Part shown: piece after piece, positions 1 through 64,000 of the stretch
Position numbering within the stretch: position 1 is the first letter of the stretch
Layout of the letters: the number at the start of each line of letters is the position of its first letter
NCBI RefSeq assembly: GCF_029968035.1
Contig: NZ_JASCIQ010000005.1
Span: 1 to 64,000, forward strand
Length of the DNA stretch: 64,000 nucleotides
Reading direction: 5' to 3'
DNA from: Streptomyces cavernicola
GTDB taxonomy: Bacteria > Actinomycetota > Actinomycetes > Streptomycetales > Streptomycetaceae
The notes under the pieces: model-generated
The model's input: the letters and a program-made list of their open reading frames with translations, nothing else
Database searches by the model: none
Told to the model about the DNA's origin: nothing
Position numbers and translations under genes: made by a program

Positions 1-81
1 GGAGGCGGATTAGCCGGCGGGACGGGGACCAGCCCCGCCGCAGCCCCCGCCCCGCCCCTGAAGGCCAGCCCCTGAAGACCA

Positions 82-125
82 GCCCCTCCGGCGATTGAGG
101 AGATTCGGGAAGGGGCGGGGAGGGG
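82..125. repeat. Streptomyces-type intergenic repeat, left of the first gene
   Basis: A 22-bp segment at 82-103 (reads AGCCCCTCCGGCG then ATTGAGGAG) is followed by the G-rich word CGGGAAGGGGCGGGGAGGGG at 106-125. Both recur, inverted or direct, in the gap downstream of the first gene (1328-1347 inverted, 1518-1537 direct, and a diverged inverted copy of the first segment near 1393-1411). Such words are common in Streptomyces intergenic DNA; I see no coding function. Confidence 0.55.
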
Positions 126-199
126 AAAGAAGCGCAGCCCGAACGGACCGTCCCCGTTCGATTACAGTGCTGCGCACACGACTCGTGGGAGGAGGCGCG

Positions 200-1315
200 G
201 TGAGCGTAGGTGTGACGGCGGTCTGGGGCCGCGCCGAACAGCAGGACTTCCGCAGCCGCGTACGCGGCTCGCTGCTCGGGGCGGCGCTCGGCGACGCCCT
301 CGGCGCCCCTGTCACGGCCCTGGACCTGGAGGCGATCCGCACCGAGCACGGCGCGGAGGGCCTCGCGGACCTCGCGCCCGCGTACGGCAGACGCGGCGCC
401 GTCACAGCGGCCACACAGCTGGCCCTGTTCACCGTGGACGGACTGATCCGCGCCCAGGTCCGCCGCGACACCGGCGCCTGGCACCCGCCCACCGACATCC
501 ACCGCGCCCACCGCCGCTGGGCCCTCACCCAGATCGAGTGGGGCCCCGACGAGCGCCGCAAGGAGGACGGCTGGCTGGCCCGCGAGGAGTGGCTGTACGC
601 CCGCCGCGAGCCGTCCCGCGCCTGCCTCGCCGGATTCGGCGAGGAGCCGATGGGCACCCTGGAGTCGCCGCGGAACCCCGCCGAGCGCGGCCCCGAGGCG
701 GTCACGCGGTCCGCGCCCTTCGGGCTGCTCGTCGGCTGGGAGCCGCAGCTGGTCCTGCAGCTGGCCGTCGAATGCGCCGCGCAGACCCACGGGCACCCCT
801 CGGCGTACCTCGCGGCGGGCGCGCACGCGGTGATCGTGCACGCGCTCGCCCGCAACGAGTCCCTGGACGGCGCGGTGCAGCGGGCGCTCGCCCTGCTCGC
901 CGCCCGGCCCGGACACCAGCCGGTCACGGACGCCCTCAAGCAGGCGCTCGGCGCGGTCCGCCAGGGCATGCCGAGCCCGGCCAGGGTCGAGTCCCTCGCC
1001 GAGGAGGGCACGGCGGACGCGGTGCTCGGGGCGGCGGTGTACTGCGCGACGGTCTGCGAGGACATCCGGCACGGGCTGCGCCTCGCCGTGAACCAGGGCG
1101 GGGACTCGTCCTCGGTGGCGTGCCTGACCGGTGCGATGCTCGGGGCTCTGCACGGGGAGACGGCGCTGCCGCCGGGCTGGGTCGCGGAGTTGGAGGGGCG
1201 GTCCACGATGCTTGAGCTGGCGGACGACTTCGCCATGGAGATGACCCAGGGCCCGGCCCTGCACGGCCCCGCGGGCTCCTCTCCGGGCTGGCTGCTCCGC
1301 TACCCGCGGGCGTAG
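200..1315 (+). CDS. ADP-ribosylglycohydrolase-fold protein, probably lacking activity
   Basis: A 371-residue protein of the ADP-ribosylglycohydrolase (DraG/ARH) family. The N-terminal core GSLLGAALGDALGAP and the C-terminal segment NQGGDSSSVACLTGAMLGA match the family fold. Active members bind two metal ions through a T-D-D-T motif and a GGDxDS motif. Here the first reads T69-A-A-T72, and in the second only D302 remains (GGDSSS). It is therefore probably catalytically dead, or a binding protein for an ADP-ribose-like ligand. The start is GTG 200, chosen because GGAGGAGG lies 5 nt upstream; an in-frame TTG at 95 would add a tail of non-family sequence. It stands alone, flanked by intergenic repeats. 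Confidence 0.85.
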   Translation: MSVGVTAVWGRAEQQDFRSRVRGSLLGAALGDALGAPVTALDLEAIRTEHGAEGLADLAPAYGRRGAVTAATQLALFTVDGLIRAQVRRDTGAWHPPTDIHRAHRRWALTQIEWGPDERRKEDGWLAREEWLYARREPSRACLAGFGEEPMGTLESPRNPAERGPEAVTRSAPFGLLVGWEPQLVLQLAVECAAQTHGHPSAYLAAGAHAVIVHALARNESLDGAVQRALALLAARPGHQPVTDALKQALGAVRQGMPSPARVESLAEEGTADAVLGAAVYCATVCEDIRHGLRLAVNQGGDSSSVACLTGAMLGALHGETALPPGWVAELEGRSTMLELADDFAMEMTQGPALHGPAGSSPGWLLRYPRA

Positions 1316-1664
1316 CCGTTTTTTGATCCCCTCCCCGCCCCTTCCCGAAAGTCCTGCGGACGGCTTCGGGGGCCAGCCCCCGGACCCCCGCTGCTCAAAC
1401 GCCGCAGGGGCTGGTTTTTAAGGGGCGCGGGGAACTGCGCGACCAGCCACGACGGCGCGGGCAGCCGAAGAACACACCGCCGCAGCCACGCGGCGGCAGC
1501 CGCATATCAGGCACAGCCGGGAAGGGGCGGGGAGGGGAAAAGCACGCGACCAGCCACGACGGCGCGGCAGCCGAACGACCACCGGGGCACGGGACGGAGC
1601 CCCGGGTGGGCCGGGGGTGGAGCCCTCAAGGGTCCGGGGGCGTAGCCCCCGGGGTTCCGGGTCG
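1316..1664. repeat. Gene-free gap with several intergenic repeat words
   Basis: No convincing gene. The gap holds an inverted copy (1328-1347) and a direct copy (1518-1537) of the G-rich word seen at 106-125. It also holds two copies of a GCGACCAGCCACGACGGCGC word (about 1438 and 1547) and a segment ending GGGGCTGGTTTTTAAGG (about 1405) resembling one arm of a transcription terminator. Two convergent genes end here, so some of this DNA probably acts as a bidirectional terminator. Confidence 0.5.
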
Positions 1665-2447
1665 CTAGCGCATCACCTCGCCCGCGTTCACCAGCAGGGA
1701 CTGCCCCGTAATCGCCCGAGCCCGATCAGACGTCAAAAACACACACGCATCCGCGACATCCCCGTCCGTCGCCAGCTCCGGCAACACCATCCGCTCGGCC
1801 AACCGCGACTTCACCGCCTCCTCCGACACCCCCTCCCCCTCCGCCGCAGCCCGCACGTACCCCTCGACCTGCGGACCCCACATCCAGCCCGGCTGGACCG
1901 TGTTGACCCGGATGCGGTGCGGCCCGAGCTCGCGCGCCAGCGAGTACATCGCCGACACGAGCGCCCCCTTCGACGCCGCGTACGCCGCCTGCCGCACCTG
2001 TGAGGGCGCCGCCACCGAGGACTGCGTGCCGACGAGGACGAGCGCGCCGCCGCGTTCCTTCAGCGCGGGGAGGCAGGCGCGGGCCATCTTCAGGCTGCCG
2101 AGCAGGTTGACGTCCACCACGCCCTGCCAGGTCGCGAAGTCGGCGTCCTCCAATCCGCCGAAGTGCGAGTCCACGGCGGCGACTTGGACGAGCGCGTCGA
2201 TCCGCCCGAACCGCTTCACGGCCAGTTCGGCGAGGGCCCCGCACTGCTCCTCGTCGCCGATGTCGGTGGCCCGGTACGCGGTGTGCCGGCCGCCCGGGTC
2301 GATCTCCGCGGCGGCCTTGGCGAGGTTGGCCTCGGTACGGGCGCCGAGCACGGCGTTGCCGCCGTCGCGCACCACGGCGGCGGCGACCTCGTGGCCGAGT
2401 CCGGCGCCGACTCCCGAGACGATCACGGTTCTTCCTTCGAGCAGCAT
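1665..2447 (-). CDS. Short-chain dehydrogenase/reductase (SDR)
   Basis: A classical SDR of 260 residues that probably oxidises or reduces a hydroxyl/carbonyl substrate with NAD(P). The N-terminal cofactor motif is SGVGAGLG (near residues 11-18). The catalytic segment has serine in GTQSS followed by YAASK, giving the Ser-Tyr-Lys triad. The usual NNAG motif is replaced by QVAAVDS. The start is ATG 2447, with GGAG about 6 nt upstream; an upstream in-frame ATG at 2471 adds eight non-conserved residues. It is divergent from the unknown 2528 gene with only 80 bp between, so the two may share a promoter region and substrate. The substrate is unknown. Confidence 0.9.
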   Translation of the reverse strand: MLLEGRTVIVSGVGAGLGHEVAAAVVRDGGNAVLGARTEANLAKAAAEIDPGGRHTAYRATDIGDEEQCGALAELAVKRFGRIDALVQVAAVDSHFGGLEDADFATWQGVVDVNLLGSLKMARACLPALKERGGALVLVGTQSSVAAPSQVRQAAYAASKGALVSAMYSLARELGPHRIRVNTVQPGWMWGPQVEGYVRAAAEGEGVSEEAVKSRLAERMVLPELATDGDVADACVFLTSDRARAITGQSLLVNAGEVMR

Positions 2448-2527
2448 CGGCGCCTCCGCGGTCTGGTGCAATTCCTGACGGGGCGTCAGAGTAGGGCGGA
2501 CCAGTACCGGAAGGAAGGGGATCGACC

Positions 2528-3367
2528 ATGGGCGAGGAGACGCGCAGCGAGACCTACGCGGAGCTGGCGGCCGTCGGCCCGTACGGCGTGCACCCCGGGC
2601 ATGCGCTGATCACCATGGTCGAGCCGCACCCGGGACACGAGCACGCGTACAACCGCTGGTACGAGGACGACCACTACTACGCGGGCGCGATGGCCATGCC
2701 GTGGATGTACTCGGGGCGGCGCTGGGTCGCCACCAGGGACCTGCAACTGCTGCGCCGCCCGGAGAAGTCGGCGGTGGCCCAGCCCGTCACGGCCGGCTGC
2801 TATCTCTCCACGTACTGGATCACCGACGGGCGCTACGACGACCACATGCGCTGGACCGTCGGCATCAACAAGCGCCTCAACCGGGACGGCCGCGTCCACC
2901 AGGACCGTACGCACGTCTTCACGGCCTTCCAGGACCACGTGGGCACCGTCTACCGCGACGGCGCCTCGGGCCCGCGGGACTTCCACGCCCTGGACCACCC
3001 GTACCAGGGGCTGGTCCTTGAGGTCATCGACGCCGAAGGGCCCGAGCAGCGCGCCGAGTTGGCGGAGTGGCTGCGCTCGGAGCATTTGCCGGGGAGGCTC
3101 GCGGGGTCGCCGGCCGCGATGGTGGTGATGTTCCGCCCGACGCCGCTGCCGGGCGACCGGATGTCGTACGTGAAGCAGGTCGAGGGCGTCGACGACCGGC
3201 TCACGCTGCTCTGGTTCCTGCAGTCCGACCCGCGCCCCTGCTGGCCGGAACTCTTCGCCGGGCGCGAGGAGGAAGTGGCCGAATCCGGCCTGGGCCGGGT
3301 CGAGTTGGCGGCGCCGTTCATCCCGACCGTGCCGGGTACGGACATCTACGTGGACCAGCTGCGGTAG
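2528..3367 (+). CDS. Uncharacterised protein, possible dimeric alpha/beta-barrel fold
   Basis: A soluble protein of 279 residues with no signal peptide or membrane segment. Its N-terminal third (HPGHEHAYNRWYEDDHYYAG, then WMYSGRRWVA) resembles the EthD/dimeric alpha-beta-barrel style of small oxidative-catabolism proteins. A second similar segment (EWLRSEHLPGRLAGSPAAMV, about residues 178-197) suggests an internal duplication. ATG 2528 has AAGGAAGGGG upstream. Divergent pairing with the 1665-2447 SDR suggests a shared pathway. The family call is tentative, because no catalytic residues can be assigned. Confidence 0.8.
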   Translation: MGEETRSETYAELAAVGPYGVHPGHALITMVEPHPGHEHAYNRWYEDDHYYAGAMAMPWMYSGRRWVATRDLQLLRRPEKSAVAQPVTAGCYLSTYWITDGRYDDHMRWTVGINKRLNRDGRVHQDRTHVFTAFQDHVGTVYRDGASGPRDFHALDHPYQGLVLEVIDAEGPEQRAELAEWLRSEHLPGRLAGSPAAMVVMFRPTPLPGDRMSYVKQVEGVDDRLTLLWFLQSDPRPCWPELFAGREEEVAESGLGRVELAAPFIPTVPGTDIYVDQLR

Positions 3368-3377
3368 GGAAAGGCCG

Positions 3378-3418
3378 AGCCCCCTCGGCCGGGACGGCGG
3401 ACCAGTCGAGAGGGCTCT
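3378..3418. terminator. Imperfect hairpin between convergent genes
   Basis: AGCCCCCTCG pairs with CGAGAGGGCT (one mismatch/bulge) across about 20 nt just after the 2528 gene stop. It probably terminates that gene. A triplicated 9-bp word (GTGTTGCAG) follows at about 3422-3448. Confidence 0.4.
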
Positions 3419-3481
3419 TCGGTGTTGCAGGTGTTGCAGGTGTTGCAGGTGTTTCCGGTACTGCGGTTGTGCGGGTGCGGA

Positions 3482-3688
3482 TCAGATGCCCCACGTACCC
3501 CGCGTGACCTGACCGACGAACGCACTCCAGGACTTGGGGGCGAACGCCAGCGCCGGACCCTCGGGGACCTTCGAGTCACGCACGTCGATCGCGTGCATCA
3601 CCGGGGACTTGACCTCTACACATGCGCCGTTTCCGGTGGAATACGAGGACTTGGTCCAGGTGTTCGTAGCGCCTTGCTGAATTGCCAT
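3482..3688 (-). CDS. DUF397 domain protein
   Basis: A 68-residue DUF397 protein. Family signatures are W-x-K-S-S-Y-S near the N-terminus, then C-V-E-V and V-R-D-S-K, ending with F-A-P-K-S-W-S-A-F-V. In Streptomyces these small proteins usually follow an XRE/DUF5753 regulator, as here, and are thought to act with it (the BldB-like/Scr1-type pairs). The start is ATG 3688 with GGAG 5 nt upstream. It is co-directional with the XRE gene, 220 bp downstream of it. Confidence 0.92.
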   Translation of the reverse strand: MAIQQGATNTWTKSSYSTGNGACVEVKSPVMHAIDVRDSKVPEGPALAFAPKSWSAFVGQVTRGTWGI

Positions 3689-3908
3689 TTTCGCTCCGCT
3701 TGCCGATCGCCGGTTGGGTGGGGGTGCGATGCCAACGGCTTGTTGTTGTTGGCGTGATCGACGCTACTCGCCAACTTCCCGGAGCGAGGCGGCCATTCAC
3801 TCGACCGGATGGCATATACCGGATCGGACTTCCCTATTGACGAGGTGACGGTGTACCGTGCCGCGCCTTCAGAACCGGAGCCTCCGCATACGTCTTTGGG
3901 GCCGCCGT

Positions 3909-4775
3909 TCAGGCGTCCCCACGGGCGTAGGTCTTGGCCACTTCCGAGATGAACTGCCGGGTCTGGTCCACATTCAGCGCCTGCGCCCTCAAGTGCTCGT
4001 ACATGACGCTGTACTTCTGCACGTCGTTCGCCTTCTCCAGGTAGAGGTCGCTGGTCACGCCCTCGATGTAGACGACGCTGGAGTCGGCGGCGTCGGGGAA
4101 CTCCAGGATCGCGTACTGCCCGTTCACGCCCGGGTGCGCGCCCATGGAGAACGGCATGACCTGCACGGTGACGTGCGGCTCGTGCGACATCTCGACGAGG
4201 TGCTCCAACTGCTGGATCATCAGCTGCCGGTCGCCGACGACGCGCCGCAGCGCCGCCTCGTCGAGCACCGCCCACAGTCGCAGCGGGGCCTCGCCGGAGT
4301 TGATCCGCTCCTGGCGGCGCACGCGCACCTGGACGCGCTTCTCGATGTCGGTCGTCGAGGTCTCCGGCAGCGCCCCGGCGATCAGCGCCTCGGCGTACGC
4401 CCGGGTCTGCAGCAGGCCGGGCACGACCTGCGGCTCGTACACCCGCAGTGAGGCCGCGTCGGTCTCCAGACCGATGTAGACGCTGTACGGGATGTCGCCG
4501 AAGGCGTGCCACCAGCCTTGCTGGCGGCTGTCCTTGGCCATTTGCATCAGAGACTCGACGACGCGGTGGTCCTCCACCTCGTACACCCCGCACAGGTCGC
4601 GGACGTCGCGCTGGCTGATGCTGCGCCGACCGTTCTCGAGGCGGCTGATCTTCGACTGGGAGACGAGGAGTTTGTCCGCCACCTCCTCCGCCGTCATGCC
4701 TTTGAGCTCACGGAGCCTGCGCAACTCCTGGCCCAACCGGCGTCGCCTGACGGTGGGATTGACATTGGACGCCAC
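3909..4775 (-). CDS. XRE-family regulator with DUF5753 domain
   Basis: A 288-residue regulator. The helix-turn-helix lies at about residues 13-70 (ELRRLRELKGMTAEEVADKL, then SQSKISRLENGRRSISQRDV). The remainder is DUF5753, recognised by YEPQVVPGLLQTRAYAEALI, the R-R-Q-E-R-I segment and the LVEMSHEPHVTVQVMPF stretch. Such proteins pair with DUF397 partners in developmental or toxin-antitoxin-like modules. The start is GTG 4775, with GGAGGTG 8 nt upstream. The divergent anti-sigma-like ATPase that often accompanies such pairs is absent here. Confidence 0.92.
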   Translation of the reverse strand: MASNVNPTVRRRRLGQELRRLRELKGMTAEEVADKLLVSQSKISRLENGRRSISQRDVRDLCGVYEVEDHRVVESLMQMAKDSRQQGWWHAFGDIPYSVYIGLETDAASLRVYEPQVVPGLLQTRAYAEALIAGALPETSTTDIEKRVQVRVRRQERINSGEAPLRLWAVLDEAALRRVVGDRQLMIQQLEHLVEMSHEPHVTVQVMPFSMGAHPGVNGQYAILEFPDAADSSVVYIEGVTSDLYLEKANDVQKYSVMYEHLRAQALNVDQTRQFISEVAKTYARGDA

Positions 4776-5125
4776 GGGACGTGCACCTCCGGCTGAGGAC
4801 TTCTCTACTTTGCGTATCTACTGCTCAGCAGAGTGCCACCAACGGGTGTCGCAGCGCTGGAAAACAGCGGATATACGGAGGCCGCGACCGGTTTCGGGGC
4901 GACGCGTCCCATGCGTGGTGCTGCGCACATGCGGGAGCGCGGGGCGGTGGCCGGTGTCGTCGTCCAGGACGTCCGGCCGCCACCCCGCGCTCCTCAGCGG
5001 CTCCCGAACCGGTCTCGGTGCGGTGGTGCGCTTTGGTGCCTGCGGTGCGGGTGGTGCGTGGAGCTGGTGGTGCTCGTACTGCCTTACGGGCTGTGCGCTA
5101 CGGGCTGTGCGCTACGGGCTGTGCC
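4776..5125. other. Gene-free gap with a 14-bp tandem repeat
   Basis: No gene with a family signature on either strand. The 5085-5122 stretch contains about three tandem copies of the word GCTACGGGCTGTGC. The part next to 4775 must contain the promoter of the XRE gene. Confidence 0.4.
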
Positions 5126-5881
5126 TCAGTGGGCGACGGCCCGTGCCATGGAGCCTCGGCGTGGCTGCATCGGAATCCGGCCGGGGCCGGCTTCCTGCGC
5201 GGCCGCACGGTCCGGCTTGCGGGCCGTGGCCGTGGCCGGGGAGCGACGGGGCTGGGCCGCCACTCCGTTCTGGACGTCCATGACCGCGTGCGCCACGAGG
5301 CCGCCCATCGGGTCGTGCCTGATCAGATCCCGGAGGCGGGAGCGCGACGAGCGCCCTTCGTTCCCGGGGTACAGGTGCTTGCCGAGACCGACCGCATGGG
5401 CCAGCGCGGCGAGCGCCGCGGTCCGCGGGTCCGGCGGTACGCCGGTGCGGATCGCGGAGTCCAGCCGGGACCTGATCTCCCGGCTGATGGCCGTGTCCGT
5501 CGCCTGATAGCGAGTCGTCGGCAGCACTCCGCACATCTGGCCCGCCACGGCATGCACCATGCCGCACCGCTCCAGATGCGAGAGATAGGTCTGGCGCAGC
5601 CCAAGGCGCGGCCCGCCGATCCAGTTGACCGCACGTACCGGCGCGCCGCGCCTGCGCAGCAACTCCAGTGCACAGTCCAGGGTTGGATCTCCAGTCGGCC
5701 GTGGTACGACCACGGCGATACGATCCCCGTCTGGGGCTATCCGTCCGGCCAGCGCCAGCTCTACTAGCTGTGCTCCGGCCAGACCGAGGTCGAGCGACTG
5801 CGGCTGCGCTGTGGTACCCGTGGCCGGGTCCAGAGCGAGTAGCAGAAGCTCCTCCGGAATCGTTCTGCGGCTCTTGCCCAT
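5126..5881 (-). CDS. GPP34 (GOLPH3/VPS74-like) family protein
   Basis: A 251-residue protein matching the bacterial GPP34 family. Signatures are PEELLLLALDPATG at the N-terminus, then LDLGLAGAQLVELALAGRI, LRRRGAPVRAVNWIGG and TYLSHLERCGMVHA, followed by a helical second half. Eukaryotic members bind phosphatidylinositol-4-phosphate on Golgi membranes; the bacterial role is not established. The last 45 residues are low-complexity and basic. The start is ATG 5881 with GGGGAGG 5 nt upstream. It is divergent from the D,D-carboxypeptidase gene. Confidence 0.88.
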   Translation of the reverse strand: MGKSRRTIPEELLLLALDPATGTTAQPQSLDLGLAGAQLVELALAGRIAPDGDRIAVVVPRPTGDPTLDCALELLRRRGAPVRAVNWIGGPRLGLRQTYLSHLERCGMVHAVAGQMCGVLPTTRYQATDTAISREIRSRLDSAIRTGVPPDPRTAALAALAHAVGLGKHLYPGNEGRSSRSRLRDLIRHDPMGGLVAHAVMDVQNGVAAQPRRSPATATARKPDRAAAQEAGPGRIPMQPRRGSMARAVAH

Positions 5882-5960
5882 CCATGCCTCCCCGCGTGGA
5901 TGAATGACAGGGTGACCCCTCTCACATTGGTCTGTCGAGAGCGCGTGTCCGGTTCGTAAT

Positions 5961-5989
5961 GGAACCAGGAGATATGTCGTTCTCGTCTA
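5961..5989 (+). promoter_or_regulatory. Sigma-E-like promoter of the D,D-carboxypeptidase gene
   Basis: GGAACC (5961-5966), a 17-nt spacer and CGTCTA (5984-5989) resemble cell-envelope-stress ECF (sigma-E) promoters. This position gives a 5' UTR of about 125 nt. The spacer may be one base longer than the consensus, so the assignment is provisional. Confidence 0.45.
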
Positions 5990-6118
5990 GCCCGGGGGGC
6001 AGGCCCGCACACAGGACACTGGTACATGGTTCGGACACCGGATCCGTCCTGCGGGGCCGACCGTTGGGACACAGGCGTAGCGCGCGGTACGGGCGCACGG
6101 CGTATCGAGGAGGCATTG

Positions 6119-8686
<2,568 letters not shown>

Positions 8687-8691
8687 CCTTC

Positions 8692-8754
8692 CCTCGCTGA
8701 CCCGACCTCGCTGACTCGCCCCGGCTGACGGGGCGGGTCAGCGAGGCTCGTTAA
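8692..8754 (+). terminator. Large hairpin terminator after the carboxypeptidase gene
   Basis: CCTCGCTGACCCG pairs perfectly with CGGGTCAGCGAGG (13 bp). A nested CGCCCCGGCTGACGGGGCG hairpin lies inside the loop. It sits just downstream of the stop codon. Confidence 0.7.
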
Positions 8755-8831
8755 TCGGCTGCGTCCGCCGGCCGGGACATGAAAAACTCTCAACTTCCGA
8801 CGTCTTCAGCATTCTCACGGGGGAGAACTGC

Positions 8832-9218
8832 ATGTCCAGTAAGAAGAGGGTTCTCGGTCGCATGGGCGTGGTGGCGTTCACCACCACTCTGTCCCTCACC
8901 TTCGCCACCGCCGCGTACGCCGGGACGGACGAGCGCATCGACGTCGCCGGGGGCGAGGTGACCTTCGCGCACCAGGGTGACTTCCTCGACAGCTATGACC
9001 TGAAGGCGGACGGCTACTGCCTGACGGGCGATCTGAAGATCAACGCCTGGCACGAGTGGAGCATCACGTCCTGCGGGTACAACACCTACAAGTACAGGAG
9101 CCTGAAGCAGATCAACGAGGGCGCTCCGTTGTACATCAGGGCCTGCTACTCGAAGAAGCGCAGCGACGGCTCCATCGACCGAGTGAAGTGCACCGGCTGG
9201 CAGGGCGCACACGCCTGA
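8832..9218 (+). CDS. Small secreted protein, four cysteines, unknown function
   Basis: A 128-residue precursor with a clear signal peptide: basic KKRVLGR, a hydrophobic core to about residue 28, and cleavage near A-Y-A. The mature part of about 100 residues has four cysteines (contexts YCLT, SCGY, ACYS and KCTG), consistent with two disulphides. The start is ATG 8832 with GGGGAGA 6 nt upstream. The gene is flanked by terminators on both sides and so is monocistronic. I do not recognise the family; it resembles the many small secreted disulphide proteins of Streptomyces. Confidence 0.85.
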   Translation: MSSKKRVLGRMGVVAFTTTLSLTFATAAYAGTDERIDVAGGEVTFAHQGDFLDSYDLKADGYCLTGDLKINAWHEWSITSCGYNTYKYRSLKQINEGAPLYIRACYSKKRSDGSIDRVKCTGWQGAHA

Positions 9219-9278
9219 CCCCGTCGAGCCCGTCACTTCGCGCTCGCCTGCGTCCAACTCCCGGTAGTTTCCCCGCAC

Positions 9279-9308
9279 TTGCGGCCCGGTCTTTCGGCCG
9301 GGCCGCAA
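9279..9308 (+). terminator. Intrinsic terminator
   Basis: TTGCGGCCCGG pairs perfectly with CCGGGCCGCAA (11 bp) around an 8-nt loop, 60 nt after the secreted-protein stop codon. Confidence 0.75.
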
Positions 9309-9328
9309 GTCCGGCGGGCGGAATTCGG

Positions 9329-9358
9329 TGGACCAGCCGGCGGGCGGGCGGCTAGCGT
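9329..9358 (+). promoter_or_regulatory. Promoter for the efflux-pump leader RNA
   Basis: GTGGAC (9329-9334), an 18-nt spacer and TAGCGT (9353-9358). The predicted transcription start falls at or one base before the ATG of the leader peptide (9366), so the leader peptide would be translated from a leaderless end. Confidence 0.5.
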
Positions 9359-9365
9359 GCGCGGC

Positions 9366-9395
9366 ATGTCGAGCCCCGAGGCTTCCAGAGGCTAG
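9366..9395 (+). CDS. Nine-residue leader peptide of the efflux pump
   Basis: The open frame encodes MSSPEASRG and ends at TAG 9393-9395, exactly where the first stem-loop (9394-9420) begins. Ribosome stalling here, for example by chloramphenicol, would alter folding of the downstream hairpins. This is inferred from layout and from the known leader-peptide control of other chloramphenicol-resistance genes. Confidence 0.5.
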   Translation: MSSPEASRG

Positions 9396-9555
9396 CCACC
9401 GGACCACGCGTCCGGTGGCTGTACGAGCGGTGGGTCCGTGCGTCACGCACCGACCCCGTCGACGCCTGCCGCGTCGACCCGCCTCCGTACGGCCGAGGCC
9501 TGCTCACCTTCCTCGCGCATCACCTCTCACCTCCTGCCGCCCCAGCGGCGGCAGG
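9394..9555 (+). promoter_or_regulatory. Three-hairpin attenuator region
   Basis: Three perfect stem-loops occur in series. AGCCACCGGA/TCCGGTGGCT spans 9394-9420 (10 bp, 7-nt loop). GTCGACGC/GCGTCGAC spans 9458-9478 (8 bp, 5-nt loop). CCTGCCGC/GCGGCAGG spans 9533-9555 (8 bp, 7-nt loop) and ends 3 nt before the GGAG ribosome site of the pump gene. Their position between a leader peptide and an antibiotic-efflux gene suggests transcriptional or translational attenuation. Confidence 0.5.
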
Positions 9556-9569
9556 GCTGGAGCCTCGAC

Positions 9570-10790
9570 ATGCCTCGTGCGCCACGCATGCCCCTCACCG
9601 TCCACCTCCTCGGACTCGCCGTCTTCGCCATGGGGACCTCCGAGTTCATGCTCTCCGGGCTCGGCCCCGACATCGCCGCCGAGCTGCACGTATCGCTCCC
9701 GACCGTGGCCACGCTGACCTCGGTGTTCGCCGTCGGGATGATCGTCGGCGCGCCCGCGGCCGCGCTGCTCAGCCTGCGCCTGCCGCGCCGCACCGCGCTC
9801 CTCGGCTTCCTCGGCGCCTTCCTGCTCACCCATGTCGCCGGCGCGCTGACGTCGAGTTTCGCGGCGCTGCTCGTCCTGCGCTTCGTGGGGGCGCTCGCCA
9901 ACGCCGGGTTCCTCGCGGTCGCCCTGGCCACCGCGGTCTCCCTCGTCGCGCCCGACGCCAAGGGCCGCGCCACGTCGGCGCTGCTCGGCGGGGTCACCGT
10001 GTCCTGTGTGGCGGGTGTGCCCGGCGGTGCGCTGCTCACCCAACTCTGGGGCTGGCGCGCCGCGTTCTGGGCGGTGGCCCTGCTCTCGCTGCCCGCGCTG
10101 CTCGCGCTCGTACGGTCCGTGCCCGCCGGCCATGTCGAGGGCGCGCCCCGTCCGGACGCCCGCCGCGAACTCGCCGCGCTGCGCCGCCCGCGTCTCCAAC
10201 TCGCTCTGCTGCTGGGTGCGTTGGTCAACGGCGCGACCTTCTGCGCCTTCACGTACCTGGCCCCGCTCCTCACCGACGTCACCGGTCTCGCCGCGTCCTG
10301 GGTGCCGGTGCTGCTCGCGCTGTTCGGCGTCGGCTCGTTCGCGGGGGTCACGCTCGGCGGCCGGTACGCGGACACGCACGCCGCCCGCCTCCTTGCCTTC
10401 GGCACACCCGCCCTGTGCCTGGCCTGGCCCCTGTTGGCCCTCGCGGCGGGCTCGGCCCCGGCGGTCCTGACCTTGACGTTCGTGCAGGGCGCGCTCTCGT
10501 TCGCCGTCGGCTCGACGCTGATCTCCCGCGCCCTGTACGCGGCGCCGGACGCCCCGACCCTCGGTGGCGCCTACGCCACTGCGGCCTTCAACGTCGGTGC
10601 GGCGCTCGGCCCTTGGCTCGGCGGGCTCCCGGTCGCGGCGGGCTCGGGGTTCCGGGCGCCGCTGTGGGTGAGCGCGGGGCTCGTGGGCCTCGCGGGTGCG
10701 GTCGGGGGCGCGGTTCTCCTCGTACGGAAGGCGGCGGTGACGCGAGACGCCCCGGACCGGGAGGTGCGGTCCGGGGCGTCTGTGCAGTGA
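9570..10790 (+). CDS. MFS efflux pump, chloramphenicol (Cml/Cmx) type
   Basis: A 406-residue, 12-helix drug:H+ antiporter of the DHA1 family. The opening HLLGLAVFAMGTSEFMLSGL, the following PDIAAEL and the SLVAPDAKGRATSALLGGVT segment closely match Streptomyces and Corynebacterium chloramphenicol exporters (CmlR/Cmx). The start is ATG 9570 with GGAG 7 nt upstream; a GTG at 9438 lies in the regulatory leader and is unlikely. Expression is probably inducible through the leader peptide and hairpins upstream. A terminator hairpin lies inside the final codons. The substrate is inferred from family only. Confidence 0.88.
   Translation: MPRAPRMPLTVHLLGLAVFAMGTSEFMLSGLGPDIAAELHVSLPTVATLTSVFAVGMIVGAPAAALLSLRLPRRTALLGFLGAFLLTHVAGALTSSFAALLVLRFVGALANAGFLAVALATAVSLVAPDAKGRATSALLGGVTVSCVAGVPGGALLTQLWGWRAAFWAVALLSLPALLALVRSVPAGHVEGAPRPDARRELAALRRPRLQLALLLGALVNGATFCAFTYLAPLLTDVTGLAASWVPVLLALFGVGSFAGVTLGGRYADTHAARLLAFGTPALCLAWPLLALAAGSAPAVLTLTFVQGALSFAVGSTLISRALYAAPDAPTLGGAYATAAFNVGAALGPWLGGLPVAAGSGFRAPLWVSAGLVGLAGAVGGAVLLVRKAAVTRDAPDREVRSGASVQ
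10745..10781 (+). terminator. Terminator hairpin inside the end of the efflux gene
   Basis: AGACGCCCCGGACC pairs perfectly with GGTCCGGGGCGTCT (14 bp, 9-nt loop). It ends 9 nt before the stop codon, so it is translated as part of the C-terminus. Four CAGTGACGG-like words follow at about 10786-10833, with a GTCACTGAGTGAC palindrome among them, probably serving the convergent gene. Confidence 0.65.
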
Positions 10791-10849
10791 CGGACACTCA
10801 GTGACGGTTGTTCAGTGACGGTCACTGAGTGACGGCTGTGAGGGCGTGC

Positions 10850-12811
10850 TCAGCGGTCGCTCTCGTCCACCACCATCGCCGAGCCGCCGCCCCGCCGTTT
10901 CGGCTCGGCGACCGCCGTGACCGTGCCGTCGGGCCCGAATTCGAGCGCCGCGACCGCGCCGATCTCCGGCGACGGCGTGAACGTCTCGGGCGCGGGCACG
11001 AACTTGTGGCCGAGCGCGTCGAGTTCGGCCCGCTCCGGCGAGGAGAGGAACGCGGGCTCGGCCTCGGTCGTGGCCCGGTTGCGTTGCGAGAGGCGCGGCG
11101 CGGCGACCGCTTCGGGCAGGGACATCCCCAGGTCCAGGCGGTTGACCAGGGTCTGCAGGACCGTGGTGATGATGGTCGCGCCGCCCGGCGAGCCCACCGC
11201 GAGCTGCGGCGCGCCGTCCTTCAGGACGATCGTCGGCGACATGCTGCTGCGCGGCCGTTTGCCGGGGCCCGGCAGGTTCGGGTGCGGCACGCCCGGGGTC
11301 AGCGGCTCGAACTCGAAGTCCGAGAGCTCGTTGTTGAGCAGGAACCCCCGCCCGGGAACGGTGATCGCGGAGCCGCCGGTCTGCTCGATGGTCAGGGTGT
11401 ACGAGACGACGTTGCCCCAGCGGTCGGACGCCACCAGGTGTGTGGTCGAGGGGCCCTCGTACGGCTCCTTGCTGCCCTCGCCCGCCGTGCAGCCCCGGCC
11501 GGGACCGCCCTGGCCGGGGCCGTCCTGGCCGGGATCGCTCTGGCCGGGATCGCTCTGGCCGGGATCGCTCTGGCCGGGATCGCCCTGGCCGGGATCGCGC
11601 GGGTCGCCCGGGGCGAGCGGGCTGGTGAGCGCGGCGTCGGGCCGGATCAGGCAGGCCCGCGCCTTCGCGTACTCCTTGGACAGGAGCTCGTCGGTGGGCA
11701 CGTCGGAGAAGGCCGGGTCGCCGACCCAGCGGTTGCGGTCGGCGAAGCCGATCCGGCTGGCCTCCAGGTAGTGGTGGAGCGCCTGGGTGCGGTCGGCTTC
11801 CGCGGGCGAGATCTCGTAGTTCTCCAGGATGTTCAGCGCCTCGCCGACGGTGGTGCCGCCGGACGAGGACGGCGCCATCGAGTACACGTCCGCGCCGCGG
11901 TACGTGGTGTGCGTCGGCTTGCGCGGCACCACCCGGTAGTCGGCGAGGTCCGCGCTCTCCATGAGGCCGGGTCGTACGTTCCGTGTGGAACCCTCGGCGA
12001 CCGGCGGCTTCTTGACCGTGCGGACCACGTCGCGCCCGATGGAGCCGTGGTGCAGCGCGCCCACGCCCTCCCGCGCGAGCTGACGGTACGTGCGCGCCAG
12101 GTCCGGGTTGCGGAACGTCGAGCCCACGACCGGCAACTCCCCGCCGGGCAGGAAGAGTTCGGTGGTCGAGCTGAAGTCGCGGAAGCGGTCCTCGTTCATC
12201 TCGGTCTGGGCGCGGAACTCCTCGTTGACGACGAAGCCCTCGTCCGCGAGCCGCGTCGCGGGCCGCAGCGCCTGCCCGAGGCCGACGGTGCCCCAGTCGT
12301 CCAGGGCCTTCTCCCAGGTCGCCGGGGTGCCCGGAACGCCCACGGACAGGCCGGAGTTGACGGCCTCGTCGAACGGGATCGGCTCGCCCGTCGCCGGGTC
12401 GAGGAACGCGTCCTGCTGCATCTTGGCCGGCGCCGTCTCACGCCCGTCGAGGGTGCTGACCTTGCCGGTCGAGGCGTCGTAGTACACGAAGTAGCCGCCG
12501 CCCCCGACGCCCGCCGAGTAGGGCTCGACCACACCGAGCGCCGCCGCGGTGGCCACCGCCGCGTCGACCGCGTTCCCGCCCTTGCGCAGAACGTCGAGCC
12601 CGGCCTGCGATGCGTACGGATTCACGCTGGAGACCGCACCCCCGCTGCCGACGGCGACGGACTCCTTGCCGGGCGGCCGGGGCCCCGAGTCGGCGGGGGA
12701 GGCAGGGGCGGCGGGAGCGGCGACCGCGCCGGCCGGCGTCAGGACGGGCAGCAGGAGCGCCGCTGCGGACGCGGCGGACGCCGCGGCGAGGACGGTACGA
12801 CGGACAGCCAT
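10850..12811 (-). CDS. ggt: Gamma-glutamyltranspeptidase, secreted
   Basis: A 653-residue secreted precursor that cleaves gamma-glutamyl bonds (glutathione and related compounds). The signal peptide ends near residue 33. The large-subunit signature is GGNAVDAAVATAAALGVVEP. Self-processing should occur before T456 (sequence S-T-T-H-L), the N-terminal nucleophile of the small subunit; GGSAITVPGRGFLLNNELSD follows. A tandem D-P-G-Q-S repeat (about residues 407-437) is inserted just before the processing site and is encoded by 15-bp repeats at about 11515-11590. The start is ATG 12811; upstream in-frame sequence is non-coding in character. A twin-arginine-like stretch is weak. Confidence 0.93.
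   Translation of the reverse strand: MAVRRTVLAAASAASAAALLLPVLTPAGAVAAPAAPASPADSGPRPPGKESVAVGSGGAVSSVNPYASQAGLDVLRKGGNAVDAAVATAAALGVVEPYSAGVGGGGYFVYYDASTGKVSTLDGRETAPAKMQQDAFLDPATGEPIPFDEAVNSGLSVGVPGTPATWEKALDDWGTVGLGQALRPATRLADEGFVVNEEFRAQTEMNEDRFRDFSSTTELFLPGGELPVVGSTFRNPDLARTYRQLAREGVGALHHGSIGRDVVRTVKKPPVAEGSTRNVRPGLMESADLADYRVVPRKPTHTTYRGADVYSMAPSSSGGTTVGEALNILENYEISPAEADRTQALHHYLEASRIGFADRNRWVGDPAFSDVPTDELLSKEYAKARACLIRPDAALTSPLAPGDPRDPGQGDPGQSDPGQSDPGQSDPGQDGPGQGGPGRGCTAGEGSKEPYEGPSTTHLVASDRWGNVVSYTLTIEQTGGSAITVPGRGFLLNNELSDFEFEPLTPGVPHPNLPGPGKRPRSSMSPTIVLKDGAPQLAVGSPGGATIITTVLQTLVNRLDLGMSLPEAVAAPRLSQRNRATTEAEPAFLSSPERAELDALGHKFVPAPETFTPSPEIGAVAALEFGPDGTVTAVAEPKRRGGGSAMVVDESDR
11515..11600. 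repeat. 15-bp tandem repeat within ggt
   Basis: About five copies of the unit GGGATCGCTCTGGCC, some diverged, encode the D-P-G-Q-S repeat preceding the catalytic threonine. Copy number may vary between strains. Confidence 0.8.
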
Positions 12812-13102
12812 GGAGCCTCCGGTGACCTGGAGCGAGGGAGGAGGGAGGAGGGAGGAGAGGGGAGGTGCGGGGCGAGGTGCTGGGGAAGTGCGGGGGGTGT
12901 CGAAACCCTGGCAGCGTCCGGGCAGGTCAGCAACGAACTGCCGGAAGATTTGCGGGAGATCTGAGGTTCCCGCCGAGTAGCCGAAGCCCGCCGCGCGGGC
13001 CGTCTCCGGGCCACCTCCGGGCTGTCTCCGGGCCGCCTCCCGTCCGTCTCCGGGCCGTCTCCGCTCCGTTGGCGACCGCCTCCCGAATCCTCGACCTGTC
13101 GA

Positions 13103-13147
13103 ATATCGATATGGTCTCCTACTCTCGAACATATCGAAAAACGATAA
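13103..13147 (+). promoter_or_regulatory. AT-rich palindromic operators upstream of the DUF2975 gene
   Basis: A perfect palindrome ATATCGATAT (13103-13112) overlaps a possible -10 box TATGGT (13110-13115). A second perfect repeat TATCG-AAAAA-CGATA lies at 13132-13146, against the AAGGAGG ribosome site. The shared TATCG/CGATA half-sites suggest binding by the XRE regulator encoded two genes downstream. Confidence 0.5.
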
Positions 13148-13160
13148 GGAGGGGGACGCG

Positions 13161-13745
13161 ATGACCACGCGACTCACGAAGGTTCTGGCATCCGTGAGCT
13201 TCGGCCTCGCGATGCTCACGGGGCTGACTTTCGCCGGTACGGCGGTGACGCACATGTCCGACGACGGCTCGGTCTGCGTGGAGACGGGCTTCTGGGCCAA
13301 CGCCTCACTGAAGGACGGGCTGCCGCTCGGCGACGGCGTGGACGCGTCCAGCAGCGCCGCGCGCCTCTGCCAGGAAGCCCCCTCGATCGGTCAGCGCGCC
13401 GCCGACCTCGGGGGCCAACTGCCCTGGCTGCTGCTGAGCACCCTCGCGCTGCTGCACTTCGCGCGGCTGCTCAACTCCGTACTGGAACAAGGCCCGTTCA
13501 CCGATACGGTGGCCCGCAAGCTCACCGCGCTCGGGTGGCTGATCGCCGTGGGCACGCCGGTCGCCGGATTCGTCGTCGGCTGGTCGCACTCCTGGCTCGT
13601 CGGGAGCATGGCCCCGATCGTGGGCTCCGGGCCGACGGTCTCCGGACCCCTGGTGCTGATCCTCGCCGGGCTCGCAGCGGTCATCATGGGGAAGATCATG
13701 CGCGAGGGCGTGCGCATGCGAGAGGACCTCGAAGGGACCATCTGA
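13161..13745 (+). CDS. DUF2975-type membrane protein
   Basis: A 194-residue membrane protein with four predicted hydrophobic segments (about residues 8-28, 87-105, 122-145 and 160-180). It fits the DUF2975 family, typically encoded directly before a small YozG-like HTH protein, as here. The extracytoplasmic loop between helices 1 and 2 has two cysteines. ATG 13161 has AAGGAGG 8 nt upstream. The stop codon overlaps the next start by one base (TGATG), indicating translational coupling. The function is unknown; a membrane partner or sensor for the HTH protein is likely. Confidence 0.85.
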   Translation: MTTRLTKVLASVSFGLAMLTGLTFAGTAVTHMSDDGSVCVETGFWANASLKDGLPLGDGVDASSSAARLCQEAPSIGQRAADLGGQLPWLLLSTLALLHFARLLNSVLEQGPFTDTVARKLTALGWLIAVGTPVAGFVVGWSHSWLVGSMAPIVGSGPTVSGPLVLILAGLAAVIMGKIMREGVRMREDLEGTI

Positions 13746-14026
13746 TGCCAGAGGAGGAGCTCCACTCCATCCGGATCCACCTCGACCGGCTCCTCGCCGA
13801 CCGCGGCATGACGCTCACCGAACTCTCCGCACAGGTCGGCATCACCGTGGTCAACCTGTCCGTGCTGAAGAACGGGCGCGCCAAGGCCATCCGCTTCTCG
13901 ACCCTGTCGAGGATCTGCGACGTACTGCGGTGCCAGCCAGGCGAGTTGATCACCCATGAGCCGGGTGGTCCGGGTGGTCCGGGCGGTCAGGGTGCTCCGG
14001 GTGCGGAGGGAGTGGGCCCGGCTTAG
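13745..14026 (+). CDS. Small XRE-type HTH regulator (YozG-like)
   Basis: A 93-residue Cro/CI-type DNA-binding protein. The HTH spans residues 8-66: LDRLLADRGMTLTELSAQVG, then ITVVNLSVLKNGRAKAIRFS and CDVLRCQPGELI. A Gly/Pro-rich tail of about 22 residues from a short repeat (GGPGGPGG) is dispensable-looking. It is translationally coupled to the DUF2975 gene and probably represses the pair through the TATCG/CGATA palindromes upstream. Confidence 0.88.
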   Translation: MPEEELHSIRIHLDRLLADRGMTLTELSAQVGITVVNLSVLKNGRAKAIRFSTLSRICDVLRCQPGELITHEPGGPGGPGGQGAPGAEGVGPA

Positions 14027-14057
14027 GGGGGGCGCCGGGCCCGGTCGTACGGTCGGC

Positions 14058-15119
14058 TCAGCGCGGCCAGCCGCAGTGGACGTGGCGGCTGTGGCCCGCG
14101 TCGCCCGGACCGAGCACCTCGGTGGCGCCGAGCTTCCGGCACGCCGCCATCAGGTCCCGGTGCGGGGCGCCTTCGCCGACGTGGCGGCCGTCGATGTAGT
14201 TCACGTCGAAGGAAAGCCCCGCGTAGTGCCGGGAGTTGGAGCTGTGGTCGCCGCCGACGATCTCGGAGACGGAGACCCGGTGGCCGTACTGGGAGCGCAG
14301 CTTCAGCAGGCCGTCGAGCATCCGGGTGTCGAGCGCCACGCGCTGGTTCGGCCGGTCGCTCCAGGGACTGGTCAGAGCGCCCTTGCCGGCGGCCGTGTCG
14401 ACGATGTTCTGCCGGGCGGTGGAGCCGGCGTGGGTACCGCCCGGGTGGACGGTCGCCAGAGTGATGCCGCCCGTGCCGAGGATCTTCTCGGCCAGCGCGG
14501 CCCGGTTCCCGGACGGTGTGCCGGGGTCGGGGGTGCCGGATCCGGGGGAGAGGAGCGCGGACCAGCTCCGCGGCCCCACGACGCCGTCGGCGGTGAGCCC
14601 GCTCGCCTTCTGGACGGCCTTGACCGCGGCGGCCGTGCCGGGCCCGAACTGCCCGTCCACGGCGACGGACTGCCCCCGGCTCTTCAGCAGCGCCTGGGCC
14701 GCCTTCACGGCCGGGCCCCGCGCGCCCTGCCGCAGCGTCGGGACCAGCTCGCCCCAGGTGGCGGGCCCGACGATGCCGTCCACGGCAAGGCCCTCGCCCT
14801 TCTGGAACGCTTTGACGGCCTGGGCGGTCGCGGGCCCGAACTCCCCGTCCACAGCGACGGACCGGCCGCCGGCGACCAGCAGATGCTGCAGCGCGGTCAC
14901 CTCCGCACCCCGCGCCCCGGCCTGCAGTGTCGGCCAGGAGGTAGCGGCGGGCGCTGCCGCACGGGCCGTGGAGGTGTCGGTGGCGGGCGTGGAGGCGGTG
15001 GCGGCGTTCACGGTGACCAGGCCCGCACAGGCGAGCGCTGCGACGGCGGCGACGGCGGCCATCCGGCCCCGGCGCGCGGTGCGGGCATGACGTGCCGTGG
15101 GGGTGGGGCGTGTGGGCAT
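14058..15119 (-). CDS. Secreted protein with two peptidoglycan-binding domains and an M15-like C-terminal domain
   Basis: A 353-residue secreted wall protein. After a signal peptide (basic to about residue 19, hydrophobic to about 42) come two PG_binding_1 repeats (about residues 62-125 and 130-192). Each has the V-D-G-x-F-G-P-x-T-x-x-A-V-K pattern. The C-terminal domain (about 205-353) contains H-Y-A-G-L-S-F-D-V and a terminal H-S-R-H-V-H-C, compatible with the zinc site of M15/D,D-peptidase-fold enzymes. It therefore probably cleaves peptidoglycan or is a non-catalytic wall binder. ATG 15119 has a GGAGG-like site 6-10 nt upstream. The repeats are close to those in the nearby GH25 lysozyme. 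Confidence 0.85.
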   Translation of the reverse strand: MPTRPTPTARHARTARRGRMAAVAAVAALACAGLVTVNAATASTPATDTSTARAAAPAATSWPTLQAGARGAEVTALQHLLVAGGRSVAVDGEFGPATAQAVKAFQKGEGLAVDGIVGPATWGELVPTLRQGARGPAVKAAQALLKSRGQSVAVDGQFGPGTAAAVKAVQKASGLTADGVVGPRSWSALLSPGSGTPDPGTPSGNRAALAEKILGTGGITLATVHPGGTHAGSTARQNIVDTAAGKGALTSPWSDRPNQRVALDTRMLDGLLKLRSQYGHRVSVSEIVGGDHSSNSRHYAGLSFDVNYIDGRHVGEGAPHRDLMAACRKLGATEVLGPGDAGHSRHVHCGWPR

Positions 15120-15290
15120 GGTGAACTCCTCGGATTTGGAGGGAAGTCGGGGCGGCGGGACCGGAGAAGGAGGTCGGCCGCTGCTTCACTCTGCACGGCT
15201 CGGGTCGAGTCGTTCCAGCGTTCCGAGGGCCTTGCGGCGGTGCATCGATGCATGCATCACGCTGCCGCTATGCGCGCCGCTGACCTGCGC

Positions 15291-16391
<1,101 letters not shown>

Positions 16392-16601
16392 TGATGCGTC
16401 CCCCCAAGTTCACCGTGCATGACGCCAGCTCAACCGCCGTGCATCACCGGGGCCTTGTGCATGAATCAGCCGGCCAGCCGTGAGTCTAGGACTCGCCGAC
16501 GCCGCCGGTGCAGGGTTACGCCAACCACCCCCCATCTCCGGTCGTACGCCCAACTCCACTCGTACGACCGAGACTTGAGCCCGCCTGAAAGGGATCTGAC
16601 T

Positions 16602-17855
16602 GTGTCCAAGCGGAACCCGCGCGCCCGCCGTCGCGGACTGCGCCTGAGTGCCGTGGCCGTCGCCGCCGCGTCGCTCGCGGCCGGTGCCCTGCTGTCCACC
16701 GCGGACGAGAGCCTGGCCGCCCCTCCGAGTACGTACAAGGTCAAGGGCATCGACACCAGCCACCACAACCACGACGCGACCGGCAAGGCCATCGACTGGA
16801 AGCGCGTCGCCCGGTCCAACTCCTTCGCGTTCCTCAAGGCGACACAGGGCACCGGCTACCAAGACCCCTGGTTCGCAAGGGACTTCAAGGCCGCGTCCGG
16901 CACATCGCTGCTCCGCGCCCCGTACCACTTCTTCGACCCGGAGAGCACGACCGACGGCCGCGCCCAGGCCGACCACTTCATCCGCACCGCCCGCGCCGCC
17001 GGCTACACCGGCAAGAAGGCCGGGGAGCTGCCGCCGGTCCTGGACGTCGAGGGCACCTGGCAGAACGGCCAGGAGGTGTGCCCGAAGGCGCTCCGCACCG
17101 ACCAGCTCGCCGCGTTCCTCAACCGGGTGGAGGCGGCTTTCCAGGTCACCCCGATCGTCTACACCCGGGCGTCGTTCGTGACCGGCTGCATGTCCGGCAA
17201 GGGCCAGGTCTTCAAGGGCCACCCGCTGTGGCTCGCCCGGTACGAGAGCGGGTCGAAGGAACCGCAGGACGTACCGGGCGCGGGCGCCGCCTGGACGCTC
17301 TGGCAGTACACGGAGTCCGAGGCGATCCCGGGCCTCCCCGGCGCGAACGGCACCACCGGCAAGGGCGACCGCAACGTGTTCCGCGGCACCCTCGACCAGC
17401 TGCGCGCCCTGGCCGCGGGCGGCGGCGCGGGCGGCGGCGCCCCGAAGCCGCAGCCGGACGAGTCATGGCCGACGGTGCGGGCGGGCCAGCAGGGCGTCGA
17501 TGTCCGCACCGTCCAACTGCTCCTCGCCGCCCACGGGTTCGCGACGACCGCCGACGGCGCGTTCGGTACGGGGACGACGGCGAAGGTCCGCGCGTTCCAG
17601 AAGGCCGAAGGCCTGGCCGCGGACGGCGTGGTCGGCCCCGCCACCTGGTCGAAGCTGATCACCACGGTCAAGCCCGGCGCGAAGGGCCCGGCCGTCAGGG
17701 CCCTGCAGCACCAACTCACCGCCAACGGCCACACTCTCACCCCGGACGGCGCCTTCGGCCCGGCCACGACCAGCGAACTCAAGGCCTTCCAGAAGTCCCG
17801 GCATCTGACCCCGGACGCCATCGCCGGCCCCACCACCTGGTCCGAACTGCTCTGA
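16602..17855 (+). CDS. GH25 lysozyme with two peptidoglycan-binding domains
   Basis: A 417-residue secreted muramidase hydrolysing MurNAc-GlcNAc bonds. The signal peptide spans about residues 1-43. The GH25 domain (about 47-245) has the catalytic pattern: G-I-D-T-S-H at the start, KATQGTGYQDPWFARDF, then the P-V-L-D-V-E acid pair. Two PG_binding_1 domains (about 290-350 and 355-417) follow. The start is GTG 16602, with AAAGGGA 7 nt upstream; the longer frame to 16419 lies in the divergent promoter region. It probably acts with the adjacent wall proteins in wall turnover or autolysis. Confidence 0.93.
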   Translation: MSKRNPRARRRGLRLSAVAVAAASLAAGALLSTADESLAAPPSTYKVKGIDTSHHNHDATGKAIDWKRVARSNSFAFLKATQGTGYQDPWFARDFKAASGTSLLRAPYHFFDPESTTDGRAQADHFIRTARAAGYTGKKAGELPPVLDVEGTWQNGQEVCPKALRTDQLAAFLNRVEAAFQVTPIVYTRASFVTGCMSGKGQVFKGHPLWLARYESGSKEPQDVPGAGAAWTLWQYTESEAIPGLPGANGTTGKGDRNVFRGTLDQLRALAAGGGAGGGAPKPQPDESWPTVRAGQQGVDVRTVQLLLAAHGFATTADGAFGTGTTAKVRAFQKAEGLAADGVVGPATWSKLITTVKPGAKGPAVRALQHQLTANGHTLTPDGAFGPATTSELKAFQKSRHLTPDAIAGPTTWSELL

Positions 17856-17980
17856 CCCCGAGCGAAGGTGTTGGCACAGGCCGGCACAGCGGAACCCCAC
17901 GAAAAGGGCGCCCGGCACAGGGGCACACGGAGGAACCCCACGAGAAAGGGCCGATGCGGCGGAGCCTCACCCTCCGCACC

Positions 17981-18040
17981 GGCCCTTCACCACCGGCCCT
18001 TCACCACCGGCCCTCCACCACCGGCCCTCCACCACCGGCG
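17981..18040. repeat. 14-bp tandem repeat downstream of the lysozyme gene
   Basis: Four to five copies of CCGGCCCTTCACCA/CCGGCCCTCCACCA stand in tandem. Just upstream (about 17893-17955) a CCCCACGAAAAGGGC word occurs twice. There is no gene in 17856-18131; this stretch separates the wall genes from the tRNA-flanked region. Confidence 0.7.
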
Positions 18041-18043
18041 CTG

Positions 18044-18072
18044 CCCAGCAGGACTGGAATCTGCGACACCCG
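18044..18072 (+). repeat. Diverged copy of the tRNA-Arg 3' end (possible attachment site)
   Basis: These 29 bases match 25 of 29 positions of the tRNA-Arg gene segment 22542-22570 in the same orientation. They cover the T-arm and the 3' side of the anticodon region. Direct repeats of a tRNA 3' end typically mark the far boundary of a tRNA-integrated element. No integrase gene lies between them. Confidence 0.5.
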
Positions 18073-18131
18073 ACCGTATGGCCCGGTTGTGGTGTAGTGG
18101 GCCGCTGCGTCTAGGTGATGGGGGAGCTGCT

Positions 18132-19109
18132 GTGCGGCGGTGGGGGAAGATCACGGCGGCGTTCGTCGTGGTGCTGACGGTGGTGGGGCTGGCCGTACGA
18201 CAGGACGTCGAGGAGTGGTGGTCGGCACGCCAGGCGTGTGGTGGGGCGGTGCCGCGGGAAGTCGTCGACGCGCGCAAACCGGATGACGCCCGGCTGCTTC
18301 CTGCAGAGGAGAAGCTGATCGAGGAGACCGGCTGGTACAGGTGCGATCTGCGATACGAGGAGCCTGACGGCAGCCGGGACCAGGTGCTCCACGTGGTGGC
18401 GACCACCGATCGGGACGAGCAGGACGAGATTCTGCGGTACACGTTCGACGACAACGAGGGCTGGATCTTGGGCAGGCAGGTGCCAGAGGGGCTGCCCGGC
18501 ATTCTGCAGGTGAACGACACCCTTCAGCTGCTCATTGACTGTCCCGCCCTGCCCGAGGACGCCGAAGGCCGGCCGCGCAAGCTCCTGGTGCGCAGCGGAA
18601 TCGGAGCCTGGTCCGGAGAATCGGCCCCTCCCGAGCTCGTCGAGTCCGCGGTCTCCTTGGCCAACGGGGCGTCCCGCAAGCTCGGTTGTGGAGCCGAGGC
18701 TCTGAAGCTTCCAGCGGGCAAGGTGTATTACAAACCGCGGCCGCTGTCTCTGAAGGAAGCAGCCGCCACCCCCTGCGAATGGACGGCTCGCGCGGACCTG
18801 CCCGCGGGGGCGAGGGTCTCGATCAGTGGCACCCGAACCTCACACGCCGTGCGATGCGATCTCCACTGGGGCGATGACCTCCGCTACGCCAAGGTGAAGT
18901 TGGCCGCCTTCTACGGAGACTGGGGTAAGAGCCTCCGGTACGACGACGAGGGGAAGCGCCTGCCAGGAACGGTGACGGCTCGGTGTGCGGGCGAGGCGGC
19001 CACCTTCAAGGCGACGCGGGCGGCATCGGGCAGCGGCGTCACGGCGAAGCAACTGCGGGCCTGGACCGAGTCGTTCGCCGGCGCGGAACTCAAGCAGCGG
19101 GGCTGCTGA
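18132..19109 (+). CDS. Uncharacterised membrane-anchored protein
   Basis: A 325-residue protein with one N-terminal membrane segment (ITAAFVVVLTVVGLAV, about residues 7-22) and an external domain with about six cysteines (contexts ACGG, RCDL, DCPA, GCGA, PCEW and RCDL/RCAG). The domain may contain two related halves, since Y-R-C-D-L-R-Y and V-R-C-D-L-H-W recur. The start is GTG 18132 with GGGGAG 6 nt upstream; the frame open back to 17868 lies in repeats. I do not recognise the family. It is the first gene inside the tRNA-flanked region. Confidence 0.8.
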   Translation: MRRWGKITAAFVVVLTVVGLAVRQDVEEWWSARQACGGAVPREVVDARKPDDARLLPAEEKLIEETGWYRCDLRYEEPDGSRDQVLHVVATTDRDEQDEILRYTFDDNEGWILGRQVPEGLPGILQVNDTLQLLIDCPALPEDAEGRPRKLLVRSGIGAWSGESAPPELVESAVSLANGASRKLGCGAEALKLPAGKVYYKPRPLSLKEAAATPCEWTARADLPAGARVSISGTRTSHAVRCDLHWGDDLRYAKVKLAAFYGDWGKSLRYDDEGKRLPGTVTARCAGEAATFKATRAASGSGVTAKQLRAWTESFAGAELKQRGC

Positions 19110-19120
19110 CGCGCATGGGT

Positions 19121-19163
19121 CACACGGCCGCACCACCGCCCGCGCGGTGATCGAGGCCGTGTG
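19121..19163 (+). terminator. Hairpin after the 18132 gene
   Basis: CACACGGCC pairs with GGCCGTGTG (9 bp) across a GC-rich interval soon after the stop codon. Confidence 0.45.
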
Positions 19164-19179
19164 GCCAACGGATGCCGGT

Positions 19180-19258
19180 GCCAGTGCAGTGCAGTGCCAG
19201 TACCAGCGCCAGCGCCAGTGCCAGTGCCAGCGCCAGTACCAGCGCCAGTGCCGGCGCA
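19180..19258. repeat. 6-bp CCAGTG/CCAGCG repeat
   Basis: About thirteen hexamers of the form CCAG(T/C)(G/A)C in tandem lie in a non-coding gap (19110-19332). It is a likely slippage-prone simple repeat. Confidence 0.75.
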
Positions 19259-19332
19259 GTCCATTCCAGTCCTGCTCGGCGTGCACTGCAGACGCCACGT
19301 CAGACGTCATGGCGGAGGGCCGCCGCCGCTCG

Positions 19333-19818
19333 TCACTCTCCTGCGGCCAGCACCTCTTTCGCGCGAACAGCGAAGGCCTCACAGGCATGCTCCGCCGCCT
19401 CGCCGCGGGCGAGCATGTCCGCCTTGTCGGTGGCGAAGAAGATCTCCCGCGTCTGCACCTGTATCGCGGCGGCCTGCTCGGCAAGCTGCTGCGCCTGCGG
19501 GCCGAGGGCAACAAGGCGGAGCCGGAACACACTGCTGCGCACTTCGACATGGAGCCGGTACGACTCGGCTCGGGCCGCGAGCGTCGCCTCTGAGTCGGGT
19601 GATGCGTGCTGGCTCGTCCACCGGTCGTACTGCGCCCGCCGATAGTCCTCCGCCAGGCCGATGAAGTCGGTACAGGCATCGAGGAGATGCTGGTGGCTTC
19701 GCTCGCGGGCAGTGTGCGCCGCGGACCGGGCGGCGATCTTGTCCTGGTAGCGGTGCGCGACGACAGCACCCAGCAACGTTCCGACGACGGCGATGGCGGC
19801 CGCAATGATCCCCGACAC
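19333..19818 (-). CDS. Small membrane-anchored coiled-coil protein, unknown
   Basis: A 161-residue protein. One N-terminal hydrophobic helix (IIAAAIAVVGTLLGAVVAH, about residues 4-22) is followed by a long, Ala/Glu/Arg-rich helical region likely to be a coiled coil. It has no cysteines in the helical part except two isolated ones. The start is ATG 19818. Such proteins are common in Streptomyces accessory regions. The function cannot be assigned. Confidence 0.7.
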   Translation of the reverse strand: MSGIIAAAIAVVGTLLGAVVAHRYQDKIAARSAAHTARERSHQHLLDACTDFIGLAEDYRRAQYDRWTSQHASPDSEATLAARAESYRLHVEVRSSVFRLRLVALGPQAQQLAEQAAAIQVQTREIFFATDKADMLARGEAAEHACEAFAVRAKEVLAAGE

Positions 19819-19905
19819 AACGAACAGCCCACCACCGGGCAGCGTTCACCGGGTAGGGCGCGAATCGGCCACCACTCGCACGCCGCCCTCCGCCGCAAGC
19901 AAGCG

Positions 19906-20265
19906 TCATACGATCCGATGCAGTTCCTTGCCGCCCCAGAAATCGGCTCCGGGGTAGCAGGAGTCGTCGGCCGGTATCGGTGCGCAGAACCAGGCAGCGG
20001 GGAGACGGTACGACTGCCCGTCCCAGCCCTTGCCCCGCGCGACGGTCACGATGCTGCTGTCGATGAGCTGCAGAAAGAGCGCCGTCGTTGGGGACTTGGA
20101 GCTCGTTCCAGCTGTCTGTCTCCAGAAGGTTCGCCACTTGCCGTGCCCTACGACGCCGAGCTGAGCGTTCTTGAGGGGCGGGTGGAGGGGCTCGCGCTGG
20201 TGGCGCAGTTTGAAGGAGCCCTTCGAGTACGCGACCGTAGATGAACTGAGATTGAGTACGAGCAC
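19906..20265 (-). CDS. Hypothetical protein, about 119 residues
   Basis: An unrecognised small protein (start read as GTG 20265: VLVLNLSSSTVAYSKGSFKL). Codon positions are less biased than in neighbouring genes. A GGGGGA ribosome-like site lies only 3 nt before GTG, so the start is uncertain; the frame stays open to 20400. It is divergent from the 20328 gene. It could be a decayed gene within the putative integrated element. Confidence 0.45.
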   Translation of the reverse strand: MLVLNLSSSTVAYSKGSFKLRHQREPLHPPLKNAQLGVVGHGKWRTFWRQTAGTSSKSPTTALFLQLIDSSIVTVARGKGWDGQSYRLPAAWFCAPIPADDSCYPGADFWGGKELHRIV

Positions 20266-20327
20266 CCATCCCCCGCCAGGTAGCCGAGCCCATCTGCCGC
20301 GGCCCCTCGCCGCCGTACCGTCCCCGC

Positions 20328-20824
20328 ATGCCTGACGAGACCGCGCCGCAACGGGAATCCTGGGGCCGAAGGAGCTTCCCCGTGTCGCACCCGAGGACAT
20401 GGCCGGCCGCGCCTTCCAGCAGTCTCAGGAGGCGTACGGCGTTGCGGGCTTCAACCGCACCATTGAGCCGGGAGTCGAGGAGATCGGTGTCAGCACGGAG
20501 AACACCTTCAGCGCCGACTACTGCTACGACGGGGGCCTGCTGGGGCTGAAGGACGACACCGTTGACGGCGCCTACCGGATGCACCACAGCTGGGCCCTGG
20601 ACCGCGTGCCTGCGAGCAAGGCCGTCTCCGGCCTCCGCCGACTGCGCCAGCACCTTGAGCGCAGCGGCTGGGAAGTCACGTCTTCCCGAGAGGGCACGAA
20701 GAACCAGAACTGGGATTTGTTCGTCCAGCGGGACGACGGAGACGAGCGGATGTCCTTCACCTGGTTCCCGGACCGGGAGTACTTCATGGGCGGGGCGTCC
20801 GTCCCATGCGCCTACGACCCCTAA
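20328..20824 (+). pseudogene. Hypothetical gene with an apparent one-base deletion
   Basis: ATG 20328 opens MPDETAPQRESW, preceded by TACCGT 6 nt upstream (leaderless-type). Adding one G to the GGGG run at 20362-20365 would join this frame to G-P-K-E-L-P-R-V-A-P-E-D-M and the 141-residue frame that starts at ATG 20399 and ends at 20824. Without the extra base, translation could only start at ATG 20399, which has no ribosome site. The product (SADYCYDGGLLGLKDDTVDG, later WDLFVQRDDGDERMSFTWFP) is soluble and unrecognised. The lesion is either real decay or a homopolymer sequencing error. Confidence 0.55.
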
Positions 20825-21006
20825 TGGAAGGACGGCGACGTCGGTCTGCCGGGGGAGAGCGAAAGGCCACCGGTCTTCGGCCCTGCCCAGCGTGACTAGG
20901 GGCTGCTGCTGGTTGCGGCCTCGGGGCAGGTTCCTGCGTGCGGCAGCCGGCGTAGTCGGCCTCGGAACCCACTGCGGCGAGACCACGAGACATGACGGGT
21001 GGATGC

Positions 21007-21440
21007 ATGGAGATCATGGAGACAAGGCTGAGTTTCAAGTGGCACGCAGGGATCGTGGCCGGGTGCAGCGCGGTGCTGCTGGCGCTTCTCTCCTGACGTT
21101 CCTGCCGATTCCGCTGGTGCTGCCGGAGTCGAAGTGGTTCATGGTGGGGATCGCGGCGGGGCTGTTCCCGCTGCTTCTGCCGTTCCTGCTGTTCGGTGCC
21201 GCCATGCTGCGTGGCTGCCTCCTCGCCGGAGGTCTCGACAAGAGTGAGAGCCGGCGGGACGTGCTGGCCGTCCCTGGAACTCTCTTCGCCGGTGCGGCCG
21301 TTCTCACCCTCATCGCCGGGGAGGCGCGGCGTGAGCAAGCCGCGACCGCGGCGCTGCCCGGCCCGGCTCAGCCTGGAGGCGGCGAGGGCCCGGAAACGGA
21401 CTGGAGCCACAAGGGGCCCATCGGGGCTCGAAGGCGTTGA
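21007..21440 (+). pseudogene. Small membrane protein gene with an apparent one-base deletion
   Basis: From ATG 21007 the frame reads MEIMETRLSFKWHAGIVAGC and on to L-L-A-L-L-S, then stops at 21094-21096. One extra C in the TCTCC run just before the TGA would continue it into L-T-F-L-P-I-P-L-V-L-P-E-S-K-W-F-M, then hydrophobic helices, ending at 21440. The restored product would be a membrane protein of about 145 residues with three or four helices. The downstream half has no start or ribosome site of its own, so the gene is broken as sequenced. Confidence 0.55.
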
Positions 21441-21499
21441 GTAGCGGTCTGAGTACGGCAGCTCATGTGGGCCCCAGAGCGAGGCAGGACGATGGGCGC

Positions 21500-22183
21500 A
21501 TGACAACTCCTCCGCCGTCGCCCGGGATTCCGCCGCATCCGCCCAACTCCGGGCCCCCGGCGGTGCCGACAGCGCCACAGGCGCCACCAGCGCCACCAGT
21601 GCCGGCGAGGAAGCGACGTGCGGTGCTGATCGGCATCGTCGCCGCGGTCGTCTTCGCGCTGCTCGCCGCGGCCGGCGTGGCGTGGTGGCTGTTGCGCGAC
21701 CAATCCCCGCTGGCGGGGCGGCCGCGGGTGACGGACAAGACGGCAGGGGTCTCGTACGGGATTCCTGAAGGCTGGAAGCATCAGAAGGGCGACCTCGCCT
21801 CTCCCTTCACGTCAGCCATCGTCAAGCAGCCCAGCGATGGTGAGGTTGAAAAAAGCACTGTCATCGCCGGACGGGGCGACGGCGTCCCCGAGTCCGAGCT
21901 GAAGGAGACGACCGAGCTCGCCGCGCGGTCCAACGCGGAGTTCTTCGCTCCGAACGGCTCGTCGAAGCTCAAGGAATCCAAGTCGGCGACGGTGGACGGT
22001 CGCGCTGGGCACTCGACAACGGTGGAGATGGCTGACGGCGAGGGCGCCAAGCTGTACATGCGGATCACGGTGGTGTCCATGGGCGACAGCCGGTCGGTCT
22101 TCTTGCTGGGGTTCTTCCCGCAGTTGGGTACGCCTGAGGAGTCAGATGTCGACGCGGTGGTGGCCAGCGCTTCCTTCAAGTAG
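21500..22183 (+). CDS. Proline-rich membrane-anchored protein, unknown
   Basis: A 227-residue protein. A Pro-rich cytoplasmic N-terminus (TPPPSPGIPPHPPNSGPPAV) leads to one membrane helix (about residues 39-63, VLIGIVAAVVFALLAAAGVA). A 155-residue external domain follows, with no cysteines. The external part (VSYGIPEGWK, later GRAGHSTTVEMADGEGAKLY) resembles small Streptomyces surface proteins with a PsbP/LpqN-like fold, but that is only a visual impression. The start is ATG 21500; the ribosome site is weak (AGGACG). Confidence 0.75.
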   Translation: MTTPPPSPGIPPHPPNSGPPAVPTAPQAPPAPPVPARKRRAVLIGIVAAVVFALLAAAGVAWWLLRDQSPLAGRPRVTDKTAGVSYGIPEGWKHQKGDLASPFTSAIVKQPSDGEVEKSTVIAGRGDGVPESELKETTELAARSNAEFFAPNGSSKLKESKSATVDGRAGHSTTVEMADGEGAKLYMRITVVSMGDSRSVFLLGFFPQLGTPEESDVDAVVASASFK

Positions 22184-22473
22184 CGGGACCTCGGCAACGC
22201 CCCCGGCCGTCCCGGGGGCCGGAGGAACATCGCCAAGGCCCATGGCTGTGCAGCGAGTTGCTGGTGCTGGTCGGGTTCTGACCGGCCGTCAGGGCCCAGC
22301 GGGCATGGGTCCGCATCGATGTACGGGCCGCGGCCGTCCAGGTTGCCGTGCAGGTCGTACCGGCGGTGCGGATACAAGCCGAAGCCGGCGGCCTCGATCG
22401 GGTACGCGGGGCCTCACGGCTCGGCAGCCAGGGCGACGGGCAGTTGTGTCCCCGATCTGCCCCCGCAGACATG
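22184..22473. other. Non-coding gap with a possible gene remnant on the minus strand
   Basis: No intact gene. On the minus strand a short protein-like stretch (GFGLYPHRRYDLHGNLDGRG, then PYIDADPC, about 22290-22400) has no start codon and no family match I recognise. It could be the remnant of a gene of the putative integrated element. Confidence 0.3.
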
Positions 22474-22511
22474 GAAAAGCCCTCCCGGATTGGACTCCGA
22501 GAGGGCTCCTC
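22474..22511 (-). terminator. Terminator of the tRNA-Arg gene
   Basis: On the minus strand AGCCCTCTCGG pairs with CCGGGAGGGCT (mostly GC) and is followed by TTTT, about 27 nt beyond the tRNA 3' end. Confidence 0.7.
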
Positions 22512-22537
22512 TACGCGCAATGCCTGGTCAGGCACAG

Positions 22538-22610
22538 TGCCCCCGGCAGGATTCGAACCTGCGACACCCGCTTTAGGAGAGCGGTGCTCTATCCCCTGAG
22601 CTACGAAGGC
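22538..22610 (-). tRNA. tRNA-Arg (anticodon CCU)
   Basis: A 73-nt cloverleaf on the minus strand. The acceptor GCCTTCG pairs with CGGGGGC, the D arm contains AGGGGATA, the anticodon stem CGCTC.. carries loop CTCCTAA (anticodon CCT), and the T arm is GCAGG-TTCGAAT-CCTGC. The discriminator is A; CCA is not encoded. It reads AGG codons. Its 3' part is repeated, diverged, at 18044-18072, suggesting use as an integration site. Confidence 0.93.
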
Positions 22611-22679
22611 AAGGCGTGCTCGTCAGTGTAGCGGGTGGGGCAGAGCCGGGTTCGGGGGTTGTGGATCAGTGGGGCGGGG

Positions 22680-23960
22680 TCAGGTTCGGGTGATGTGGAT
22701 GCTGTGGGTGCCGTCCTTCTTGGCCGGGCCGACGCTGATGCGGAGGTCGTGCTCCTCGTCCGTGAAGGTCTGCCCGGAGGCGTAGGGCGCGTCGGAGAGT
22801 TCCGCGTGGACGTTGGGGCGGCGGGTGCAGCCGCCCGAGTCACGGCTGGAGTCGCTGACCGTGACGGGGCCGTGGCCGGTGTCGATGTCGGCGTCGACGC
22901 GGTAGACGAGGACGCCGGGCTTGCACACCGCCTCGTCGTTGCCGCCGCGGGTGCGGACCTCGATGGCGTACCCGGTGCGCTCGTCGAGCGGTACGAAGGC
23001 GAGCTTCGTACCGCCGCCCTTCGCGGCGAGCGGCTTCAGGCTGAGGTTGGTCGTGCCGTGGGCCGCGGCGCAGCTGATCTGTTCGTCGTCGAGCCAGCCG
23101 AGCTTCCACTTGTGCCAGCCGAGCAGATCGTTGTTGGCGCCCCAGTCCTCGCTCATGATGTCCCAGTGGCCGACGGCCCCGCCGCCGTCCGAGGTGTAGA
23201 GGTCGGGCAGGCCGAAGATGTGGCCGTTCTCGTGCGGGAGTACGCGATAGCCCGTCTCGCGGTACGAGCCCGAGCCGTCGTCCTGACGGCTGTAGACGAA
23301 GGACGCGTTGGAGACCGGCACGCCGTCGGCGACCGGCGCCTCATGGTTCCCCGCGAACGTCACCGAGAGGACCGTGTCGAGCGCGGACGGCCCGGCGTTG
23401 GGCGTCATCAGCACATTGACCAGGTCGTACTCGCGGAAGTCCACATCCGGGTCCGCCGCCTCGACTATGTCCTCGACCAGCTGGCGGTACCCGGGGTCGA
23501 AGGGGGCACCGCGTTCTATCCCGTACGAGGCGAACGAGCGCGGCATGCGCAGCCAGCTCTTGATGGGGGCGTGCGCCTGGTAGTCGAGGCGGCCGTAGGA
23601 GCTGGTGCGGAACCATTCCTGGGTCTGCGGGAAGAATTCGCCGAGGCGGTCGGTGGCGCGGCCCTGGCCGCGGGCGTCGGAGAAGTCGACCATGAGGTTG
23701 AGGGCGCGGACGATGCCCGTCGAGCGCGCGTACCCCGGCTTCGTGGGGACGCCTTCCGACATCTGGATGCCCATGGTTCCGCTGATCATGCAGGGTGCGA
23801 GAGCACCGGCCCGGCCGGGGCTGCCGGGGCCCGCGGCCCGGGAGTCCGCGGTGAGGCGGCCGGTGCTGGCCGTCACGGTGACGGCGAGGACGAGGGCCGC
23901 GAGTGCGGCGAATACGGGCCTGCGCCGCGGCCTGGATATCCACTCTCGGGACAGCTGCAT
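22680..23960 (-). CDS. Secreted M6-family metalloprotease
   Basis: A 426-residue secreted zinc protease of the M6 (immune-inhibitor-A-like) family. The signal peptide lies at about residues 1-40. The zinc motif H-E-N-G-H-I-F-G-L-P-D-L-Y (HExxHxxGxxD type) and the downstream W-D-I-M-S Met-turn lie mid-protein. The N-terminal M6 signature is RALNLMVDFSDARGQG. The C-terminal 130 residues form a beta-rich domain with few cysteines. The start is ATG 23960 with AAGG 7 nt upstream. It is monocistronic, downstream of and on the same strand as the tRNA-Arg gene's opposite flank, and divergent from the TetR gene. Confidence 0.9.
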   Translation of the reverse strand: MQLSREWISRPRRRPVFAALAALVLAVTVTASTGRLTADSRAAGPGSPGRAGALAPCMISGTMGIQMSEGVPTKPGYARSTGIVRALNLMVDFSDARGQGRATDRLGEFFPQTQEWFRTSSYGRLDYQAHAPIKSWLRMPRSFASYGIERGAPFDPGYRQLVEDIVEAADPDVDFREYDLVNVLMTPNAGPSALDTVLSVTFAGNHEAPVADGVPVSNASFVYSRQDDGSGSYRETGYRVLPHENGHIFGLPDLYTSDGGGAVGHWDIMSEDWGANNDLLGWHKWKLGWLDDEQISCAAAHGTTNLSLKPLAAKGGGTKLAFVPLDERTGYAIEVRTRGGNDEAVCKPGVLVYRVDADIDTGHGPVTVSDSSRDSGGCTRRPNVHAELSDAPYASGQTFTDEEHDLRISVGPAKKDGTHSIHITRT

Positions 23961-24139
23961 CCGCCCGCCTTCCGGTCCGTGGCAGCCGGCCGGTCCTGGC
24001 TGCGCCCTTGTCGATCACCCTGTGGCGGGGGTTGCGCGGGCGCTCGCTGAGGGCGACCGATCGTGTGCTTTTGCCGAAACGGCACGTGAGGCGGGTCACA
24101 TGAGGGGCGGGAAATAACCGGGGAGCCCTTCCCCGTTTA

Positions 24140-24154
24140 CACGGGTGTTCCGTG
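24140..24154 (+). promoter_or_regulatory. Small dyad upstream of the TetR gene
   Basis: CACGG-GTGTT-CCGTG is a perfect 5+5 inverted repeat in the 314-bp gap between the M6 protease and TetR genes. It is a possible self-operator, but short enough to be chance. Confidence 0.25.
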
Positions 24155-24274
24155 AAGCGGGGAGAGTTTCCCCGTATCGGCCCGCCTCGGCCTCCCCCTC
24201 CGTACCGGCTCCCTTGTCGGCCGGACGGGCGGGCCGGAGGGCCGGACCGGTACACGACCTTGAGGAGCGAAGCC

Positions 24275-25027
24275 GTGGACGTCGACACCGCAGACCCCGC
24301 AGGCACCGCGCGTACCGCAGGCGGTGCGCGTGCCGCAGGCGATGCGCGTACCGCAGGTGGTGCGGGCGCTGAAGGTGAGGCCGGTGCCGCATCGAAGCGG
24401 TCGGGCCGGACGCCGCGCCCGCGGGCCGATGCGCTGCGGAACCGCGAGCGGATCGTCGGTGCCGCGCGGGAGATGTTCGTCGAGCTCGGCCCCGAGGTGC
24501 CGCTCGACGAGATCGCCCGCCGCGCCGGAGTCGGCAATGCCACGGTCTACCGGCACTTCTCCGACCGCTCCGTACTCATCCGCGAGGTCGTCTGCTCGGT
24601 GATGGACCGCACCGCCGAGCGGGCCGAGGAAGCCCTCGCGGAGGAGGCGGACGCCTTCCAGGCGCTGCGCCGCTTCGTGCACGCCGCGGCCGACGAACGG
24701 ATCGGAGCGCTGTGTCCGATGCTCTCCGGCACTTTCGACGAGGAGCACTCCGCCCTCGACGGTTCCAGGCGTCGCCTGGAGCTGCGGATCGCGGAGGTCA
24801 TGGAGCGGGCGCGCGCCTCCGGGCAGTTGCGCACCGACATCGCCGTCGGTGACCTGTTCGTCGCGCTCTCCCAGCTCACCAGGCCCCTGCCGGGCAGCGG
24901 CTGTGCGAACTTCGACCAGTTCGTACACCGTCATCTGCAGCTGTTCCTCGACGGACTGCAGACCCCGGCCCGTTCTGAACTCCCGGGCAGCGCCGCAACG
25001 TTGGAGGACCTCCGCCGCCCGGCATGA
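24275..25027 (+). CDS. TetR-family transcriptional regulator
   Basis: A 250-residue repressor. After a 48-residue low-complexity Ala/Gly/Thr-rich N-terminus (encoded by 24-bp repeats near 24300-24365), the HTH domain spans about residues 49-100: RERIVGAAREMFVELGPEVP, LDEIARRAGVGNATVYRHFS. The C-terminal ligand domain contains the TetR_C-type stretch L-C-P-M-L-S-G-T-F-D. The start is GTG 24275 with GAGGAG 7 nt upstream. It precedes the DHA2 pump gene on the same strand and is its likely repressor. Confidence 0.92.
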   Translation: MDVDTADPAGTARTAGGARAAGDARTAGGAGAEGEAGAASKRSGRTPRPRADALRNRERIVGAAREMFVELGPEVPLDEIARRAGVGNATVYRHFSDRSVLIREVVCSVMDRTAERAEEALAEEADAFQALRRFVHAAADERIGALCPMLSGTFDEEHSALDGSRRRLELRIAEVMERARASGQLRTDIAVGDLFVALSQLTRPLPGSGCANFDQFVHRHLQLFLDGLQTPARSELPGSAATLEDLRRPA

Positions 25028-25046
25028 CCGCACCGCCGGCGTCACC

Positions 25047-25077
25047 TTGACCTAGAGCTTGCTTGAGGTTGCAGGCT
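25047..25077 (+). promoter_or_regulatory. MerR/SoxR-like promoter of the DHA2 pump gene
   Basis: A -35 box TTGACC (25047-25052) and a -10-like CAGGCT (25072-25077) are separated by 19 bp, the long spacer typical of MerR-family targets. The spacer contains the imperfect dyad CCTAGAGCTTGCTTGAGG, whose right half matches the SoxR half-site CTTGAGG. No merR/soxR gene is adjacent. Confidence 0.45.
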
Positions 25078-25249
25078 CTTCGTAGTTCCCGTTTTCCCGC
25101 CCTGTCGCTCTCCCTCTTCAGCTCGTCTCTCTTCAGCCCCTTTCTTCCTTCAGCCCCTTTCTTCGACTCCCTTCTTCGCGCTTGCCGGGCGCAGGCGTCA
25201 CCGGGTTCGTCGATCACCAGTCCTGAGAAGTCCCGAGGTGGGTACCCCC

Positions 25250-26809
25250 ATGTCTGAAACAGCACCGTCCATATCCGTAAAGAGCGGTATCTCCGATACC
25301 GGGCCCGACCCCACACGTTGGCGAGCCCTTGTCTTCATCGCGCTCGCCCAGCTGATGGTCGTCCTCGACGCCACCATCGTGAACATCGCTCTGCCCTCCG
25401 CCCAGCAGGACCTCGGCATCTCCGACGGCAACCGGCAGTGGGTCATCACCGCCTACGCCCTCGCCTTCGGCGGCCTGCTGCTGTTCGGCGGTCGCGTCGC
25501 CGACTTGTGGGGACGCAAGCGCACCTTCGTCACCGGTCTCATCGGCTTCGCCGGGGCGTCCGCGCTCGGCGGCGCCGCGACCGGTGAGGCGATGATGCTG
25601 GGCGCTCGCGCACTGCAGGGTGTGTTCGGCGCGCTGCTCGCGCCCGCCGCGCTCTCGCTGCTCGCGGTGATGTTCACCGACGCCAAGGAGCGCGCGAAGG
25701 CCTTCGGCATCTACGGTGCGATCGCCGGTGGCGGCGGCGCCGTGGGCCTCATCCTCGGTGGCTTCCTCACCGAGTACCTGGACTGGCGCTGGACGTTCTT
25801 CGTCAACATCCCCTTCGCCGTGATCGCCGCCGTGGGCGCGTACTTCGTGATCCGCGAGCCGGTCGGTTCCCGCAACCGTTCTCCTCTCGACATCCCCGGC
25901 GTCGCCCTCTCGACGCTCGGCCTGGTGGCTCTGGTGTACGGCTTCACTCGCGCCGAGTCCGACGGCTGGTCCGATGCCACGACCGTCGGCCTGTTCGTCG
26001 CATCCGCCGTGCTGCTCGCCTCCTTCCTGCTGGTCGAGTCCCGGGTCAAGGCCCCGCTGCTGCCGCTGCGGGTGCTGACGGACCGCAACCGCGGTGGTGT
26101 CTACCTGTCGCTCGGTCTCGCCGTCATCGCGATGTTCGGCCTGTTCCTCTTCCTCACCTACTACCTGCAGGTCGTGAAGGGTTACTCGCCGGTGATGACC
26201 GGCTTCGCCTTCCTGCCGATGATCGCCGGCATGATCACGGGCTCCACGCAGATCGGCGCCCGCCTGATGACCCGCGTGCCGCCGCGACTGCTGATGGGCC
26301 CCGGCTTCCTCGTCGCCGCGCTCGGCATGCTGCTCCTCACCCAGCTGGAGATCGGCACCTCGTACGCGGGGCTGATCCTGCCGGCGCAGCTGCTGCTCGG
26401 CCTCGGCATGGGCACCGCCTTCATGCCCGCCATGTCCCTGGCCACGCACGGAGTCGAGGCGCGGGACTCCGGTGTCGCCTCCGCGATGGTCAACACCTCT
26501 CAGCAGGTGGGCGGCGCCATCGGTACGGCGCTGCTCAACACCATCGCAGCCTCTGCCACCACCGCCTACCTGACCGCCCACGCGGCGGACGCGACCACCC
26601 CGGCTTCGCGGAAGCTTCTGCAGGCGCAGGCCATGGTGGACGGCTACACCAGCGCGATCTGGTGGGCGGTCGGCATCCTCGTGATCTCCGCGAGCATCGC
26701 TCTGACCTTCATCACCACCGGGCACCAGGGCGGTACGCCGGTGGCCGGGAGCGGTGCCACCGGTACGGACGAGGAGGCCGAGGCGCGGGTCCCGGTGATC
26801 GCCCACTGA
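25250..26809 (+). CDS. MFS efflux pump, DHA2 (EmrB/QacA) family
   Basis: A 519-residue multidrug exporter with 14 predicted helices. Family motifs are LMVVLDATIVNIALPSAQQD in helix 1, the GGRVADLWGRKRTF loop motif, and L-D-W-R-W-T-F-F-V-N-I-P-F in helix 5. The start is ATG 25250 (MSETAPSISV), with GAGGTGGG about 10 nt upstream; GTG 25238 would add four residues. Regulation is probably by the upstream TetR protein and/or a MerR-like activator at 25047-25077. It is convergent with the marR gene. Confidence 0.93.
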   Translation: MSETAPSISVKSGISDTGPDPTRWRALVFIALAQLMVVLDATIVNIALPSAQQDLGISDGNRQWVITAYALAFGGLLLFGGRVADLWGRKRTFVTGLIGFAGASALGGAATGEAMMLGARALQGVFGALLAPAALSLLAVMFTDAKERAKAFGIYGAIAGGGGAVGLILGGFLTEYLDWRWTFFVNIPFAVIAAVGAYFVIREPVGSRNRSPLDIPGVALSTLGLVALVYGFTRAESDGWSDATTVGLFVASAVLLASFLLVESRVKAPLLPLRVLTDRNRGGVYLSLGLAVIAMFGLFLFLTYYLQVVKGYSPVMTGFAFLPMIAGMITGSTQIGARLMTRVPPRLLMGPGFLVAALGMLLLTQLEIGTSYAGLILPAQLLLGLGMGTAFMPAMSLATHGVEARDSGVASAMVNTSQQVGGAIGTALLNTIAASATTAYLTAHAADATTPASRKLLQAQAMVDGYTSAIWWAVGILVISASIALTFITTGHQGGTPVAGSGATGTDEEAEARVPVIAH

Positions 26810-26839
26810 CCGGCCTGGCCGGCCTGACGGCCCAGGTCG

Positions 26840-27340
26840 TCACCTGAGCCAGGGCAGATCGGCACCCGCCTCGTTCGGCTGAAGTCCCTCGGCGATGATC
26901 CGCATGATCTCGCCGAGGGATTTCTGCTGTTCGGACGTGAGCCGGTCGAAGATCGCCTGGCGTACGGCGGCTACATGTCCCGGCGCCGACTGCTGCAGCG
27001 TCGCGTATCCCTCGTCGGTGAGGATCGCGTTCTGTCCTCGCTTGTCGGAGGGGCAGTCCTCCCGACGCGCCCAGCCGTGCTGTTCGAGCCGTGCGACGGC
27101 GTGCGAGAGGCGGGAGCGGGTGATCTTCGCTTGCCGTGCGAGCTCGGTCATGCGCATCCGACGGTGCGGAGCCTGAGAGAGCTGCACGAGCAGTCCGTAG
27201 TAGACGTGCGGCATCTTCGCGTCGCGCTGCAGCTGTCGGTCCAGATGGTCCTCGAGGAGCATGGTGGCGTGCAGATATGCCAGCCAGGTGCGCTGTTCCT
27301 CGTCGTTGAGCCAGCGCGTGTCCTCGTTCTGCGTCGTCAT
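26840..27340 (-). CDS. MarR-family regulator
   Basis: A 166-residue winged-helix repressor. The DNA-binding core is about residues 56-115: MRMTELARQAKITRSRLSHA, then VARLEQHGWARREDCPSDKR. It has no cysteine suited to simple thiol sensing apart from one in the wing (E-D-C-P-S-D-K-R). The start is ATG 27340. A -10 box TACAGT lies 7 nt before it and a TTGAAG -35 box 18 nt further up, so the mRNA is probably leaderless. Two TTGAA-N2-TTCAA palindromes in the divergent region are its likely operators. Confidence 0.93.
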   Translation of the reverse strand: MTTQNEDTRWLNDEEQRTWLAYLHATMLLEDHLDRQLQRDAKMPHVYYGLLVQLSQAPHRRMRMTELARQAKITRSRLSHAVARLEQHGWARREDCPSDKRGQNAILTDEGYATLQQSAPGHVAAVRQAIFDRLTSEQQKSLGEIMRIIAEGLQPNEAGADLPWLR

Positions 27341-27365
27341 AACACCCACTGTACGAACCTCATCC

Positions 27366-27377
27366 TTGAAACTTCAA
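27366..27377. promoter_or_regulatory. MarR operator 1, overlapping the marR -35 box
   Basis: The perfect palindrome TTGAA-AC-TTCAA contains the -35 hexamer of the leaderless marR promoter, consistent with autorepression. It has the same half-sites as operator 2, whose centre is 42 bp (four helical turns) away. Confidence 0.65.
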
Positions 27378-27404
27378 CAAACACGGCGTAATCTCCAAAT
27401 TGGG

Positions 27405-27422
27405 AGCTTGAACATTCAAGCT
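27405..27422. promoter_or_regulatory. MarR operator 2, in front of the dioxygenase promoter
   Basis: A perfect 18-bp palindrome AGCTTGAACATTCAAGCT. It occupies the expected -35 region of a promoter whose -10 box is TACCCT (27436-27441), so binding should repress the dioxygenase gene. Confidence 0.65.
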
Positions 27423-27510
27423 TGTTGTTCGTCTCTACCCTCCGGGCGCGTCCGCGCCTGTGGGGGTACCCGCCCTGTCGACCTTCCCCGTCCGAGTGTC
27501 AGGAGCCGTC

Positions 27511-28296
27511 ATGACCGCCGTCGCCCCGGAGCGCATGCCCGCCCTCTATCTCAGCCACGGTGCGCCGCCGCTCGCCGATGACGCCCTGTGGACGGGGCAG
27601 CTCGCCGCCTGGTCGGCTGACCTTCCGCGCCCCAAGGCGGTGCTGATGGTCTCCGCGCACTGGGAGGAGGCTCCGCTCGCCCTCGGGGCCACCGAGACCG
27701 TCCCCCTCGTCTATGACTTCTGGGGCTTCCCCGAGCACTACTACCAGGTGCGGTACGCCGCGCCCGGCGCGCCCGAACTCGCCGACGCGGTACGCAAGTT
27801 GCTGCGTACGGCCGGCACTCCTGTTCAGGACATCGAGGATCGCGGCCTCGACCATGGCGCGTACGTCCCGCTCGTCGAGATGTACCCCGACGCCGACGTC
27901 CCTGTTCTGCAGATCTCGTTGCCGACGCTCGATCCGCAGCGTCTGATGGAGATCGGCCGCAAGCTCGCCCCACTGCGCGACGCGGGCGTTCTGATCGTCG
28001 GCAGCGGATTTTTCACGCACAACCTGGCCGCGCTCCGGCAGGGCGGTATCCCCTCCTGGTCGGCGGAGTTCGACGCGTGGGGGCGGGAGGCCCTGGACGC
28101 GCAGGACGTGGACGCTCTTCTCGACTTCACGCACAAGTCGCCCGCCGGGCAGCTCGCGCACCCGCGCACGGAGCATTTCGCCCCGCTGTTCGTGGCGATG
28201 GGCGCCGCGGACGCGAACGGTGAACTCGGCGCGCAACGCTCGGTCATCGACGGCTTCTGGATGGGGCTGGCCAAGCGGTCGGTGCAGTTCGGCTGA
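27511..28296 (+). CDS. Extradiol ring-opening dioxygenase, class III (DODA/YgiD family)
   Basis: A 261-residue non-haem metal dioxygenase of the LigB/DODA superfamily, probably opening catechol-type rings. Candidate metal ligands are the histidines in L-S-H-G-A-P, S-A-H-W-E and F-T-H-N-L, and the family stretch HPRTEHFAPLFVAMGAA closes the protein. The length matches family norms. ATG 27511 has AGGAG 5 nt upstream. It is divergent from marR, and the two operators in between suggest induction by a phenolic or quinone-like compound sensed by MarR. The substrate is not determinable from sequence. Confidence 0.9.
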   Translation: MTAVAPERMPALYLSHGAPPLADDALWTGQLAAWSADLPRPKAVLMVSAHWEEAPLALGATETVPLVYDFWGFPEHYYQVRYAAPGAPELADAVRKLLRTAGTPVQDIEDRGLDHGAYVPLVEMYPDADVPVLQISLPTLDPQRLMEIGRKLAPLRDAGVLIVGSGFFTHNLAALRQGGIPSWSAEFDAWGREALDAQDVDALLDFTHKSPAGQLAHPRTEHFAPLFVAMGAADANGELGAQRSVIDGFWMGLAKRSVQFG

Positions 28297-28362
28297 GTCC
28301 GCGTGGCTCGCAGGGGCGTTCGCTGGTCGATGGCGTCGTGAAAGGCCTGCTCGGGCATGGGG
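28290..28362 (-). other. Strong start signal with no full gene (possible truncated ORF)
   Basis: On the minus strand GGAGG stands 7 nt before ATG 28357. The reading frame gives MPEQAFHDAIDQRTPLRATR, then runs into the opposite strand of the dioxygenase gene without a recognisable domain. It may be the start of a gene whose body has been lost. Confidence 0.3.
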
Positions 28363-28524
28363 TGCCTCCGTCTGTACGTGGGAGCGCTTGTTCGAGAAGC
28401 AAGCTGCTCTCGCACCGTATGAACCTCGCGGCAGCGGACGACAGGCTTCCGAAAATGGTCCACGCGTTCGAGTGAGGGTGAACCGTTTCGGCGTCCCGAA
28501 GGCCCCTCGGGCGTGGCAAGCTCG

Positions 28525-29055
28525 TCAGCAGTCGGGTCCGAGACGCTTCTCGTACCAGGCGACATCCCAGTACCGGTCGAACTTCCGGCCCACTTCCGCG
28601 TACGTCCCCACGTGCCGGAAGCCGAAGCGCTCATGGAGGAGGACCGATGGGGCATTGGGTAGGGCGATGCCCGCGTATGCACGATGGACGTCCTCGCCGG
28701 ACAGGGCGTCGAAGAGAGACGTGTAGAGAAGGGTGCCCACGCCGCGGCCGGCGGCGTCCGGAGTGAGGTAGACGGAGACCTCGACGGAGGTCTCGTAGGC
28801 CGGCTTCGAGCGGAAGGCGCTGCTCGTCGCGTACCCCAGAATCGGGGAACCGGGGGACGGCTGCGCAACCAGGAGGCGGTGGCGGCCGTCTTCAGGGTGG
28901 GAGCGAAGCCACGGCAGGCGTTCCTCGGGCGTGAAAGGCACCGTGTCGAAGGTGATGGCGGTCTCACGGACGTAGTGGTTGTAGATCTCCGTGAGGGCCT
29001 CGATGTCGCCTTCGGAACCCGGCCTGACCAGCATCTCTGTCGATCGCTTCGGCAT
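28525..29055 (-). CDS. GNAT acetyltransferase, phosphinothricin-acetyltransferase (PAT/Bar) type
   Basis: A 176-residue GNAT enzyme transferring acetyl from acetyl-CoA. The PAT-like N-terminus (IYNHYVRETAITFDTVPFTP, E-E-R-L-P-W-L) and the acetyl-CoA loop A-G-R-G-V-G-T-L-L are clear. The block FGFRHVGTYAEVGRKFDRYW near the C-terminus is typical of PAT/Bar and methionine-sulfoximine acetyltransferases. The true substrate may be phosphinothricin-like or another amino acid analogue. ATG 29055 has AAGGAGG 5 nt upstream. It is divergent from hrdD. Confidence 0.9.
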   Translation of the reverse strand: MPKRSTEMLVRPGSEGDIEALTEIYNHYVRETAITFDTVPFTPEERLPWLRSHPEDGRHRLLVAQPSPGSPILGYATSSAFRSKPAYETSVEVSVYLTPDAAGRGVGTLLYTSLFDALSGEDVHRAYAGIALPNAPSVLLHERFGFRHVGTYAEVGRKFDRYWDVAWYEKRLGPDC

Positions 29056-29114
29056 CCCGCCTCCTTGGTGGCCGCACAGGGTACTGCAAGATCAGGAAAA
29101 TTGTTGAGCGGCTT

Positions 29115-29141
29115 GGGAATTCTGTCCGGATTCCAGTCGTT
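29115..29141 (+). promoter_or_regulatory. Sigma-R-type promoter of hrdD
   Basis: GGGAAT (29115-29120) followed by exactly 18 nt and GTT (29139-29141) matches the thiol-oxidative-stress sigma-R consensus GGAAT-N18-GTT. hrdD of S. coelicolor is a known sigma-R target, which supports both calls. Confidence 0.8.
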
Positions 29142-29259
29142 GTTTCCATCGGATGCAGGGCACCCGGAAGGTGTGCTCTTCGCCACGGGCCGCCTCGGAT
29201 CCCGCCCCGGACCCCGGGCCCGTCTGAACTGCCGACCCACTCAACGCAAGGGAGCACGC

Positions 29260-30276
29260 ATGGCAACCCGTGCCGTCGCCCGTCGTAAGTCTGCAGCCGG
29301 ATCGGCCGGCAAGACCGACGCGGCCCGCAGTGTTCGCGCCGGAGGCGGCGAGATCGCCGACCGCGACCTGGTCGGCATGTATCTCGACGAGATCGCCCGC
29401 ACGCCTCTGCTCGACGCCGCCCGCGAGGTCGAGCTGTCGCAGGTCATAGAAGCAGGCGTGTATGCCCAGAAGATCCTGGACGGAGAGGTCGAGGAGAAGA
29501 GCAAGGCCGCCGACGGCGCGAGCCGCGAGGAACTCGAGGCACTCGTCGCCGACAGTGAGCGCGCCAAGGACGTCTTCATCCGCTCCAACCTCCGTCTGGT
29601 CGTCGCGGTCGCCCGCCGCTACCCGCGCAGCGGCCTGCCCCTGCTCGACCTGATCCAGGAGGGCAACGCCGGACTGGTGCGCGCCGTCGAGAAGTTCGAC
29701 TACCGCAAGGGCTTCAAGTTCTCGACGTACGCGACCTGGTGGATCCGGCAGGCCATCACCCGCTCGATAGCCGACCAGTCGCGCACCATCCGCCTGCCCG
29801 TCCACCTGGTCGAGGAGCTCGGCCGGATCCGCCGGGTGCAGCGCGAGTTCAACCGCGAGAACGGTCGGGAGCCGGAGCACACCGAGATCGCCGCCGAGCT
29901 CGGCTCCACGCCGGAGCGCGTCTCCGACGTGCTGGACTGGGCCCGCGACCCGGTCTCGCTGAACATGTCGGTGGACGACGACGGCGACACCCAGTTCGGT
30001 GACCTCCTGGAGGACACCTCGGCCGTCTCGCCCGAGCAGTCCGTGCTCACGCTGCTGCGCAGCGAGGAGCTCGACGACCTGATCGGCCGGCTCGACCAGC
30101 GGACGGCGTCCATCATCAAGATGCGGTACGGCATAGACGACGGCCGCGAGCGGACCCTCACCGAGGTCGGCAAGGAGCACGGCCTCACACGTGAGCGGAT
30201 CCGTCAGATCGAGAAGCACGCGCTGCTCGAACTGAAGAAGCTCGCAAGGGACACGGGTTTCGACGCGGCGGCGTGA
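29260..30276 (+). CDS. hrdD: RNA polymerase principal-like sigma factor HrdD
   Basis: A 338-residue group 2 sigma-70 factor. Region 1.2 is DLVGMYLDEIARTPLLDAAR, region 2 contains DLIQEGNAGLVRAVEKFDYR and G-F-K-F-S-T-Y-A-T-W-W-I-R-Q-A-I, and region 4.2 contains the HTH LTRERIRQIEKHALLELKKL. It lacks the long region 1.1 of the essential HrdB. The N-terminus MATRAVARRKSAAGSAGKTD and the sigma-R-type promoter identify it as HrdD rather than HrdA or HrdC. The start is ATG 29260 with AAGGGAG 5 nt upstream. Confidence 0.93.
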   Translation: MATRAVARRKSAAGSAGKTDAARSVRAGGGEIADRDLVGMYLDEIARTPLLDAAREVELSQVIEAGVYAQKILDGEVEEKSKAADGASREELEALVADSERAKDVFIRSNLRLVVAVARRYPRSGLPLLDLIQEGNAGLVRAVEKFDYRKGFKFSTYATWWIRQAITRSIADQSRTIRLPVHLVEELGRIRRVQREFNRENGREPEHTEIAAELGSTPERVSDVLDWARDPVSLNMSVDDDGDTQFGDLLEDTSAVSPEQSVLTLLRSEELDDLIGRLDQRTASIIKMRYGIDDGRERTLTEVGKEHGLTRERIRQIEKHALLELKKLARDTGFDAAA

Positions 30277-30312
30277 GACACGCGGGGCAAGCCCACAGGG
30301 CTCCCGCCCCGC

Positions 30313-31371
30313 TCACCCCAAGGACGAGTCCCGGTGCCATTCCCCCGTGGTGCCGGGGCTCCCATCTGCGGAGCCTTCGGCGGCCCTGCCGAGGCGAGAC
30401 CCCAACTCCCGTACATGAGCGGCGAGTTCGAGTGGGCCGTGGATCGTGAAGTCCGTGTCCACCAGTGCCAGGCGCACGGCCAGCCACTCGATGGCGTCCG
30501 AGACGGTGGTGCGCAGGCGGCAGGTGTTCGGGCCCTCCGGAGTCGGTGTGCCCAGGCCCTTGGGGATGCGGGCTGCGACGAACTCGGCCGGGGCGGCGAA
30601 CGTCACATCGAGTTCGTGCGTCGGCTGGCCGCGCCACATCGCGCGGCGCGTGAACTCCGCCGCGTCGCCCTCCGGGAGAGGGCGCGGAGCGAAGCGCGCG
30701 CCGGTCGCGAAGGGCTCGGTGAGGCGGTCGACCCGGAAGGTGCGCCAGTCCTCCCGCTCCAGGTCGTACGCCACGAGGTACCAGCGGCGGCCGGTCGAGA
30801 CCAGGCGGTAGGGCTCGACCTGTCGGCGGGACTCCGTGCCGTCGCCGGAGCGATAGGCGAAGCGGAGCTTCTCGGTGCCGGTGGTGGCCGAGGCGATCAC
30901 GGTGAGGGTCTCGGGCGCGATCGTCGCACCGTCACCAGCTCCGTACACCAAGGGAGTTGTCGCGGACTGGAGGGTCGTGACGCGGTGGCGGAGGCGGGAC
31001 GGAAGGACCTGTTCCAGCTTGGCGAGGGCGCGGACGGACGCCTCCTCTACACCCTCCACGGCATGGCCGGCGCCCGCCCGCAGGCCGACGGCGATGGCGA
31101 CCGCCTCCTCGTCGTCGAGGACGAGCGGCGGCATCGCCTTGCCGGCCGCGAGACGGTAACCGCCCTCCGCGCCCAATGTGGCCTGGACCGGGTAGCCGAG
31201 CTCGCGCAGCCGGTCGATGTCCCGGCGCACCGTGCGCCGGGAGACTCCGAGTCGGTCGGCGAGCTCGCCGCCAGGCCACTCGCGCGGGGTCTGAAGCAGA
31301 GAGAGGAGCTGCAGCAGTCGTGCTGGAGTGTCCGTCGTCATGGCAACCATCATGGGCGCCAATGAGGACAT
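30313..31371 (-). CDS. WYL-domain transcriptional regulator (YafY type)
   Basis: A 352-residue DeoR-like regulator. The N-terminal winged helix (LLSLLQTPREWPGGELADRL, G-V-S-R-R-T-V-R-R-D-I) is followed by a central WYL domain with R-W-Y-L-V-A-Y-D and the R-x-F-R-V-D-R-L motif, then a WCX region. The start is ATG 31371, preceded by TAGGTC 5 nt upstream in the shared divergent promoter; an internal ATG at 31341 is the alternative. It is divergent from the DHA2 pump at 31405, which it probably controls in response to a small ligand bound by WYL. Confidence 0.9.
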   Translation of the reverse strand: MSSLAPMMVAMTTDTPARLLQLLSLLQTPREWPGGELADRLGVSRRTVRRDIDRLRELGYPVQATLGAEGGYRLAAGKAMPPLVLDDEEAVAIAVGLRAGAGHAVEGVEEASVRALAKLEQVLPSRLRHRVTTLQSATTPLVYGAGDGATIAPETLTVIASATTGTEKLRFAYRSGDGTESRRQVEPYRLVSTGRRWYLVAYDLEREDWRTFRVDRLTEPFATGARFAPRPLPEGDAAEFTRRAMWRGQPTHELDVTFAAPAEFVAARIPKGLGTPTPEGPNTCRLRTTVSDAIEWLAVRLALVDTDFTIHGPLELAAHVRELGSRLGRAAEGSADGSPGTTGEWHRDSSLG

Positions 31372-31377
31372 CGTCTG

Positions 31378-31397
31378 ACCTACATCACCCTTAGGTT
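31378..31397. promoter_or_regulatory. Shared operator/-10 boxes of the WYL-MFS divergon
   Basis: ACCTA-N9-TAGGT is a perfect inverted repeat (31378-31396). Its right half is the -10 box TAGGTT of the pump gene, 7 nt before ATG 31405. Its left half, read on the minus strand (TAGGTC), is the -10 box of the regulator, 5 nt before ATG 31371. One bound protein would block both leaderless promoters. Confidence 0.6.
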
Positions 31398-31404
31398 CAT
31401 CCAC

Positions 31405-32988
31405 ATGAAGAGCACCTCACCCACGACCTCACCCACCGGAGCCCAGGCCCCGGGGCCGGCGGCGGGCGATCGGCGGCGCTGGTTCGCGCTGGCCATCGTG
31501 ATGACGGCGGCGTTCATGGACCTCGTCGACGTGACGATCGTGAACATCGCGCTGCCCTCGATCAAGGCGGACGAGGGCGCCTCGTTCAGCCAGATCCAGT
31601 GGATCACCGCCGGTTACGCGCTCGCGATGGGCGCGGGCCTGATCACGGGTGGCCGGCTCGGCGACATCTACGGGCGGAAGCGGATCTTCCTAGTCGGCAT
31701 AGGCGGCTTCACGCTCGCCTCCGCGCTCTGCGGATTCGCGGCCAACCCGGAGATGCTCGTCGGCTCGCGCGTCCTGCAGGGGGCGACGGCCGCGCTGATG
31801 GTGCCGCAAGTCCTGTCGATCGTGCACGCCACGTTCCCGGCGCATGAACGGGGCAAGGTCTTCGGCCTGTTCGGCGCGATCGTGGGGCTCGGTGCGGTGT
31901 CCGGGCCGATGCTCGGGGCGCTGCTCACCGAGTGGAATCTGTTCGGTCTCGAATGGCGGCCGATCTTCCTGATCAACCTGCCGGTGGGTGTGGCAGGTCT
32001 GCTTCTCGGCCGGAAGTTCATCACCGAGTCCAAGGCCCCGAAGGCGCTCCGTCTCGACCCGATAGGCGTCGTGCTCGTCGTCGTCGGACTGCTGATGCTG
32101 CTCTACCCGCTGACGCGCGGGCGTGAGCTGGGCTGGCCGCTGTGGGGGTACGCGCTGATGGGCGGTGCGCTCGTGGTGTTCGCGGGGCTGGTGGCGTACG
32201 AGCGACACAAGACGCGCAAGGACGGTTCCCCGCTGATCGAGTTGTCGCTGTTCAAGGTCAAGAGCTTCGCTGCGGGTGCCGCCGTGCAGCTCACGTTCGG
32301 CCTGGTCACCGGGGTGTTCTTCCTGGTGTGGACGCTCTATATGCAGGTCGGCCTGGGCTGGAGCCCGCTGCGTGCGGGGGTGACGGGCGTTCCGTTCTCG
32401 CTCGCGGTGTCCGTGGCGGCCGGGATCTCGGTGCAGCGGCTCGTGCCGCGCTTCGGCCGCAAGGTGCTGCAGACGGGCGCGCTGACCATGGCGGCCGGCG
32501 TGCTGCTCTACATAGGGGAGGCCGAGCGGTACGGGCAGGGCATCTCGCCCTGGCAGATGGCGCTGCCGCTCGTGGTGATGGGCGTCGGCATGGGCCTGAT
32601 CGTGGCGCCGCTGACCGACGCGGTGCTGTCCGAGGTGCCGCCTGAGCACTCCGGTTCGGCGTCCGGCCTCGTCAACACCATGATGCAGATGGGCAATGCG
32701 CTCGGGCTCGGCCTGGTGGCGGTGGTGTTCTTCGGCGTCATCGACGAGCCGTTGACCGGCGCCGCCGTGGGCGCGGCGTACGCGGACGCGTTCCAGCACG
32801 CGCTGTGGTGGGTCGCGGGTGTGCTCGGTGCGATCTTCCTGCTGATGTTCGCCCTGCCGGCGCGGCCCGCTCAGCATGTGGAGGGGGCGGAGGTCGCGGA
32901 GACGGAGGCTCCGGGGGCGAGCGAGTCCGCTGCCGGCGTGCCCTCCGCTGAGGACGGTTCCGGGCGGGACCCGGAGCTGGTGCACTAG
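31405..32988 (+). CDS. MFS efflux pump, DHA2 (EmrB/QacA) family
   Basis: A 527-residue 14-helix exporter. Motifs are DLVDVTIVNIALPSIKADEG, the GGRLGDIYGRKRIF loop and L-V-N-T-M-M-Q-M-G-N-A-L-G in the C-terminal half. A cytoplasmic tail of about 45 residues, acidic and Ala-rich, follows the last helix. The start is ATG 31405, with the -10 box only 7 nt away, so the mRNA is probably leaderless. It differs in sequence from the 25250 pump, so they are not recent duplicates. The drug substrate is unknown. Confidence 0.93.
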   Translation: MKSTSPTTSPTGAQAPGPAAGDRRRWFALAIVMTAAFMDLVDVTIVNIALPSIKADEGASFSQIQWITAGYALAMGAGLITGGRLGDIYGRKRIFLVGIGGFTLASALCGFAANPEMLVGSRVLQGATAALMVPQVLSIVHATFPAHERGKVFGLFGAIVGLGAVSGPMLGALLTEWNLFGLEWRPIFLINLPVGVAGLLLGRKFITESKAPKALRLDPIGVVLVVVGLLMLLYPLTRGRELGWPLWGYALMGGALVVFAGLVAYERHKTRKDGSPLIELSLFKVKSFAAGAAVQLTFGLVTGVFFLVWTLYMQVGLGWSPLRAGVTGVPFSLAVSVAAGISVQRLVPRFGRKVLQTGALTMAAGVLLYIGEAERYGQGISPWQMALPLVVMGVGMGLIVAPLTDAVLSEVPPEHSGSASGLVNTMMQMGNALGLGLVAVVFFGVIDEPLTGAAVGAAYADAFQHALWWVAGVLGAIFLLMFALPARPAQHVEGAEVAETEAPGASESAAGVPSAEDGSGRDPELVH

Positions 32989-32994
32989 GCCTGA

Positions 32995-33077
<83 letters not shown>

Positions 33078-33146
33078 AGGTGACTGCTCACAGCTGACCC
33101 ACGACGCGACGTACGACCGACCTGGTGGTCTACCTACCGGTCAAAG

Positions 33147-33172
33147 GGCGCCCGGAGTTTCCGGGCGCCCTT
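33147..33172. terminator. Hairpin in the gap before the fructose operon
   Basis: AGGGCGCCCGGA and TCCGGGCGCCCT form a 12-bp perfect stem with a short loop, followed by TTTCG. It would terminate transcription coming from the efflux gene. Confidence 0.7.
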
Positions 33173-33255
33173 TCGTGTGCGGCGAGAAGAGCAGGTCAGC
33201 CAGTTCAGCCAGGCCAGCCCGGTTCGGCCCGTGCGACGGGACTGAAGTCTGTATC

Positions 33256-33332
33256 TGCCCGAACTGTGCCCGAATCTGTTTACTTCGCGGACATCCGCCC
33301 GTACGCTGGGCGTGAAACAACACGTTCGGGCA
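33256..33332 (+). promoter_or_regulatory. Candidate operators of the fructose operon
   Basis: TGCCCGAAC (33256-33264) and TGCCCGAAT (33267-33275) are direct repeats 11 bp apart. GTTCGGGCA (33324-33332) is the perfect inverse of the first. A -10-like box TACGCT lies between them at 33302-33307. This arrangement around the promoter fits a DeoR-family repressor binding its own operon. Confidence 0.5.
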
Positions 33333-33350
33333 TGAATCGGAGCTGAACCC

Positions 33351-34112
33351 ATGTACGCACCGGAGCGGCAGCAGGAGATTCTTCGCCTCGCGCGTGACAG
33401 CGGCCGGGTCGACGTGTTGTCGCTCGCCGAGGAGTTCCAGGTCACCGCCGAGACCATCCGGCGTGACCTGAAGGCCCTCGATCGAGCCGGCCTCGTACGT
33501 CGAGTGCACGGCGGTGCCATACCGGCCGGGCGGCTTGACTTCGAGCCCGACCTCGCCGAGCGCGAGTCCACCGCGGCAGACGAGAAGGACCGCATCGCGC
33601 AGGCCGCACTCGCGGAACTGCCCGCCGAAGGCAGTGTGGTCCTGGACGCGGGTACGACGGTCGCCCGGCTCGCGGCCGCGCTGCCGCTGGAGTCCGGCCT
33701 CACCGTCGTCACGCACTCGCTGCCCACCGCCGCCCGCCTCGCCGACCACCCCGGGGTGCAGCTGCACCTGGTCGGCGGCCGCGTCCGGCACCGCACCCGC
33801 GCCGCCGTCGACGCCTGGGCGCTACGGGCGTACGGAGAGATCCGCGCCGACGTCGCCTTCCTCGCGGCGAACGGCTTCTCCGTCGAGCACGGGCTGACCA
33901 CCCCCGATCTCGCCGAGGCCGCGGTCAAGCGCGCCGCCGTCGCCTCCGCCCGCCGTGTGGTGCTGCTCGCCGACTCGGCGAAGCACGGGCAGGAGCACTT
34001 CGCGCGCTTCGGCGACCTCGCCGACGTCGACCTGCTGATCACGGACAAGGGCCTCGGCGACGACGACACGGCCGTGATCGAGCGGGGCGGCACGGAGGTC
34101 GTACGCGTATGA
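33351..34112 (+). CDS. DeoR-family repressor of the fructose operon
   Basis: A 253-residue DeoR regulator. The N-terminal HTH (ERQQEILRLARDSGRVDVLS, F-Q-V-T-A-E-T-I-R-R-D-L) and the sugar-phosphate-sensing C-terminal domain (V-V-L-D-A-G-T-T-V-A-R-L, F-L-A-A-N-G-F-S, ADSAKHGQEHFARFGDLADV) are complete. In the family the effector is a phosphorylated sugar, here plausibly fructose-1-phosphate. It heads an operon with fruK and fruA. ATG 33351 has GGAGCTGA upstream. Its stop overlaps the first possible start of fruK (ATGA). Confidence 0.93.
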   Translation: MYAPERQQEILRLARDSGRVDVLSLAEEFQVTAETIRRDLKALDRAGLVRRVHGGAIPAGRLDFEPDLAERESTAADEKDRIAQAALAELPAEGSVVLDAGTTVARLAAALPLESGLTVVTHSLPTAARLADHPGVQLHLVGGRVRHRTRAAVDAWALRAYGEIRADVAFLAANGFSVEHGLTTPDLAEAAVKRAAVASARRVVLLADSAKHGQEHFARFGDLADVDLLITDKGLGDDDTAVIERGGTEVVRV

Positions 34113-34156
34113 GCTCGACAACTCCCCACAGCACGTACGAGAAAGACAGCGCAGGC

Positions 34157-35104
34157 ATGATCCTCACCGTCACCCCGAACCCCTCCCTGGACCGGACCTA
34201 CGAGGTCCCGGCCCTCGACAGGGGCGAGGTCATCCGCGCCACCGGCGACCGGATGGACCCGGGTGGCAAGGGCGTCAACGTGTCGAGGGCCGTCGCCGCG
34301 GCCGGGCGGCACACGCTCGCGGTGCTGCCGCTCGGCGGCGCGCCCGGCGATCTCGTCGCCGAGCTCCTCTGTGAGCAGGGCATCGAGGTCGCCCCTGTCG
34401 CGGTGGCGGGCCAGACTCGGTCCAACATCTCGCTCGCCGAGCCCGACGGCGCACTCACCAAGGTCAACGCGGCCGGTCCGGAGCTGTCCGCCGCCGAGTC
34501 CGAGGCGCTGCTCGCCACGGTCCGCGACCGGTCCGCGGGCGCTGCCTGGATCGCCTGCTGCGGCAGCCTGCCGCGCGGCCTGCAGCCTTCCTGGTACGCC
34601 GAGTTGGTGGCCCGAGCGCACGCCGCGGGCGCCCGGATCGCCCTCGACACCTCCGGCCCGGCGCTGCTCGCGGCGCTGCGCGAGCGCCCCGATGTGGTCA
34701 AGCCCAACGCCGAGGAGCTCGCCGAGGCGGTCGGCCGCCCCCTCGCCACCGTCGGCGACGCGGTCAAGGCCGCCGAGGAGCTGCGGCAGCTGGGCGCCCG
34801 TGCCGTGCTCGCCAGCCTCGGCGCCGACGGCCAACTGCTCGTCGACGATTTCGGTGCGCACTTCGGGAGCGCCCGCGTCGAGACCGTACGCAGCAACGTG
34901 GGGGCCGGTGACTCCTCACTCGCCGGCTTCCTCATCGCCGGGGGCAGCGGTCCCGAGGCGCTCGCCTCCGCGGTGGCGCACGGCGCGGCCGCCGTGCAGC
35001 TGCCCGGCAGCGTGATGCCCACGCCCGCCGACCTGAACCCGTCCGCCGTGACCGTCACGGCCGACGTACCGCTGGATCGCGCACTGACGGAGCCGGTCTC
35101 ATGA
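34157..35104 (+). CDS. fruK: 1-phosphofructokinase
   Basis: A 315-residue PfkB-family kinase phosphorylating fructose-1-phosphate with ATP. Signatures are the N-terminal T-V-T-P-N-P-S-L-D-R-T-Y, the GGKGVNVSRAVAAAGRHTLA block and the C-terminal anion-hole/catalytic V-G-A-G-D-S-S-L-A-G-F, where D is the catalytic base. ATG 34157 is chosen because family members begin MILTVTPNPS-like. ATG 34109, which overlaps the previous stop and has GGAGG upstream, would add 16 residues and cannot be excluded. It is the second gene of the operon. Confidence 0.93.
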   Translation: MILTVTPNPSLDRTYEVPALDRGEVIRATGDRMDPGGKGVNVSRAVAAAGRHTLAVLPLGGAPGDLVAELLCEQGIEVAPVAVAGQTRSNISLAEPDGALTKVNAAGPELSAAESEALLATVRDRSAGAAWIACCGSLPRGLQPSWYAELVARAHAAGARIALDTSGPALLAALRERPDVVKPNAEELAEAVGRPLATVGDAVKAAEELRQLGARAVLASLGADGQLLVDDFGAHFGSARVETVRSNVGAGDSSLAGFLIAGGSGPEALASAVAHGAAAVQLPGSVMPTPADLNPSAVTVTADVPLDRALTEPVS

Positions 35105-35252
35105 CCGCCCGCCCGGTACGTACGAACGCACGCCCCGAGTCCGCGGTCCCCGCCGCTTGTCGGGCAACCGCCGCATCCCCGTCCCCCGTCACCTCTCCGT
35201 CCCCTTTCCCCACCCCCGCCCGTCGGGCGATATGCGCGAGAAGGAGCCCGCG

Positions 35253-37406
35253 ATGAGCGAGATGATCGCCGCGGACCTGGTCGACCTCGACCTGTCCGCC
35301 GACACCAAGGAAGCGGCCGCCCGCTCCCTGGCCGAGCGGATGGTCGCTCAGGGCCGGGTCACGGACCTTGACGGCTTCCTCGCCGATGTGGCCGCCCGCG
35401 AGGCGCAGATGCCGACCGGTCTCGACGGCGGCATCGGCATCCCGCACTGCCGCAGCGCCCATGTCACCGAGCCGACGCTGGCGTTCGGCCGCGCGGCCCA
35501 GGGCATCGACTTCGGCGCCGCCGACGGGCCCGCCGACCTGGTCTTTCTCATCGCCGCACCCGCCGGCGCGGACAGCGACCACCTGACCATCCTGTCGTCG
35601 CTCGCCCGCCAGCTGATGAACGCCGAGTTCACGGACGCTCTGCGGTCGGTGAACGACGCGGGGCGGGCGGCCGCGCTGATCCGCGGAGACGCGGAGCCCG
35701 AGGCGGAGCCTTCGGCAGCCGAGCCTTCGGTAGCCGAGCCTTCGACGGCGGAGGCTGAGCCCGCAGCGGCTACCGAACCCGCGGTGGCGGAGGCCGAGCC
35801 GACCCCGTCCGACGACGCCACGTCCGACTCCGACGAGGCCCCGTCCGACGACGGCACCCCCGCCGCCGACGCCCCCGACACCTCCGGCGCCCCCTTCAAG
35901 ATCGTCGCCGTGACCTCCTGTCCGACCGGCATCGCCCACACGTACATGGCCGCCGAGTCGCTGGAGAACGCCGGTCGTGAGGCCGGCGTCGAGGTCGTCG
36001 TGGAGACGCAGGGCTCGGCCGGGTTCACCCGGCTCGACCCGGCGGTCGTGGCCGCCGCCGACGGCGTGATCTTCGCGCACGACGTGCCCGTACGCGAGAA
36101 GGAGCGGTTCGCCGGGAAGCCCACCGTCGACGTCGGCGTGAAGGCGGGCATCACTCGTCCCGCCGAGCTGATCGCCGAGGTGCGCGGCAAGGCCGAGCGC
36201 GGCGAGGTCACCTCGGGCACGGCCGCGGACACCCCCGTCGAGCGGGCGGGCGAGGCGGGCGACGGGTACGCCACGAAGCTACGCAAGTGGCTGATGTCCG
36301 GCGTCAGTTACATGGTTCCGTTCGTCGCCGCCGGCGGCCTCCTCATCGCGCTCGGCTTCGCGATCGGCGGCTACGAGATCAACGAGGCGAAGTCCGTCGC
36401 CGAGCACTTCGTCTGGACCGAGGCCGCGAGCTGGGCGGCGCTGCTCTTCCAGGTCGGCGGGCTCGCGTTCTCCTTCCTGGTGCCGGTGCTCGCGGGCTAC
36501 ATCGCGTACGGCATGGCGGACCGGCCCGGTCTGGTGCCCGGCTTCGTCGGCGGCGCGGTCGCCGTGAACATCGAGGCCGGATTCCTCGGCGGTCTCGTCG
36601 CCGGTCTCATCGCGGGCGCCACGGTCATGGCGATCCAGAAGGTACGCATCCCGGCCGTGCTGCGCGGCATCATGCCGGTGGTGGTGATTCCGCTGATCTC
36701 CTCGGCGGTGGTCGGCTTCCTGATGTTCCTCGTGGTCGGCAAGCCGATCGCCTCGCTGCAGGGCGCGCTCACCGACTGGCTGGAGTCCCTCACCGGCGCG
36801 AACGCGATCATCCTCGGCGTCATCCTCGGCCTGATGATGTGCTTCGACCTGGGCGGCCCGCTCAACAAGGTCGCGTACGCCTTCGCCGTCGGCGGCCTGG
36901 GCACCAACGCCACCGAGGGCAACCTGAAGGTGATGGCGGCCGTGATGGCGGCCGGCATGGTGCCGCCGCTGGCCATGGCGCTCGCGACGACCGTGCGCGG
37001 CAGGCTGTTCACCAAGGCCGAGCGCGAGAACGGCAAGGCGGCCTGGGTGCTCGGTGCCTCCTTCATCACGGAGGGCGCCATTCCGTTCGCCGCGGCCGAC
37101 CCGCTGCGCGTCATCCCCGCCTCGATGGCCGGCGGTGCGGTCACCGGAGCCCTGTCGATGGGCTTCGGCGCGACTCTGCAGGCCCCGCACGGCGGCATGT
37201 TCGTGGTCCCGCTGATCGGCCAGCCGCTGCTGTATCTGGTGGCGATCGTCGCCGGTACGTGTGTGACGACGGGCCTGGTCGTCCTGCTGAAGGGGATGCG
37301 GGGAACCGCCCCCGAGCAGGCCCCGGCGAAGCCGGACGCGAAGGCTGCCGATCTGAAGACCGAGCTGAAGGCCGAGCTGAAGAAGGAATCGGTGCCGGCG
37401 GCCTAG
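35253..37406 (+). CDS. fruA: PTS fructose transporter, IIABC fusion
   Basis: A 717-residue permease that imports fructose and phosphorylates it to fructose-1-phosphate. The IIA domain (residues 1-145) has the phospho-histidine H65 in G-I-G-I-P-H-C. An acidic Ala/Glu/Pro linker (about 150-210) follows. The IIB domain (about 213-315) has the active cysteine C223 in T-S-C-P-T-G-I-A-H-T. IIC (from about 345) starts LRKWLMSGVSYMVPFVAAGG and has about nine helices. ATG 35253 has AAGGAG 6 nt upstream. The final gene of the operon, it is followed by a strong terminator. Confidence 0.95.
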   Translation: MSEMIAADLVDLDLSADTKEAAARSLAERMVAQGRVTDLDGFLADVAAREAQMPTGLDGGIGIPHCRSAHVTEPTLAFGRAAQGIDFGAADGPADLVFLIAAPAGADSDHLTILSSLARQLMNAEFTDALRSVNDAGRAAALIRGDAEPEAEPSAAEPSVAEPSTAEAEPAAATEPAVAEAEPTPSDDATSDSDEAPSDDGTPAADAPDTSGAPFKIVAVTSCPTGIAHTYMAAESLENAGREAGVEVVVETQGSAGFTRLDPAVVAAADGVIFAHDVPVREKERFAGKPTVDVGVKAGITRPAELIAEVRGKAERGEVTSGTAADTPVERAGEAGDGYATKLRKWLMSGVSYMVPFVAAGGLLIALGFAIGGYEINEAKSVAEHFVWTEAASWAALLFQVGGLAFSFLVPVLAGYIAYGMADRPGLVPGFVGGAVAVNIEAGFLGGLVAGLIAGATVMAIQKVRIPAVLRGIMPVVVIPLISSAVVGFLMFLVVGKPIASLQGALTDWLESLTGANAIILGVILGLMMCFDLGGPLNKVAYAFAVGGLGTNATEGNLKVMAAVMAAGMVPPLAMALATTVRGRLFTKAERENGKAAWVLGASFITEGAIPFAAADPLRVIPASMAGGAVTGALSMGFGATLQAPHGGMFVVPLIGQPLLYLVAIVAGTCVTTGLVVLLKGMRGTAPEQAPAKPDAKAADLKTELKAELKKESVPAA

Positions 37407-37443
37407 GCCTCCACCGGCCCAGAGGCTCAACCGGTAGGTGAAA

Positions 37444-37491
37444 AGCCCTCGTCGCCGCAGAGCGGATCTCCGCACTGCGGCGACGAGGGCT
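37444..37491. terminator. Strong bidirectional terminator after fruA
   Basis: A perfect 17-bp stem (AGCCCTCGTCGCCGCAG with its complement) around a 14-nt loop. It is flanked by AAAA on the left and T-rich on neither side. It separates the operon from the convergent DUF6227 gene. Confidence 0.85.
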
Positions 37492-37551
37492 CCTCCATGG
37501 AGCACAGTCCTGAGTTGCAGCTGCAGCTGCAGCTGGACCTGGGGCCTGAGT

Positions 37552-38412
37552 TCAGCTCGTACGAGAAGCGCGCCTTTCCATCGCCGAACGGGCGGCCGTC
37601 TCGCTCACGTAGACCTCGCACATGTGGCGGCCGTCCGGCGTGGCCGTGTGCTCGACCTCCCAGAGGCTGACCTCGCGACCGTCCGCGAGCAGGAACGCGT
37701 GCTCGTAGAGCGCGAAGCAGAGCCCGGCCGTGCCTACCCGGCAGGGGTTGCCGAAGGCCTGCGTGATCTGGTGCGCGAGGGCGGTGCGCAGCAGCAGGGC
37801 CGTGTCGGAGTCCGGCTGGTCGGCGTTCTCCGCGCGGCGGAGGACACGCCTGGCGTGGTCGGCGGAGTCGTCCGGCGCGTACGACCGCTGGCGCGGGGCG
37901 GGGGACACGATCAGCCGGACCGCGTCGAACGCCAACGGGTCGCAGGAGCCATACGGGTCGCAGGGGTCATACGGGTCGCAGGGGTCATACGGCTCGTACT
38001 GTTCGTAGGGGTCGCAGCCGGGGATGCGGCCCTCCGTCGTGTCCGGGCAGTCGGGGCCGCAGCTGCTGCTCGGCAGCAGGCGGGACGCGGCGACCTGCGC
38101 CTCTTCCTCGTCCGTGTACAGCTCGTGGAACGTCTCTTCGCTCGGCTCGCCGCCCGACCCCGTGTTGTGCCGCAACTCCCAGAGCGTCAGCGCCTGGCCG
38201 TCGCTGAGCAGGAACGTGTGCCGATGCGTCTCGCGGTGCAGGCCGGCGCTGTGGTGCGCCGAGCGGAGCGAGCTGTCGAAGGCGAGCGCCGATTCGAGCA
38301 GGGCTATCGTCTCGTCGGGCAGCTCGAAGGAGTTCAGGGCGCTTCCGAGGAGGCCGTTGAGGTGCTCCTCCGGCGTCTCAGGCGTCTTCGGCGTCTCGTA
38401 CGGAACGCTCAA
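37552..38412 (-). CDS. DUF6227 family protein
   Basis: A 286-residue Streptomyces-restricted protein. Two homologous halves contain the pattern H-T-F-L-L-S-D-G-Q-A-L-T-L-W-E-L-x-H-N-T and H-A-F-L-L-A-D-G-R-E-V-S-L-W-E-V-E-H-T, so it is an internal duplication. Between them lies a Cys/Asp/Pro/Tyr repeat (CDPYEQYEPYDPCDPYDPCD) coded by 15-bp repeats (about 37930-38010). The start is TTG 38412, with GGGAGA 5 nt upstream and matching the family N-terminus SVPYET; ATG 38445 is an alternative. The function is unknown. Confidence 0.85.
   Translation of the reverse strand: MSVPYETPKTPETPEEHLNGLLGSALNSFELPDETIALLESALAFDSSLRSAHHSAGLHRETHRHTFLLSDGQALTLWELRHNTGSGGEPSEETFHELYTDEEEAQVAASRLLPSSSCGPDCPDTTEGRIPGCDPYEQYEPYDPCDPYDPCDPYGSCDPLAFDAVRLIVSPAPRQRSYAPDDSADHARRVLRRAENADQPDSDTALLLRTALAHQITQAFGNPCRVGTAGLCFALYEHAFLLADGREVSLWEVEHTATPDGRHMCEVYVSETAARSAMERRASRTS
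37930..38010. repeat. 15-bp repeat within the DUF6227 gene
   Basis: About four copies of ATACGGGTCGCAGGG / ATACGGCTCGTACTG-like words encode the Cys-Asp-Pro-Tyr repeat separating the two halves. Confidence 0.7.
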
Positions 38413-38584
38413 GGCATTCTCCCGGCGTCGCTCGCGTCGCTGCATGTCACCTTGTGACCGCTCACCGTAGCCCCTCGGCGGAACATCATGTCCGGGGTTC
38501 TGGAAAACGTACGGCCCCCCACAGAAGTTCCCGCACCCGGCCCGACATCCGCACGCCTCCCACCCGACGCCTGCATGCCCCCCG

Positions 38585-38632
38585 ACCTCCAACTCCCGTA
38601 CGCCCTCGACCTCCAACTCCCGTACGCCTACT
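38585..38632. repeat. 22-bp direct repeat in a gene-free gap
   Basis: The word CGACCTCCAACTCCCGTACG plus CC/CC occurs twice in tandem in the gap 38413-38686. No gene is visible there. Confidence 0.6.
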
Positions 38633-38686
38633 CGTCCGACTGCCGATCCGGCCACGCATTCGACTGCCCACCCGAAGCCCCACCCC

Positions 38687-39910
38687 TCACTCGACTCCCG
38701 GGTGCGTCTCTCCCCGCGCCTCTCTGTACAGCTCCCCGTACGACGGGAACACCCCACCCGGGCCGTCGACCGTGACCGTCGCCTCGACCGCCCGGACGAT
38801 CGCGCGGGTCACCGTGTCCGCGCCCGCAGCCAGGATCGCGTTGACCGCGCCGAGCTGCTCCAACTCGCCCTCGGGCAAGGGGTGTTCGCAGGTGGCCAGG
38901 GAGAACACCGTGTCCCCGTCGTGCAGCAGGTGTACCGGGCGGATGGCGCGGGCGAAGCCGTCATGGCTGGTGCCCGCGAGCTTCTGCGCCTGGGCGCGGC
39001 TGAGTGCGGCGTCGGTGGCGACCACGGCGAGGGTCGTGTTGAGCGGCGGCCCCACGGACCCCGGCCCCACGGGCCCCGGCCCCACGGACCCGGGCCCCAC
39101 GGACCCGGGCCCCACGGACCCCGGCCCCGCCGTCGCGATGCTCGGTGCGCCGTCGCCCTGGCGGCGCGCGGTCTCCGCCTGGGCCTCCGCGAGCCGGGCT
39201 CGCGCGCGGGCGTGCACCTCCGCCGTCGGGCGCTCGACGCCTTCCGCGCCGCCGTCGAAGTACCGCCCGTACAGCACCCCGGACGACAGATCCGCCACCG
39301 AGCCGACGGCGTTCACCACGACCAGCGCCCCGACTGTGTGGCCCGACTCCAGGCGCACACTCGCCGTGCCCACGCCCCCTTTCATCCCGCCCGCCACGGC
39401 CCCGGTGCCCGCGCCGACGCTGCCCTGCCCCACCTCGACCGAGGCCCGCTCCACCGCCTCGCGGCCCAGCTCCGCCCCCGGCCGCGCCTGCCAGTCGCCG
39501 CCGCGGCCCAGGTCGAAGAGGCAGGCCGCGGGCACCACCGGCACGACCCGGCCGGGCCCGCCCACCGGCACGCCCCGACCCTGCTCCTCCAGCCAAGCCA
39601 TGACGCCGGCCGCCGCGTCGAGTCCGTACGCGCTGCCGCCCGTGAGCACCACCGCGTCGATCCGCTGCACGAGGTTGCGCGGGTCGAGCGCGTCCGTCTC
39701 CCGCGTGCCAGGGCCGCCACCGCGTACGTCCACGGCCGCGACCGCGCCGCCGTCCGGCGCGAGGACGACGGTCGTGCCCGTCAGCCAGCCGTCCCCGTCC
39801 CGCGTCGCGTGCCCCACCCGGAGACCGGGCACGTCGGTGAGCGAATCCCTGCCGCCGGTCCGGCCCGCCGCGTCCTTCGAGCTGCTTTCCGAGCTGCCTG
39901 AGGAGTCCAT
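38687..39910 (-). CDS. P1-family (DmpA/S58) peptidase
   Basis: A 407-residue Ntn-type aminopeptidase of the DmpA family, which self-cleaves to expose its nucleophile. Family signatures are the N-terminal L-T-D-V-P-G-L-R-V-G-H, TGGSAYGLDAAAGVMAWLEE and G-T-G-A-V-A-G-G-M-K-G-G-V. The predicted nucleophile is T292 in N-T-T-L-A-V-V-A-T-D-A. A G-P-G-S-V tandem repeat (about residues 262-289) stands immediately before it, coded by 15-bp repeats at 39050-39125. The start is ATG 39910. The substrates are unknown. Confidence 0.9.
   Translation of the reverse strand: MDSSGSSESSSKDAAGRTGGRDSLTDVPGLRVGHATRDGDGWLTGTTVVLAPDGGAVAAVDVRGGGPGTRETDALDPRNLVQRIDAVVLTGGSAYGLDAAAGVMAWLEEQGRGVPVGGPGRVVPVVPAACLFDLGRGGDWQARPGAELGREAVERASVEVGQGSVGAGTGAVAGGMKGGVGTASVRLESGHTVGALVVVNAVGSVADLSSGVLYGRYFDGGAEGVERPTAEVHARARARLAEAQAETARRQGDGAPSIATAGPGSVGPGSVGPGSVGPGPVGPGSVGPPLNTTLAVVATDAALSRAQAQKLAGTSHDGFARAIRPVHLLHDGDTVFSLATCEHPLPEGELEQLGAVNAILAAGADTVTRAIVRAVEATVTVDGPGGVFPSYGELYREARGETHPGVE
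39049..39126. repeat. 15-bp tandem repeat within the P1 peptidase gene
   Basis: About five copies of CCCCACGGACCCGGG, slightly diverged, encode the GPGSV repeat just N-terminal to the self-processing site. Confidence 0.8.
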
Positions 39911-39954
39911 GGACGCACCTTACGGATCAGGGCAGTTGGGGCGGGAGGAGCGAG

Positions 39955-40313
39955 TCGGCCGTGTGGCGAGGAAGCTGCGAAGCACACCGGGTTCATCGCC
40001 GCTGCCCGCGGCGGCGGCACCGTCAGCGGCGGTGAGCCCTTGCTGCAGCCGGTCTTCGCCGGGGAGCTGCTGCACCGCTTCAAGCACGAACTCGGCCTGC
40101 ACACCGCCCTGGACACCTCGGGCTCCCTCGGCGTCCGCGCCACCGACGCCCTGCTGTGGGACGTCGCCCTGCTGTGGGACGTCGACCTGGTGCTGCTCGA
40201 TATCAAGTCCGGGACCGGGAGACCTACGAGAAGGTGACCGGCCGTCCCCTGCAGCCCACCGGGTCGCTCTGGCGAAGGGGAATCTTCGAGACGTACGGCC
40301 TGAAGGCGGTCTG
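39955..40313 (+). pseudogene. Degenerate pyruvate-formate-lyase-activase-like gene
   Basis: Fragments of a radical-SAM activase (PflA-like) are readable. In one frame V-S-G-G-E-P-L-L-Q-P-V-F-A-G-E-L-L runs into HELGLHTALDTSGSLGVRAT and L-V-L-L-D-I-K-S. In another frame E-T-Y-E-K-V-T-G-R-P-L-Q-P follows. The N-terminal iron-sulphur cluster motif is absent. A tandem duplication of an 18-bp L-L-W-D-V-x word is present (about 40150-40190). No intact start remains, so this is a dead remnant. Confidence 0.65.
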
Positions 40314-40360
40314 AGCACGACGCCGGAGCTACAGGTTCACGAGCGCCGTACCCTGGAGGC

Positions 40361-40573
40361 ATGAGCAGCGCCGCCCCCGCACCCGGACCGCGAGATGCGA
40401 AGACCGGGACCGAGCCGAAGGCCAAGCCGGCCCCGGCCCTCAACTTCGACGATCCGCTGGACCAGCAGTCCGCGGACGACACGGACCGAGGGTGGGGCGA
40501 GCGGCCCAGCGGCAGCGACAGCGCCGCCGACCTGGCGCGTTTCCTCGACGAGAAGCCGCCCCACCACCTCTGA
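40361..40573 (+). CDS. Small hydrophilic protein, unknown (70 residues)
   Basis: A 70-residue acidic, Pro/Ala/Asp-rich protein with no signal peptide. The C-terminal S-D-S-A-A-D-L-A-R-F-L-D-E-K-P-P-H looks conserved-like. A TACCCT box stands 6 nt before ATG 40361, suggesting a leaderless transcript. A similar small gene commonly neighbours mscL in Streptomyces, to my recollection. The function is unknown. Confidence 0.65.
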   Translation: MSSAAPAPGPRDAKTGTEPKAKPAPALNFDDPLDQQSADDTDRGWGERPSGSDSAADLARFLDEKPPHHL

Positions 40574-40580
40574 GCGTCCG

Positions 40581-41120
40581 CTACTTGCTGGTGTCCACGG
40601 GACCGCCGGGGCCACCGTCGTCCCCGGAGCCGCCCGCACCGGAGGCCGCGCCACCGGGACCGCCGCGCTGCGCGACCAGCGCGTCGCGGATCTCCTTGAG
40701 CACCTCGATCTCCGTGACCTCGAGCGTCTCCTGGACGCCCTCCTTGGCCTTCCGGCGCTCCTCGACCTTGGCGAGGTACTTCGCCATCGGCAGCACCATG
40801 AGGAAGTAGACGACCGCGGCGGTGATCAGGAAGCTGAGGGTGGCGCTCAGGACCGTGCCCCAGCTGATCGGGATGCCCTCCAGGACGTCCCCGGTCGCCG
40901 GGTCGATCTTGCACGGGCCCTTGAGGCAGGACCTGTAGCTCTCCAGGTCCTTCGTGCCGAAGGCGCCGACCAGCGGGTTGATGACGCCCTTCACGACCGC
41001 GTTCACGATGTTCGTGAAGGCCGCACCGATCACGACCGCGACGGCCAGATCGATGACGTTCCCGCGCATCAGGAACGCTTTGAAGCCTTCCCAAACGCCC
41101 GGCTTCTTCTCCTCGCTCAC
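40581..41120 (-). CDS. mscL: Large-conductance mechanosensitive channel
   Basis: A 179-residue MscL channel releasing solutes on hypo-osmotic shock. The first helix G-F-K-A-F-L-M-R-G-N-V-I-D-L-A-V-A-V-V-I contains the classic RGNVIDLAV gate motif; the second is SFLITAAVVYFLMVLPMAKY. The periplasmic loop and a charged C-terminal helix are followed by a Gly-rich tail. The start is GTG 41120 (VSEEKKPGVW); GTG 41123 is adjacent and equally possible. It is about 40 residues longer than E. coli MscL, mainly in the loop and tail. Confidence 0.93.
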   Translation of the reverse strand: MSEEKKPGVWEGFKAFLMRGNVIDLAVAVVIGAAFTNIVNAVVKGVINPLVGAFGTKDLESYRSCLKGPCKIDPATGDVLEGIPISWGTVLSATLSFLITAAVVYFLMVLPMAKYLAKVEERRKAKEGVQETLEVTEIEVLKEIRDALVAQRGGPGGAASGAGGSGDDGGPGGPVDTSK

Positions 41121-41231
41121 CACGGAGCCCTTCCTCGTACCTGAGATTGACCGTGACATTAGGCCCGGCACAGGTGATGTGCGTCCAATCCGCTGACACG
41201 ATCAGGTGAGTTGACAAGAACTCCGTGCGGA

Positions 41232-41825
41232 TCAGCACAAGACCACCACCAGACGGGAGTTGGCGCTCGCGCCGGCCAACTGCACTGCCTCCGCGCGCGA
41301 TACGGACAGCACGATCAACGCGCCGCCCTCCATGGACGCTCGCTCGCCGGCCGAGACGTCGGTGACGCGTGCGCCTGAGGTCACGCGGGTGGCCTGGGCG
41401 CCGGATTCGGGCGCCGCGATGACGTCGACGCGGTCACCGGGGCGCAGCAGCCGTACGGTCTCCGCGTCCGCGATGCGCACCGGGGCGCGTACGAGGTCCG
41501 GTGCCGCACGCTCGCCCGGCTCGGCCGAGGGCGGGGTGCGCCCCGCCCCGTCCTCCGCGGATCCGTCCGCCGGGCCCGCGAACCCCTGGGGCCCCGCAGC
41601 GGCGAGCGCGGCCGCGGCCATTGCGAGCGCGGCGGCCACGGTGCGGCGGTTACGACCGCGGCGCAGCGCGCCCCGCAGCTGGCCACCCCGCACCCGCAGC
41701 GGAGGGAAGAGTGGAACCTCGCACGGCGGAGGAACCGGAGGGGGAGCGGACGGAGGAGAAGCGAAGGGGGAGGGGGAGGGGGAGGGGGATGGGGGAAAGG
41801 AGTGGGCGCTGGAGCGCGAGGACAT
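41232..41825 (-). CDS. CpaB/RcpC (SAF-domain) type protein
   Basis: A 197-residue protein with one hydrophobic segment near residue 62-80 (TVAAALAMAAAALAAAGPQG) and a C-terminal SAF-like fold (L-L-R-P-G-D-R-V-D-V-I-A-A-P, then V-S-A-G-E-R-A-S-M-E). This is the organisation of CpaB/RcpC pilus-assembly proteins, but no other pilus gene is present here, so its role may differ. The N-terminus is rich in Pro/Ser, coded by a CCCTCC hexamer run (41763-41788). The start is ATG 41825; GTG 41834 is in frame. Confidence 0.75.
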   Translation of the reverse strand: MSSRSSAHSFPPSPSPSPSPFASPPSAPPPVPPPCEVPLFPPLRVRGGQLRGALRRGRNRRTVAAALAMAAAALAAAGPQGFAGPADGSAEDGAGRTPPSAEPGERAAPDLVRAPVRIADAETVRLLRPGDRVDVIAAPESGAQATRVTSGARVTDVSAGERASMEGGALIVLSVSRAEAVQLAGASANSRLVVVLC

Positions 41826-42004
41826 GGCAACCACCGCCTGCCGTGGGGGAATTGGCCTGAACGCCCCTCACGATCCACGGTCCCGGCCGATCCCGCTCGA
41901 CCCTGTGGACAACCTCGCGGTTGTGGACAACTCCCTCACCCGAAGGGGAAGTTCCGGACCACCCCGGCGCCCCTTCAGAGCTCCTCAGAGCTCCTCAGGG
42001 CTCC

Positions 42005-42865
42005 TCAGGGCAGCTCGATCCCCAGATCCCACCCGTCATGCGCCCGCGTGCACAGACAGTCCCGCTCCTCGGTGGCCGGCAGGCCCGCCACCGCGTCGAA
42101 CAGCACGTCGCGCAGCCGGGAGACGTTCTCGCCGAAGACCTTGAGGACCTCGGTGTGCGAGACGCCCTCGCCGGTCTCCGCTCCCGCATCCAGGTCGGTC
42201 ACGAGCGACAACGACGTGTAGCAGAGCCCCAGTTCACGGGCGAGGATCGCCTCGGGGTGGCCGGTCATGCCCACCACCGACCAGCCTGCGGCCGCGTGCC
42301 ACTGCGACTCGGCGCGGGTGGAGAAGCGCGGGCCCTCCACGACGACCATGGTGCCGCCGTCGACAGCGGCCCAGTCGCGGGCGCGGGCCGCCTTCAGGGC
42401 GACGCTGCGGCCCTCGGGGCAGTACGGGTCGGCGAACGTCGTGTGCACCACGTTGGGGATGCTGCCGTCGGGCAGCGGCACACCGTCGAAGTACGTCTGT
42501 ACGCGGCTCTTCGTCCGGTCGACGAGCTGGTCGGGCACCAGCAGCGTCCCGGGCCCGTACTCGGGGCGGAGCCCGCCCACGGCACAGGGGCCGAACACCT
42601 GGCGCACGCCCACGGAGCGCAGCGCCCACAGGTTGGCGCGGTAATTGATCCGGTGCGGCGGGAGGTGGTGGCCGCGGCCGTGACGCGGCAGGAACGCCAC
42701 CTTCCGCCCGGCGATCTCGCCGAGGAACAGGGAGTCGCTCGGCTCCCCGTAGGGGGTGCTCACCTGGACTTCGGTGACGTCCTCAAGGAACGAGTAGAAC
42801 CCCGAGCCGCCGATCACGCCTATGTCCGCGGACGCCGCAGCGCCACCGTTGTGTGCGTTCGCCAT
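42005..42865 (-). CDS. mtnP: S-methyl-5'-thioadenosine phosphorylase
   Basis: A 286-residue PNP/MTAP-family enzyme that splits methylthioadenosine with phosphate in methionine salvage. Motifs are I-G-V-I-G-G-S-G-F-Y at the N-terminus, the phosphate-binding P-R-H-G-R-G-H and H-R-I-N-Y-R-A-N-L-W-A-L, and E-G-P-R-F-S-T-R-A-E-S. The sequence V-G-M-T-G-H-P-E near the purine site favours MTA over inosine. The start is ATG 42865. A TACGCT box 7 nt upstream suggests a leaderless transcript. It is followed on this strand by no other gene, and the next upstream gene is the FmdB-like gene. Confidence 0.92.
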   Translation of the reverse strand: MANAHNGGAAASADIGVIGGSGFYSFLEDVTEVQVSTPYGEPSDSLFLGEIAGRKVAFLPRHGRGHHLPPHRINYRANLWALRSVGVRQVFGPCAVGGLRPEYGPGTLLVPDQLVDRTKSRVQTYFDGVPLPDGSIPNVVHTTFADPYCPEGRSVALKAARARDWAAVDGGTMVVVEGPRFSTRAESQWHAAAGWSVVGMTGHPEAILARELGLCYTSLSLVTDLDAGAETGEGVSHTEVLKVFGENVSRLRDVLFDAVAGLPATEERDCLCTRAHDGWDLGIELP

Positions 42866-42951
42866 GCGCAGCAGCGTAGTGGAGCGCGCACGGCCGGGTC
42901 GGGCCGGACCAGAGCCCGTCACACAACCGAGAGCGGGCTTGGCCGCCACAC

Positions 42952-43066
42952 GACCGAAAGCCCCGCGCACGACCGAAAGCCCCGCGCACGACAGCAAAGC
43001 CCCGCGCACGACAGAAAGCCCCGCGCACGACAGAAAGCCCCGCAGTCGCGTGACTGCGGGGCTTTC
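42952..43066 (-). repeat. 19-bp tandem repeats copying one arm of a terminator
   Basis: Five copies of AAAGCCCCGCGCACGAC(A/C)G stand at about 19-bp spacing. The last copy is modified and forms the left arm of the terminator at 43033-43066. Every copy could in principle pair with the single right arm, so alternative hairpins are possible. Confidence 0.75.
43033..43066. terminator. Terminator of the FmdB-like gene
   Basis: A perfect 15-bp stem, GAAAGCCCCGCAGTC and its complement, around a GCGT tetraloop, with AAA/TTT at the base. It works for the minus-strand FmdB gene. Confidence 0.85.
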
Positions 43067-43119
43067 GGGACAAGCTTTTGTGCGGGCTGAGCCAGGCCGC
43101 GCCATGCGCTGCGGGTCCG

Positions 43120-43470
43120 TCAGGCCGCGGAAGAGCTGCTTCCGGAGGAGCCGGAAGAACCCGAGGAAGCCGTCGAACCGGCCGTCGAGGAGCTCGACGA
43201 GGACGAGGAGCCCGAGTTCGAGGACGTGGTGGACGTCGACGAGCTGGACTTCGACGCGGTCGAGGACGACGCGGGCGTGCTGCTCGACGACGAGTTGCGG
43301 CTGTCATTGCGGTAGAAGCCGGAACCCTTGAAGACGATGCCGACCGCCGAGAACACCTTCTTGAGGCGTCCGTTGCAGCTGGGGCACTCGGTCAGGGCGT
43401 CGTCGGTGAACTTCTGCACCGCCTCGAGGCCCTCGCCGCACTCGGTGCACTGGTACTGATAGGTCGGCAC
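43120..43470 (-). CDS. FmdB-family zinc-ribbon protein
   Basis: A 116-residue protein. The first 55 residues are an FmdB zinc ribbon (MPTYQYQCTECGEGLEAVQK, then C-P-S-C-N-G), with the two CxxC pairs needed for zinc. The remaining half is a Ser-rich tail (over 40 serines) of unknown role. The start is GTG 43470 with AGGAGG 6 nt upstream. A CIRCE-like element sits 11 nt upstream of the start, suggesting HrcA control. It is probably a small regulatory or chaperone-related protein. Confidence 0.9.
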   Translation of the reverse strand: MPTYQYQCTECGEGLEAVQKFTDDALTECPSCNGRLKKVFSAVGIVFKGSGFYRNDSRNSSSSSTPASSSTASKSSSSTSTTSSNSGSSSSSSSSTAGSTASSGSSGSSGSSSSAA

Positions 43471-43480
43471 TTGCTTCCTC

Positions 43481-43507
43481 CTGGCACTCTCACTCGATGA
43501 GTGCTAA
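43481..43507 (-). promoter_or_regulatory. CIRCE-like heat-shock operator
   Basis: Read on the minus strand: TTAGCACTC, nine bases, then GAGTGCCAG. This differs from the consensus TTAGCACTC-N9-GAGTGCTAA at two positions, both in the right half. It lies between promoter and ribosome site of the FmdB gene, as in HrcA-repressed groE operons. Confidence 0.65.
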
Positions 43508-43537
43508 CGACGGTCCATAGTGACGTATTCCTCGGGA

Positions 43538-44821
43538 TCAGTCCACTGTCACGGGCGAGCGGTGACCGACGCCACGTGCCACGGTCCGGCTCTGCGAGGC
43601 CGGGGCGAGCCGGGAGCGCAGGGCCACGAGGGTCAGCAGGGCGAGCACCGTGCCGGCCATGGGCACCAGGAATCCGGCGCTCGCACCGAAGGCGTCGGCA
43701 AGCCGGCCGGTGAGCGTCACGGCGACGGCCTGGCCGAGCGCGACCGCACCGGTGAGGAGTGTGAACGCCTCGGTCCGCGCGGAGGCCGGAACCAGGCTCT
43801 CGACCAGCGTGAACCCGGTGATCAGCGCGGGCGCGATGCACATCCCGACGAGGAGTCCCAGTACGGCGAAAAGCGCCACTGAGTGGACGGTCCACAGGGT
43901 GGAGGCGGTGGCGGCCAGTGCGGTGTAGCCGACGAGGAGGCGGCGGCGCGGGCCGACCTTCCAGGCGATGGCCCCGCAGGCGATGCCGGCGAGCATGTTG
44001 CCCGCGGCGAAGATGCCGTACAGGAGGCCGTTGACCCCGGGCTGACCGGCTTCTTCGGCGAAGGCGGTGAGGGCGACCTGCATGCCGCCGAAGACGGAGC
44101 CGATGCCGAGGAACGCCACAGCGAGGACGCGGGCGCCGGGCACGGAGAACGCGGAAACGTGCTCCACGCGCGCGTGCCCGGCGAGGGCACCGTGCGCCTC
44201 GGGCTGGGTGTCGCGCTGCGCGGCGAAGAGCAGGCCGCCGGCGAGAGTCAGCGCGGCCTGGGTGGCGAGGCCCGCTCCGGGGTGCACGAAGGTGCACAGG
44301 GTGGTGGCGAGCACGGGGCCGACGACGAAGGTGAGCTCGTCCGTGACGGACTCGAAAGCCGCCGCGGTGGGCGTGAGCGCGCGCCGTTCGGGGTGGTCGA
44401 GGACGGCCGCCCAGCGGGCCCGCACCATCGGCCCGACCTGCGGCACCGAGGCGCCGACCGGCACAGCGGCGACGAAAAGGGCCCACAGGGGTGCGTCGGC
44501 GAGGGCGAGCGCGGCGAGCACGATCACCGAGACGGCGTTCACCAGGACGCCGGGGATCAGCACGGCGGCCTGCCCGAAGCGGTCGGTGAGCTTGCCGCTC
44601 TGCGGCGCGAACAGGGCCATGGAGACGCCGGCCACGGCGGCCACGGCGCCCGCGCTGCCGAACGAGCCGGTGGTGTGCTGGACGAGCAGGACGATCGACA
44701 TGGTCAGCATCGCGAAGGGCTGACGTGCGGCGAAGCCGGGCAGGACGAACGAGAGGGCGCGGGGTGTGCGCAGGAGTTGTCCGTACCCGGGGCGGGAAGT
44801 GGAGTTGACCGCGGATTCCAC
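43538..44821 (-). CDS. MFS transporter, 12 helices
   Basis: A 427-residue major facilitator with 12 predicted helices (first S-F-V-L-P-G-F-A-A-R-Q-P-F; the loop S-G-K-L-T-D-R-F-G-Q-A is the MFS motif A equivalent). The end is a hydrophilic tail. It is distinct from the DHA2 pumps nearby, and its substrate is unknown. The start is GTG 44821, with AAAGG about 8 nt upstream. The 327-bp upstream gap (44822-45148) contains an imperfect GCGGTCGCGCC/GGTCGCTTCCC region, but no clear leader peptide. Confidence 0.88.
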   Translation of the reverse strand: MESAVNSTSRPGYGQLLRTPRALSFVLPGFAARQPFAMLTMSIVLLVQHTTGSFGSAGAVAAVAGVSMALFAPQSGKLTDRFGQAAVLIPGVLVNAVSVIVLAALALADAPLWALFVAAVPVGASVPQVGPMVRARWAAVLDHPERRALTPTAAAFESVTDELTFVVGPVLATTLCTFVHPGAGLATQAALTLAGGLLFAAQRDTQPEAHGALAGHARVEHVSAFSVPGARVLAVAFLGIGSVFGGMQVALTAFAEEAGQPGVNGLLYGIFAAGNMLAGIACGAIAWKVGPRRRLLVGYTALAATASTLWTVHSVALFAVLGLLVGMCIAPALITGFTLVESLVPASARTEAFTLLTGAVALGQAVAVTLTGRLADAFGASAGFLVPMAGTVLALLTLVALRSRLAPASQSRTVARGVGHRSPVTVD

Positions 44822-45100
44822 GGTCCTTGCCTTTCTGCTGCCTGGTGGCGGGCCCGTGTGGCAGTGCCGAGAGCTGTCCTCTTGCGCAGAAGAACGTCGG
44901 TGATACCCGGCCCACTGCGAGGGACCGCGGCCGCCGTGCGGTCGCGCCAGCTCTGCGTCAGACAGAGGTGGTTCGATTCGTAGTTCCTTGATTGTACGGG
45001 GAAGCGACCGCGTATGCCTCTGAATGAGGGGGATCACACAGCGGGCGGCCTGTGATTGGCAAAAACAGCCACCTATAGGGGCCTGTCAGGGGCAACGCCT

Positions 45101-45166
45101 CTATGAGGCCGCACTCCTATGAGGCCGCACTCCTATGAGGACGTGCCCCTATGAGGACGTGCCTCC
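45101..45166. repeat. 16-bp tandem repeat overlapping the antiporter stop codon
   Basis: Four copies of CTATGAGG(C/A)CG(C/T)(A/G)C(T/C)C stand in tandem. The last copy overlaps the minus-strand stop codon (CTA at 45149-45151) and supplies the final C-terminal residues of the antiporter. Confidence 0.8.
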
Positions 45167-46648
45167 GGTGCCGAGCCAGCCCGCCAGCTTGCCGCCCTGT
45201 CCGACCGCGCGCAGGCGTCGTTCGGCGGCGTCCCGCACCGGGTCGGTGGCGACGACGAGCAGTTCGTCGCCCTGCCTGAGCACGGTGGTGGGGGACGGCA
45301 CGAAGGACTTCTCGTCCCGTACGACGAGGGTGACGGCGGCGCCGGCGGGCAGCCGCAGCTCCGCCACCTCGACGCCGTGCATTTTGGAGTGCTCGGGAAT
45401 GCTCACCGAGAGCAGGTGCCCGCGCAGTCGCTCCAGAGGGGCGGATTCGACGCCCAGATCGGCCGCCTGGTCGGCCCGGCCGATGCCGAGCGCCCTGGCG
45501 AGCCAGGGGAGGGTGGGGCCCTGGATGAGGGTGTAGACGACGACCAGGATGAAGACGATGTTGAAGATCCTCTGGCTGCCGTCGACGCCGGTCACCATCG
45601 GAATCGTCGCCAGGATGATGGGCACCGCGCCGCGCAGGCCGGCCCAGGACATCAGGGCCTTCTCCTGCCAGGGCATGCGGAACGGCAGCAGGGCGACGAA
45701 GACGGAGACCGGCCGCGCCAGGAGGGTCAGGACCAGGCCGATGAGGATGGCGGGCCAGATGTCGTCGAGCAGGTTGTGCGGCGTGACGAGCAGGCCGAGC
45801 AGGACGAACATGCCGATCTGGGCGATCCAGCCGAGCCCGTCGGCGAAGCCGCGGGTGGCGGGCCAGTGCGGCAGCTTGGAGTTTCCGAGCACCATCGCGG
45901 CCAGGTAGACCGCGAGGAAGCCGCTGCCGTGCGCGAGCGCGCCGGCCGCGTACGCCGTCACCGCGATGGCCATCACGGCGATCGGGTAGAGGCCGGAGGC
46001 GGGCAGGGCGATGTGCCGCATGCCGTACGCGCCGAGCCAGCCGACGGCGAGGCCGATCGCGGCGCCGATGGCGAGTTCGAGGGCGATCTCCCCGACCAGG
46101 ACGTACCACTGGTCGACGGGCCCTGTGGTGGAGAAGGCGACGACGAGGATCACGACGGGGGCGTCGTTGAAGCCGGATTCCGCTTCGAGCACGCCGGTGA
46201 TGCGCGCGGGCAGCGGCACCTTGCGCAGTACGGAGAAGACCGCGGCGGCGTCGGTGGACGAGACGACCGCGCCGATGATGAGGGACTGCCGCCAGTCGAG
46301 CCCGACGAGATAGTGCGCGCCCGCCGCTGTGATGCCCACGCTCACCGCGACGCCGAGGAGCGACAGCAGCACTGCCGCCGGCAACGCGGGTTTGATCTCC
46401 TTCCACTTGGTGCCCAGACCACCCTCGGCCAGGATCACCACAAGCGCGGCATAGCCGATCACCTGGGTCAACTCGGCGTTGTCGAACACGACGTTGCCGA
46501 ATCCGTCCTGGCCTATCGCAATGCCGATCCCCAGGTACAGGAGCAGGCTCGGCAGGCCGCTGCGCGAGGAGATGCGCACGGCCGCCACCGCGATGAGCAG
46601 GACGAGGGAGCAGACGAGAAGGAGCTCGTTGAGCTGATGAACAGTCAG
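45149..46648 (-). CDS. CPA1-type K+/H+ (or Na+/H+) antiporter with TrkA-C domain
   Basis: A 499-residue CPA1 antiporter of the NhaP2/CvrA type. Twelve or so helices include the conserved N-D-A-P-V-V-I-L segment (helix 5 aspartates, preceded by ESGF) and G-L-R-G-A-V-P-I-I-L-A. The C-terminal cytoplasmic domain (about residues 410-480) is a TrkA-C fold that may bind nucleotides. ATG 46588 begins mid-helix. The frame runs back to CTG 46648, preceded by AAAGGAACG, and supplies the missing first helix (L-L-L-V-C-S-L-V-L-L-I), so a CTG start is likely. Confidence 0.85.
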   Translation of the reverse strand: MTVHQLNELLLVCSLVLLIAVAAVRISSRSGLPSLLLYLGIGIAIGQDGFGNVVFDNAELTQVIGYAALVVILAEGGLGTKWKEIKPALPAAVLLSLLGVAVSVGITAAGAHYLVGLDWRQSLIIGAVVSSTDAAAVFSVLRKVPLPARITGVLEAESGFNDAPVVILVVAFSTTGPVDQWYVLVGEIALELAIGAAIGLAVGWLGAYGMRHIALPASGLYPIAVMAIAVTAYAAGALAHGSGFLAVYLAAMVLGNSKLPHWPATRGFADGLGWIAQIGMFVLLGLLVTPHNLLDDIWPAILIGLVLTLLARPVSVFVALLPFRMPWQEKALMSWAGLRGAVPIILATIPMVTGVDGSQRIFNIVFILVVVYTLIQGPTLPWLARALGIGRADQAADLGVESAPLERLRGHLLSVSIPEHSKMHGVEVAELRLPAGAAVTLVVRDEKSFVPSPTTVLRQGDELLVVATDPVRDAAERRLRAVGQGGKLAGWLGTGGTSS

Positions 46649-46943
46649 TGGCCGTTCCTTTCAGGGTGCGCGGAACTCGGCGCGGAACTCGGCGCGGAAG
46701 GAGGGGTACTTCGTTACCTTACCTAATCGTTAACGCTTCCTTGATGTCGATCAGGTCTCGGCTCCCGCACCGGGCCGGGTGCCCGCTCGTCGCCGGGGAG
46801 GGCCCAACAGCCGTCGCTCGACCGGAGTTATCCACACCGAGTCCGATGCGGTCAGAGGCTCGTCCTATGGTTGCTCCCAGCACTTCCCGGACCGCAGAGC
46901 CAGCTCGGCCGACCAGCCCGCTCGAAGGACAGCAAGGACAGCG

Positions 46944-49739
46944 ATGCCCGCCAATGAAAGCGCCTCTTCCGGCCAGAAGACCGGCAAGAAGAAGGGGCGA
47001 CGTGCCCGCCTCGTCGTGATTGCACTGGTCCTTGCCGTCGTCGCAGGCATCGCCTTCGGTTCGTACTGGAGTATCAGTACGGTGCGCGCCTCGCTGCCGC
47101 AGACCAAGGGCTCGATGCAGCTCGACGGCCTTGCGGGCCCGGTCGACGTCCGCCGTGACAGCAGCGGCATCCCGCAGGTCTACGCCTCGTCCGACGAGGA
47201 CCTGTTCATGGCCCAGGGCTATGTGCAGGCGCAGGACCGCTTCTGGGAGATGGACGTACGCCGCCACATGACCTCCGGTCGGCTCTCCGAGATGTTCGGC
47301 AAGAGCCAGGTCGAGACCGATGAATTCCTGCGCACCCTCGGCTGGCACCACGTCGCACAGCAGGAGTACGACACCAAGCTGACCCCGGAGACCAAGAAGT
47401 ACCTCCAGGCGTACGCCAAGGGGGTCAACGCCTACCTGAAGGGCAAGGAGGGCGCGGACGTCTCCGTCGAGTACGCGGCCCTGGGCTTCACCAACGACTA
47501 CAAGATCGAGGAGTGGACCCCGGTCGACTCCGTGGCCTGGCTCAAGGCCATGGCCTGGGACCTGCGCGGCAACATGCAGGACGAGATCGACCGCTCCCTG
47601 ATGCACAGCCGACTCGGCCCGAAGCAGATCCAGGACCTGTACCCGGACTACCCGTACGACCAGCACAAGCCGATCGTCGAGGAGGGCGGCCTCGCCGCGG
47701 GCTCCAAGACGTACGACCCCAAGGGGAGTTCGGTCCAGGAGCAGGCCGGCGCGGGCGGCACGGGCACCGGCGTGGGAGCGGGCACGGGCGCAGGCGCGGG
47801 TACCGGCAACGGCCTCGCGGGCGGCGGGAGCACGGCCGGCGGCCTCACGACGCAGATGTCCGGGCTCTCCGACGCCCTCGACAAGCTGCCCGACGCCATC
47901 GGCCCGAACGGCAACGGCATCGGCTCCAACTCCTGGGTCGTGTCCGGCGAGCACACCACCACCGGCAAGCCGCTGCTCGCCAACGACCCGCACCTCGCGC
48001 CCCAGCTGCCGTCGATCTGGTACCAGATGGGCCTGCACTGCCGCGGCGTCTCGGCGAAGTGCCAGTACGACGTCTCGGGTTACACCTTCTCCGGCATGCC
48101 GGGCGTGATCATCGGCCACAACCAGGACGTCGCCTGGGGCATGACCAACCTGGGCGCCGACGTCACGGACCTCTACCTGGAGAAGATCCAGGGCGACGGG
48201 TACCAGTACGGGCGCAAGATCGAGCCGTTCAAGACCCGCAAGGAGACCATCGAGGTCGCGGGCGGCGAGTCCAAGAACATCGTGGTCCGCTCGACGAACA
48301 ACGGCCCGGTGGTCTCGGACCGCAACGACGAGCTCGGCAAGGTCGGCCAGGAGGCCCCGGTGGGCAGCGCGGCCCCCGACCGCGCCGACGGGTACGCGGT
48401 GTCCCTGCGCTGGACGGCGCTGACCCCCGGCAAGTCCATGGACGCGGTGTTCGCGCTCAACAAGGCGAAGAACTTCCAGGACTTCCGCAAGGCCGCGGCC
48501 GACTTCGAGGTCCCCTCGCAGAACCTGATCTACGCCGACACCGAGGGCAACATCGGCTACCAGGCCCCCGGAAAGATCCCCACGCGCGCGAAGGCGCACG
48601 ACGGCACGCTCCCGGCCCCCGGCTGGGACCCGGCCTACCGCTGGACGGGATACATCCCGCAGAGCGCCCTGCCGTACGAGTACAACCCGAAGCGCGGCTA
48701 CATCGTGACGGCCAACCAGGCCGTGACCGGCTCCGACTACCCCTACCCCCTCACCAAGGACTGGGGCTACGGAGCGCGCAGCCAGCGCATCAACGACCTC
48801 ATCGAGTCGAAGCTGAAGAACGGCGGCAAGATCTCGACCGAGGACATGCGCACGATGCAGCTGGACAACAGCAGTGAGATCGCCAAGATGCTCACGCCCA
48901 AGCTGCTCAAGATCGACGTGTCCGACCCGTACGTCCGCGAGGCGCAGCAGCTGCTGGAGGGCTGGGACTACACGCAGGACCCGGACTCGGCGGCGGCCGC
49001 GTACTTCAACGCGGTCTGGCGCAACATCCTGAAGCTGGGCTTCGGCAACAAGCTGCCCAAGGAGCTGCGGGTCGAGGGCTCCTGCATCAACGTGCCGCCC
49101 GCCGACAAGACCGGCCCGGTCGACGACCCGGACGTGCGCGTGCGCGAGTGCGGCGAGCGGGCCGCCGACGCGGCGCAGCCGGACGGCGGCGACCGCTGGT
49201 TCGAGGTCGTCCGCAGCATCCTCGACGACGAGGACAACGAGTGGTGGCAGTCGCCCTCCACGCGTACGGACTCCGAGACCAAGACCCGTGACCAGCTCTT
49301 CGCGCGTGCCATGGAGGACGCCCGCTGGGAGCTGACCGCGAAGCTCGGCAAGGACATCGACAGCTGGAGCTGGGGCCGCCTGCACCGCCTGCAGCTGGAC
49401 AACCAGACCCTCGGCACCGAGGGCCCCGGCTTCATCCAGTGGCTGCTCAACCGCGGCCCCTGGGAGGTCGGCGGCGGTGAGGCCGCGGTCAACGCCACGG
49501 GCTGGAACGCGGCCGGCGGGTACAGCGTGATCTGGGTGCCGTCGATGCGGATGGTGGTGAACCTCGGCGACTTCGACAAGTCGAAGTGGATCAACCTGAC
49601 CGGTGCGTCGGGGCACGCGTACAGCCCCAACTACACCGACCAGACCGAGAAGTGGGTCAAGGGCGAGCTGCTCGACTGGCCTTACTCGGAGAAGGCGGTC
49701 GAGGCGGAGGCGGAGAACGACCTGGTGCTCAGGCCGTAA
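46944..49739 (+). CDS. Penicillin-acylase-family N-terminal-nucleophile hydrolase
   Basis: A 931-residue membrane-anchored amidase. One helix (about residues 24-45) follows a basic start, so the enzyme lies outside the membrane. The alpha subunit starts P-V-D-V-R-R-D-S-S-G-I-P-Q-V-Y. A Gly-rich spacer (about 270-296) precedes the self-processing site. The nucleophile is S328 in I-G-S-N-S-W-V-V-S-G. The beta subunit has L-L-A-N-D-P-H-L and P-G-V-I-I-G-H-N-Q-D-V-A-W-G. The natural substrates may be acyl-homoserine lactones, beta-lactams or lipopeptides. The start is ATG 46944 with AAGGA 6 nt upstream. Confidence 0.92.
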   Translation: MPANESASSGQKTGKKKGRRARLVVIALVLAVVAGIAFGSYWSISTVRASLPQTKGSMQLDGLAGPVDVRRDSSGIPQVYASSDEDLFMAQGYVQAQDRFWEMDVRRHMTSGRLSEMFGKSQVETDEFLRTLGWHHVAQQEYDTKLTPETKKYLQAYAKGVNAYLKGKEGADVSVEYAALGFTNDYKIEEWTPVDSVAWLKAMAWDLRGNMQDEIDRSLMHSRLGPKQIQDLYPDYPYDQHKPIVEEGGLAAGSKTYDPKGSSVQEQAGAGGTGTGVGAGTGAGAGTGNGLAGGGSTAGGLTTQMSGLSDALDKLPDAIGPNGNGIGSNSWVVSGEHTTTGKPLLANDPHLAPQLPSIWYQMGLHCRGVSAKCQYDVSGYTFSGMPGVIIGHNQDVAWGMTNLGADVTDLYLEKIQGDGYQYGRKIEPFKTRKETIEVAGGESKNIVVRSTNNGPVVSDRNDELGKVGQEAPVGSAAPDRADGYAVSLRWTALTPGKSMDAVFALNKAKNFQDFRKAAADFEVPSQNLIYADTEGNIGYQAPGKIPTRAKAHDGTLPAPGWDPAYRWTGYIPQSALPYEYNPKRGYIVTANQAVTGSDYPYPLTKDWGYGARSQRINDLIESKLKNGGKISTEDMRTMQLDNSSEIAKMLTPKLLKIDVSDPYVREAQQLLEGWDYTQDPDSAAAAYFNAVWRNILKLGFGNKLPKELRVEGSCINVPPADKTGPVDDPDVRVRECGERAADAAQPDGGDRWFEVVRSILDDEDNEWWQSPSTRTDSETKTRDQLFARAMEDARWELTAKLGKDIDSWSWGRLHRLQLDNQTLGTEGPGFIQWLLNRGPWEVGGGEAAVNATGWNAAGGYSVIWVPSMRMVVNLGDFDKSKWINLTGASGHAYSPNYTDQTEKWVKGELLDWPYSEKAVEAEAENDLVLRP

Positions 49740-50337
49740 AGCGCCGGACGCCGCTGGGCGTCACCACCGCTTGAACGGGGTGGTCGTGCGGTTCCTCAGG
49801 GACCCGCGCGACCACCTCGTTGTCGTAGAGGAGCACGACCAGAGGCGGCTCCACGCGCGCGTGCGAGAGCCGCGCGAGCACCCGGTCGTACGAGCCGCCG
49901 CCGCGGCCCAGGCGCATGCCGCGGCCGTCCACGGCGAGACCGGGCAGCAGCACCGCGTCGGCTTCCAGGACCGCGTCGGGGCCGAGCCGCTCGCCGCGCG
50001 GTTCGAGCAGTCCGCGCCGGGCGCGCACCAGCTGCTCGGGGCCCTCGAAGACGGCCCAGTCGAGGTCGTTGTCGGACAGGAGCACGGGCAGCAGAACCCG
50101 CACCCCGCGCGCGTGCAGGGTGTCGAGCAGCGCGCGTGTGCCGGGTTCGCGGCCGATCGAGACGTACGCGGCGACCGTGTCCGCGTCAGCGAGCTCCTCC
50201 AGTTCGAGCGCGCGGCGGGCGAGAACCGCGGCCGCCTCCTGCGCGTCATCTGCTGTCAACCGACGCCTCGCTTCGAGGAGTTCTCCGCGCAACGTGGCCT
50301 TGTCAGCCTTGCCGTTGGTGTTCTGGCCCACAGCCAA
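49729..50337 (-). CDS. 5-formyltetrahydrofolate cyclo-ligase
   Basis: A 202-residue enzyme converting 5-formyl-THF to 5,10-methenyl-THF with ATP. Family motifs are the N-terminal K-A-T-L-R-G-E-L-L-E-A-R-R and the ATP-loop RLGRGGGSYDRVLARL, plus the closing V-T-P-S-G-V-R-R-F. The start is TTG 50337 (or GTG 50331), with no strong ribosome site. Its stop overlaps the end of the acylase gene by 11 bp on the opposite strand. It is divergent from galU. Confidence 0.92.
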   Translation of the reverse strand: MAVGQNTNGKADKATLRGELLEARRRLTADDAQEAAAVLARRALELEELADADTVAAYVSIGREPGTRALLDTLHARGVRVLLPVLLSDNDLDWAVFEGPEQLVRARRGLLEPRGERLGPDAVLEADAVLLPGLAVDGRGMRLGRGGGSYDRVLARLSHARVEPPLVVLLYDNEVVARVPEEPHDHPVQAVVTPSGVRRFTA

Positions 50338-50424
50338 CTCACAAACCCCTCATATCCAGGCCTAAGCGAATCAATTAACCGGACGCACATGTTCCGCACA
50401 TTCGCACCGGTTATGGTGCTGGGC

Positions 50425-51327
50425 ATGACTGAGTCGCACCCCACGATCACCAAGGCTGTCATCCCGGCAGCAGGCCTCGGCACGCGCTTCCTCCCGGCCA
50501 CCAAGGCCACCCCGAAGGAGATGCTGCCGGTCGTCGACAAGCCGGCGATCCAGTACGTGGTCGAGGAGGCCGTGGCCGCCGGTCTGTCCGACGTCCTGAT
50601 GGTCACGGGCCGCAACAAGCGCCCCCTCGAGGACCACTTCGACCGCAACTACGAACTGGAAGAGGCCCTCGTACGCAAGGGCGACCAGGGCCGCCTCGCC
50701 AAGGTCCAGGAGTCCAGCGACCTGGCCACCATGCACTACGTCCGCCAGGGCGACCCCAGGGGCCTCGGCCACGCGGTCCTGTGCGCCGCCCCGCACGTCG
50801 GCAACGAGCCCTTCGCGGTCCTCCTCGGCGACGACCTGATCGACGCCCGCGACCCGCTGCTGCAGCGCATGGTCGACATCCAGGCCCGCGAGGGCGGCAG
50901 CGTCATCGCGCTCATGGAGGTCGACCCGGCGCAGATCCACATGTACGGCTGCGCCGCCGCCGACCCCACCGGCGAGGGCGACGTGGTCAAGGTCACCGGC
51001 CTCGTCGAGAAGCCCGAGCCCGCCGACGCCCCCAGCAACCTCGCGATCATCGGCCGGTACGTCCTCGACCCCGCCGTCTTCGACGTGCTCCGCAAGACCG
51101 AGCCGGGCCGCGGCGGCGAGATCCAGCTGACCGACGCGCTCCAGCAGTTGGCCGCGGACGAGAAGATCGGCGGGCCCGTGCACGGCGTCGTCTTCAAGGG
51201 CCGCCGCTATGACACCGGAGACCGCGGCGACTATCTGCGTGCCATTGTCAGACTCGCGTGCGAACGTGAAGACCTGGGCCCCGACTTCCGGGCCTGGCTT
51301 CGTAGTTACGTCGCAGAGGAGATGTAG
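50425..51327 (+). CDS. galU: UTP-glucose-1-phosphate uridylyltransferase
   Basis: A 300-residue nucleotidyltransferase making UDP-glucose for polysaccharide and wall-glycan synthesis. Motifs are A-V-I-P-A-A-G-L-G-T-R-F-L-P-A-T-K-A at the N-terminus, K-E-M-L-P-V-V-D-K-P, V-L-L-G-D-D-L-I-D and V-E-K-P. ATG 50425 is preceded by TATGGT ending 7 nt upstream, so the mRNA is probably leaderless. It heads a run of genes reading galU-moeA-moaC-mog-GNAT. Confidence 0.95.
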   Translation: MTESHPTITKAVIPAAGLGTRFLPATKATPKEMLPVVDKPAIQYVVEEAVAAGLSDVLMVTGRNKRPLEDHFDRNYELEEALVRKGDQGRLAKVQESSDLATMHYVRQGDPRGLGHAVLCAAPHVGNEPFAVLLGDDLIDARDPLLQRMVDIQAREGGSVIALMEVDPAQIHMYGCAAADPTGEGDVVKVTGLVEKPEPADAPSNLAIIGRYVLDPAVFDVLRKTEPGRGGEIQLTDALQQLAADEKIGGPVHGVVFKGRRYDTGDRGDYLRAIVRLACEREDLGPDFRAWLRSYVAEEM

Positions 51328-51331
51328 CACC

Positions 51332-52672
51332 TTGAGCAGCAGCACGACGGCAGAGGACACCGGCCGGGCCCCGGTCTGGTCGGTGTCCGAGCACCTTGAG
51401 GACATTCTCGCCGCGGTCCACCCGCTCGAGCCGATCGAGCTGCAGCTCCTCGACGCCCAGGACTGCGTCCTGGTCGAGGACATCACGGTGCCCGTCTCGC
51501 TGCCGCCCTTCGACAACAGCTCGATGGACGGGTACGCGGTCCGCACCGCCGATGTCGCGGGCGCCACCGAGGAGTTCCCCGCCGTCCTCGAAGTCATCGG
51601 GGACGTCGCCGCGGGCAGCGCGGGCGAGCTCACCGTCGGCCCCGGCCAGGCCGCCCGCATCATGACCGGCGCCCCGCTGCCGCCCGGCGCCCAGGCCGTC
51701 GTGCCGGTGGAGTGGACCGACGGCGGCCTGGGCGAGGGCCCCGCCGGCACGATGACGCCGCACAGCCTGGCCCCCGAGGGCGCCTCCGGCGAGGTCCGCG
51801 TGCACCGCCCCGCGAAGGACCGCGCCCACGTCCGCGCCCGCGGCAGCGACGTGAAGGCGGGCGAGCGCGCCCTCGCCGCCGGCACCCTCCTCGGCCCGCC
51901 GCAGATCTCCCTGCTCGCCGCCATCGGCCGCGCCACGGTCCGCGTGCACCCCCGCCCGCGCGTGGTCGTCCTCTCCACCGGCAGCGAACTCACCCAGCCC
52001 GGCGAGGAGTTGACCGAGGGCCGGATCTACGACTCCAACAGCTTCGCCCTCACCGCCGCCGCCCGCGACGCCGGCGCGATCGCCTACCGCGTGGGCGCGG
52101 TGGCCGACGACGCCGAGACCCTCAGAGCCACCATCGAGGACCAGCTCATCCGCGCCGACCTCCTGGTCACCACCGGCGGCGTCTCCGTAGGGGCGTACGA
52201 CGTGGTGAAGGAGGCGCTGCAGGGCGCGGGGGACTGGGAGGAGGGCAGCGAGTCCGGCAGCGGCATCGAGTTCCGCAAGCTCGCCATGCAGCCCGGCAAG
52301 CCCCAGGGCTTCGGCTCCATCGGCCCTGACCACACCCCGCTGCTCGCGCTCCCCGGCAACCCGGTCAGTTCGTACGTCTCCTTCGAGCTGTTCGTCCGCC
52401 CCGCGATCCGCGCCCTGATGGGCCTGAAGGGCTCCGGCCGGGCCACCGTCCGCGCCGCGCTCGACAGCCCCGCGCCGCTCACCTCCCCGTCCGGCAAACG
52501 CCAGTTCCTGCGCGGGCGGTACGACGAGGAGAAGCGCACCGTCGCCCCCGTGGGTGGTTCCGGCTCCCACCTGATCGCGGCGCTCGCGCACGCGGACGCC
52601 CTGATCGTCGTCCCCGAGGAGACCGCCGAGGTCGCCCCCGGCGCCGAGCTGGACGTGATCCTGCTCCGCTGA
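51332..52672 (+). CDS. moeA: Molybdopterin molybdenumtransferase MoeA / gephyrin-like Glp
   Basis: A 446-residue MoeA-family protein that inserts molybdate into adenylylated molybdopterin. Signatures are F-D-N-S-S-M-D-G-Y-A-V-R, T-G-A-P-L-P-P-G, the MPT-binding S-T-G-S-E-L-T-Q-P-G and T-T-G-G-V-S-V-G-A-Y-D, and L-P-G-N-P-V-S-S. In actinobacteria this locus may instead encode the gephyrin-like Glp, which acts in division with the GlpR/SepX membrane receptor, also present downstream at 54599. The start is TTG 51332, with GAGGAG 10 nt upstream. Confidence 0.9.
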   Translation: MSSSTTAEDTGRAPVWSVSEHLEDILAAVHPLEPIELQLLDAQDCVLVEDITVPVSLPPFDNSSMDGYAVRTADVAGATEEFPAVLEVIGDVAAGSAGELTVGPGQAARIMTGAPLPPGAQAVVPVEWTDGGLGEGPAGTMTPHSLAPEGASGEVRVHRPAKDRAHVRARGSDVKAGERALAAGTLLGPPQISLLAAIGRATVRVHPRPRVVVLSTGSELTQPGEELTEGRIYDSNSFALTAAARDAGAIAYRVGAVADDAETLRATIEDQLIRADLLVTTGGVSVGAYDVVKEALQGAGDWEEGSESGSGIEFRKLAMQPGKPQGFGSIGPDHTPLLALPGNPVSSYVSFELFVRPAIRALMGLKGSGRATVRAALDSPAPLTSPSGKRQFLRGRYDEEKRTVAPVGGSGSHLIAALAHADALIVVPEETAEVAPGAELDVILLR

Positions 52673-52754
52673 GCCCCACCCGGTGCGGGTACCGTGGCTG
52701 CCCACACGAGGCCCACCACGGCCCGCCCGAGCCCTGACCGGGAGCGCACAGCAG

Positions 52755-53234
52755 ATGAGTACGCAGGACCGACTGACGCACATCGACGAGGCGGGCGCCG
52801 CCCGGATGGTCGACGTATCGGAGAAGGACGTCACGTCCCGCACCGCGCGTGCGAGCGGCCGGGTCCTGGTCTCGCCGCGCGTGGTCGAACTGCTCAGGGG
52901 CGAGGGCGTGCCGAAGGGCGACGCCCTCGCCACCGCCCGGATCGCGGGGATCATGGGCGCCAAGCGCACGCCGGACCTGATCCCGCTGTGCCACCCGCTC
53001 GCGGTCTCCGGCGTGAAGGTCGAACTCTCCGTCGCGGACGACGCGGTGGAGATCCTCGCCACCGTGAAGACCACGGACCGCACCGGCGTCGAGATGGAGG
53101 CCCTGACCGCCGTCACCGTCGCCGCGCTCACCGTGATCGACATGGTGAAGGCGGTCGACAAGGGCGCCGTCATCACCGACGTCCGCGTCGAGGAGAAGAC
53201 GGGCGGCAAGTCCGGGGACTGGAGCCGGGCATGA
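52755..53234 (+). CDS. moaC: Cyclic pyranopterin monophosphate synthase
   Basis: A 159-residue MoaC enzyme making cPMP, the first stable molybdopterin precursor. Motifs are M-V-D-V-S-E-K, G-I-M-G-A-K-R-T-P-D-L-I-P-L-C-H-P-L, TGVEMEALTAVTVAALTVID, then M-V-K-A-V-D-K. ATG 52755 follows moeA after 82 bp and overlaps mog by 4 bp (ATGA). The partner moaA is not in this window. Confidence 0.95.
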   Translation: MSTQDRLTHIDEAGAARMVDVSEKDVTSRTARASGRVLVSPRVVELLRGEGVPKGDALATARIAGIMGAKRTPDLIPLCHPLAVSGVKVELSVADDAVEILATVKTTDRTGVEMEALTAVTVAALTVIDMVKAVDKGAVITDVRVEEKTGGKSGDWSRA

Positions 53235-53758
53235 GGGCCCTCGTCGTCACCGCCTCCAACCGCGCCTCGGCCGGGGTGTACGCGGACAAGGGCGGCCCGA
53301 TCCTCGCCGAGGGCCTCAAGGGCCTGGGCTTCGAGGTCGACGGCCCGCAGGTCGTGCCCGACGGCGACCCGGTCGAGCAGGCGCTGCGCGCGGCCGTCGA
53401 CGCCGGCTACGACGTGGTCCTCACCACCGGCGGCACCGGCCTCTCGCCCACCGACCGCACCCCCGAGGCGACCCGGCGCGTGCTCGACCTCGACGTGCCC
53501 GGCATCGCCGAGGCCATCCGCGCGTACGGCCGGGACAAGGTGCCCACGGCGGTCCTCTCCCGCGGCCTCGCCGGGATCGCGAACCGCACCCTGATCGTGA
53601 ACCTGCCGGGCTCCACCGGCGGCGTACGGGACGGACTCGCCGTACTGGAACCGCTCCTCGTGCACGCCGTCGACCAGATCCGCGGCGGCGACCACCCCAG
53701 ACCCGACGCAGTTCCAGCGGCCGGTCACGGCACCGGAGCCACCGGGAGCCCGAGCTGA
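53231..53758 (+). CDS. mog: Molybdopterin adenylyltransferase-type protein (MogA/MoaB family)
   Basis: A 175-residue MogA/MoaB-family protein that activates molybdopterin for metal insertion. The family block T-T-G-G-T-G-L-S-P-T-D-R-T-P-E-A-T and the closing N-L-P-G-S-T-G-G-V-R are complete. The start ATG overlaps the moaC stop. The C-terminus is about 15 residues beyond the family end and rich in Gly/Pro/Ala. Its stop TGA lies inside the presumed CTG start of the next gene. Confidence 0.93.
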   Translation: MRALVVTASNRASAGVYADKGGPILAEGLKGLGFEVDGPQVVPDGDPVEQALRAAVDAGYDVVLTTGGTGLSPTDRTPEATRRVLDLDVPGIAEAIRAYGRDKVPTAVLSRGLAGIANRTLIVNLPGSTGGVRDGLAVLEPLLVHAVDQIRGGDHPRPDAVPAAGHGTGATGSPS

Positions 53759-54402
53759 ACAGCCCTGCGTGGCCCGCGAGACTGGCGGACGGCGATGTCG
53801 TCCTCCGCCCGATAAAGCTGCGCGACCAGCGCGCCTGGCGGGAGGTCAACCAGCGCAACCGCGACTGGCTGCGCCCCTGGGAGGCCACGATCCCGCCGGC
53901 CGGCCCCGGCGGCCCGATCACGCACCGGCCGACGTACCGGCAGATGGTGCGCCATCTGCGCGCGGAGGCCAACGCGGGCCGCATGATGCCCTTCGTCATC
54001 GAGTACCGGGGCCGTCTGGTGGGCCAGTTGACGGTCGCCGGGATCACCTGGGGCTCGATGTGCTCCGGCCATATCGGTTATTGGGTCGACCAGTCCGTGG
54101 CCGGGCGGGGCGTGATGCCGACGGCGGTCGCCCTCGTCGTCGACCACTGCTTCAGGACCGTCGGTCTGCATCGCGTCGAAGTCTGCATTCGGCCCGAGAA
54201 CGCCCCGAGCCGCCGGGTCGTCGAGAAACTCGGATTCCGTGAGGAAGGGCTCCGCCCGCGTTATCTCCACATCGACGGCGCCTGGCGGGACCACCTCGTG
54301 TTCGCACTCACCGCGGACGAGGTCCCGGAAGGGCTGCTCACCCGCTGGCACCAGCGACGATCCGGAAACAGTCCGAAGGGCACACCGCGGAACACGGCCT
54401 GA
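53755..54402 (+). CDS. GNAT acetyltransferase (RimJ/RimL type)
   Basis: A 215-residue GNAT enzyme. N-terminus V-V-L-R-P-I-K-L-R-D-Q-R-A-W, the acetyl-CoA loop V-A-G-R-G-V-M-P-T-A, and R-V-E-V-C-I-R-P-E-N-A-P-S-R-R-V-V-E-K-L-G-F place it in the ribosomal-protein-acetylase-like group. ATG 53944 is too far inside. The frame runs back to CTG 53755, which overlaps the mog stop (CTGA) and has GGGAG 6 nt upstream, so CTG is the likely start. It is translationally coupled to mog; the target is unknown. Confidence 0.85.
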   Translation: MNSPAWPARLADGDVVLRPIKLRDQRAWREVNQRNRDWLRPWEATIPPAGPGGPITHRPTYRQMVRHLRAEANAGRMMPFVIEYRGRLVGQLTVAGITWGSMCSGHIGYWVDQSVAGRGVMPTAVALVVDHCFRTVGLHRVEVCIRPENAPSRRVVEKLGFREEGLRPRYLHIDGAWRDHLVFALTADEVPEGLLTRWHQRRSGNSPKGTPRNTA

Positions 54403-54598
54403 CTCCGCGAAATAAAATGTGTGTTCGAAAAACAGCGCGGATTGACCGCGAATATGCCTCCGGTGCCTCCGGATGTCCTGGTCGCGAAGCCTGCTGATCG
54501 CATCAGTCACAAAAAAAGTTCGAGATATCAGCCAGATCGTGCGACACACCGGCCGAATTGGCAGATGGCCTCAACGAAACCCCTCTACCGTGTGAGGC

Positions 54599-55795
54599 GT
54601 GAGCAGCAGCGGCCTCATCTACGCAGTCATTGTCGGGGCCTGGGCCGCCTACTTGGTGCCGATGTGGCTCCGTAGGCAGGACGAGCTCAACGAAGCCCGT
54701 CCGACGGAACGCTTCAGTACCGCCATCCGGCTCCTTTCCGGGCGGGCGGGAATGGAGCGCCGGTACGCCAAGGACGTCAAAGCGCGTACCGAAGGCGAAG
54801 AGCCCATGGCCGACCCGGATGTCGCGACGGAATCCCTCACGGGGTCCGTCGACGTCCGGGCCTTCGCCGTGTCCGAGGACGGCGAGGAGCGCGGCGAGCA
54901 GCCGAGACCGCGCGAGCAGCCGCGAGAACCCCGGCAGGAGCAGCGCCCCGCGCGGCGGTCCGAGAAGAGCGAGCGCGCCGCGAAGGCCGAGCGCTCCGAG
55001 CGGGCCGCACGTTCCGAGGCCGCGGCGGCCGCCGCGCGCGCCCGGCGCTCCAAGGTGCTCGCCCGACGGCGGCGTACGACGGTGGTGCTGTTCCTCGCGT
55101 TCACGCTCGGCTCGGTCGTCGCGGCCGTCGGCGGTCTCGCGTTCCTGTGGGCGCCCGCTCTTCCGGCGGTGCTCCTGAGCACGTACATCGTCTACCTGCG
55201 CTCGCAGGAGCGGCGGCGCTACACGTACACGATGGACCGGCGTCGGGCCGAGGACGCGGCGCGGCAGCTGCGTGAGCGGCGGCCCGCAGGGCGCAGGTCC
55301 GCCGAGTCGCAGGGCGCGGAGGACGCGGCCGAGGGCGGCGGGGGCCACGGGGCCGAGGCCGACGAGAAGCCCGGTCTTTCCGCGCTCGCCGCCGACCGTC
55401 GGGCCTTGGTCGAGCAGACCGATCACGCCGAGTGGGTCGACCAGCAGCGCGAGCGGGACCGCGGTGCGGCGCGCGGCGACAGCTGGGAGCCGGTGCCGGT
55501 GCCGCTGCCGACGTACGTCACCGCTCCGGTGGCGCCGCGGGCCACCGGCAGCATCGACCTGAGCGCCCCCGACACCTGGAGCTCGGCCCGGTCCAGCGCG
55601 GCCGGGCAGCCGAAGGAGACCGAGGCCGACGAGGCGGCGCCGGCCGCCGAGGAGGAGCAGGGGCGCGGCGCGCGGTCAGGGAGCGAGGCGCAGCCCGCGC
55701 GCCGGGCGGCCGCACGGCGCAGCCGCGAGCGCGGCCGCACGCCGCTCTTCGACCAGTACGAGGACGGAGACCGGCCGCGCGCGGCCAACGAGTGA
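54599..55795 (+). CDS. sepX: Divisome-associated membrane protein SepX/GlpR
   Basis: A 398-residue actinobacterial protein. It begins SSSGLIYAVIVGAWAAYLVP, the N-terminal helix typical of the SepX/GlpR family, continues as a charged coiled region, then has two more helices (about residues 158-200: TTVVLFLAFTLGSVVAAVGG) and a long disordered acidic tail. Family members organise division septa in Streptomyces (SepX) and bind a gephyrin-like Glp in corynebacteria (GlpR). A TACCGT box ends 7 nt before GTG 54599, so it is probably leaderless. The Glp/MoeA homologue lies 3 kb upstream. Confidence 0.88.
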   Translation: MSSSGLIYAVIVGAWAAYLVPMWLRRQDELNEARPTERFSTAIRLLSGRAGMERRYAKDVKARTEGEEPMADPDVATESLTGSVDVRAFAVSEDGEERGEQPRPREQPREPRQEQRPARRSEKSERAAKAERSERAARSEAAAAAARARRSKVLARRRRTTVVLFLAFTLGSVVAAVGGLAFLWAPALPAVLLSTYIVYLRSQERRRYTYTMDRRRAEDAARQLRERRPAGRRSAESQGAEDAAEGGGGHGAEADEKPGLSALAADRRALVEQTDHAEWVDQQRERDRGAARGDSWEPVPVPLPTYVTAPVAPRATGSIDLSAPDTWSSARSSAAGQPKETEADEAAPAAEEEQGRGARSGSEAQPARRAAARRSRERGRTPLFDQYEDGDRPRAANE

Positions 55796-55882
55796 GGGCC
55801 GGTGATCTGACCAGCGCGGTAGTCGCGAGGGGACGGATTTCCGAGCACCCTGATCGGGGTGCTAGAGTTTCACTCGTTGCAA

Positions 55883-55956
55883 GGGCCTGTGGCGCAGTCC
55901 GGTAGCGCACCTCGTTCGCATCGAGGGGGTCTGGGGTTCAAATCCCCACAGGTCCA
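55883..55956 (+). tRNA. tRNA-Ala (anticodon CGC)
   Basis: A 74-nt cloverleaf. GGGCCTG pairs with CAGGTCC at the acceptor. The anticodon arm CCTCG-TTCGCAT-CGAGG carries CGC, and the T arm is GGGG-TTCAAAT-CCCC. Discriminator A; CCA is not encoded. It reads GCG codons. Confidence 0.93.
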
Positions 55957-56091
55957 CCGCAATTGAGAACCCCGTCGGATTCATCCGGCGGGGTTCTCGT
56001 CTTGTTCGGCGTTGTTCGGCGCAGGTTCGCGGCCTCGGATCGCGATCGGCCGCCCGATGCGGGGTTTTGTCCGCCTCCATACATTTGATCC

Positions 56092-56553
56092 ATGTGTCGC
56101 CGATCTTCGTCCTCCCTCCTCGCCTGTGGCGTGCTGCTCGGGGCGCTGCTGCTCGGCGGCTGCGGCGGGCCGAAGGGGCTGTACGTACAGGGGCCGGCGA
56201 TCCAGCCGTCGCCGGTGAGCGGACCGGTGTACGTCGCCGATGCGCTCGGCCAGCCGTTGCAGCGGCCCACTTCGGTCGGGCTCAGCGACTCCGTCGGGCT
56301 CTCCGGGCTGCGCTGGGGTGACTGGGGCGGGGCCAAGGCGACCGCGAGCGGGCGGCTGAGCGGCGGCTGGTGCGCGCCGGGGTGCGGGCGGGAGCCGTAC
56401 GACGTGACGGTGGTGCTCAGCGGTCTGGAGAAGCAGGAGCGGGTGCCGTACTACCGGAGGGCGACCGTCGTGCCCGAACAGCCCGAGGAGTTGCCGGCGG
56501 CCGCGGAGAAGGTGCAGTTGCAGGGCATCCGGCTCTCGGTCCCGGCGTTCTGA
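56092..56553 (+). CDS. Small lipoprotein, unknown
   Basis: A 153-residue lipoprotein. The signal peptide ends in the lipobox L-L-G-G-C (Cys 24). The mature part is short, with a C-A-P-G-C pair and no recognised domain. The start is ATG 56092. It lies 14 bp upstream of the histidine kinase gene on the same strand, and the two are probably co-transcribed. It might be a ligand-binding partner of the kinase. Confidence 0.82.
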   Translation: MCRRSSSSLLACGVLLGALLLGGCGGPKGLYVQGPAIQPSPVSGPVYVADALGQPLQRPTSVGLSDSVGLSGLRWGDWGGAKATASGRLSGGWCAPGCGREPYDVTVVLSGLEKQERVPYYRRATVVPEQPEELPAAAEKVQLQGIRLSVPAF

Positions 56554-56566
56554 GCGGGCGGCGCCG

Positions 56567-57778
56567 ATGGGACTGCGGACGAAGATCGGGCTGGCCATCG
56601 CCGGTACGGCCGCGCTGGTGTCCGTGGTGATCGGGCTGCTTGTGCACCACCGCACCGTGAACGCGCAGTTCACGGCCGCCACCCAGACGATCGGGGACCG
56701 GCTGCGGACCGCCGTCCAGGACCGGGCCGCGGGGGTCGACGCGGCCGGGACGCTGATGAACCCGCCGGATCTGCCGAGGCCGTTGCGGGACGCCGCGCTC
56801 GACGGGCGGTGGGGTGTGTTCCTGGAGGCGGACCGGCGCGGGGAGCAGTGGCTGTGGGCGGCGAGCGAGCACGGCGGCGACGTGGTCGCGCTGCGCCGGC
56901 CGTACGACCGGGAGGCCGCCACCGTAAGGGAGTTGGACCGGGTGCTGTGGCTGGCCGGGGGGATCGGCACGGCGTTGGCGTGTGCGGTGGGGCTTGTCGT
57001 GGCGACGCGGCTGGGGCGGCGGCTCACCGCTTCGGCGGACACGGCGCAGCGGATCGCGGACGGGGATCTGACGGCGCGGCTTCCGCTGCACGGCAAGGAC
57101 GAGGTGACGCGGCTGACCCGGGCCGTGAACACGATGGCGGACGCGCTGGCCGGGCGGCTCCAGGCCGAGCGGGAGGTGACCGCGAACATCGCGCACGAGC
57201 TGCGTACGCCGGTGGCCGGGATGGTGACGGCGGCCGGGCTGCTGCCGCCGGGGCGGCCGTCGGAGCTGGTGCAGGACAGTGCGCGGCGGCTGCGGGAGCT
57301 GGTGGACGACGTGATCGAGGTGGCGCGCCTGGACGTCTCGTCCGAGGCGGCCGACGCCGAGGTGTGCGGGCTCGGCGACCTGGTGCGCAAGGCGGCCGCC
57401 GCAGGCGCCGCGGGGCAGGCCGGGGTGGTCGTCGAGGTGGTGCGGGACGCGCGGGTCGAGACGGATCCGCGGCGGGTGGAGCGGGTCGTCGCGAACCTGG
57501 TGAGCAACGCGTTGCGGCACGGGGCGGCGCCGGTGGCCGTCGAGGTCGAGGGCGGCGTCGTCCGGGTGCGCGACCGTGGGCCCGGGTTTCCGGCGGAGGT
57601 CCTGGCGAGCGGGCCGCAGCGGTTCCGTACGGGGGCGCGGGAGCACGGGCTCGGCCTCGGTCTGACCATCGCGCGGGGGCAGGCGCGGGTGCTCGGGGCG
57701 CGGCTGCGGCTTGAGAATCCGGCGGGCGGCGGGGCGTTGGCGGTGCTGGATCTGCGTGCCGCGCTCACCCAGGACTGA
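56567..57778 (+). CDS. Orphan sensor histidine kinase
   Basis: A 403-residue membrane kinase. Two helices (about residues 7-27 and 127-151) enclose an external sensor loop. A HAMP domain (about 152-205) and the HisKA H-box N-I-A-H-E-L-R-T-P-V (His about 211) follow. The ATPase has N-L-V-S-N-A-L-R-H-G, R-D-R-G-P-G-F and G-L-G-L-G-L. No response regulator gene is adjacent in the window. ATG 56567 follows the lipoprotein gene after 14 bp. Confidence 0.9.
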   Translation: MGLRTKIGLAIAGTAALVSVVIGLLVHHRTVNAQFTAATQTIGDRLRTAVQDRAAGVDAAGTLMNPPDLPRPLRDAALDGRWGVFLEADRRGEQWLWAASEHGGDVVALRRPYDREAATVRELDRVLWLAGGIGTALACAVGLVVATRLGRRLTASADTAQRIADGDLTARLPLHGKDEVTRLTRAVNTMADALAGRLQAEREVTANIAHELRTPVAGMVTAAGLLPPGRPSELVQDSARRLRELVDDVIEVARLDVSSEAADAEVCGLGDLVRKAAAAGAAGQAGVVVEVVRDARVETDPRRVERVVANLVSNALRHGAAPVAVEVEGGVVRVRDRGPGFPAEVLASGPQRFRTGAREHGLGLGLTIARGQARVLGARLRLENPAGGGALAVLDLRAALTQD

Positions 57779-57804
57779 GCGAACCCAGGACTGAGCGCAC
57801 CCGG

Positions 57805-58287
57805 TCAGAGGGGCTTGGCCATGCAGCGGCTCGGGTTGTGGTGGCGGTAGTAGCCGAACTTGGCGCAGAACTCGTAGCCCTCGGAGGCGTAGAGGGCGAT
57901 CGCCTCGGGTTGTTGGATGCCGGTCTCCAGGACCATGCGGGTGCGGCCTGCGGCGCGGGCGTCGGCTTCCAGGAGGGCGAGGATGCGGCGGGCGAGGCCC
58001 TGGCCGCGGGCCTCGGGGATCACGTACATCCGCTTGATCTCGGCGTCGCCGTCCGAGTAGCCCTCGGGGTTGGCGTCCTGGGTGCGCCAGCCGCCGGTGG
58101 CGACGGGGCGGTCCTGCTCGTCGTAGGCGAGGAGGTAGAGGCCGTGCGGGGGCTGGAACATCGACGGGGCGAGCGGGGTGGCGTCGCCCTCCTCCTCGTC
58201 GCCGTACCGCTCCATGTATTCCAGCTGCACCGCGGTGTCGAGCTTCACGGCGTCGGGGTGGTCGTACGGCGTCGGTCTGATGTCCAT
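57805..58287 (-). CDS. GNAT acetyltransferase
   Basis: A 160-residue GNAT. The motif-A segment EIKRMYVIPEARGQGLARRI (R-G-Q-G-L-A) and the closing A-I-A-L-Y-A-S-E-G-Y-E-F-C show the acetyl-CoA fold; the target is unknown. The start is ATG 58287. It is divergent from the exonuclease III gene with only 29 bp between them, so the two promoters overlap. Confidence 0.9.
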   Translation of the reverse strand: MDIRPTPYDHPDAVKLDTAVQLEYMERYGDEEEGDATPLAPSMFQPPHGLYLLAYDEQDRPVATGGWRTQDANPEGYSDGDAEIKRMYVIPEARGQGLARRILALLEADARAAGRTRMVLETGIQQPEAIALYASEGYEFCAKFGYYRHHNPSRCMAKPL

Positions 58288-58316
58288 GCGCTCCAGTGTG
58301 CCGGTACCGTGTCGGG

Positions 58317-59108
58317 GTGCTGACTGTGACCTCCGTGAACGTGAACGGGCTGCGTGCCGCCGCCAAGAAGGGCTTCGTCGAGTGGCTGGCCGCGACCGAC
58401 GCCGACGCCGTGTGCCTGCAGGAGGTGCGGGCCGAGGCGGCGCAGCTGCCGGACTCGGTGCGGGAGCCGGAGGGCTGGCACGTGGTGCACGCGCCGGCGG
58501 TGGCGAAGGGCCGCGCGGGCGTCTCGCTCTACACGCGGCGTGAGCCGGACCGGGTACGGGTCGGCTGGGGCTCGGCGGAGTTCGACGCGAGCGGGCGGTA
58601 CGTGGAGGTGGACCTGCCGGGCGTGACGGTGGCGAGCCTGTACCTGCCCTCGGGCGAGGTCGGCACGGAGCGGCAGGACGAGAAGGAGCGGTTCATGGCC
58701 GAATTCCTCGTCCACCTGCGGGAGTTGAAGCAGAAGGCCGCCGCCGACGGCCGCGAGGTCGTGGTCTGCGGTGACTGGAACATCGCGCACCGCGAGGCCG
58801 ACCTCAAGAACTGGAAGGGCAACAAGAAGAACGCCGGGTTCCTGCCCGAGGAGCGGGCCTGGCTGAGCGAGGTCCTGGAGAGCTACGTCGACGTGGTGCG
58901 CGAGCTGCACCCGGACGTCGAGGGGCCGTACTCGTGGTGGTCGTACCGCGGCCGGGCCTTCGACAACGACACGGGCTGGCGGATCGACTACCAGATGGCG
59001 ACGCCGGGCCTCGCGGGCAAGGCGGTCAAGGCGTACGTGGAGCGGGCCGCGACGCACGCCGAGCGGTGGAGCGACCACGCGCCGGTGACCGTGGTCTACG
59101 ACCTGTAG
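58317..59108 (+). CDS. xthA: Exodeoxyribonuclease III
   Basis: A 263-residue AP endonuclease of the ExoIII/EEP family for base-excision repair. Motifs are V-N-V-N-G-L-R-A-A, L-Q-E-V-R-A, V-C-G-D-W-N-I-A-H, and S-D-H-A-P-V at the C-terminus. The start is GTG 58317 with TACCGT ending 6 nt upstream, suggesting a leaderless mRNA; GTG 58296 would overlap the promoter. Confidence 0.93.
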   Translation: MLTVTSVNVNGLRAAAKKGFVEWLAATDADAVCLQEVRAEAAQLPDSVREPEGWHVVHAPAVAKGRAGVSLYTRREPDRVRVGWGSAEFDASGRYVEVDLPGVTVASLYLPSGEVGTERQDEKERFMAEFLVHLRELKQKAAADGREVVVCGDWNIAHREADLKNWKGNKKNAGFLPEERAWLSEVLESYVDVVRELHPDVEGPYSWWSYRGRAFDNDTGWRIDYQMATPGLAGKAVKAYVERAATHAERWSDHAPVTVVYDL

Positions 59109-59127
59109 AAGCCGAACGGGCAGGCCC

Positions 59128-59781
59128 TCAGGGCTTGTTGATGCGGCGGTCCATGGCGAGGGAGAGCTCCGCCTCCACGACCGCCTTCGCGAGCGGGCGC
59201 AGCTTGTCGACGTCGGTGTCCGGGGCGTGCGTGCTCAGGATATCCAGGAACAACTCGGCCATGGCGTCCGCGTGTTGGCGGACCTTGCGTCCGGCCGCCA
59301 TCACCTCGGCGAGCGGGACGCCCTCGCGTACGAGCGTGGCGGAGACCTCCAGGAGGCGGCGGCTGATGTGCACGATCTCGTCGCCGTCGGTGCCGATGTA
59401 TCCGAGGTCCAGGGCCGCCTGGAGGTTCTCCGTGGTGACCTCGCCCTCGAAGTAGTCCGCGAGTTCCTCGGGGGTGAGGCGGACCGGGGTCTCCTCGGTG
59501 GGTTCGCCGGTCAGGCCGAGGAGTTCGCCGACGTCGCGGCCGGCCTCGAAGGCGTCGGTGAGCTCGGCGATGGCGTTGAGGGTGTGGCCGCGCTCCAGGA
59601 GCCCGCTGATCGTGCGCAGGCGGGCCAGGTGGTGCTCGTCGTACCAGGCGATGCGGCCCTCGCGGCGGGGTGGCGGGAGCAGTTTGCGCTCGCGGTAGAA
59701 ACGCAGGGTGCGCACGGTGATGCCGGCCGCCGCGGCCAGTTCGTCCATGCGGTATTCGCGGATCTCCGGTTCTTCGGGCAC
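59128..59781 (-). CDS. MerR-family regulator
   Basis: A 217-residue MerR regulator. The winged helix (MDELAAAAGITVRTLRFYRE, then LLPPPRREGRIAWYDEHHLA) and coiled linker (LRTISGLLERGHTLNAIAEL) are clear. No cysteine cluster exists for metal sensing, so it probably senses an organic ligand through its 120-residue C-terminal domain. The start is GTG 59781, with TAGGGT ending 6 nt upstream (leaderless). It is divergent from the monooxygenase operon and is its probable regulator. Confidence 0.92.
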   Translation of the reverse strand: MPEEPEIREYRMDELAAAAGITVRTLRFYRERKLLPPPRREGRIAWYDEHHLARLRTISGLLERGHTLNAIAELTDAFEAGRDVGELLGLTGEPTEETPVRLTPEELADYFEGEVTTENLQAALDLGYIGTDGDEIVHISRRLLEVSATLVREGVPLAEVMAAGRKVRQHADAMAELFLDILSTHAPDTDVDKLRPLAKAVVEAELSLAMDRRINKP

Positions 59782-60054
59782 GTCTCGACCCTATGCCAGA
59801 GGCAGTGGCGCGTACCGGCGTCTTCTCGACGGAGTGCGGGCGGGGACCAGGCGTCGGAGCGGGCGGGAGGCCGGCGAGAGGCGGGGCGGGGGTCCGGTGG
59901 CGGGCCTCGCGGCCGGGCTGCGGGCCGGGAACCGGGTGGCGAACCGCCGGTAACTTTCTTCTGCCCGACCCCTACCCATGAGTAAGAAGCTGCTCTACTC
60001 TCCCCATTGCGCCAGTAATCACTGGCAGAGTCGTGGAGTGCGGGAGGCGGCGGC
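59782..60054. promoter_or_regulatory. Divergent control region, MerR/monooxygenase operon
   Basis: No gene. It contains the leaderless promoter of merR at the left edge. Near 59975-60000 there is a short inverted repeat GAGTA-N11-TACTC and an AT-richer patch that may carry the MerR-controlled promoter of the operon. The exact -35/-10 boxes cannot be chosen confidently. Confidence 0.35.
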
Positions 60055-61635
60055 ATGGCCGAGCAGGAGCGCGAGCGCGAGCACGTGCGGGTGGCGGTGA
60101 TCGGGTCGGGGTTCGGCGGCCTCGGCGCCGCCGTCCGGCTGCGCCGCGAAGGCATCACCGACTTCGTCGTCCTGGAGCGGGCCGACTCGGTGGGCGGCAC
60201 GTGGCGGGACAACAGCTATCCGGGGTGCGCCTGCGACGTTCCCTCACACCTGTACTCCTTCTCCTTCGCGCCCAACCCGGACTGGCCGCGGGCCTTCTCC
60301 GGGCAGCGGCACATCCGGGAGTACCTGGAGCAGGTGGCGGACGTCTTCCGGCTGCGGCCGCACATCCGCTTCGACTCCGAGGTGAAGGAGCTGCGCTGGA
60401 ACACCGCGGAGCTGCACTGGGAGATCGAGACCGTACGCGGCCACCTCACCGCCGACGTCGTCGTCTCGGCGGCCGGGCCGCTCTCCGACCCGAAGATGCC
60501 GAACATCCCGGGCCTCGACTCCTTCGAGGGCAAGGTCTTCCACTCGGCGCGCTGGGACCACGACTACGACCTGCGCGGCAAGCGCGTCGCCATGATCGGC
60601 ACCGGCGCCTCGGCGATCCAGATCGTCCCGGCGATCCAGCCCGAGGTCGGCAGCCTCACCCTCTTCCAGCGCACCCCGCCGTGGGTCATGCCGCGCGCCG
60701 ACCGGGCCATCAGCGGGGTCGAGCGCTGGCTGCACAAGCAGCTGCCGTTCACCACGCAGGCGCGGCGCGGCCTGCTCTGGGGGATCAGGGAACTCCAGGT
60801 GCAGGCGTTCACCAAGCGCCCCAACGAGCTGGGCCTGGTCGAGTCCCTCGCCAAGGCGAACATGCGGCGGGCGATCAAGGACCCGGCGCTGCGGGCCAAG
60901 CTGACCCCCGACTACCGCATCGGCTGCAAGCGCATCCTGCTCTCCAACACGTACTATCCGGCGCTCGCGCAGCCCAACGTGGACGTGGTCGCCAGCGGTC
61001 TGAGCGAGGTGCGGGGCAACACCCTGGTGGCGTCCGACGGCACCGAGACCGAGGTCGACGCGATCATCTTCGGCACCGGGTTCCACGTCACGGACATGCC
61101 GATCGCCGAGCGCGTGATCGGCGCCGAGGGCATCGCGCTCGCCGAGCACTGGAAGGGCGGCGTGCAGTCGATGCGCGGCGCGACCGTCGACGGCTTCCCC
61201 AACTTCATGACCGTCATCGGCCCCAACACCGGTCTCGGCAACTCCTCGATGATCCTGATGATCGAGGCCCAGCTGAACTATCTCGCCGACTACATGCGGC
61301 AGTTGGACGTCCTCGGCGGCAAGGCCGCGCTCGACGCCAGGCCCGCCGCCGTCACCGCCTGGAACGCCAAGGTCCAGGAGCGGATGAAGCGCACCGTGTG
61401 GAACACCGGCGGCTGCACCAGCTGGTACCTGGACGAGAACGGCGTCAACACCACCGTCTGGCCCGGCACCACCACCGAGTTCCGGGCCGCCACCAAGCGC
61501 GTGGACCTCGGGGAGTACGAGGTCGTGCGGCCGCCCAAGCCGGTCGAGGCCGCTGCGGCCTCTGCGGCCCCCGCGGCCTCCGCCGCCTCCGCCGCGAAGC
61601 CGGGCCGCAAGAAGAAGGCCGAGGCCGGAGCATGA
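60055..61635 (+). CDS. Flavin-binding Baeyer-Villiger-type monooxygenase
   Basis: A 526-residue FAD/NADPH monooxygenase. The FAD motif G-S-G-F-G-G (residue about 18) and the NADPH motif G-T-G-A-S-A are present. Between them F-E-G-K-V-F-H-S-A-R-W-D matches the Baeyer-Villiger fingerprint FxGxxxHxxxW. The Ala-rich basic tail (AAAASAAPAASAASAAKPGR) is non-conserved. The start is ATG 60055, preceded by GGAGG. It is the first gene of a three-gene operon; the next start overlaps its stop (ATGA). It probably converts a ketone to an ester. Confidence 0.92.
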   Translation: MAEQEREREHVRVAVIGSGFGGLGAAVRLRREGITDFVVLERADSVGGTWRDNSYPGCACDVPSHLYSFSFAPNPDWPRAFSGQRHIREYLEQVADVFRLRPHIRFDSEVKELRWNTAELHWEIETVRGHLTADVVVSAAGPLSDPKMPNIPGLDSFEGKVFHSARWDHDYDLRGKRVAMIGTGASAIQIVPAIQPEVGSLTLFQRTPPWVMPRADRAISGVERWLHKQLPFTTQARRGLLWGIRELQVQAFTKRPNELGLVESLAKANMRRAIKDPALRAKLTPDYRIGCKRILLSNTYYPALAQPNVDVVASGLSEVRGNTLVASDGTETEVDAIIFGTGFHVTDMPIAERVIGAEGIALAEHWKGGVQSMRGATVDGFPNFMTVIGPNTGLGNSSMILMIEAQLNYLADYMRQLDVLGGKAALDARPAAVTAWNAKVQERMKRTVWNTGGCTSWYLDENGVNTTVWPGTTTEFRAATKRVDLGEYEVVRPPKPVEAAAASAAPAASAASAAKPGRKKKAEAGA

Positions 61636-62567
61636 GCCGACTGACACGCGTCGCGTCCGGGCCGTACGCCCCGCCCGCCGCCGCCCGCGAGCTCACCGCG
61701 GTCTCCGCCGACGGCTCCCGCATCCACGTAGAGGTGCACGGCCCCGAGGGTGCGCCGCCCGTCGTGCTCGCGCACGGCTGGACCTGCTCGACCGCCTTCT
61801 GGGCCGCGCAGATACGGGAGTTGGCGCGCGACCACCGCGTCATCGCGTACGACCAGCGCGGCCACGGGCGCTCCCCGGCGCCCGCCGACGCCTCCGGCTA
61901 CAGCAGCGGCGCGCTCGCCGACGACCTGGAGGCGGTGCTCGCCGCGACCCTCGGGCCCGGCGAGCGGGCCGTGCTCGTCGGGCACTCCATGGGCGGCATG
62001 ACGCTGATGGCCGCCGCGGGCCGGGCGAAGCTCGCCGAGCACGCCGCCGCCGTACTGCTCGTCAGCACCGGCGGCTGGAACCTGCTCGACGAGTCCACGG
62101 TCGTCCCGCTCCGCAAGGGCCGCCTCCGCACCCGCCTGACGAAGTCCGTGCTCGGCTCGCGCGCCCCGCTCGGCCCGGTCACGCCCGTCGGCAAGAAGGT
62201 GCTGCGGTACGCGACCATGGGCCCAGGCTCCGCGCCGGACCAGGTCGAGGTCTGCGCCCGGATCGTGCACGCCTGCCCGCGCCTCGTGCGGTACGGCTGG
62301 TCGCGCGTCCTGGAGACCCTCGACGTGGCCGCGGACGTACGGCGGTTGACCGTGCCCACCGCGGTGCTCGTCGGTACGGTCGACCGGATGACGCCGGCCG
62401 TGCACTCGCAGGCCCTGGTCGCCACACTGCCCAACTGCGTGGGCATCACCGAGCTCGCCGGGCTCGGCCACATGACCCCGGTCGAGGCGCCCGAGGCGGT
62501 CACCGGGAAGATCCGTGAGCTCGTCGGTACGTACGTACGCAACGAAAAGGTCAGGGAGGGCGCATGA
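61632..62567 (+). CDS. Alpha/beta hydrolase
   Basis: A 311-residue hydrolase. The oxyanion region V-V-L-A-H-G-W-T-C, the nucleophile elbow G-H-S-M-G-G, the acid D in G-T-V-D-R-M and the histidine in G-L-G-H-M-T-P form a complete triad. It probably cleaves an ester, plausibly the one made by the preceding monooxygenase. The ATG overlaps the previous stop and the last codons overlap the next start, so translation is coupled. Confidence 0.92.
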   Translation: MSRLTRVASGPYAPPAAARELTAVSADGSRIHVEVHGPEGAPPVVLAHGWTCSTAFWAAQIRELARDHRVIAYDQRGHGRSPAPADASGYSSGALADDLEAVLAATLGPGERAVLVGHSMGGMTLMAAAGRAKLAEHAAAVLLVSTGGWNLLDESTVVPLRKGRLRTRLTKSVLGSRAPLGPVTPVGKKVLRYATMGPGSAPDQVEVCARIVHACPRLVRYGWSRVLETLDVAADVRRLTVPTAVLVGTVDRMTPAVHSQALVATLPNCVGITELAGLGHMTPVEAPEAVTGKIRELVGTYVRNEKVREGA

Positions 62568-63439
62568 GCAAGGTCAGCCTGGAGGGTCAGGTCGCCGTCG
62601 TCACCGGGGCGGCGCGCGGAGTGGGCGAGCTGCTCGCCCGCAAGCTGTCGGCGCGCGGGGCCAAGGTGGCGCTGCTCGGCCTGGAGCCGGACGAGCTGAA
62701 GCAGGTCTCGGCCCGGCTGCCCGGCGAGAGCGACCACTGGCACGTCGACGTCACCGACCACGAGGCCATGGCGCGGGTCGCGCAGCAGGTCAAGGAGCGG
62801 TTCGGGAAGGTCGACATCGTCGTCGCCAACGCCGGTGTGGCCAGCGGCGGTCCGTTCACCGACTCCGACCCGGTGGCGTGGCGGCGGGTGATCGAGGTCA
62901 ACCTGATCGGCTCCGCGGTGACCGGCCGCGCGTTCCTGCCGGTCCTGATGGAGTCGCGCGGCTACCTGCTGCAGATCGCCTCGCTCGCGGCGCTCACCCC
63001 GGCGCCGATGATGAGCGCGTACTGCGCGTCCAAGTCCGGCGTGGAGGCGTACGCGCACTCGCTGCGCGCCGAGGTCGGCTACAAGGGCGTGAAGGTCGGC
63101 GTCGGCTACCTGTCGTGGACCGACACGGACATGGTGCGCGGGGCGGACTCGGACGACGTGATGCGGGAGCTGCGGCAGCGGCTGCCGTGGCCGTCGAACA
63201 AGACGTACCCGCTGGATCCGGCCGTCGACCGGATCGTGGTGGGGATCGAGCGGCGGTCGGCGCATGTGTATGCGCAGTGGTGGCTGCGGGGGATGCAGTC
63301 CCTGCGGGGCTATCTGCCGGGGATCATCGCGACCGTCGGTCAGCGGGAGATGCGGCGGTTCGAGCCGCGGCTCGGGGAGGTTTCTCGGGGGCTCGTCGGT
63401 GCGGGGGGTGCGGCGGACGACGCTGCTCGTCGGGGCTGA
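62564..63439 (+). CDS. Short-chain dehydrogenase/reductase
   Basis: A 291-residue SDR. V-V-T-G-A-A-R-G-V-G-E binds cofactor, V-V-A-N-A-G-V is the NAG motif, and I-A-S-L-A-A with A-Y-C-A-S-K provides the Ser-Tyr-Lys triad. It would oxidise an alcohol or reduce a ketone in the same route. The C-terminal 60 residues are long for a classical SDR, resembling the SadH/short-chain alcohol dehydrogenase type. The start overlaps the hydrolase stop (ATGA). Confidence 0.92.
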   Translation: MSKVSLEGQVAVVTGAARGVGELLARKLSARGAKVALLGLEPDELKQVSARLPGESDHWHVDVTDHEAMARVAQQVKERFGKVDIVVANAGVASGGPFTDSDPVAWRRVIEVNLIGSAVTGRAFLPVLMESRGYLLQIASLAALTPAPMMSAYCASKSGVEAYAHSLRAEVGYKGVKVGVGYLSWTDTDMVRGADSDDVMRELRQRLPWPSNKTYPLDPAVDRIVVGIERRSAHVYAQWWLRGMQSLRGYLPGIIATVGQREMRRFEPRLGEVSRGLVGAGGAADDAARRG

Positions 63440-63469
63440 GGTCGATCGTCGGCTGCCCCGCCGTCGTGG

Positions 63470-63530
63470 GGCTGTGCCCACCCTCCCCCAAGCTCTCAAC
63501 TCCGTTCGAGCAGGGGGGACCCCCATCACC
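63470..63530. repeat. Streptomyces-type intergenic repeat
   Basis: A segment reading CTCCCCCAAGCTCTCAACTC and ending CAGGGGGGACCCCCAT is a form of a word commonly found between Streptomyces genes. It has self-complementary GGGGGA/CCCCC arms. Confidence 0.5.
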
Positions 63531-63571
63531 TTGCGGAACGCCTGCCCGCAGCAGGGAGGGAGGGGTGGCAG

Positions 63572-63616
63572 ACGTGAAGGTGCGCCCGTACTTCGTGTAC
63601 GGGCGCACCTTCACGT
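63572..63616. terminator. Strong bidirectional terminator
   Basis: A perfect 20-bp stem beginning ACGTGAAGGTGCGCCCGTAC, 5-nt loop TTCGT. It separates the three-gene operon from the convergent small gene. Confidence 0.88.
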
Positions 63617-63633
63617 GTCTGGGGGCGGGAGCC

Positions 63634-63840
63634 TCAGGACTCGTAGTCCTGGTTGAACCGGTCCTGCTGCTCCTGCGTGGTGCGCTCGGTCTCGTCGCGG
63701 AGGTCGTTGCTGCGCTCCGAGGCCTGCTCGCGGTCCTGCGAGCCACGCTCCTGAGTTTCGTCCTTGGAGCCGCTCATGGCGTCCTGCGCCCGGTTGCGGA
63801 GCTCTTCGGACTTCTCGTTGAACTGGTCCTTCATGCCCAT
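63634..63840 (-). CDS. Small, highly charged protein (68 residues), unknown
   Basis: A 68-residue hydrophilic protein rich in Glu, Gln, Arg, Ser and Asp (KDQFNEKSEELRNRAQDAMS, then repeated Q-E/D-R words), likely helical or disordered. The composition resembles stress-induced CsbD-like or hydrophilin proteins, but no family motif is certain. ATG 63840 is followed by a second ATG at 63834; the GGAGTG region lies upstream. It is monocistronic. Confidence 0.75.
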   Translation of the reverse strand: MGMKDQFNEKSEELRNRAQDAMSGSKDETQERGSQDREQASERSNDLRDETERTTQEQQDRFNQDYES

Positions 63841-63942
63841 GCTTTTTCACTCCTGAGAAGCGGTTCGGGTGGGGCGTGACCCAGCCTTGCACGGGGGGAT
63901 GAAAGCCGCATTCCGGACCGTTGCCCTCCGTGATCGCCCAGG

Positions 63943-63999
63943 TCAGAGGCTCCTCGGCGGCAGCTTCGGCCGACGGCGGTCCGGTACGTCCGAGTGGTC
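63943..63999 (-). CDS. C-terminal end of a gene running off the window (partial)
   Basis: The last open frame entering from the right on the minus strand encodes DHSDVPDRRRPKLPPRSL and stops at TGA 63943. The residue mixture is that of a real C-terminus, but 18 residues are too few to name a family. Confidence 0.4.
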   Translation of the reverse strand, partial: DHSDVPDRRRPKLPPRSL

Positions 64000-64000
64000 G

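Follow-up and report, generated by a model that had tools for sequence, protein, structure and literature searches.

Features of the locus

The window (the whole stretch of 64,000 nucleotides analysed here, from Streptomyces cavernicola contig NZ_JASCIQ010000005.1) carries a tRNA-Arg(CCU) gene on the minus strand, and the 4.5 kb behind it holds small and broken genes, with a partial copy of the tRNA at the far end. The features are listed from the tRNA outwards, with similarities at the nucleotide (nt) or amino acid (a.a.) level; G025 and G289 are related genomes, and C35, C48 and C50 are contigs of G289.

22537-22610, minus strand: tRNA-Arg(CCU), the probable integration target; its 3' part (about 22537-22579) is the attachment site by comparison with elements of relatives.
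22442-22536, minus strand: putative integrase-proximal prophage end, in which a strong hairpin (z = -5.3) follows the tRNA immediately; found in 13 of 391 other genomes of the genus.
22302-22425, minus strand: fragment of a phage minor tail protein gene; 87% nt to G289 C48, 86% to G289 C35 and 85% to G025.
21415-22184, plus strand: gene for a small, probably membrane-anchored protein; 81% nt to G289 C48 and 69% to G289 C35, both at the corresponding place.
21025-21419, plus strand (within the gene at 20999-21440): frameshifted gene for a small membrane protein; 87-93% nt in pieces to G289 C48, 71% to C35.
20328-20892, plus strand: broken gene that has lost its N-terminal membrane segment and stops early; homologues of 72-82% nt at scattered places in nine genomes.
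20128-20177, minus strand: remnant of the N-terminal part of a phage endolysin gene (the endolysin stub); over 50 nt it is 88-90% identical to the endolysin genes of both G289 regions.
19916-20086, minus strand: C-terminal part of the gene that follows the endolysin gene; 76% nt to G289 C48:163340-163507, 67% a.a.
19322-19875, minus strand: gene for a small membrane protein, possibly host-type cargo or a later insertion; 85% nt to G289 C50, near transporter-like genes.
18111-19109, plus strand: accessory gene of unknown function, open frame; homologues of 31-42% a.a. in 14 of 149 relatives.
18044-18072, minus strand: putative decayed far attachment site, a copy of the tRNA 3' part (tRNA positions 41-69).

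Genes of the interval

Searches of the interval frames against Pfam and PHROGs gave sub-threshold matches only (PHROG E-value about 0.04, to families of unknown function), so the identification of a prophage rests on relatives. Five pieces of the window match each of two regions of G289, all in one order and orientation, and genes for a tape measure protein, an endolysin and RecT are present in one of these two prophage regions. From the tRNA outwards the order is that of related Streptomyces prophage regions: the 95-bp end, the minor tail gene, two small genes, the endolysin stub and part of the next gene. The gene fragment noticed beside the tRNA in the initial annotation is borne out, and belongs to the minor tail protein gene, whose homologue in G025 encodes a phrog_1885 protein (minor tail, E-value 1.1e-70). 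The intact endolysin gene of G289 C48 is assigned to phrog_880 (endolysin, E-value 1.1e-62); its stub in the window shares 70% a.a. over residues 14-36, and a deletion has fused the remaining part of the following gene (19916-20086) to this stub. G025 has an integrase gene next to the same tRNA; a copy of the attachment site (45 of 45 positions) follows at a distance of 88 kb, and the tail gene is situated between tRNA and copy.

Homologues of the gene at 21415-22184 lie between tail and endolysin genes in the related prophage regions; G058 has one too (52% a.a.), without recognised phage genes adjoining. Two genes had been described as frameshifted, and both are indeed disrupted. The gene at 20999-21440, assigned by DNA matches and by comparing its frame with that of an intact homologue (a single frame in a G289 prophage), changes frame at 21093. 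Compared with a relative's 249-a.a. protein, the gene at 20328-20824 (within 20328-20892) is missing the first 71 residues; its apparent start lies in a different frame, and it stops early. No counterpart of this second gene was seen in the prophage regions of G289 or G025; a weak homologue (36-41% a.a.) lies 7 kb behind the tRNA in G103.

Two further genes resemble it in having no clear phage affinity, and all three may be cargo or later insertions. The family of 19322-19875 is found in 46 of 149 relatives (28-42% a.a.). For 18111-19109, no PHROG match was found at 0.1, and none of its homologues lies beside the tRNA (the nearest is 59 kb away, in G145).

The repeat of the tRNA

Between 18044-18072 and a 29-bp segment of the tRNA (22542-22570), 25 of 29 positions are identical, as first reported, and the copy is oriented as expected for an attachment site. 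On both strands of the window the next-best match to this segment reaches 19 of 29; in 600,764 strand-bases from the loci of 20 relatives (L008-L027, tRNAs masked) the top match is 21 of 29. Chance was modelled with 300 dinucleotide-preserving shuffles of 8687-22536, searched in the same orientation as the real sequence: the local score of the copy against the whole tRNA is 19, the shuffle maximum is 14.5, and no shuffle reaches the real score. In relatives, exact copies of the 3' part of tRNA-Arg(CCU) lie behind the tRNA (nine of 43-46 bp and one of 37 bp). An inverted match of 17 out of 18 positions was also recorded between 18043-18060 and 19263-19280, along with a second pair of equal length and complementarity.

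The end next to the tRNA

The 95-bp end is directly 3' of a tRNA in six of the 13 other genomes that have it (five times tRNA-Arg(CCU) and once tRNA-Thr(UGU)). The same family of integrases (matching PF00589) is found at most 1.5 kb from this end in eight of the 13, in two of these eight as a 22-a.a. stretch only; in four of the 13, neither this integrase nor either of the two tRNAs is beside the end. The clearest case is Streptomyces sp. LHD-70, a close relative (93% in the protease neighbouring the tRNA), where a near full-length integrase match (residues 13-541, 73% a.a., without stop codon) lies at the same end of the same tRNA. The integrase is at this end in G025, G379 and G280 as well, and in pieces in G289. 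The 64-kb window has no trace of it (best E-value 0.91). Since the integrase is absent from the window and present at the same tRNA end in relatives, we regard the interval as a relic and not as a functional member of its class.

Five element ends, including that of the window, were folded. The ends of other elements at tRNA-Arg(CCU) also begin with a hairpin (judged by eye beyond the five folded). A simple terminator scan of 22380-22700 flagged nothing, although the fold shows a clear hairpin. We tentatively raise the idea, which we hold to be rather unlikely, that the 95-bp end has been kept by selection as a domesticated terminator on which the tRNA now depends; as integration cuts the tRNA off from the DNA that originally followed it, the ends of elements would begin with a hairpin. 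If so, the hairpin end would be the part that cannot be lost while the rest of the relic decays.

Flanking genes and composition

The gene content at the tRNA locus varies across relatives. Recurrent backbone genes resume 13.85 kb from the tRNA, near window position 8.7 kb, which gives the accessory stretch a length of about 13.8 kb (the gene families used in this locus comparison, F0-F34, come from a simple GC3-based ORF caller, and some small ORFs may be spurious). The lysozyme and M6 protease genes had been taken for the original neighbours of the insertion, which is not supported with the backbone so far off: a lysozyme match at 1e-60 is found in six of 149 relatives, on contigs other than that of the tRNA or at least 0.8 Mb away (G117). 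We therefore rejected the lysozyme, itself accessory, as an ancestral flank for the empty-site test. The predicted site with the lysozyme joined directly to the tRNA was not found among the relatives, nor was a clean empty site seen in any of them. The lysozyme resembles phage endolysins in PHROGs (best E-value 1.3e-34); GH25 enzymes generally show such resemblance.

Composition was not informative: the GC content of the interval is slightly low (0.683 versus 0.710 for the window), but 1-kb windows do not set it apart (0.67-0.70 inside, 0.68-0.76 on the left and 0.66-0.72 on the right).

Origin of the interval

With high confidence, we read 18044-22536 as what remains of a tailed prophage with a tyrosine integrase, which had recombined with tRNA-Arg(CCU) in the 3' part of the gene. 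The initial proposal of an old tRNA-targeting element that has lost its integrase is supported: relatives keep the same end and integrase at the same tRNA, and the interval still has collinear prophage fragments. Compared with what a tRNA-integrated tailed prophage should have, the direct repeat of the tRNA 3' part is present at the far end, though decayed; structural and lysis genes are present as fragments only (minor tail, endolysin stub and the following gene), collinear with the G289 regions; there is no integrase gene beside the tRNA in the window; and no head, packaging or replication genes were recognised among the interval frames (PHROGs, Pfam). In the proposed course of events, a prophage would have recombined with the 3' part of the tRNA gene, leaving the tRNA whole and placing a second copy of this part at its own far end. 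Later deletions may then have taken most of the phage genome, the integrase gene included. The integrase-proximal end and the far attachment site would remain, together with tail and lysis fragments still ordered as in the prophage, and with some host-type genes among or beyond the phage fragments. With the integrase missing and the far site degenerate, the relic is not expected, judging from its sequence, to excise by itself.

That the copy at 18044 is the partner site of this same prophage is the less secure part. The phage fragments could come from one prophage, the copy being the scar of a second, older element that owned the genes at 18111-19875. We consider this accretion plausible, though not the likelier history: those genes lack phage affinity, several relatives (L046, L058, L069, L084, L091, L095) carry at least two successive tRNA copies behind the tRNA, and the literature describes tRNA-Arg accretion with a remnant in Streptomyces (PMC9513070), whereas the copy at 18044 is the sole far copy between tRNA and backbone in the window. 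It is very improbable that the interval derives from a conjugative element (AICE) instead. Such elements do occupy the same tRNA in several relatives (the one in G021 has integrase, RepSA and FtsK-like genes by Pfam), but in the interval no integrase, Rep or TraB/FtsK-like genes were found by Pfam, PHROGs or comparison, and no rep or tra pieces were recognised; tail and endolysin pieces are there instead. The integrase that accompanies the retained end, moreover, belongs to another subfamily and shares 28-36% identity with the remaining integrases matched in the searched loci. We give practically no credence to the view that there is no element at all, with a chance tRNA-like word amid ordinary chromosomal genes: the unremarkable GC content and three genes that look host-type would suit it, but not the shuffle result, the collinear prophage fragments or the varying content of the locus.

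The insertion at the tRNA in G289 and that in the window are, from sequence comparison, probably not the same event, as the gene at 21415-22184 is nearer to the copy on contig 48 (81%) than to the G289 copy at the tRNA (69%). When the interval was searched as DNA against the genome it comes from, to look for another such element, four weak matches of 32-99 bases came up besides the interval itself.

Comparison with known elements

An unlabelled stretch can now be read as a placed fossil, with the kind of element, its end and its losses named. One site offers a series of decay stages: an element that appears to be of full size (G025, site copies 88 kb apart), one with a broken integrase (G289) and the 4.5-kb relic. 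Such a series across Streptomyces could be used to study how fast prophages decay.

Streptomyces phage ZL12 (plasmid-prophage pZL12) alone among phages matches the tail fragment, in two records that both stand for this phage; the match is a single short one, 51% a.a. over 37 residues (E-value 5e-4). ZL12 is a plasmid prophage, whereas the prophage of the window was integrated at a tRNA. Neither the DNA of the whole interval nor a 198-a.a. frame gave a match in the phage collection, and no record of actinophage VWB was returned with the interval. By its published description, VWB is a tyrosine-integrase phage with its attachment site in a tRNA-Arg gene; its repeat, 46 bp long, matches part of this tRNA exactly (PMC13346255). 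The target is alike, and nine exact repeats in relatives cover 43-46 bp of tRNA-Arg(CCU) as against 46 bp in VWB; the window differs in holding a relic without integrase. AICEs and accretion at Streptomyces tRNA-Arg genes, with flanking repeats and decayed remnants adjoining the tRNA, appear in two papers (PMC9513070, PMC3218068), and our interval shares with them the kind of target, the flanking repeats and the decayed remnant beside the tRNA. AICEs are conjugative, whereas in the interval phage gene fragments occur and neither rep nor tra genes were recognised. As tRNA-Arg is a published integration hotspot in Streptomyces, the relic is real but ordinary, and it fits the general understanding of such elements without changing it.

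Repeated tRNA-Arg(CCU) sequence at the far end

The interval 18044-22536, which we read as a tailed-prophage relic, is bounded by the following features:

22537-22610, minus strand: tRNA-Arg(CCU)
18044-18072: far copy of a tRNA piece, 25/29 positions identical to tRNA segment 22542-22570

The initial annotation had claimed this recurrence, and it holds: the second-best match to the 29-bp piece in the window is 19/29, and the best in 20 relatives' loci is 21/29 (600,764 strand-bases, tRNAs masked). Scored against the whole tRNA (local ungapped score), the far copy reaches 19, as compared with a maximum of 14.5 over 300 dinucleotide shuffles of 8687-22536 in the same orientation. Integrase-mediated recombination at the 3' part of a tRNA gene keeps that gene intact and places a second, same-oriented copy of the part at the far end; the orientation and placement of the far copy fit this geometry. 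Tandem 14-bp repeats (17970-18039) lie within 5 bases left of the far copy.

Similar copies were found in relatives. Our first survey (1,070,020 bases: the window and 60 fetched loci, a few overlapping; score at least 14, outside tRNA genes) gave 18 copies in addition to that of the window. Of these, 17 share its orientation and lie 3' of tRNA-Arg(CCU) (for four, whose loci do not include the tRNA, genome coordinates gave the position); the last, in locus L018, is an inverted piece that immediately follows the tRNA. In the second survey (28 loci, 487,142 further bases) nine out of 12 copies have this 3' position and orientation; the other three are all on contig 48 of a close relative, G289 (two copies of the tRNA-Thr(UGU) 3' part, 94-95% over 43-47 bases, and a short 5'-half match). 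The third survey (80 named loci, 989,313 bases) added four matches: two with the 3' position and orientation described above, one of 14 bp, and one (43/43) that is cut by the locus end and is probably the tRNA itself. Ten copies from the first two surveys are exact, nine of them 43-46 bp long (anticodon loop to 3' end) and one 37 bp; decayed copies also occur (e.g. 43/49 in L052 and 38/43 in L053). AICE-type elements are found at tRNA-Arg(CCU) in several relatives; in the one checked against Pfam, from genome G021, the genes recognised include a PF00589 integrase, RepSA and one that is FtsK-like. Locus L095 (genome G151) has four tRNA-Arg 3'-part copies within 3.3 kb (12824-16132; 43/43, 21/25, 32/33 and 34/40), suggesting that old attachment sites have accumulated there.

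Prophage fragments and the lost integrase

A search with 17000-24000 covering 392 genus genomes (own included) gave a 92% match in G289 starting at 22442, 95 bp beyond the tRNA. Window matches lie in one order and orientation on two G289 contigs, 35 (behind the tRNA) and 48.

Window segments matched on G289 contigs 35 and 48
22442-22536: 95-bp end; 77%, contig 35 only
22302-22425: tail-gene fragment; 86% to contig 35, 87% to contig 48
21415-22184: gene; 69% to contig 35, 81% to contig 48
21025-21419: broken gene; 71% to contig 35, 87-93% in pieces to contig 48
20128-20177: endolysin start; 90% to contig 35, 88% to contig 48
19916-20086: gene next to endolysin; 76%, contig 48 only

The frame of the broken gene changes at 21093 in the window and is unchanged in the contig 48 copy. 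The contig 48 region is phage, with PHROGs matches to a tape measure protein (phrog_10780, 6.4e-104), an endolysin (phrog_880, 1.1e-62) and RecT (phrog_2780, 3.5e-47). The tail gene of another relative, G025, is a minor tail protein (phrog_1885, 1.1e-70); it lies 67 kb from the tRNA, which has an integrase beside it and whose 3' part recurs 88 kb away (45/45 positions identical). Among phage records, the tail fragment matches only Streptomyces phage ZL12, which has two entries (51% aa, E 5e-4). The gene at 21415-22184 resembles its contig 48 counterpart more than the one at the tRNA in G289, so insertion at the tRNA probably occurred separately in the window and in G289. The two tRNA-Thr(UGU) copies of contig 48 (L102 17688-17727 and L107 15331-15378, 17 kb apart) adjoin a second related prophage region and are possible attachment sites.

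The 95-bp end is found in 13 of 391 other genomes. In six it immediately follows the 3' end of a tRNA gene (Arg-CCU in five, Thr-UGU in one), and in eight a member of the same integrase family lies no more than 1.5 kb away (in two of these as a 22-aa stretch only). Four have neither such tRNA nor such integrase; two of these four matches span 32-42 bases, adjoin different tRNAs (Asn, Arg-UCU) and could be hairpins of a generic kind. A native flank would be expected to be common beside the tRNA, and this sequence is not. In Streptomyces sp. LHD-70 (M6 protease 93% aa), the corresponding position beside tRNA-Arg(CCU) has a near full-length integrase match of 540 stop-free codons, 73% aa identical to the G025 enzyme over residues 13-541; the G289 integrase is broken, with matches in different frames. 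No integrase trace was found in the window, where the 22442 end nearly abuts the end of the tail fragment at 22425: a deletion has joined the two almost directly. The collinear phage pieces and the relatives' integrase at the same end bear out the earlier claim that the 4.5 kb separating the two repeat copies is an old tRNA-targeting element without its integrase. Locus L111 (G090:C1:4303000-4322000) has the 95-bp end (72%) and the integrase family (63% aa) behind tRNA-Thr(UGU); related elements of this family therefore use two different tRNAs.

Judging from the relatives, a phage integrase would have recombined the phage attachment site with the tRNA 3' part. Self-excision would not be expected today, because the integrase is absent and the far site is degenerate. 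The 95-bp end of the window folds into a strong hairpin (z -5.3), and similar folds are formed by the ends in G289 (z -6.6), LHD-70 (z -7.1) and G025 (z -7.1), whose stems differ in part of their sequence; the end of the G021 AICE at the same tRNA forms a different hairpin (z -5.1). Transcription of the tRNA may end at the hairpin of the 95-bp end; in the window, a simple scan for terminators did not flag it.

Flanks and extent of the accessory DNA

Of 150 genus genomes, own included, 142 have a match (E up to 1e-50, in some only at the 40% level) to the M6 protease encoded 5' of the tRNA; the distance between the two genes is highly variable. In some relatives (e.g. G104, G136, G005 and G109) it is 80-116 kb. 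The additional DNA there is 5' of the tRNA, a position not accounted for by integration at the 3' end.

On the 3' side, gene families were compared among 29 tRNA-containing loci (own included; 12 fetched loci without the tRNA were omitted). Family F3 is followed by F5 in L020, L024, L027, L053, L061 and L064; beyond F5, where the locus extends, come F13 and F7 (L024, L061) or F7 alone (L053). F3 and F5 are absent from the fetched part of L052 and L062, where F7 is present in a different arrangement (F13 also in L052). F3 was not found in the window, which has F5, F13, F7, F21 and F15; its F5 begins near 8686, at a distance of 13.85 kb from the tRNA. The nearest thing to an empty site is L027, where 385 bp separate the tRNA from the start of F3.

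The lysozyme gene (16602-17855), initially proposed as the ancestral left flank, is matched at 1e-60 in six of 149 relatives; the matches are on contigs other than the tRNA's or, in G117, at least 0.8 Mb off. As F5 is 13.85 kb away and the lysozyme is rare and distant, the accessory stretch is ∼13.8 kb and the lysozyme is not an ancestral flank. The accessory DNA between relic and backbone (8687-18043) encodes gamma-glutamyltransferase-like, peptidoglycan-binding and lysozyme genes; 11055-12659 matches G289 contig 26 and the backbone matches contig 72, so this gene is located elsewhere in G289.

Three genes of the interval have no PHROGs match below 0.01:

18111-19109: open accessory gene; 14 of 149 relatives have homologues, in no case adjacent to the tRNA
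19322-19875: family in 46 of 149 relatives; 85% homologue in G289 near transporter-like genes
20328-20892: broken copy of a gene occurring at scattered places in nine genomes

These genes may have been carried by the prophage or by a different element, or may have inserted later. A link of 20328-20892 to elements at the tRNA-Arg(CCU) site is possible, because G103 has a weak homologue 7 kb behind the tRNA.

Comparison with known systems

According to published accounts, actinophage VWB integrates into a tRNA-Arg with a 46-bp repeat (PMC13346255), AICEs occupy tRNA genes, tRNA-Arg among them (PMC3218068), and elements have accreted at a tRNA-Arg where a remnant is also present (PMC9513070). The prophage relic is a further instance of such integration at tRNA-Arg.
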